This document shows, piece by piece, positions 1 to 25,376 of a stretch of DNA of 25,376 bases. Position 1 is the first letter of the stretch. Each line of letters starts with the position of its first letter. Source of the stretch: a virus; IMG/VR virus record IMGVR_UViG_3300036980_000720, positions 1 to 25,376 of that record, one strand, 5' to 3'. A program made the translations under genes and the position numbers. Under the pieces are notes generated by a model. It saw only the letters and a list, made by a program, of their open reading frames with translations, was not told the DNA's origin and ran no database searches.

Positions 1-801
1 GGTTTCCGCACCGGCCACCCAAATCGCCTCGAGGGAGTCGGTCAGGTGGTTCTCGGTGAGGGCCGCGCTCGACTTGTCGTAGACGTTGGTCGTGACGCGG
101 GCGAAGATGCCGTCCATCGCGCCGGCGCCGGCGGCGAGGGCGGAGGTCGGCTGAACCTTCTTGCCGTACAGGAGCGTGCGCTCCATGTTCACGGCGAGGG
201 CCTCGAGGTGCTTCGCGATCTCCCGCTCGGTGTCGTTGCCGGCCGCGTACTTCGCGGTGGCAGCGTTCGTGGCGGAAACCTTGATCTCCTCCTCGAAAAT
301 CTGCGTGTAGTTGAACACGCCGACCTTCGTGGTGGAGCGGGCCCCGAGAAGATCCTGGCCCTGGGCCAGCGCCGGGGCGATCAGGAGGACGACGGAGCTG
401 TCCGCGTGGACAGCGGCGACCGAGCCGCCCCAGGCGCGGGAGACGGTGATCGAGTCCGAGTCCACGATCGCGGTGACGCGCATGAGCTCGTTGTCGACCT
501 TGATGATGTCCTGCACCCGGAACTTGTACGCCTCGTTCGCGGCCGACAGGTCGAAGCTGACCGGGTCGGACGTGTTGTTGAGGCTGGTGCCGGAGGACTT
601 CACGGCGGAGGCGAGGCCACGGACCTCGTCCTCGAGCCACTCGTGCTTGACGGCCGTGCAGGAGTCACGCAGCGAGTCGCGGCCCACGAGCCGCAGGAGG
701 GGCGTGTCGGTCGGGCGCAGGATGTCCAGCGCCGAACTCATGTCGATCTTCTCGTTGACGGAGTCGCTCCAGGTGAAGCGACCGCCCGAGATGACGGCCA
801 T
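1..801 (-). CDS. Major capsid protein, SU10/DUF5309-like (3' end outside window)
   Basis: This is the N-terminal 267 codons of a probable major capsid protein; the reading frame runs off the left edge. The ATG at 801 is preceded by AAGGAGAG on the coding strand. What I recognise is the SU10/DUF5309 capsid pattern. It has an N-terminal arm with TPLLRLVGRDSL near residues 33-44 and a charged HEW motif at 53-55. A small inserted beta domain follows at about 95-140, ending in SRAWGGSVAAVH. Next comes a segment beginning EEIKVSATNAAT and a helix of the form REIAKHLEALAVNMERTLLYG (split here by eye, 193-213), typical of the HK97-fold spine region. It follows a putative scaffold gene by 43 bp, the usual scaffold-capsid order in podovirus-like heads. 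The start lies just below a hairpin that would mask its ribosome binding site. The family call is from memory of conserved patterns. Confidence 0.85.
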   Translation of the reverse strand, partial: MAVISGGRFTWSDSVNEKIDMSSALDILRPTDTPLLRLVGRDSLRDSCTAVKHEWLEDEVRGLASAVKSSGTSLNNTSDPVSFDLSAANEAYKFRVQDIIKVDNELMRVTAIVDSDSITVSRAWGGSVAAVHADSSVVLLIAPALAQGQDLLGARSTTKVGVFNYTQIFEEEIKVSATNAATAKYAAGNDTEREIAKHLEALAVNMERTLLYGKKVQPTSALAAGAGAMDGIFARVTTNVYDKSSAALTENHLTDSLEAIWVAGAET

Positions 802-806
802 TGGAT

Positions 807-826
807 CTCTCCTTCATTCAGGAGAG
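807..826 (-). promoter_or_regulatory. Hairpin enclosing the capsid-gene ribosome binding site
   Basis: On the coding strand the sequence reads CTCTCCT, a six-base loop GAATGA, then AGGAGAG. The arms are perfectly complementary over 7 bp. The 3' arm is the Shine-Dalgarno sequence of the capsid gene, ending 5 nt before its ATG. If the stem forms in mRNA, ribosome access would be reduced until it melts. It could instead be chance complementarity to a strong Shine-Dalgarno. Confidence 0.5.
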
Positions 827-844
827 GTCCCGGTCCGTGCTCCG

Positions 845-1516
845 CTACTCCGCTGGATTGCCCCTACGCAGGAGGGTGCCGATCCAGCTTTCCAAGCCTC
901 GTGTTCCAGATCCGCGGAGCTCGTCGGGGACCTCTTGGGTTCTCACGACGGGTCCGCCTGTGCGGGTATCGGCATCCATCAGGCCGTAGGACGGCGCGGG
1001 CGCGGCGGGTTCCGCGGGCGCTGCCTCCGCTGGCGCAGCTTCGGCGGCCGGGGTGAACGTGCCGAGCACTTCGTACATCTTGTCCACGATCGCCTCGGGG
1101 TCATCCGTGCGAAGCATGAACTGGCGAAGCTCTCGGCCCGCCCGGGCCACCTGTCCGTGAACCGTCTCCTGCGCGGTCCAGAGCTGCGTCTCGGCACGCC
1201 GGCGGATCTCGATGGTCCGGGGATCGGTGATCCCCTCGAGCTCGGGGTCCGGGATCTCGGCCTTCTCGCGAAGGCCCTTGATCGCGGTCACGAGATCGTC
1301 CTCGGATGCGCCAGCCTCGAGCCCCAGCTCTCGGCGCGCAGCGGCCCAACGCTGCGACTTGCGGGTGTACTCAGCCTGGAGGGACCGAAGCTCCGCGTCC
1401 TGTGTCGAAGGCTTGGCCGGCGCCTGATCGACGACCGGGGGGACGGGCTGCTCCACCTGTGGCGGAGTCCCTGCCTCGGGCGTTTCGATTGCTGCCTCGG
1501 TTGCTTCCGGTGGCAC
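845..1516 (-). CDS. Putative capsid scaffolding protein
   Basis: A 223-residue protein with a GTG start at 1516, preceded by GGGAGGT at good spacing. It is acidic and low in complexity at both ends. There is a Pro/Glu/Ala-rich first 40 residues, a charged helical core from about 42 to 140 (QAEYTRKSQRWAAARREL onward) likely to form coiled coil, and an Ala/Pro-rich hinge near 145-160. It ends with a short basic tail, GTLLRRGNPAE. No enzymatic motif is visible, and I see no serine-protease triad to suggest a prohead protease fusion. Scaffold proteins usually share this mix of helical, acidic body and a short basic capsid-binding tail. They usually sit immediately upstream of the capsid gene, as here. 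The function is inferred from position and composition, not from a recognised family. Confidence 0.65.
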   Translation of the reverse strand: MPPEATEAAIETPEAGTPPQVEQPVPPVVDQAPAKPSTQDAELRSLQAEYTRKSQRWAAARRELGLEAGASEDDLVTAIKGLREKAEIPDPELEGITDPRTIEIRRRAETQLWTAQETVHGQVARAGRELRQFMLRTDDPEAIVDKMYEVLGTFTPAAEAAPAEAAPAEPAAPAPSYGLMDADTRTGGPVVRTQEVPDELRGSGTRGLESWIGTLLRRGNPAE

Positions 1517-1554
1517 GCGTAACCTCCCTTTCAGAGCGGTTGGTCAGGATCATG

Positions 1555-1574
1555 CGCCGGGCGGGGGCCCGGCG
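1555..1574 (-). promoter_or_regulatory. All-GC hairpin between the 103-aa gene and scaffold gene
   Basis: Two 8-base arms, CGCCGGGC and GCCCGGCG on the plus strand, flank a GGGG loop. The structure sits in the 69-bp gap after the 103-aa gene stop and before the scaffold start. No U-run follows on the minus-strand transcript, so a classical intrinsic terminator is not supported. It could attenuate transcription or protect a processed mRNA end. Confidence 0.4.
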
Positions 1575-1585
1575 TCAACGTGGGG

Positions 1586-1897
1586 TCAGGGCCGCGCCTT
1601 CTTGATCGCCTTGATGTTCTTCTCGGTGTAGGGGATCACCGGGGTCTTGTTCTTCATGGCGCCGCTGATCGGGGACGGGATCTTGCCGGTCATCTGGCCG
1701 ACCGCGCTGTTGATGAACTCCCCGATCTTGCCGGTGCTCCACGGGTCCTGGGCCGGGGTGAGCGGCTTCGACACGGGGCTGGCCTTCGGGGCGACCTTCT
1801 TGACCGGCGCTCCCGCCTTGCGAGCGAGGCCCCCCGATCCCTTGGGTGTAGCGATCTTGCTCTTGGGCTTCGCGAGTCGGGAGCCTTTTCCTGGCAT
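1586..1897 (-). CDS. Small Lys-rich protein of unknown function, 103 aa
   Basis: I place the start at the ATG at 1897 because AGGAGG lies 7 nt upstream, overlapping the end of the giant gene. The longer reading frame extending to 2098 has no such signal and lies inside the giant gene. The first 50 residues are basic, rich in Lys, Pro and Ala (MPGKGSRLAKPKSK). The second half has a short amphipathic stretch, IGEFINSAVGQMTGK (58-72), and ends with the basic KNIKAIKKARP. There is no signal peptide, membrane segment or known motif. Its place between the giant virion-type protein and the scaffold suggests a structural or packaged role, perhaps binding DNA or capsid. That is inference only. Confidence 0.75.
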   Translation of the reverse strand: MPGKGSRLAKPKSKIATPKGSGGLARKAGAPVKKVAPKASPVSKPLTPAQDPWSTGKIGEFINSAVGQMTGKIPSPISGAMKNKTPVIPYTEKNIKAIKKARP

Positions 1898-1907
1898 GGT
1901 GCGCCTC

Positions 1908-4900
1908 CTAGTTGCCCCGGGTGGGGTTCGTCTCCGGGATCGGCTGGCCGGCCTCGATGAGCGAGTTGCGGATCGCGTCCGCGTTGGCCTGGTCGAGCGC
2001 CGACTTGCTGGCCGGCTTGATCGGGATGGTGAGCGGCAGCGTCGTCTCCCCGACATCGCCCACGCCGCCCAGCGGGCCCTCCGCGTTGAACACGCCACCG
2101 GCCTTGTTCTCCTCGAAGAACAGGCGCGGCAGGAGCGAGAAGTAGGTGTAGCCGGGGCCGACCGAGAACACGTTGCGCGAGTAGTCGTCGCCGCTCGCCA
2201 TGTTCAGGGCGATGCGCGTCCACGGGGCGAGGCTCACGCCGATGTCGAACGGGGTGATCGGGAGGAGCATCTGGCCGATGAACAGGAGCGTCTTGTGCTG
2301 CTCGAACCACTTGCGGTAGGCGGGGTCGGTGTTGTACCGCTCGATGTGGCGGTCGTGGACGTTGGAGAGGACGACGGCGCCGCCGGCGCCCGTGTCCACC
2401 CCGAACGCGCTGTCGAACAGGACGCGGGCGAGCCATTTCGTCGCCTTGATCTGGTAGCTGATCGGCCAGTACAGGAGCGGGTGGTTCAGGAGGCGCTGGA
2501 AGTTGCTCCGGTCGGGCTGGCCGTAGAACACGGCGGCCAGGTCGTCGTACATCGAGTTGTTGATCTCGCGGAGGCGCTCGTAGAGGGCCACCACGCGGGG
2601 GTCGTTGCGCGACTCCCCGATCGCCCGCTCGATCTCCGGGATGCCCGGGTAGGCGTCCTTCTCGGCCAACTTGGCGGCCTTCTCGGCGCCGAGCTCGTCA
2701 CCGAACTTGCCCAGGAGCTTCCCGCGCCCGCCGGCTTTGAGCCGGGCCCACGCCCGGGGATCGGTGATGACATCGAAGGCTTGCCAGTCGCGAACGAGCC
2801 GGTCGAGCCATTGGTCGGGCGTCTCCCCGAACGTCTTGAGCGTCGAGTTGAGGATCGGATCCTGCTTGGCCCACGCGAGGAGGACGCGCTCGAGCTCCTG
2901 CGGCGACTCCTTCTTCATCGCGGCGAGGATGGCGTTGTCCCGGGCCCGGCCGTAGACGCCGATCTCCTCCATCTGCGAGGCCCACCATGCCCAGCCCCGG
3001 CGGGCTGCGGCGCGGTCGACCTCGCTCCACATCGGCGGCATGACGGAGGGCCCGGCGGTCGTGCCTTGCATGGTCATCGCTCCGCGGGTTCCGCCCTGCA
3101 TCTTCGCGAACCGACGGTAGGTGGTGAGCCCGTCGCGGCCGATGAGGAGGGCGTCCGTCTCGATGAACTCGAGGGCGTGCCAGCGGGCGTCGAGGATGAA
3201 CCGGCCGAAGTTGTAGAGCACGTTCAGGTCGCGCTTGAGCTCGCCGGCGCCCCGGCCGACGGAGCTCCGGTACCAAAGCCGGTCGAGGTCGGTCAGGAGG
3301 CCCGGCTTGCTCTGGCGGAGCCACTCGCGGAAGCGGTTGTCCGCGAGGAGCCAGACCCGCTCGATCCCGCCCGGCTGCTGCTCGACCATGTTCCACCACG
3401 GCGGGAGCTCGCCGGAGTGGATCGCCTTGAGCGCGTCCCGCGCTTGCTTGTTCCACTCGGCCGGGGACACCGTCGAGAGGCGCCGGTGGATCGGGACCTT
3501 GAACGGCCCCATGCCCCAGCCAATCTGCATCCACTCGTGGATCGACGTGATGATCGCCTTCACGTCGCGGTCGATCGCGGCGATGTCGGCGCCGGGTCCG
3601 ACGATCTCTGCGATCTCGGAGACGAACCGCTCCTTGGCGGCGCGGGCCAGCGCCTTCTCGTGGCGGGGGCCGAAGGCCAGGTCGACCATCTGGACGACGG
3701 AGCGGGAGAACCGGGCGTCGGAGATCCGCTTGGGCAGGGTCCGGATCGGGCCCTCGAGGAGATCGTCCCCGAGCCCGGGCACGGTGGCGTTCGCCTGGTC
3801 GATCAGATCCTTGAACTCGCCCATGAGGTCGCGGTACTGGATGCGCGGCGTGAGCGGGGCGCGGTCGAACTTGCTCCGGCGGGGCAGGATGCCGAGCTGG
3901 TAGCCCGTGAAGCCCTCGATCGGGTCACCGCCGAACGCCTCGATCTTGCCCGCCAGCCGGGCGGCGAGGTCGTCGAGCGCGGCCGGCAGGATGGCGGGGT
4001 CGTCGACCACCACCGGCGCCGACTCGCCCCGGGCCCGGCCCTTCGCCACGAGCTCCATCATCCGGTCGCGCCGCGCCTGGGCCGCCGGGGAGCTCTCGCC
4101 GCCGGCCTTGCGGAGCGTGTTCTCGCCCAGCTCCATGAGGGCGATCCGGAGCTGCTGCGCCTCGGCCGGGGAGAGGTCGCCGTACATCGCCTTGTCGATC
4201 GAGTCGACCGCGGCCATGATCTCGCCCAGCGTGGGCGGCCCGTTGAAGTCCTCCCCGAACGCGAGGCGGATGGCAACGTCGTTCGTGTCCGGGACCTGAG
4301 CGAAGCGAGTCCACAGCGCGGCGAGCTCCGGGTCGTTCCACGGGACGCTCGTCGTCTCCGTGAGCGCCCCGGGCGTGTCGGCCTCGTCGATGATCCGCTG
4401 GGCCTCGGTCATGCGGCCGATGATCTCGATGCGCTTCTGCTCGAGGCGCTCGATCCGCGCCGCTTCGTCCGGACGGTGGAACTCGAGGTTGCGCGGGCCC
4501 TTCGGGTCCGGCGGCGTCGGGACGGCGCCAGCGTGCTCCTTGAGGGCGGCGGTGAGCGGCGCCCGGGCGTCGGAGACGACGACGTGGGCGGGCGAGGAGT
4601 CCAGGGCGGCGGCGAGGGCCACGTCGTCGGCCACGGCCTCGGCGTGGGGGATCGACGTGACCTCCTCGAACAAGGGCGGCGGGACGGCCTCCTTGGGCTG
4701 CACGTCCACGACCACGGCGTCGGAGCGGGTGAGTCCCTCGAGGTCGGCCAGGTTGTCGACCGTGCCGTCGTCGAGCGTCCGGCCGGGAGCTCCGACCGAG
4801 CGGTTGATGACGTTCTGCGCGCCCTCCACGCGCCGAGCCGCGTCGGCGGCGGCGGCGGCGGCGTCGGCCAGCACCGGCGACTCCAGCACGGGCGGGTTGG

Positions 4901-7900
4901 TGATCCCCGTCTCGCCCATGCGGTCGCCGGAGAGCGGCACGTCGCCCTCGGCGTTGGTGAACGGGCGGATGACCTCGACCTCGCCCAGCCCCATCCCGCC
5001 CTTCTTGGCCTCGGCGTCCATGCGACGGCCGTTGATCTCTTTCAGGGCGTTGTTGGCGATCTGCCACTTCGGCAGGGCCGTCGGCGCCCCGAACATCCCC
5101 AGGGCGGTCGGGTCCTCGCTGTTCTTGACCGCGTTCGCGTACTCGGTGAAGAACTCGGTGATCTCGGTCTGCGAGCGGGCCGTGTGGAGGACGAGCGCGA
5201 GCTCGCGGGCGAAGGCGTCGTCGGCGCTCTCGAACATCCGCGGGCTCGCCAGCACGTCCCGGATCTCGGACGCGGTGAGCGCCTGTCCGCGGAGGTTGAT
5301 GAGCTGGTCGATGGCCGGCGCCAGCGAGTCACCGATGGCGAGGTTGGGGAAGCGGTTGCCCGTCTCGATGAGGGCGTGGGCCTCGAGGAGAGGCTTGAGC
5401 GCCCCCAGGAGCCCGTTCCGGACGCGCCCGACATCGGTGTCGGCCGTCTCGAAGAACTCGGTCACGATCCGGTTCGTCGCCGGGTCGCGCATGAGCTTGC
5501 TCATCAGGGCCGCTTGCACGAGGTCGATGCCCTGCTTGTTGAGCCCGCCCTTGGGGGTGAGGTACTGCGCCTGTTCGCGCTGGGTGAGCTTGGACAGGAT
5601 GCGCTTGGCGAAGCGGATGCCCTCCTCCGTGTCGAGCGCGGAGGCCAGATCCTTCGAGCGCCCGAAGTCGATCGCGCCCACGTCGTTCGGGGTGATCTCC
5701 CGCGCCACCCGGGCTGCCGTCTCGGAGATGGACATTCCGCCGGTGGCGACGTTGAGAGCCGCGGCGAGCTGCGCGGAGGCGATGTCGGCCGGGACCTCGC
5801 GCACGAGCACGGGCCGCTTCATCCCCGCCACGACGGCCGGGTCGACCCCGAACTCCTCGGCCCGGGCGACGATCGTCTCCTTCATCATCTCGGCCATCGG
5901 ACCGCCAGCCAGGCGCATCGCCATCGTGCGCCCGTTTCCCGCGATCACGTTCAGATCCGGGTCCGTGACGAGGACGCCCTCGGCGCCCGACTCGGAGCGG
6001 AGCATGAGGTCAGTCGACGCCCTGGGCTCGACGCCCATCTGACGAGCCATCTCGACGACCTGTTCGTCGCTCGCCAGCCGGCCGGCGCGGTCACGCGGCT
6101 GGAGCTCCGTGCGGTAGCCGGGCTGGTCGGACGAGACGAGCTCGTCCAGCTCGACCACCCGGAAGGTCGCGGGGATGGTCTTGGTTTCGTCGTACGGGTC
6201 GGGGAAGCCCGTCTCCTTGCCGCGGCCAGCGAGGAGCGCGTTCTCCGCGGCGTCGGCTGCCTCCTCCGCCTCGCTGGACTTCTTGAGCGCGGCCAGCACT
6301 TCGCCCCAGCGCCCGGGCGTCTCGTTGTTGAGCCGCTTCGCCGCGGCGGTCTTGCTCGACCATTGCCGGTACGCCTCGCCCGGCCGGTTCTCGCGCACCT
6401 TGCCGCCGGGCAGGAACTCGATGCTCGAGCCGTCAGGGAACTCGACGCTCGTCGCGCCGGCGACGGTCGTGACCTTCGGCCCGGGGACCGCGGGCGCGGG
6501 CTCATCCGGGTACTTCGCCAGGGACTCCGCAAGATCCTTCTTGGCCGCCCGGATGGTGCGCTCCATGCTCTTGATCTGAGCGAGGTCGCTGGGCGACTGG
6601 CCGTGGACGCTGTTCTTGATCCTCTCGATCTCCTGCTCGTTCGAGGAGATCACTCCATCGAGGCGATCGTGGGCCAACTGGCGCATCGTGGCGTTGCTGG
6701 CTTTGATCGGCGGCGGGACCTCGGGCGCGGGCGTTTTCCGCGGCAGGAGCTCGGGGTTGGTGATCGCGAGCGAGCGAGCGTCGCTCACGGCCTTGGTCAC
6801 GGGCTCCTCGTACGGAGGCTCCTTCTCGAGCCACTTGCGGGCGTCGGCCAGCCGCTTCTGGTTGGCGCGGTTCCAGTAGTACCCGCTCGTGTTTTTGTGC
6901 GACTCTCGCCGGTAGCCTTCCTCGAGGTCGATCCCCTCCTTGGTCAACGCCGTGAACTTCGTGAGCGGGACGCCCTCCTTCATTGCTCCGGACAGGGGCT
7001 CCGACCCGGTCAGCTTGTCCGTGAGGTCGCGCAGCGGCTCGTCGGGAATGGGGAGTCCGTTCTCCCAGCGAACCTTGACGATGTGCCCGGAGCGGGAACC
7101 CCATTGAAGGACCCATGTCGGCTCCCGACCGGACGCGACGAGCGCCGCCTGGGCTTGGGCGATGACCGCTTGGTTGGCCTCCTCGCTCGGGTCGACCCAT
7201 CGCCCACCGCGCATCTCGTTCGGCCTGGACCGCCCGAAGGTGTACTCGAACGCGGCGGTAATCGCCCGGGTCGAGAGAGCACCCGCATCCTGCTTCGGCA
7301 CTTCGACGAGCTCGCCGCCCTCGACCGGGCGCACGGTGGTCCCCTCCGGCGTCTCGGCCACGACCTCGGCCATCCGGCCGTCGGGGAGTTCGACGGGCTT
7401 GGGAGCCTCCGCGGCGTGGGCTGCCTCGATCGCGTCCACGTCCGCGAACCCGCGCACGTTCTCGAGCGCCTCGCGGTAGCTGTCGGCCTCGACGTGGCCG
7501 GTCGGCGTCCCGTCCGGGTCGATGTACCCGCTCATCCACTTCCCGGGGCGACGCACGTCCGGGCCCACGAGGATGCTGCCCTGACCATCGCTCCGTGGGA
7601 CTTCGATCGGTCGCTCACCGGCCGCGGCCAGCGCGTCGAGCCGGTCGTTCTTCGCCTTCGCGTCCGCGATGAGTGCCTTGAGCCCGTCGGGCTTCATCGC
7701 CCCGCCCGACTCGGCCGTGCCGCCCCGGGCGATGCCCTCCTCGACGTTGAGGCGCTGGCCCTCCGCGATGTTCCCGGCGTCGTAGGCCGCCTGAATGGCC
7801 GCGCCAGCGGCGGGAACCGGCTCAGGAGCCGCGGGAGCCCCCGGGATGGCGTCCGGTGCCACTTCGCCCGTTCCGGGCGCTGGAGGGGCCTCTGCGGGCG

Positions 7901-10900
7901 GCGCTCCCGCCCCCGGGGGAGGCTCCGGGGGCGGTGCTGCCGCTGCCCGACCCGCGGGCGTCTTTGGTCGGCCGGTCTGGATGGCCCACGACTCGATGCC
8001 CTTCGACGTGGAGAGCTGGTAGGCGCGGGCGAGCCGGGCCTCGGGGTGCGCCAGCCGGTACGCGGCCAGCGCGGCGTCGGCCGCGGCCTTGCCCTCGCCC
8101 TTCGGGGCCGCGATCGAAGTGTTGACCGTGTGCCAGCTGATCCGCTCCTGCCAGACTTGCCACTTCCCCGTCTCGGGGTCCTTGTCGATGAACGACGCGA
8201 TGCCCGGACTGGCCTCGTCGAGCTCGAGCTGCGCGGCCTTCGCCTTGTTCTCCGTGAGCCCCTTGCGCGACGGGGTCGGGTTCCAGTCGACGTTCTCCGG
8301 GCCCAGCCCGGCGCGGAGCCGGGCCTCCTCGATGTCGAGCTTCCGGAGCTGGGCGGCGTGGTTCGAGAGGAGGTCCGTGGCGGTGCGCTTCGCCTGGGCG
8401 ATCCGCGGGGCTGGGCTGGCGACCTTGAACGAGAACCACGGGTCGCCCACGACGGCCTTGATCCAGCGCGGGACACGGTGCGTCGTGCGGGACATCTCCT
8501 CCGAGAGCGTCTTGGGCGTCGCCGGCCCGAACGTGTAGACCTCCTCGCCCAGCACCCGGGCCCGGCGCATGAAGTCGTCCACGTCGTTCGCCACGCCGGA
8601 GCCCGGCTTCATCGAGAGCCGGTTCGCGTAGCCCTCGACCTGGGCCGCGGCGTCCGCGAGGGTCTGGTTCATGGCGAGCGCCTTGGCCTCGAGGTCGGCC
8701 ACGTCGGCGGCGGTGAAGTCCCGCGACTCCCCGTTGACCCGGAGGAGGTCGTCGTGGAACAGCTCCGCGCCCGGCTTGCCCATCCGCTCGAGCAGGGCGC
8801 GCTCGTCGACGGTGAGCGGCGGGTCCATCGCGAGCCCACGGTCGCGCAGGATGGCGAGCTTCTCCCACACCGGGGCGAGTGGGTCGGACAGGAGCGCGAG
8901 GTCCGCGTCGGTCACGTCGGTCACGTCACGGCGGAGGCGGTCGAGGAGCATCGCCGCTTCCTCGAGCACGCCCGCGTTGGCGCCCGGCGGCAGGAGCGTC
9001 GGCCGCTCGCGGGTGACGACGGTCTGGAGCGCGACGACCGGGTCATCGAGGAGGGTGTCGAGATCCTTCTCGAAGTATTCGAGGGCCTCGACCATCGTGT
9101 TCCGCCAGAACTCGGCCGCGGCCGGCTGGCGAGCGAGGAAGTCGTCGCGGGGTGGCCGCTGGAGGGACTGTGTGGCGCCCGTGATCGCCTCGATGATCGG
9201 GGCAGCGCCCGGGCGCCCCTTGATCCGGTTGGCGAACTCCTCGAGGCCGACGATGAGCCCGCCGCGGATCTGCGCGTCGGCCAGCCGCTCCTCGAACACG
9301 CTCATCGCGTGGAGGAGGGCGCCGGTGCGGGAGCTCAGGGCCACGGTGAACGGCACATTGCGCTCGGCAGCGTCCCACTTGACGATCGACTCGGGGATGA
9401 CCGCTCCCTCGGGCGCCGTGTCATCTAGGAACGGCATCAGGTCCTTGACCATGTCCTCGGGCATCCCGGCGGCCTTCGCCATCTCGGGGACCATCTGCGC
9501 CTCGATCTGGTCGGCGGTGATCGGCGGGCGCTCGCCCTGCGGGAAGCGCGCCTCCGTGGCCCGCACCGCGTTCTCGGTCTTGAGCTGGGCGCCCATGATC
9601 TCCTCGAGCCGCTTCCGGGTCATGCGCGGCGTCCAGCCCTTGCGCGGGCCCGGGCGGAGCTCGGGGTGCAGGACGAGGCTCGGCATCGCGAGGCGGATCA
9701 TGTTGAGCAACTGCGCGGGCACCGTGTCCTCGGGCTTGAGCCCGCGCTTGTTCATCGTGTCGATCGCCGCCTTCACCCGCGGCGCGTCGATCCGCTCGGC
9801 CAGGGCGAGGGTCCAGTCCTCGCGGGCGATCTGGCGCCCTTCGGCCTTGGCCTTGGCGATCGTCTCGACGGCGAACTGGCTCTGCCACGTCCAGCCTCGG
9901 AACTGGAGGAAGCTGGTCATCGCGTCGAAGCTGCCGTACATCGGCTCCATGCCGATCTCGCTGGCGTCGCCGCCGCCGTGGTTCCAGTACGTCTCCCGGA
10001 ACCGCTTGACCAGCCAGCCGGTGTCGCCCTTGACGACGGCGTTCTCGAGGAGCTTGGCCGCGTCTGCGATGTGGGCCGTGACCCACTCGGCGGAGAACGC
10101 GGAGATCCCGACCGCCGGGTTGAGGGCCCGGGCGCTGTCGCCGGCCCGGTCCCGGACCTCGGAGAGCGCCTGGTAGAGCAGGGCGTTCCGGAGCTCGTTC
10201 ACGTCCGAGATCGGCATGGAGCCATCCGGAAGCGGCCGGTCACCGAACACGGCACGGACGGCCTCGGGCTCCCAGCCGATCTTGTTCGTGACCCGGTTGA
10301 TGATGTCGTCGAGGCTGACCTTGCCGATCCGGGCCAGCGCCGTGCCCGTCCGCAGCGGGATCGGGATGTCCGCGTCGACGCCGGCCACCCGCAGCGCCTC
10401 GACCGGGCGCTCGCCCAGGATGATCCGCTTGCTGATCGCATCGGGCAGATGCGAGAGGGCACCCGTCGTGGGGGCATCCCCAACGCCACGCAGCGACACG
10501 CCGACCGCGCTCCTGCCCTCGCCCGCGTAGATGTCGCCCTTGAGGATCTCGGGGAGGACCCAGCCCTTCTCGCCGGTGATCGGGTTGGTGCGGCGGAGCG
10601 CGTGCGTCCCGAAGCCGTCGATGAGGTTGAGGCCCGGGTTCGTGGAGAGGGGCATCTCCCACAGGAGCTTGTCCAGATGGTCGACCCACGCCTGATTGCC
10701 CAGGAGGAGGGCGGTTTCCTTGGCCGCGAGCTCGGCGCCGCGCACGCCCCAGCCCGACAGGGTGATCCCGCTGTTGATCCGCCAGAGCGTGTCGATCCCC
10801 TTCACGCCGACCGCGACGCCGCGGCCGACGCCGCCGAGCCCCAGCACCCGCGGCGCCATCGCGGCGCCCTGGAGGCCCTTCACCGCGATGCCCCCGGCGA

Positions 10901-12011
10901 CGAGCATCCCGACCTGGATGCCGAGCTCGAGGACGATGTTGATGCCGGGGTCGGTCGAGAGCGGCTGGCCGCTGGTGAGGAACTGGAGCTCGTCGTCCCC
11001 GATGTTCGGGTTCGCCATGATCGTCGACACGATCCGGGGATCGAGGTCATACAGCTTGGCGGCCATGTTCGTCCACGTCTCGCCCTTGGCGACCGCGGCG
11101 GCGGCGATGCGCTCCGCCGTGGTGCGGTCCCCGCCGATGAGGTTCGCGGTGATGAACGACGTGACGTTGCCGGTGGTGAGCTGGATCGCGCCCGTCTGCG
11201 CGATCTGGCGGAGCTCGGCGCCGCGGTTCCCCGCGTTCGTGTCGCGCCACCACTTCATCGCACCGTCGAACACGCCCCACACCGCGTCTCCGACCGCGTT
11301 CGCGCCGTCGATGATCGTGTCGATGGGGGTCTTGTCCTCGTCGGCCGGGCCCGCGACCTGTTCCCCGAACATGGCGCCCGGCTGCTGCTCGTAGCGGCCG
11401 GTCCCGGAGGCCACGGAGGAGAGGAGCGCGAGGAGCCCCTCCCGGCCCCAGCTCGCCGCGTTCGCCACGGTGATCGGTGCCGTCGCGATGGGGATGCCGA
11501 ACGGACCCTCGATCGAGCCTCCCCGCTGCTCGCCGCTGGTGAGCCCGGCGAAGGCGCCGAGCGGCGAGTTGGACACGGCCTCCACGCCCTGCCCGAACAA
11601 GGACAGGTTCACCCGCTCCGGGAAGCCGACGGCCGCCTGGTCGGCCACGGCCGCCGGGCCCGCGAAGGCGGCGGAGGGCCGGCCGAGCCGCGGGATGGCG
11701 GTCGTGGTGCCCGGCATCGGGCCGTTGTACCGGACCGCGGTGGGGCCCCCCGACGGCTGAACCTCACCCGGGTAGGCACGGGGAACCTCCCGCCAGACGA
11801 CCTCGGGGGCGGGGTCGTAGCGGAGGCCCCCCGTGCGGCGCCCCGTCGAGGCGAGCGTCGCCCGTGGGGCGCGGATGATCTGCTCGTAGACGGGGCGCCC
11901 CATCGAGAGGGCGCGGTCGAGTGCGGCCCCGGCGCCCCGCGGCGCGACCGGCGTGGGCCCGGCGTAGGACTTCTCCGGCGAGTAGCCCGACTCGTCCCAA
12001 AAGTCGGTCAC
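1908..12011 (-). CDS. Giant 3367-aa polyvalent-type protein with DdrB-like ParB domain
   Basis: One uninterrupted gene of 3367 codons, about 360 kDa. The GTG start overlaps the upstream stop (GTGA). The first ~1350 residues are mostly helical with a hydrophobic Gly/Ala stretch near 355-405. A Pro/Ala-rich linker follows at about 1350-1404, then several small mixed domains. The clearest module, about 1945-2110, resembles the ParB-superfamily domain of DdrB-type polyvalent proteins: ELQPRDR at 1969-1975 and GNGRT at 2025-2029 after a hydrophobic strand, then PVLVREVP. Helices follow to about 2300. The last ~650 residues are rich in Trp and aromatics. They contain HPLLYWPISYQIK near 3177 and a hydrophobic segment near 3243-3266 that could contact membrane. 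Polyvalent proteins are known as large phage proteins thought to enter the host with DNA. Its site between portal and scaffold fits a virion or ejection role. I see no RNA-polymerase, helicase, methylase or HExxH peptidase motif. Confidence 0.9.
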   Translation of the reverse strand: MTDFWDESGYSPEKSYAGPTPVAPRGAGAALDRALSMGRPVYEQIIRAPRATLASTGRRTGGLRYDPAPEVVWREVPRAYPGEVQPSGGPTAVRYNGPMPGTTTAIPRLGRPSAAFAGPAAVADQAAVGFPERVNLSLFGQGVEAVSNSPLGAFAGLTSGEQRGGSIEGPFGIPIATAPITVANAASWGREGLLALLSSVASGTGRYEQQPGAMFGEQVAGPADEDKTPIDTIIDGANAVGDAVWGVFDGAMKWWRDTNAGNRGAELRQIAQTGAIQLTTGNVTSFITANLIGGDRTTAERIAAAAVAKGETWTNMAAKLYDLDPRIVSTIMANPNIGDDELQFLTSGQPLSTDPGINIVLELGIQVGMLVAGGIAVKGLQGAAMAPRVLGLGGVGRGVAVGVKGIDTLWRINSGITLSGWGVRGAELAAKETALLLGNQAWVDHLDKLLWEMPLSTNPGLNLIDGFGTHALRRTNPITGEKGWVLPEILKGDIYAGEGRSAVGVSLRGVGDAPTTGALSHLPDAISKRIILGERPVEALRVAGVDADIPIPLRTGTALARIGKVSLDDIINRVTNKIGWEPEAVRAVFGDRPLPDGSMPISDVNELRNALLYQALSEVRDRAGDSARALNPAVGISAFSAEWVTAHIADAAKLLENAVVKGDTGWLVKRFRETYWNHGGGDASEIGMEPMYGSFDAMTSFLQFRGWTWQSQFAVETIAKAKAEGRQIAREDWTLALAERIDAPRVKAAIDTMNKRGLKPEDTVPAQLLNMIRLAMPSLVLHPELRPGPRKGWTPRMTRKRLEEIMGAQLKTENAVRATEARFPQGERPPITADQIEAQMVPEMAKAAGMPEDMVKDLMPFLDDTAPEGAVIPESIVKWDAAERNVPFTVALSSRTGALLHAMSVFEERLADAQIRGGLIVGLEEFANRIKGRPGAAPIIEAITGATQSLQRPPRDDFLARQPAAAEFWRNTMVEALEYFEKDLDTLLDDPVVALQTVVTRERPTLLPPGANAGVLEEAAMLLDRLRRDVTDVTDADLALLSDPLAPVWEKLAILRDRGLAMDPPLTVDERALLERMGKPGAELFHDDLLRVNGESRDFTAADVADLEAKALAMNQTLADAAAQVEGYANRLSMKPGSGVANDVDDFMRRARVLGEEVYTFGPATPKTLSEEMSRTTHRVPRWIKAVVGDPWFSFKVASPAPRIAQAKRTATDLLSNHAAQLRKLDIEEARLRAGLGPENVDWNPTPSRKGLTENKAKAAQLELDEASPGIASFIDKDPETGKWQVWQERISWHTVNTSIAAPKGEGKAAADAALAAYRLAHPEARLARAYQLSTSKGIESWAIQTGRPKTPAGRAAAAPPPEPPPGAGAPPAEAPPAPGTGEVAPDAIPGAPAAPEPVPAAGAAIQAAYDAGNIAEGQRLNVEEGIARGGTAESGGAMKPDGLKALIADAKAKNDRLDALAAAGERPIEVPRSDGQGSILVGPDVRRPGKWMSGYIDPDGTPTGHVEADSYREALENVRGFADVDAIEAAHAAEAPKPVELPDGRMAEVVAETPEGTTVRPVEGGELVEVPKQDAGALSTRAITAAFEYTFGRSRPNEMRGGRWVDPSEEANQAVIAQAQAALVASGREPTWVLQWGSRSGHIVKVRWENGLPIPDEPLRDLTDKLTGSEPLSGAMKEGVPLTKFTALTKEGIDLEEGYRRESHKNTSGYYWNRANQKRLADARKWLEKEPPYEEPVTKAVSDARSLAITNPELLPRKTPAPEVPPPIKASNATMRQLAHDRLDGVISSNEQEIERIKNSVHGQSPSDLAQIKSMERTIRAAKKDLAESLAKYPDEPAPAVPGPKVTTVAGATSVEFPDGSSIEFLPGGKVRENRPGEAYRQWSSKTAAAKRLNNETPGRWGEVLAALKKSSEAEEAADAAENALLAGRGKETGFPDPYDETKTIPATFRVVELDELVSSDQPGYRTELQPRDRAGRLASDEQVVEMARQMGVEPRASTDLMLRSESGAEGVLVTDPDLNVIAGNGRTMAMRLAGGPMAEMMKETIVARAEEFGVDPAVVAGMKRPVLVREVPADIASAQLAAALNVATGGMSISETAARVAREITPNDVGAIDFGRSKDLASALDTEEGIRFAKRILSKLTQREQAQYLTPKGGLNKQGIDLVQAALMSKLMRDPATNRIVTEFFETADTDVGRVRNGLLGALKPLLEAHALIETGNRFPNLAIGDSLAPAIDQLINLRGQALTASEIRDVLASPRMFESADDAFARELALVLHTARSQTEITEFFTEYANAVKNSEDPTALGMFGAPTALPKWQIANNALKEINGRRMDAEAKKGGMGLGEVEVIRPFTNAEGDVPLSGDRMGETGITNPPVLESPVLADAAAAAADAARRVEGAQNVINRSVGAPGRTLDDGTVDNLADLEGLTRSDAVVVDVQPKEAVPPPLFEEVTSIPHAEAVADDVALAAALDSSPAHVVVSDARAPLTAALKEHAGAVPTPPDPKGPRNLEFHRPDEAARIERLEQKRIEIIGRMTEAQRIIDEADTPGALTETTSVPWNDPELAALWTRFAQVPDTNDVAIRLAFGEDFNGPPTLGEIMAAVDSIDKAMYGDLSPAEAQQLRIALMELGENTLRKAGGESSPAAQARRDRMMELVAKGRARGESAPVVVDDPAILPAALDDLAARLAGKIEAFGGDPIEGFTGYQLGILPRRSKFDRAPLTPRIQYRDLMGEFKDLIDQANATVPGLGDDLLEGPIRTLPKRISDARFSRSVVQMVDLAFGPRHEKALARAAKERFVSEIAEIVGPGADIAAIDRDVKAIITSIHEWMQIGWGMGPFKVPIHRRLSTVSPAEWNKQARDALKAIHSGELPPWWNMVEQQPGGIERVWLLADNRFREWLRQSKPGLLTDLDRLWYRSSVGRGAGELKRDLNVLYNFGRFILDARWHALEFIETDALLIGRDGLTTYRRFAKMQGGTRGAMTMQGTTAGPSVMPPMWSEVDRAAARRGWAWWASQMEEIGVYGRARDNAILAAMKKESPQELERVLLAWAKQDPILNSTLKTFGETPDQWLDRLVRDWQAFDVITDPRAWARLKAGGRGKLLGKFGDELGAEKAAKLAEKDAYPGIPEIERAIGESRNDPRVVALYERLREINNSMYDDLAAVFYGQPDRSNFQRLLNHPLLYWPISYQIKATKWLARVLFDSAFGVDTGAGGAVVLSNVHDRHIERYNTDPAYRKWFEQHKTLLFIGQMLLPITPFDIGVSLAPWTRIALNMASGDDYSRNVFSVGPGYTYFSLLPRLFFEENKAGGVFNAEGPLGGVGDVGETTLPLTIPIKPASKSALDQANADAIRNSLIEAGQPIPETNPTRGN

Positions 12012-15000
12012 TTCGGCACCGGCTTGTAGACCGGCCGCAGGACTGGAGTCTCACGGCTCGGCGTGGGCGGGCGCGGGCTGGGGGTTACTGTCGCGGGCAG
12101 ATCGTTGATGCGCCCGAGCGGGCCGGTGTAGAGCGGCACCGGCGTTCTGGACCCGGGCGGAGGCGCGGCCGGCGCCCGCGGCTTGATGTCGACTGGCGTG
12201 ACCGGCCGGATCGTGGGTGTGACCGGCCGCACCGTCGGGCTGATCGTGAAGCCGGTCGCCGGGTTGACGGTGGGCGAGCCCTTCGGGACGAACGTAGCCG
12301 GGCCCGGGACGCTGTTGACGGCGGGCACTCCGACCGGAAGCGGACCCGTTCGCAGCTTGGCGGCCCCGATCATGCCCGGGGTGATCGCGCCCTGGAGAGT
12401 CGAGGAGCCCAGGATGCCGCGGAGGCGTCCGGCAGCCGACAGGTCCGGGGGCGGGACGTTCATGTCGTCCTCGTACCAGCGGTCGCGGGCGATGCCCCGG
12501 TTCGAGGAGCTCGAGGCCGGGACCAGATCGGACTTCCACCGCTTCGAGACGGGGTCGTAGTAGCTGTCCCGGTCGACGTTCCGGGCCCCGCCGGTGCCCC
12601 GGGCCCGGGCGAGCCGGGCGGCGCGCTGGGCAACGGTGGCGGCGACTTCGTTGTAGGGCCGCTGGATCATCTCGCCGTTCGTGCCGATCGTGTCTCGGGA
12701 CTCGCGCTCCGGACGGCCCGTGAGCGGGCGCCAGGTGTCGATCGCTCCGTCGTACCGGGAGATCGTCCAGTCGAAGTCCAGTCCCTTCGCCCCGGTGCCG
12801 ACCTCCGCGGCGCCCCGGGCGTCGTCGACGCGCCAGAACCGGGTGTACTTCCACATCTCGGCCGGCAGCGGGCCGACCTTGCCGTCGGCGCCGTACATCC
12901 CGAGCGAGCCGTCCTCCTGAAAGCCGAAGGTGGCCGACGGCTGCTGGCCGAACCGCGTGGGGAGGTCGGGGTCGAGCATGACCGTGGGCGGGGTGCCGCC
13001 CTCGGAGAGTCGAAGCCAGATCGCTCCGGCCGAGCCCGGGGGCTCCACGCTGACCCACGTCGAGTAGCCGCGGGTCCAGCCGCCGGCGCCGTCCGGGATC
13101 CAGCCAAAGACCTTCTGCGAGTAGAGCGGGATGCCCTGCCCCGTGGCGAAGCGGAGCCCGCCGGTGCGGGCCGTGTTCGCCGTCTGCGGGCGCGATGGCT
13201 GGCCCGGGCCCGCGGAGGTTCTCCGGGGCTCGCGGTCGTTGGGCCCGCCGATGATGACCTTGCCGCCCGAGAACGTGGTGACGACGGCCGTGACGGTCGC
13301 GGTGAGCGACTGGCTGGGCCTGAGCCAGAGCTGCGTGTTCTGCTTCGGGGTGCCGGTCTGCTCTCGCTCGAGCGCGGCGTCGAGGCTGGGGTCGTCGTTG
13401 TAGGTGATGACCGGGGAGAGCTCGTTCCGGTAGGCGAAGGCCATGACCTCCTGCCCGTTCTCGATCCGGGTGACGGGGGCGAAGTCGGTGGGCCGGTCGA
13501 ACGGGGTGACGAGCACGGTCTGACCGCCCGCGTTCTGCGTCCAGTAGGCGCCCGTGCCCTTCGCCACGTCGTCGTGGAGCTGCACGTTGCGGACGGCGGG
13601 GGTGCCGTCGACGCCCTGGTACTGGTCGTAGGTCAGGACGCCGGTTTCGATCGCCCACATGATCCGGTCGCCGTCCATGTTGAGCGGGTCGTCGGGGTTG
13701 AGCGGGTCGGGCTGGAAGGGGGCGATCTTGTCGATGTCGGAGGAGAGCCGGTCGAACTGCTCCGGGGTGAGCGGGGAGGTCATGTTCTCGCGGGACGTGG
13801 AGACGATCGACGGGTCGCCCTCGATGCCGCCGGCGTCGCGGATGAGGAGCTGCTGCTGGCGGGTGGCCGCGATGTAGGTCGCGATGTTCCCGGTCAGGAG
13901 GGCGTCCTGCTTGTCGCGCTCGAGGGCGGCGAAGCGGTCGCCGTACTCGTCCATGACGAGCCCGCGGTTGAGCCGGGCGAGGGCCTTCTCCTTGGAGAAC
14001 CGCTCGCCGGCGGCCTGGAGCGCGGCCTTGGCCGTCGGCGCGTTCATCCGCCACGCATCCCACGCCGCGATGCCCGCGGTGAGGAACTGGCGGTGGAGGT
14101 CGGGGCTGTACGCGACCTCGAACTCGTTGCCGTTCTTGTCGAGGAACAGCCAGGTCGTCGCGCCGAGCTGCTCCGCCGCGTCGAGGCGGGCCACGTTCTT
14201 GTTGAACCACCCGCGCTCGGTCGAGTTGGAGGCGTTGATCGAGAGGGCGGAGAGGATCGAGCCCTTCGGGATCGGGCGCCCGTTCACGTCCTTGGTCGCA
14301 CCGGCGACGACCTTCCACGGCTCACCCGGGAAGATGACCTTGGCGATGCCCTTGATCGTGCCCTTCGGCTCGCCGTCGCCGCTACCGCCGCCGCCGCCGG
14401 ACCCGCCCAGCGCCTTGAGGTCGCGGATCGTCGCCGCGATCTGCCGGGCCCGCTGGCTGCCCGGGACCATCGAGCGCATCGTGCTCTCGTAGAACCGGAT
14501 GAGCTGCCCGACGCTGGCCTTGCCCTTGTTCACGTCGTCGCGCAGCTTGTCCTCCGCCAGCGAGAACCGGGTCATCACGAGACGCTGCTCCGCGTCGGCG
14601 CGCTCGCGGGAGCCCGCGGGGGCCTCCTTCACGGCCCGCTCGAGATCCTTGAGGTACTGCGCGTCGGTGATCTTGCCCCGCTGCCAGCGGTCGTAGATGT
14701 CGGCGTGGGCCGTCGCGAGCGTGTCGGACCGGATCGCCTTGGTCAGATCCTCGCGCTGGCGGGCGAGGGCTTCGTACTTCGGGGAGCCCGGGACGAGGAG
14801 CCCGAGCTGCGCGTCGATCGCGGCGAGGAACTTCTTGCCCTGCGGGTCGCGCCCCTGCTGGTAGTCCTGGGCGAGCACAGCCATGTACTCGTCGTTCTTC
14901 CGGCCGACGAGGTCGTCCATCGTCCGCTTCCAGTCGTCGGCGTCCGGGGCCCCGACCGACGCGGTCATGGCGCCCTTGACGTACTCGATGAGCTGGTCGG

Positions 15001-15505
15001 TGGTGAGGAAGCCGGCGTTGAGCTGCTCCACCATGTCGCCGTAGCGGGTCTGGCGGAGGTCGGCCTGTGAGGAGAGGATGCGGTACTGGAGTTCGCGCTG
15101 CTGCTCGTTGTCAGGCGCCATCGAGTTGAGGCGCATCTGGTCGTGAGCGAGGAGCGCCTCCGTCGCGGCGATCCGGGCGGAGGAGCTCGCGGCCACGTTG
15201 ACCTGGTTGACGAGGGCGTTGCGGGCGATCGTGTACTGCGCGTCCTCGAGCTTGTTCTTGGCCGTGATCCAGCCGATCGAGCCGGTCGTCTCGAGGGACA
15301 GGGCCTTCTCGAGCGACGCGAGGTAGGCGGCGTCGGGCACGGTTCCGTTCTGCCAGCCGACCGCGACCGCGTACGCCTCCGTCGCGTTGAGGGACGCGAC
15401 ATCGGTCATCTGGTAGCGGCCGAGCCCGCCGCGGGACGAGCCGAACGGATCGAGGCTTCCGAGCCCGGCGAACGATCCTCCGCGGCTGATGCGGAAGGTG
15501 GGCAC
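12008..15505 (-). CDS. Putative internal virion protein with ~55-residue helical repeats, 1165 aa
   Basis: GTG start at 15505 with AGGAGG 5-6 nt upstream. The stop overlaps the start of the giant gene by 4 bp, so the two are probably translationally coupled. Residues 51-367 hold about six degenerate helical repeats, beginning near 51, 107, 162, 215, 274 and 327. The best pair begins WQNGTVPDAAYLASLEKAL and WQRGKITDAQYLKDLERAV. A Gly/Ser linker follows at 367-378. The middle (about 380-1000) is a mixed alpha/beta region with many Trp and Asp residues. The last ~150 residues are Pro/Thr/Arg-rich, with the short repeat RPVTPTIRPVTP. There is no signal peptide, membrane segment or catalytic signature I recognise. 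Being coupled to the giant gene and close to the portal gene suggests a protein of the portal vertex, inner core or ejection machinery. This is inference. Confidence 0.8.
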   Translation of the reverse strand: MPTFRISRGGSFAGLGSLDPFGSSRGGLGRYQMTDVASLNATEAYAVAVGWQNGTVPDAAYLASLEKALSLETTGSIGWITAKNKLEDAQYTIARNALVNQVNVAASSSARIAATEALLAHDQMRLNSMAPDNEQQRELQYRILSSQADLRQTRYGDMVEQLNAGFLTTDQLIEYVKGAMTASVGAPDADDWKRTMDDLVGRKNDEYMAVLAQDYQQGRDPQGKKFLAAIDAQLGLLVPGSPKYEALARQREDLTKAIRSDTLATAHADIYDRWQRGKITDAQYLKDLERAVKEAPAGSRERADAEQRLVMTRFSLAEDKLRDDVNKGKASVGQLIRFYESTMRSMVPGSQRARQIAATIRDLKALGGSGGGGGSGDGEPKGTIKGIAKVIFPGEPWKVVAGATKDVNGRPIPKGSILSALSINASNSTERGWFNKNVARLDAAEQLGATTWLFLDKNGNEFEVAYSPDLHRQFLTAGIAAWDAWRMNAPTAKAALQAAGERFSKEKALARLNRGLVMDEYGDRFAALERDKQDALLTGNIATYIAATRQQQLLIRDAGGIEGDPSIVSTSRENMTSPLTPEQFDRLSSDIDKIAPFQPDPLNPDDPLNMDGDRIMWAIETGVLTYDQYQGVDGTPAVRNVQLHDDVAKGTGAYWTQNAGGQTVLVTPFDRPTDFAPVTRIENGQEVMAFAYRNELSPVITYNDDPSLDAALEREQTGTPKQNTQLWLRPSQSLTATVTAVVTTFSGGKVIIGGPNDREPRRTSAGPGQPSRPQTANTARTGGLRFATGQGIPLYSQKVFGWIPDGAGGWTRGYSTWVSVEPPGSAGAIWLRLSEGGTPPTVMLDPDLPTRFGQQPSATFGFQEDGSLGMYGADGKVGPLPAEMWKYTRFWRVDDARGAAEVGTGAKGLDFDWTISRYDGAIDTWRPLTGRPERESRDTIGTNGEMIQRPYNEVAATVAQRAARLARARGTGGARNVDRDSYYDPVSKRWKSDLVPASSSSNRGIARDRWYEDDMNVPPPDLSAAGRLRGILGSSTLQGAITPGMIGAAKLRTGPLPVGVPAVNSVPGPATFVPKGSPTVNPATGFTISPTVRPVTPTIRPVTPVDIKPRAPAAPPPGSRTPVPLYTGPLGRINDLPATVTPSPRPPTPSRETPVLRPVYKPVPK
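14366..15355 (-). repeat. Six degenerate ~55-residue repeats within the 1165-aa protein
   Basis: Protein-level repeat with units starting near residues 51, 107, 162, 215, 274 and 327, a spacing of 53-59. The shared pattern is WxxGxI, then DxxYLxxLExAh, a turn often containing VPGS, then a second helix rich in Arg/Glu/Leu. Copies 1 and 5 match best; copies 2-4 and 6 are recognised mainly from phase, the VPGS/MAPD turn and the LNAG or VNKG opening. Confidence 0.6.
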
Positions 15506-15514
15506 GGGGGCCTC

Positions 15515-16261
15515 CTACTTCTTGACGGCCTTGTACTTCGGCGCGGCGGGCTTGGCCGCGTTGACCTTCTTGGCGGCGGTGGCCTTGGCGGCGACGGGAG
15601 CCTTCTTCGGGGCAGACTTGATGACGCCGCCACGGCCCTCGTAGAGAGCGGGCTTCCCGACCGTCCCTGCCTGGCGGCCGGACGATACGGTCCTGGTAAC
15701 GCCCGTGCTTGACGTGACCTTCTGGAAGGACGGGGTGCTTCGCTCCAGCTTGCCCTTCTGGATCGCCGCGAACCGGGCCCGGGCGCTGGCCGTGGTGACG
15801 CTGGTCCGCGGGTTCGACTCGTAGAGCGTGCCCGACGGTTGGGGCGAGCCGCCCTCCGAGACGCGACGGTACCCCCCGGAGGGGGTGCGGACGTTGTACG
15901 ACCCGGGCTGCGTACGCGGGGGCGCTGTCGGCCGCGGGGCCCGGACGGCGGCGGGAGGCGGTGGCGGCTGGGGCGACCGGCGGGACGGAGGCGGCGGGGC
16001 GCTACCTCCCGTGCGCCCGGGCGGTGTCACGTCGACGCGATCGGGTGGCGGGAGCTCGCCGGCGCTGCCCGACATATCCGTGAACGGCACGGCGTACGGG
16101 TCGTCGCTGTACCCGATGTTGTACCGGGACAGGTCGCCGGAGGCGCGCATCTTTGGGGCCGGAAGCGCGCCCGACTCCCTGCGCGAACGCTGGGCGACGA
16201 CGGCCTGGACTTCCGACTGGCGGGCCGCGACCGCGGCTTCCTTTTCTTCCTTCGTCGCCAT
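15515..16261 (-). CDS. Pro-rich protein with histone-like Lys/Ala tail, 248 aa
   Basis: ATG start at 16261, preceded by AGGAG, which overlaps the portal stop region. Residues 1-30 form a charged helix (MATKEEKEAAVAARQSEV). Residues 70-125 are largely disordered, with runs of Pro, Arg and Ser. The region after about 125 has short YNVRTPSGGYRRV-like segments. The last 35 residues are a Lys/Ala/Pro tail (KKAPVAAKATAAKKVNAAK) resembling histone H1 or bacterial histone-like tails. It has no globular domain I can name. The ten-base gap to the portal gene and nine-base gap to the 1165-aa gene place it in the same operon. A basic, disordered protein here could bind packaged DNA or line the portal channel; this is inference from composition. 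Confidence 0.75.
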   Translation of the reverse strand: MATKEEKEAAVAARQSEVQAVVAQRSRRESGALPAPKMRASGDLSRYNIGYSDDPYAVPFTDMSGSAGELPPPDRVDVTPPGRTGGSAPPPPSRRSPQPPPPPAAVRAPRPTAPPRTQPGSYNVRTPSGGYRRVSEGGSPQPSGTLYESNPRTSVTTASARARFAAIQKGKLERSTPSFQKVTSSTGVTRTVSSGRQAGTVGKPALYEGRGGVIKSAPKKAPVAAKATAAKKVNAAKPAAPKYKAVKK

Positions 16262-16270
16262 GACGTTCTC

Positions 16271-18238
16271 CTACATCTGCCCGGTCTGGAGGATCTGGTT
16301 GCTGACTTCGCCGTTGCGGAACAGCGTACCCGTGGTGGTCGACCCCGGCGCGACCGGGGTTCCCTCGGAGAGCGCGGACGGGCCCTGCACCCCGGCGTTG
16401 CCCGGGGCGCCCGCCATCGTGGGCGGGAGTGCCTGTTCGCCGTTGCCGAGAGCGCCGCCCTGCGCGGCGGCGTTGACGGCAGCTTCGCGGCCGGCGCCGA
16501 CGGCCTGAGCGGTCGTCGAGAACGATGCCGGGCCTTCCGGCTGGCCCTGCTGCTGGAGCTGCAAGGCGAGGAGCTGGTTCTGGAGGTCGGCGTTCTGCGC
16601 GAGGAGGTACGCCTGTCGCTTCTCGGGGTGGAGGAAGATGTCCTGGTACTCCGCGAGCACGCCCTCGAGGGTGTCCTCCGCGGCCTCGTCGCCCATCTCG
16701 CGCATCATCATCAGGGTGGTCTGGCCGCCCGCGTCGCGCTTCGTGATCGCGTTCGTCGTGACCTCTTGGAAGTCGCGAGGCTCCATCGGCGGGAACTCCC
16801 ACCGGAAGTCGTCGAAGTCCTTGTTGTTGTGGTCGCGGAATAGCTGCTTGGCGCCGTCCCAATCGTAGAGGCGGGCGTAGGTGAGGCTCATCCGGAGCCA
16901 GCGGTCGAGGCTCTGCTCGTTCCGCATGAGCTTCGGGGCGAGCCGCGCCTCCGTGGCCTTCCACGACGCGGTGAGGGCCCGGCCGGAAGTCTGCGCGTTG
17001 GCGATGAGGCCCCAGGTGATCGGGGGCAGCCCGGAGACGCGGTGGAGGAGGTCGGTCAGGATCGTGAAGTGCTGCTGGGTCGGGTACACGTCGATCCGGG
17101 TGAGGATCTGCTCGATCCGCTCCTGATCGTTGAGCCCGATGAGCTCGAACGGGCCCGGCATCTCGACCGTCCGGCCGGCGAGGCTGTTGAGGAGCTGGAA
17201 CCGGGGCGCCGAGTAGTTGCCGATGATGTCGCCCTCCTGCGACAGCCGGCGGTTGAACTCGTCGTTGATGTCGATGACGGAGGCGATGTCGGACCACCCG
17301 GACGACCCGCGCTCGTCCGTGTTCTCCCAATAGACGAAGGGAACGTCCTGCCAGCCCACGTAGACCTGGTGGTCGACGATCTTGTCGAACACCCGGGTCG
17401 CCATGTGGACTTCGGACTTCCCGATGTTGCCGTCGGACGTGTACTCGCGCTCCACCCACCAGAGCTCCTCGATCCAGACCATCGTCCGGTTCGAGTCGCT
17501 CCAGTTTTCGTCGAGCTGCCGGTACTTGCCGTCCTGCGTCCCGACGATGACGCCGCCCTGCACCTTGAGCCCGAGATCGTAGAGCGCGTTGGCCTTGGTC
17601 GCGGCCATCTCGTGAACGGCGAGGATCGCCTCGATGTCGTCGGGATCGCGGTCGCTCCAGACCGGGTAGACGGTCGCCGGGTTGCGCAGGATCGTGCTGA
17701 TGGGCGCCCGCAGCCGGCCGTTGGGGACGACCTTCTGCCACGCGAAGCCGTACAGGTTTTTCCGGCGAACCGCTCGGAAATGCTTGATCGGGAAGTGGTC
17801 CCGGCGCATCCACCCGCGGAGGCGGGCGGAGCGGAGGTTGGCCCGCTGGCCCTCGATCCCGGAGAGGAGCCGGTACATCTCACGGTTCTGCGCGGACTCG
17901 ACCTCGTCGATCGCCGGGACGGGCGGGGCGAGCCGCTCCGGCTCCGCCCGGCCGGTGGGGGGCTTGGCCGCCTCGAGCGAGCTCCAGATGTCGACGACGG
18001 CCCGGGAGATCGGGAAGTTGGCCCGGGTCAGGCCGACATCCTCGACCGAGGCTGGGTCGATCCACGCGTCATGCGTCCCGAGGCGCTCGTCGAACTCGGG
18101 CGAGTACCAGTTGAGGTACGTCTGGCAGCGGGTCCGGACCCGCTCCGCGTCGCTCTCAAGGAGCGTGCGGAGCTCGTCGATCGCGCCGTGGAGCCGCCGG
18201 AGCGCCTGGTCGTCGGTGGGCGCGACGGCGAGCGTCAT
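16271..18238 (-). CDS. Portal protein
   Basis: A 655-residue protein matching the expected size and position of a tailed-phage portal, the dodecameric head-vertex ring through which DNA passes. The ATG at 18238 follows the upstream stop by one base (TGACATG). An N-terminal helical region of about 110 residues precedes the portal body, which includes TRANFPISRAVVDIWSS and the beta-rich wing with WIEELWWVEREYT. The stem/crown region has long helices with SWKATEARLAPKLMRNEQ and LDRWLRMSLTYARL, and the EFNRRLSQEGDIIGN motif seen in many portals. The C-terminal ~100 residues are Gln/Gly/Ala-rich and probably disordered. It lies two genes after the large terminase. I recognise the family by pattern and context; the exact subfamily is not resolved. 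Confidence 0.9.
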   Translation of the reverse strand: MTLAVAPTDDQALRRLHGAIDELRTLLESDAERVRTRCQTYLNWYSPEFDERLGTHDAWIDPASVEDVGLTRANFPISRAVVDIWSSLEAAKPPTGRAEPERLAPPVPAIDEVESAQNREMYRLLSGIEGQRANLRSARLRGWMRRDHFPIKHFRAVRRKNLYGFAWQKVVPNGRLRAPISTILRNPATVYPVWSDRDPDDIEAILAVHEMAATKANALYDLGLKVQGGVIVGTQDGKYRQLDENWSDSNRTMVWIEELWWVEREYTSDGNIGKSEVHMATRVFDKIVDHQVYVGWQDVPFVYWENTDERGSSGWSDIASVIDINDEFNRRLSQEGDIIGNYSAPRFQLLNSLAGRTVEMPGPFELIGLNDQERIEQILTRIDVYPTQQHFTILTDLLHRVSGLPPITWGLIANAQTSGRALTASWKATEARLAPKLMRNEQSLDRWLRMSLTYARLYDWDGAKQLFRDHNNKDFDDFRWEFPPMEPRDFQEVTTNAITKRDAGGQTTLMMMREMGDEAAEDTLEGVLAEYQDIFLHPEKRQAYLLAQNADLQNQLLALQLQQQGQPEGPASFSTTAQAVGAGREAAVNAAAQGGALGNGEQALPPTMAGAPGNAGVQGPSALSEGTPVAPGSTTTGTLFRNGEVSNQILQTGQM

Positions 18239-18239
18239 G

Positions 18240-18617
18240 TCAGTTGACCAGCTCGAGGCCGATGGAGAACGTGGCGGTGTCGGAGGCGACGACGGCCTTC
18301 ACCCGGAACCTGGAGGGGATGCCCCATTGGCCGACGCTGTTCGCGACCGCCGTGGCGCCCGGGTAGGAGAGGAGCTGCGTGGTCGCCACCGCGGCGAGCG
18401 CCGTGCTCGCGATGAGGGTGTACCACTTCGCGCTCGTGAAGTCGTACCCCTCGAGGGTCACGGTCAGGGTCGCGGTGCCGGTCCGGGTCGTGAAGTCGAT
18501 GATGAGGTGGGCGCCGTGGAAGCCGTGGCTGTTGTCGTACTCCGGGGAGAGGTAGGTGTTGATCGCCCGGAGTGCCACGGACGCAAGGGCCGTCTGGTGG
18601 ACGGGGTGCTGGTTCAT
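18240..18617 (-). CDS. Small beta-rich phage structural protein, 125 aa
   Basis: ATG start at 18617, four bases after the large-terminase stop, with GGAG upstream inside the terminase end. After a short N-terminal helix, the rest alternates beta strands: GAHLIIDFTTRTGTATLTV, then LEGYDFTSAKWYTLIAS, then a Trp/Arg-rich strand with GQWGIPSRFRVKAVV, ending ATFSIGLELVN. This pattern is familiar from small phage structural proteins of unknown role that carry a TVTLEGYD-like strand followed by a WY(T/L) segment and a final SxG strand. They may be head-decoration or head-tail components. No signal peptide or membrane segment is present. Its place between terminase and portal supports a virion role. 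Confidence 0.75.
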   Translation of the reverse strand: MNQHPVHQTALASVALRAINTYLSPEYDNSHGFHGAHLIIDFTTRTGTATLTVTLEGYDFTSAKWYTLIASTALAAVATTQLLSYPGATAVANSVGQWGIPSRFRVKAVVASDTATFSIGLELVN

Positions 18618-18621
18618 CGCT

Positions 18622-20298
18622 TCATCTCCGCCTTCTGTTCGCCATGACGTTGAACTCCGACACCCGCGGGACGCCGGTTCGTAGGATCTGGAGGAACTTC
18701 CACAGGTGCCAGGCCAGCATGAGGAGCGTCATGGCCCGGTCCTGCCGCAGCCGCTCGTCGTCGCGGCGGAGCGTGGCGAGCTGGTTGCGCAGCTTCGCCC
18801 AATCGCCCGTGGCGGGGAGCGCGAACAGGCCAAAGGGCCCCAGCGGTTCCGGCCACTCCGTCACCCGCCCTGTCTCGTCACGCTTGACCTCGAGCCCATA
18901 GGAGAACATCTCCTGCAACGCCTGGATGCCGTACTCCTTGTTGGAGACGTGGGTGACGGCGCGGCCAGCGAAGTTACAGTCGATCGCCGGGAGTCCCGCC
19001 GCTCGAGCCGTTCGGAATACAGCAAGGCCGCCCTCCGCCGTCGCGTCGATGATGACTCCGGTCGGGCGGTAAAGGGCAGCCTCGTCGCCAAGATACCCGT
19101 GCTGCTCCGCGGGCGTCAAGGAGCGTCGGGATGCAAAGGGCGTCATCCGGACCCCGGTGATCTTGTTCGTGACGCTCGTGTCGGTGTACGGCCAGGGCAC
19201 CTTGACCGTGATGAGCACGTTCTCGTCGCCGCCGAGCCCGTGGTCGAACGCGAGCCAGGACTGGTGGTGGGCCCGGAACACGGCCCACTCGTTCTCGTCC
19301 CGGGGCGGGGGCGGGCGCTCGGGCAGCTCCTTGCGGAAGGCGTTGTCGAGGAGGAACGGCGGGAACAGCTTGCCGGAGCCGACACCGATCTTCCCTTCGA
19401 CCGAGCGGGTCGCGGCCTCCGTGTTGAGCGAGAGGTCGATCTGGCGCTGGATCGAACGGCTGGACATCGCGAAGTTGACCGAGCGAGCCGCCTTGCGGAA
19501 GTTGTGAAGATGCGGCTGCTCGGCGGCCCGGTCCTCGAGCTCCATGAGGACGTACTCGTTGTCCTCCGTCGCCGTCGAGGAGAGGAGGATCGGGCCCTCG
19601 AAGTCGGCCACGCGGGGCAGGAAGGTCTGGTCGATGAGGAGCGGGATGTCCTCGATCGGCTGGTGCCGCCCGAACTCGTCCCACGTCGCGCCCCACCACG
19701 TCTCCGACTCCAGTCGGCCGGCGCCGTCGTGGGTCGAGAAGTAGTCGATCTTGGCCCCGTTGGCGCACTCCACGAGGAGCTGCTCCTGCCGGGTCTTGGG
19801 GTCCTGCGTCGAGATCGCCTTGTAGAACGGCGCCAGCACGGCGCCCCGGGGGCGGTTGGTGATCGGGCTGATCTGCGCCTGATTGCGCCCCGCGAAGATG
19901 GCCTCCGCGATCTCCCACCCGCGGGAGGTCAGGCGGGCGGTCGGGGCCGCGTGGAGCCATTGGTAGCGGTAGTCCAGCCAGTCCTCGAGCCGGGCCCGCG
20001 ACAGGCGCCACTTCCGCCAGACGGCGTACGACTCGACGGCCGTGACGCCGGTGGTCTTGCCGGTCCGATTGGCCCACGCGGCGGTGTGGATGATCGTGCC
20101 CACGTCGCCAAAGCGCATGAAGATGTCGCGGGCGAGCTCGTTCTGCGCGTCGTTGACGACGATGCCGAGCCCGTGGAAGCAGAACAGCTCGAACGCCCGG
20201 GGATCGGCCGGCGGGAGCGAGAGCCACCGCTTGTGCTTCGCCGGAAGCTGATCGAGGGCGTCGAGGAAGGCGGTCCGGTCAGTCGTCGCGGACGGCAT
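18622..20298 (-). CDS. terL: Terminase large subunit (packaging ATPase/nuclease)
   Basis: This 558-residue protein has the full two-domain terminase layout. The ATPase domain carries a Walker A variant WANRTGKTT (75-83), with Arg78 and Lys81. Its Walker B is GATWDEFG (203-210) with Asp207-Glu208, and the coupling motif is LLSSTAT (238-244). The nuclease domain (about 340-540) carries three spaced acidic residues expected for the RNase H-like metal site: Asp352 in LAFDHG, Asp418 in VIIDAT and Asp520 in LRQDRAM. It cuts and pumps phage DNA into the prohead through the portal. The ATG start at 20298 overlaps the end of the preceding gene by 20 bp, with a purine-rich GGAGCGGGGGG just upstream. 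Length and motif order are normal for the family. Confidence 0.95.
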   Translation of the reverse strand: MPSATTDRTAFLDALDQLPAKHKRWLSLPPADPRAFELFCFHGLGIVVNDAQNELARDIFMRFGDVGTIIHTAAWANRTGKTTGVTAVESYAVWRKWRLSRARLEDWLDYRYQWLHAAPTARLTSRGWEIAEAIFAGRNQAQISPITNRPRGAVLAPFYKAISTQDPKTRQEQLLVECANGAKIDYFSTHDGAGRLESETWWGATWDEFGRHQPIEDIPLLIDQTFLPRVADFEGPILLSSTATEDNEYVLMELEDRAAEQPHLHNFRKAARSVNFAMSSRSIQRQIDLSLNTEAATRSVEGKIGVGSGKLFPPFLLDNAFRKELPERPPPPRDENEWAVFRAHHQSWLAFDHGLGGDENVLITVKVPWPYTDTSVTNKITGVRMTPFASRRSLTPAEQHGYLGDEAALYRPTGVIIDATAEGGLAVFRTARAAGLPAIDCNFAGRAVTHVSNKEYGIQALQEMFSYGLEVKRDETGRVTEWPEPLGPFGLFALPATGDWAKLRNQLATLRRDDERLRQDRAMTLLMLAWHLWKFLQILRTGVPRVSEFNVMANRRRR

Positions 20299-20866
20299 AG
20301 GCCCCCCGCTCCGCGTTCAGTTCCGCCTCGAGGAGCTCGACGGGGTAGGCGTCCTCCGCCCGCTCGTTGGTCGGGACGTGCCCGGAGACGAGCCCGAAGA
20401 TCGCCAGCACGTTGATGTTGGGCCGGCGGTCCTTGAGCCGCAGCGCCTCGCGCTTCTCGACCGCGGTGACGCCCATCTTCGCGACCTGGATGAGATCCCG
20501 GGCCTCCATCTCGGGCATCGCCGTCTCGATCTCGACCATCGCTCGGGCCCCCAGGTGGGCGGCGCGCTCGGTCATGGCGTCGAGCCCGATGTCGAACACG
20601 TCGACCTCTGTGCCCGACGGCGGAGCCGCGACGGTGGGGATGCGCCAGGTCTGTTCGACGTGGTGCGCGTGGGTCGTGACCGACTTCACGTTGAGCGAGA
20701 TCGCGTGCTCGAGCCCGGCGAGGACCGCGGCGGCCCGGTAGTCCTTGGCCCGGGGCGCCATCGCGCCCTCCGGCCAGATCGCGGCGCTGATCGCGGTGCG
20801 GGCCACGTCCGGAAGGCCGCAGATCCGGCACCCGCCGCGCAGCCGGGCGACGACGACCGTGGTCAC
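20279..20866 (-). CDS. Putative terminase small subunit, zinc-finger/HTH type
   Basis: I choose the GTG at 20866, which overlaps the upstream stop as GTGA, giving 195 residues. A longer frame to 20980 would overlap the upstream gene without a ribosome site. The N-terminus has CRICGLPD with Cys13 and Cys16, then a helical stretch, then SVTTHAHHVEQ with His66, His68 and His69. This C-x2-C...H pattern with a helix-turn-helix between resembles phage DNA-recognition proteins (usual form CxxCxHPxR...SxxAVxRHxxxH). Here the segment between the metal-ligand halves looks extended. Residues 100-150 form a helical part with AVEKREALRLKDRR. Its place immediately before terL supports a small-terminase role in recognising packaging DNA. 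Family membership is inferred, not searched. Confidence 0.7.
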   Translation of the reverse strand: MTTVVVARLRGGCRICGLPDVARTAISAAIWPEGAMAPRAKDYRAAAVLAGLEHAISLNVKSVTTHAHHVEQTWRIPTVAAPPSGTEVDVFDIGLDAMTERAAHLGARAMVEIETAMPEMEARDLIQVAKMGVTAVEKREALRLKDRRPNINVLAIFGLVSGHVPTNERAEDAYPVELLEAELNAERGAYAVRDD

Positions 20867-21228
20867 TCGGTCACCGCGAGGGCTTGGGCCTCGAAGCGGT
20901 GGAGTCGGCACTCGTCTCCCCGGCACTTGTGGCTGATGGGGCAGAACCGGGTGCAGAACTCGAACGCCGCTTGCGCCCACGCTTGAGCGTCTTGCGGGCT
21001 GGCAAAGGTCCAGGCGGCGTGTTCGCCTCCCATTCGGGAAGCCAGTCGGGATGGAAGGTCCGGAGCCAGGTCCGTTGCGCCTCTGAGACGATCACCCTCG
21101 CTCGCATCATCGGCGGTAGGTGTCGAGGACTCGTCGGAGGATGCTTCGTCCGAAGGGACCTCCACGTCCGGGGCGCGCTCCGCTACGAGGGAGGAGAGCT
21201 CTGAGCTCGTCATCGACATCTCGGTCAT
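20863..21228 (-). CDS. Cys-rich small protein, 121 aa
   Basis: ATG at 21228 overlaps the stop of the 165-aa membrane ORF (ATGA) and has GGAGG 7 nt upstream. Its own stop overlaps the small-terminase start (GTGA). The first 50 residues are acidic and Ser-rich. The C-terminal third is compact: AAWTFASPQDAQAWAQAAF, then four cysteines in the spacing C-x3-C-x5-C-x4-C (CTRFCPISHKCRGDEC), followed by RLHRFEA. The cysteines suggest a bound zinc or iron-sulfur cluster. I do not recognise the family. Codon third-position GC is high at both ends but drops in the middle, where another frame (20871-21110) looks more coding-like. I therefore regard the C-terminal part as secure and the middle as ambiguous. 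Confidence 0.65.
   Translation of the reverse strand: MTEMSMTSSELSSLVAERAPDVEVPSDEASSDESSTPTADDASEGDRLRGATDLAPDLPSRLASRMGGEHAAWTFASPQDAQAWAQAAFEFCTRFCPISHKCRGDECRLHRFEAQALAVTE
20871..21110 (-). CDS. Possible overlapping small ORF, 79 aa
   Basis: Starts ATGATG at 21110, the ATG overlapping the stop of the 116-aa ORF as ATGA, and stops 4 bp before the small-terminase start. It lies wholly inside the 121-aa gene in another frame. The first 34 codons have 26 G/C third positions by my hand count, against 19 of 34 for the 121-aa frame over the same bases. They encode a sensible Trp-rich segment, RTWLRTFHPDWLPEWEA. The second half is Ser/Lys/Arg-rich and less convincing. There is no visible Shine-Dalgarno, so expression would depend on coupling. 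It could be real, a remnant, or one half of a frameshifted product. Confidence 0.3.
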   Translation of the reverse strand: MMRARVIVSEAQRTWLRTFHPDWLPEWEANTPPGPLPARKTLKRGRKRRSSSAPGSAPSATSAGETSADSTASRPKPSR

Positions 21229-21457
21229 TCGAGTCCTCCGTCGTCCAGCTCGCTCTCGAGGGCAAAGGCTGAGTCGGCGCCTCCTCCGGCGACGGCTCGT
21301 AGACCCGGTCGGCCTCCGCCACCGAGGCCCGCAGACGGGCGAGGTTCGCTTCTTGCTTCGCTCGGTGCAGGGCTACTGACTCCGCCAGGAGCCGGAATGT
21401 CTCGGAGGGCGGTTGCAGCAACGATCCGGGCGTAGTCGAACTCTCGTCGTTCGGCAC
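21107..21457 (-). CDS. Small hydrophilic protein of unknown function, 116 aa
   Basis: GTG start at 21457 with GGGAG about 7 nt upstream. Residues 18-50 look like a genuine amphipathic helix or short coiled coil (SETFRLLAESVALHRAKQEA). A Pro/Glu-rich acidic segment (YEPSPEEAPTQP) follows, then a basic C-terminus ending RRVLDTYRR. There are no membrane segments and no motif I know. Third-position GC is high up to about residue 75 and falls where it overlaps the 121-aa gene. It overlaps the 165-aa ORF by 233 bp and the 121-aa gene by 122 bp, more than usual for phage neighbours. Its Shine-Dalgarno and composition make it at least as credible as either. Confidence 0.5.
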   Translation of the reverse strand: MPNDESSTTPGSLLQPPSETFRLLAESVALHRAKQEANLARLRASVAEADRVYEPSPEEAPTQPLPSRASWTTEDSNDRDVDDELRALLPRSGARPGRGGPFGRSILRRVLDTYRR

Positions 21458-21722
21458 GGTTCAGCTCCCGAGCGAGGAGCTCGACGGTGCCGGGAGCGAC
21501 GTATCCGGCTCGACCGGCAAGGTAGGCTCCGAGAAGGCCACAAACAGCCCCGAGCACATCGACCCACCAGGGCAGAGGATCGGGTGCCGCGACCGCGCAT
21601 CCTGCAACGATGAGGAGCACCAGCGGAAGCGCGGATGAGGCGGAAGCACCGATGCGGTGCGGGGTCGAGAGTCGCGGTCTAGCCGGCGTCCGTCCATCGA
21701 CCATCCTCGCTGTGATCTTCAT
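21225..21722 (-). CDS. Small membrane protein with two predicted helices, holin-like (tentative)
   Basis: ATG at 21722; upstream bases give only a weak ribosome site. Residues 30-47 (SALPLVLLIVAGCAVAA) and about 53-75 (WVDVLGAVCGLLGAYLAG) form two hydrophobic segments joined by the short Pro/Trp turn PDPLPWW. A charged helix (LLARELNRAERREF) follows. The last ~60 residues are Gly/Ala/Ser-rich and look like a shadow of the overlapping 116-aa frame, although the frame stays open to an ATGA overlap with the 121-aa gene. Two close membrane helices followed by a charged tail is a common holin layout, but no endolysin is nearby. The N-terminal part is convincing as a gene; the function is a guess. 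Confidence 0.5.
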   Translation of the reverse strand: MKITARMVDGRTPARPRLSTPHRIGASASSALPLVLLIVAGCAVAAPDPLPWWVDVLGAVCGLLGAYLAGRAGYVAPGTVELLARELNRAERREFDYARIVAATALRDIPAPGGVSSPAPSEARSEPRPSAGLGGGGRPGLRAVAGGGADSAFALESELDDGGLE

Positions 21723-21734
21723 TTCCCGACCATC

Positions 21735-21962
21735 CTACTCCCCCGTCCTTAGTCCGGGAAGGTATGCCGGAGGCGGAGCCTGAGCGGGGCGGAGCGGCCC
21801 CTTGTAGGTGGGCCGCTCGTCTGCCGTCTGGCATCGCCATCGCGTCAGTCGTCGCATCGGAAGGTCAAAGCGTCCAGGTCTGCCGTTACCGCTCGCTTCC
21901 GGGCCCGGGCTTGCGCCCACAGGACGGGGGTTCTCGTGGAGTCTGGAGGGGTCGTTTTTCAT
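21735..21962 (-). CDS. Possible small ORF, 75 aa
   Basis: ATG at 21962 with AGGT about 6 nt upstream; the stop lies 12 bp before the membrane-protein start. The product is Pro/Arg-rich with no hydrophobic core, membrane segment or motif (MKNDPSRLHENPRPVGASP). Third-position GC is moderate, lower than in the secure genes. It could be a short spacer-region gene or simply an open frame in GC-rich DNA. Confidence 0.3.
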   Translation of the reverse strand: MKNDPSRLHENPRPVGASPGPEASGNGRPGRFDLPMRRLTRWRCQTADERPTYKGPLRPAQAPPPAYLPGLRTGE

Positions 21963-22084
21963 CGTCGACCTAGTGGCACCTCGTCCTCAAGTGACGGGTG
22001 CGCCGTACTCCGGCCCACTCACGGCGGGGGCTTGCCGTTGAGCGTCGATGCGGGCGACGCCAGCCCTATGCGGAACGGGACCGC

Positions 22085-22270
22085 CTAGTTGCGGCGGGCA
22101 CGCTCGGATAGGAGTGCGTCGTGCTGGGGGGTGCCGGGGACGAACCGTTCCACGGGTCCGCTCTCACCGGAGGGTTGCTGGACGATCTTCCGCCCGACGT
22201 GGTGGGGGGATCGCCGGCGCAGATCGTGACTCGACAGTCGCGCCGGGTTGGTGGGGATGTCCCTGCTCAC
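22085..22270 (-). CDS. Possible small protein, 61 aa
   Basis: GTG at 22270 preceded by AGAGGAG at about 6 nt, the best ribosome site in this interval. The product is hydrophilic and basic (SRDIPTNPARLSSHDLRRR), with RKIVQQPSGESGPVERFV in the middle and an Arg-rich end. There is no recognised family. The strong Shine-Dalgarno is the main support, and coding periodicity is unremarkable. Confidence 0.4.
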   Translation of the reverse strand: MSRDIPTNPARLSSHDLRRRSPHHVGRKIVQQPSGESGPVERFVPGTPQHDALLSERARRN

Positions 22271-22349
22271 GGATCTCCTCTACCTAACAGAGAGGCGAGC
22301 GGGGCGGGAGCGGTTAGGTCACTCCCGCCGCCAAGCTCGCTATGAGGGC

Positions 22350-22360
22350 CGGTTGAACCG
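22350..22360. promoter_or_regulatory. 11-bp palindrome, possible operator
   Basis: CGGTTGAACCG is a perfect inverted repeat around a single central base. It lies just below a minus-strand TTGACG hexamer (22364-22369). No good -10 box follows: the best hexamer at the right distance is TCATAG. This makes it a weak promoter/operator candidate upstream of the 61-aa ORF. Confidence 0.25.
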
Positions 22361-22373
22361 TCCCGTCAACATC

Positions 22374-22634
22374 CTAGAGCCCGTCCATCCAGGATGCAAG
22401 GGGAAGCTGCGCGTTCGCTCGCGCCGCGTCGAGGATGCGGGCCTTCTCGTACTTGCTGAGTCCCCGCCAGTCGGTCATCTCGTCGGGGTTGGGCGGCGTG
22501 GACACGAACCGCTCGAGCTCCTCGAGGGGCCGGAGGCAGAACTGGCACCGCTCCGGGTGGGTCTTGGTGGGCTTGTTCATGTGCCGGGCGATGAGGCACA
22601 GGGAGCCGAGGTAGCGATCGGTGATCTCGCTCAC
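22374..22634 (-). CDS. Small CxxC protein of unknown function, 86 aa
   Basis: GTG at 22634 overlaps the stop of the 36-aa membrane peptide (GTGA). The sequence is soluble and mostly helical. One metal-knuckle-like motif, HPERCQFCLRPLEE, lies at about residues 26-39. A second half follows with TPPNPDEMTDWRGLSKYEKARI and a short C-terminal helix ending SWMDGL. With only one CxxC, a full zinc site would need the nearby His or a partner chain. I do not recognise the family. It is the last gene of the coupled set that starts with the repeat-fibre gene. Confidence 0.75.
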   Translation of the reverse strand: MSEITDRYLGSLCLIARHMNKPTKTHPERCQFCLRPLEELERFVSTPPNPDEMTDWRGLSKYEKARILDAARANAQLPLASWMDGL

Positions 22635-22741
22635 CCGATGAGCCCCAGGACGAAGTAGAGCGCCAGCATCGGGAGGAAGATCCAGAACAGGCCGAACGCG
22701 AGGTAGGCCGCGGCCTTGACGAAGTCGGTCAGGACGGTCAT
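22631..22741 (-). CDS. 36-aa single-pass membrane peptide
   Basis: A very short gene fixed by two tight couplings. Its ATG at 22741 overlaps the stop of the 113-aa gene (ATGA), and its stop overlaps the start of the 86-aa gene (GTGA). After a short polar N-terminus (MTVLTDFVKAAAY), residues 14-35 are almost all hydrophobic (LAFGLFWIFLPMLALYFVLG), long enough for one membrane pass. There are no charged residues in the segment. Third-position GC is nearly complete. Phages encode many such peptides, including holin-like, antiholin and superinfection-exclusion proteins. Which of these it is cannot be told from the sequence. Confidence 0.7.
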   Translation of the reverse strand: MTVLTDFVKAAAYLAFGLFWIFLPMLALYFVLGLIG

Positions 22742-23079
22742 TCGACCAGCTCCCCGAGCCCGGCGTCCTCGAGCTTCCGGGCGACGCGCTTCTTGTCGGG
22801 GTCGTACTTCATGCCCTCCCCGAAGGGCCCATCGCGGCCGACCAGCATCTTGCTCCAGACCTCCTTGCCTGTCGTCTCTCCGTAGCGGTCGACGAGCGCC
22901 TCGTGGAGCGACACGGCCACGGGCGGGAGCTCGTCGGGGACCTTGATCCGTTTCTGGCGCCGGAAGCCTGACCCCGCCCAGGGCGTCTCCTGCACCACCA
23001 CGCCGACCGAGCGCAGCCCGTGGGACAGGATGATGTCGAAGCGGTTGGCGGCCTCCGGGTAGAGGAACACGTCGACCAT
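22738..23079 (-). CDS. Unknown protein, 113 aa
   Basis: I start it at the ATG at 23079, which shares one base with the upstream stop (TGATG). The longer open frame to 23442 runs inside the repeat gene and is its shadow. The N-terminus is alpha/beta (MVDVFLYPEAANRFDIILSH), followed by a strand GLRSVGVVVQETPW and a basic loop RRQKRIKVP. A helical half with SLHEALVDRYGETTGKEVW follows, then an acidic end. There is no signal peptide, membrane segment or named motif. Its tight coupling to the fibre-like gene might suggest an accessory, such as a chaperone or attachment factor, but nothing in the sequence shows this. Confidence 0.75.
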   Translation of the reverse strand: MVDVFLYPEAANRFDIILSHGLRSVGVVVQETPWAGSGFRRQKRIKVPDELPPVAVSLHEALVDRYGETTGKEVWSKMLVGRDGPFGEGMKYDPDKKRVARKLEDAGLGELVE

Positions 23080-24716
23080 CAGACGACGCCCTCGAGATCG
23101 CGAGCGGTGACGCCGTACACGTCGCCGGCCAGGTCGTAGGCGACGATGAAGTAGGTCACGCCGGGGACGACGAGGATCTCGTAGTACCCGTAGATGTCGC
23201 TCGTGACCGAGGCGTAGAACAGGTTGCTCGTGGAGACGAACACGTCGACCGTCGCGTTGGGGATGATCGCCCCCGTCGAGCTCCGGGTGTAGCCGGCGAT
23301 CTTGGCGGTGATCCGCGCCCACACGTCGGAGGTCGTGATCGAGTCCGCGAAGCCGCGGACCACGGTCAGGGCCCGGGTCCAGGCGTCGGAGATCCCCACG
23401 GCGTCGTCGAACGTCCGGACCGCGATCACCGTCCGGGTCCACGCCGTCGACACGGCCACGGAGTCAGCGAAGGCGCGTGCGAGGGTCCGGGACGCCGCCC
23501 AGGCATCGGCCGTGGTGAGCGAGTCCGCGAACGCCCGGGCCCCGGTGAACACCCGCGTCCATGCGTCGCTGCTGGTCACGGCATCAGCGAAGTCGAGCAC
23601 CTTCTGGCCGAGCTTGAGGAGCTCGAGTGTCGCGCCGGCGGTCACGGAGTCTGCGAAGGACCGCACGGCCGTCAGGACGCGAGCCCACGCCCCTACCACG
23701 CTCACGGCGTCCGCGAAGCTGCGGGAAAGTGCAACAACTCGCGTCCAGCTCGTGCTCACCGCGACCGCGTCCGCGAACGCCCGCGGCAGCGTCAGGGCGC
23801 GCGACCACGCGGTCGAGACGCTCACGGAGTCAGCCACGGCCCGCGCCAGGGTGAGCGTCCGGGTCCACGCATCGGACGAAGTGACCGCATCCGCGAGGTT
23901 GAGGTACTTGATGGTGCCGAGCTTCTCGAGGACGTGGTCGGCAGCGACGGTCAGGGTGTCCGCGAAGGCGCGTGCGAGGGTGGCGACGCGGGTCCACGAG
24001 TCGGAGGTCGTGACCGCGTCGGAGAACGCCCGGGCGAACGTGACCACCCGGACCCACGCGCTGCTCACCGTGACGCTGTCAGCGAACGCCCGGGCGAGGG
24101 TCGCCACCCGCGTCCAGCTCGTCGCGACGGTCACCGCGTCTGCCCACGCCCGGGCGGCGGAGACGACCCGGCTCCACGCCGTCGAGACGCTCACGCTGTC
24201 CGAGAACGCCCGCGAGAGCGTCAGGACGCGCTCCTGCACGCCGACGGCAACCACCGCGTCCGCGAAGGCCATCGCCCGGATCTTGATGGCCGTCCATGCT
24301 GTCGAGGCCGTCACGGCGTCCGCGAACCCACGACCCAGCGTGAGCGCACGCGTCCACGCGGTCGAGACGGTGACGGAGTCGGCCGTCGCCCGCGAGAGCG
24401 TCGCGACGCGGGTCCACGCCGTCGCCGCCGAAACGGCGTCCGCGAAGGCTCGCGCTGCCGTCAGCGCCCGGCTCCATGCCGTCGAGACGGTGACGCTATC
24501 GGCCCATGCCCGCGGCGCCGTCAGGACCCGCGTCCATGCCGTCGCCACCGTCGCCGTGTCGGCCCAAGCGCGGGCGACCGTCAGCGCCCGTCCCCAGCCG
24601 TCGCTCGTCGTCACGGAGTCGGAGCAGTTGAACGGCTTTGGCCCGGCCGGCCCCTCGACCGGGATCGACCGGCGGCGCTGTTGCGGTTGCGGTGGGCGCC
24701 GGTAGAGGCCCGGCAT
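23079..24716 (-). CDS. Repeat-built fibre-like structural protein, 545 aa
   Basis: ATG at 24716 with GGGAGGG upstream. After a 40-residue basic, Pro/Gln-rich start, residues 41-465 consist of 21 copies of a 20-residue unit of the form WTRVLTLARAFADSVTVSTA. Two copies are lengthened to 23 and 22 residues. The last 80 residues form a distinct beta-sandwich resembling the carboxypeptidase-regulatory-like fold: ITAKIAGYT at the first strand, PNATVDVFV, then SDIYGYYEILVVPGVTYFIVA. The repeated alternation of Trp, Arg, Phe-Ala-Asp and Ser/Thr/Val suggests an extended repetitive rod. The terminal domain would be its tip or anchor. It follows a probable virion gene, so a fibre, spike or surface protein is the best guess. 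Repeat number may vary between relatives. Confidence 0.8.
   Translation of the reverse strand: MPGLYRRPPQPQQRRRSIPVEGPAGPKPFNCSDSVTTSDGWGRALTVARAWADTATVATAWTRVLTAPRAWADSVTVSTAWSRALTAARAFADAVSAATAWTRVATLSRATADSVTVSTAWTRALTLGRGFADAVTASTAWTAIKIRAMAFADAVVAVGVQERVLTLSRAFSDSVSVSTAWSRVVSAARAWADAVTVATSWTRVATLARAFADSVTVSSAWVRVVTFARAFSDAVTTSDSWTRVATLARAFADTLTVAADHVLEKLGTIKYLNLADAVTSSDAWTRTLTLARAVADSVSVSTAWSRALTLPRAFADAVAVSTSWTRVVALSRSFADAVSVVGAWARVLTAVRSFADSVTAGATLELLKLGQKVLDFADAVTSSDAWTRVFTGARAFADSLTTADAWAASRTLARAFADSVAVSTAWTRTVIAVRTFDDAVGISDAWTRALTVVRGFADSITTSDVWARITAKIAGYTRSSTGAIIPNATVDVFVSTSNLFYASVTSDIYGYYEILVVPGVTYFIVAYDLAGDVYGVTARDLEGVV
23322..24596 (-). repeat. Tandem 60-bp coding repeat, 21 copies
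   Basis: Twenty-one consecutive units, 19 of exactly 60 bp, one of 69 and one of 66, all in frame. Units differ in sequence but keep Trp at position 1, Arg at 3 and 9, Phe/Trp-Ala-Asp at 11-13 and Ser/Thr/Val near the end. Headers of the form (D/S)(A/S)VT(S/T)SD(A/G)W occur at the start of the array and at the ends of the two long units. Confidence 0.9.
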
Positions 24717-24739
24717 GGGCTATCCCTCCCGGCTGGCCG

Positions 24740-25234
24740 TCAGTTCAGTTCCTCGTAGGTCAGCCCGGCGTACCAGTTGCCCAGCGCGGTCGCCGTGCCG
24801 ATCATGGCGAGGACGACCGCCGTGTCTGCCGGGACGATGATCCGCTCCTCCGGGGTGGGCACCCACAGCCAGCCGGTCAGGTTGTTGAACCCGTCCGCGA
24901 TGATCGTGGTCTTGGCGCCCGCCGCGTTGGCCGACGCGTCCACGCCCGCCGTGGCCGCCGCGCCCGATCCGCCGCCCGCGATGCCGGAAGCCGCGCCGCC
25001 CGCGACGTGGGGTGCCGGGGTCGTGGACGTGTAGGTCCCGAAAGCCGACGCTTGGAGGGCGATCTGGATGCCGAGTTGCTCGCTCGTCTCCGTCGCGCCC
25101 TGGGCGCACCACGCCCGCAGGAGCCGGATCATGGAGGCGCGGGTGCCGATCGTGGCAGCCGTGTGGACGATGACCAGATCGGCCGACGCGATGATCGTCT
25201 GGTCCTTCATTGCGACCGTGTAGACGGCACCCAT
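24740..25234 (-). CDS. Probable virion structural protein, 164 aa
   Basis: ATG at 25234 with AGGAGG 6 nt upstream. The N-terminus is beta/alpha (MGAVYTVAMKDQTI), with a helix RASMIRLLRAWCAQGATET. A Gly/Ala-rich, probably flexible loop follows at residues 78-108 (GGAASGIAGGGSGAAATAG). The C-terminal part has WLWVPTPEERI near residue 123 and ends GNWYAGLTYEELN. This arrangement, with a Trp-rich PTPEER segment and a NWxAGLxYEEL end, is one I associate with small conserved phage structural proteins of undefined role, possibly head fibre or decoration. It precedes the repeat-fibre gene by 23 bp, so the two probably share a transcript. Confidence 0.65.
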   Translation of the reverse strand: MGAVYTVAMKDQTIIASADLVIVHTAATIGTRASMIRLLRAWCAQGATETSEQLGIQIALQASAFGTYTSTTPAPHVAGGAASGIAGGGSGAAATAGVDASANAAGAKTTIIADGFNNLTGWLWVPTPEERIIVPADTAVVLAMIGTATALGNWYAGLTYEELN

Positions 25235-25243
25235 GTTGGCCTC

Positions 25244-25375
25244 CTAGTGGGACAGGAGTTGAGGATAGACCCGGCGGGGGCGAGGGACGGTATCGGCTGC
25301 TGCGGCGGGCGTCCACGCCATGTACATCCCCATGAAGCAGACGGACGCCACGCGGTTGGCTGTTTCGGGGCGTCT
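25244..25375 (-). CDS. C-terminal end of an unknown gene (5' end may lie outside window)
   Basis: An open frame enters from the right edge and stops with TAG at 25244, inside the ribosome-site region of the 164-aa gene. The visible 43 residues read RRPETANRVASVCFMGMYMA, then WTPAAAADTVPRPRRVY and a short tail. Third-position GC is high. Internal ATG codons exist, so a very short complete gene is possible. No family is recognisable from this piece. Confidence 0.5.
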   Translation of the reverse strand, partial: RRPETANRVASVCFMGMYMAWTPAAAADTVPRPRRVYPQLLSH

Positions 25376-25376
25376 A

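Follow-up and report, generated by a model that had tools for sequence, protein, structure and literature searches.

A giant phage protein encoded between portal and scaffold genes, with conserved end modules and an apparently exchangeable middle section

What is a protein of 3,367 residues doing between the portal and scaffold genes of a phage? The question is raised by a viral DNA of 25,376 bases, the entire IMG/VR record IMGVR_UViG_3300036980_000720 (hereafter the window), which is probably a fragment. An earlier note, made from the letters alone, had described an uninterrupted 10.1-kb gene in the head operon, between portal and scaffold, without giving its strand. We confirmed this gene; it is on the minus strand and comprises 3,367 codons. 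In the order of transcription, a candidate terminase gene is followed by those for a 125-aa protein, the portal protein, a 248-aa protein, a 1,165-aa protein, the giant, a 103-aa protein, a scaffold-like protein and the capsid protein:

18622..20298, minus strand, probable large terminase, from its position (83% identical in a relative)
16271..18238, minus strand, portal protein (PF05133, E 2.7e-8)
15515..16261, minus strand, 248-aa Pro/Lys-rich protein without a family match
12008..15505, minus strand, 1,165-aa partner protein directly upstream of the giant (blastp to relatives)
1908..12011, minus strand, giant protein P0001, 3,367 aa (GTG start, no internal stop, homologues)
1586..1897, minus strand, 103-aa basic protein, from an inner ATG of the ORF 1586-2098, starting 10 bases past the stop codon of the giant
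845..1516, minus strand, scaffold-like protein, from its position only
1..801, minus strand, SU10-type major capsid protein, truncated at the contig end (PF17236, E 2e-35; phrog_1328)

The giant is a real, conserved gene. Its length alone is beyond chance: when the window was re-drawn 100 times with a second-order Markov model, the longest stop-free frame had a mean of 699 aa and a maximum of 1,109. The GC content of its three codon positions (0.69/0.49/0.95) is the typical coding pattern for high-GC DNA. Its start overlaps the stop codon of the partner gene via GTGA, and the VTD sequence at the start is also present in the two close relatives described below. The plus strand has a 2,593-aa ORF (1647-9428), which was considered and rejected as a mirror of the giant gene that nothing supports. 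A ribosome-site-like GGAGG precedes the gene of the 103-aa protein. The terminase candidate at 18622-20298 had no substantial match in Pfam, PHROG or NCBIfam, and tblastn against 50,697 phage records gave no hit, suggesting a very divergent packaging enzyme.

A whole-protein pattern scan of viral contigs returned nothing, and relatives were obtained by a portal-based scan followed by a scan with an alignment of the C-terminal region. All of them are metagenomic contigs, mostly viral records, and none is rated complete. The portal scan identified two close relatives, G003 (46,675 bases), whose giant has 3,424 aa, and G005 (50,494 bases), whose giant totals ~3,170 aa and lies at opposite ends of the record as pieces of 1,276 and ~1,890 aa, which we kept apart. 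The pieces are found at L017:1-3830 and L019:4808-10492. This split suggests that the genome is circularly permuted or circular; an end repeat was looked for in G005 and not found. The C-terminal scan added L022 (2,310 aa), L023 (1,891 aa) and L024 (2,768 aa), which come from records G008, G009 and G010, as well as L031 (1,856 aa, protein P0016) and L032, which holds the C-terminal end only. The giants of the family thus range from 1,856 to 3,424 aa.

Where the contigs cover the region, the gene order is portal, partner (~850-1,165 aa), giant, scaffold-sized gene and capsid gene. In each relative covering the position, the giant is preceded by a partner homologue or a gene of the same size. 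The partner of the window matched those of G003 (2.7e-99) and G005 (1.2e-76) by blastp, and weakly those of L022 to L024.

Comparison of the giants showed that two modules, one at each end of the protein, form the frame of the family:

8142..11624, minus strand, N-terminal conserved module, residues ~130-1290 (blastp to P0008 and P0009; hhalign to P0016)
10881..10937, minus strand, hydrophobic segment 1, residues 359-377 (Kyte-Doolittle 2.03)
1992..4244, minus strand, C-terminal conserved module, residues ~2590-3340 (blastp, alignments)
2442..2468, minus strand, core WPISYQ.KA of the C-terminal module, residues 3182-3190
2235..2291, minus strand, hydrophobic segment 2, residues 3241-3259, in a similar place in P0008, G005 and P0016

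Blastp showed two blocks in common with the close relatives, at residues ~130-1155 and ~2476-3331. The N-terminal region matched P0008 over residues 133-868 (6e-40) and 1066-1286 (8e-4), and P0009 over residues 132-379 (4e-26) and 409-1155 (1e-29). The module aligned by hhalign with the 1,856-aa P0016 (probability 97.1, E 7e-11) and weakly with the distant trio L022 to L024 (probability 48), so that N-terminal homology is doubtful for L022 to L024 and clear only for P0016 and the close trio of the window, G003 and G005. The C-terminal module extends to all eight family sequences, with blastp matches to G005 (1.5e-91), P0008 (2e-82), P0010, P0011 and P0014, and its core is invariant in the eight aligned sequences. 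Hydrophobicity is modest in both segments and lower in the distant members; the counterpart of the first is similar in P0009 (Kyte-Doolittle 1.73) and weaker in P0008 (1.18). The frame modules had no match among the phage records, Pfam and PHROG families and PDB sequences searched, and tblastn of the two end regions of the giant and of P0016 against the 50,697 phage records returned nothing. The earlier note had counted about 2,900 residues without a match as room for unknown effectors; most of them instead belong to these two family-conserved modules and a linker.

That linker opens an internal section (about residues 1300-2590) that varies across the family and contains the following features in the window:

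7812..8111, minus strand, Ala/Pro-rich linker, residues ~1301-1400 (29 Ala and 21 Pro per 100; aligns poorly)
5796..6188, minus strand, DdrB-like ParB domain, residues 1942-2072 (PF18763, E 3.3e-17, cutoff passed)
5001..5795, minus strand, helical region after the ParB domain, residues 2073-2337, also present in phage DdrB-like proteins

Between its end blocks, P0016 has ~470 residues versus ~1,700 in the window protein, and the ParB domain lies within the extra stretch. The ParB section is restricted to the close trio: PF18763 matched G003 (3e-21) and G005, and a profile search found the domain absent from G008, G009 and G010. Motif and Pfam searches of the 1,856-aa P0016 revealed no GNGR motif, ParB domain, HExxH or ADP-ribosyltransferase-like segment. 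P0010 and P0014 (L022:4658-11590 and L024:2918-11224) carry the zincin-like motifs HEWTH and HEFAH, in a segment resembling a 2,062-aa protein that adjoins the structural lysozyme of Pseudomonas phage HU1. In P0011 (1,891 aa; L023:9170-9640), an insert within the C-terminal module contains an ADP-ribosyltransferase-like motif (YHFTKPENLDSILVEGL); this reading is by motif only, as ART-PolyVal and PDB sequence searches with the insert were silent. Comparison of the window with the six relatives in which enough of the gene is present thus reveals what appears, from the sequences, to be an exchangeable middle.

The ParB domain was the sole domain found by the Pfam search of the giant, the flanking segments giving no meaningful match. 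A match to phrog_5143 spans residues 1946-2326, beyond the Pfam domain, and tblastn with the ParB region of ~370 residues retrieved P1 DdrB, Piluca, Acinetobacter phages and Y7. The motifs QPR.R, GNGR and P.LVR are common to the window, G003, G005, Piluca and Y7. An AlphaFold model of residues 1930-2337 (408 aa; pLDDT 74, pTM 0.59) had no significant Foldseek match in the PDB. Among viral models (BFVD), Foldseek matched the whole 408-aa model to DdrB-like phage proteins, with E values down to 4e-16. VIA-align placed the predicted structure among CTP-binding ParB folds, with ParB, Noc, KorB and PadC at the top of its list, most over ~90 residues, at Z scores of 5.9-7.7, a range below the level that stands alone. 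Together, the Pfam match, the motifs, the VIA-align ranking and the viral-model matches support the ParB fold well. Its activity would be one of those proposed for DdrB-like ParB domains, which have been argued to sense or degrade nucleotides, with DNase activity as the alternative (Iyer et al. 2017, PMC5512222).

The giant shares two traits with polyvalent proteins as described in the same work (PMC5512222), the DdrB-ParB domain and virion-gene neighbors. The earlier description of the protein as polyvalent-type therefore stands as regards its hallmark domain (PF18763), but not as regards multivalency, because a single nameable domain was identified. The HExxH motif of self-processing zincin metallopeptidases, common but not obligatory in polyvalent proteins, is absent from P0001. 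LPD38 (PF18857) was not found in a search whose control was silent too, and searches of PADLOC, NCBIfam and PDB sequences yielded nothing or chance-level matches.

The type of virion that these phages form bears on the function of the giant. In L023, the gene next after an SU10 adaptor (PF24175) encodes a Dit-like protein, and a J-like fiber protein comes one gene further on. Only L023 shows the adaptor clearly; G003 has a faint trace of it. In G003 and L024, the same Dit-like gene comes soon past the capsid gene and is followed by fiber or tailspike genes. The tape-measure profile PF10145 was silent in five relatives, with positive controls, and in the portions of G003, G005, G008 and G010 that were read, the other ORFs of more than 700 aa are only portal-region, tailspike and fiber genes. 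From the adaptor-then-Dit order, the silence of the tape-measure profile and the lack of another large ORF, we infer that the phages of this family are probably short-tailed. The SU10-type capsid does not decide between short and long tails, because long-tailed phages such as Lietuvens are among its distant relatives. One of the tailspike-like ORFs, of 1,628 aa, runs from L015:16445-19999 into L016 (G003 30445-35331) and contains two pectate-lyase-like tailspike regions; its true start may be further in.

With short tails, the giant and its partner would stand in for internal ejection proteins. We thus propose, with a probability of about 0.6, that the giant is a portal-proximal internal protein of the virion that is ejected with the DNA. 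The frame modules and the partner would assemble at the portal inside the capsid, and on infection the giant chain would be threaded out, ahead of or together with the DNA. As has been proposed for T7 gp16, the two hydrophobic stretches, or the frame, might assist its passage across the envelope. The ParB domain would then arrive in the cytoplasm. There it might bind or hydrolyze a nucleotide in a CTP-type pocket or act on DNA, and it may protect or organize the incoming genome. The conserved ends would serve to package and deliver the giant, the middle being exchangeable cargo. A specific anti-defense role is much less probable than ejection itself. Some observations count against ejection: no peptidoglycan-hydrolase domain was found in the giant, its hydrophobic segments are only modest and fade in the distant members, and ejection genes usually follow the tail genes rather than lying between portal and scaffold. 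The AlphaFold model of the C-terminal module was not usable (pLDDT 47, pTM 0.26), so that no fold backs an ejection role. More tentatively, the giants may represent an undescribed carrier family of uncultivated environmental phages, the end modules of which would be a packaging and translocation chassis for unrelated effectors (ParB, zincin protease, ADP-ribosyltransferase-like). If so, such a chassis would amount to a natural device for protein delivery.

The main rival to ejection is a role as an assembly factor, because P1 DdrB is present in purified virions as a head protein and is reported to aid the addition of DarB to the capsid (PMC9024508). The giant would then work in head morphogenesis, with the ParB domain helping to load or order components and no effector acting in the host cell, which fits the placement of the gene between portal and scaffold. 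However, the size of the protein, its varying cargo and the zincin- and ADP-ribosyltransferase-like segments of its relatives fit delivered activities better, and several relatives keep the C-terminal frame without the ParB section. We consider this role unlikely.

Two further explanations were weighed against ejection. One is that the phage has a long tail and that the giant is its tape-measure protein, encoded at an unusual place. The giant is very long and mostly helical in prediction, its length varies in the family (1,856-3,424 aa) and it has hydrophobic stretches; moreover, the downstream Dit-like protein is typical of siphophages, and no alternative tape-measure candidate was found. Nevertheless, tape-measure profiles had no match in the relatives, and neither Pfam nor PHROGs gave one for the giant. 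The direct succession of adaptor and Dit in L023 leaves no space for tube and chaperone genes, and the giant precedes the capsid gene in all relatives, making a tape measure improbable. It is very doubtful that the giant is a MuF-type minor head protein carrying a toxin or an effector, of the MuF polymorphic toxin class. The muf genes lie directly downstream of the portal gene (PMC5576092), and some phages fuse polyvalent domains to MuF (PMC5512222), but PF04233 had no match in the window and five relatives at E values up to 1, with positive controls, and two more genes separate the portal gene from the giant in the window.

Known systems offer analogies for such a virion protein, and also differences. 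P1 DdrB, from the Dar system of Punavirus, has a homologous DdrB-like ParB domain and helical region (~28% identity over ~368 residues by tblastn). In contrast to the giant, it is a protein of ~109 kDa with a C-terminal metallopeptidase (PMC5512222), where the giant lacks HExxH, and it has no detectable counterpart of the frame, as the end regions matched no phage record by tblastn. The Alcaligenes podophage Piluca encodes an epsilon15 gp16-like protein with a DdrB-ParB domain (E 4.5e-21) in a large protein adjoining the pilot protein. Unlike the giant, it has 956 aa, a weak transglycosylase match and no frame modules, and its gene comes after the tail genes. For JC1 gp69, a 4,515-aa DarB-like protein of a Bcep22-like podophage, 51 unique peptides were detected in purified virions (PMC9144972), showing that virions of short-tailed phages can contain giant polyvalent proteins; its gene position differs from that of our giant. 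The 4,675-aa protein of Y7 has the ParB domain in common with the giant but differs by its gene position and by helicase, methylase and ART domains, none of which was found in the giant.

The virion RNA polymerases of N4 and DEV (about 3,400-3,500 aa; for DEV, PMC10925440) are similar to the giant in size, presumed delivery and occurrence in short-tailed phages. In line with the earlier note, which had missed the motifs of the N4 enzyme, no T7-like RNA polymerase module was detected in the giant, with no match in Pfam or PDB sequences at E values up to 1. T7 gp16 and its relatives are the largest members of a co-conserved cassette and have hydrophobic regions toward both ends (PMC8954989), features that the giant resembles with its conserved partner and its modest hydrophobic stretches. 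Unlike them, the giant showed no sequence similarity to this class and no lytic domain, and its gene lies between portal and scaffold.

ParB cargo and giant delivered proteins are already known. What appears to be new, as judged from the sequences compared, is the pair of frame modules without a match, the unusual placement between portal and scaffold and the apparently exchangeable middle section. Giant phage proteins are mostly annotated by their sole recognizable domain, whereas comparison within the family splits a conserved frame from variable cargo and yields defined borders that experiments can use. Should the frame be the part that is loaded into capsids and then driven into cells, other cargo in its slot would offer a directed route to counter-defense or take-over activities. 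The uncultivated phages concerned may include some that infect poorly studied soil bacteria. The L031 and L032 contigs were binned with Vicinamibacterales and Chloroflexi MAGs, which is a weak hint at their hosts, as stray viral contigs can enter bins.

Upstream of the packaging genes, the minus strand of the window also encodes a 545-aa protein made of repeats of ~25 residues (23079-24716; RAFADAVTVSTAWTR...). Its C-terminal end resembles a carboxypeptidase-regulatory-like domain (PF13620), with an E value of 7e-4 that misses the cutoff.
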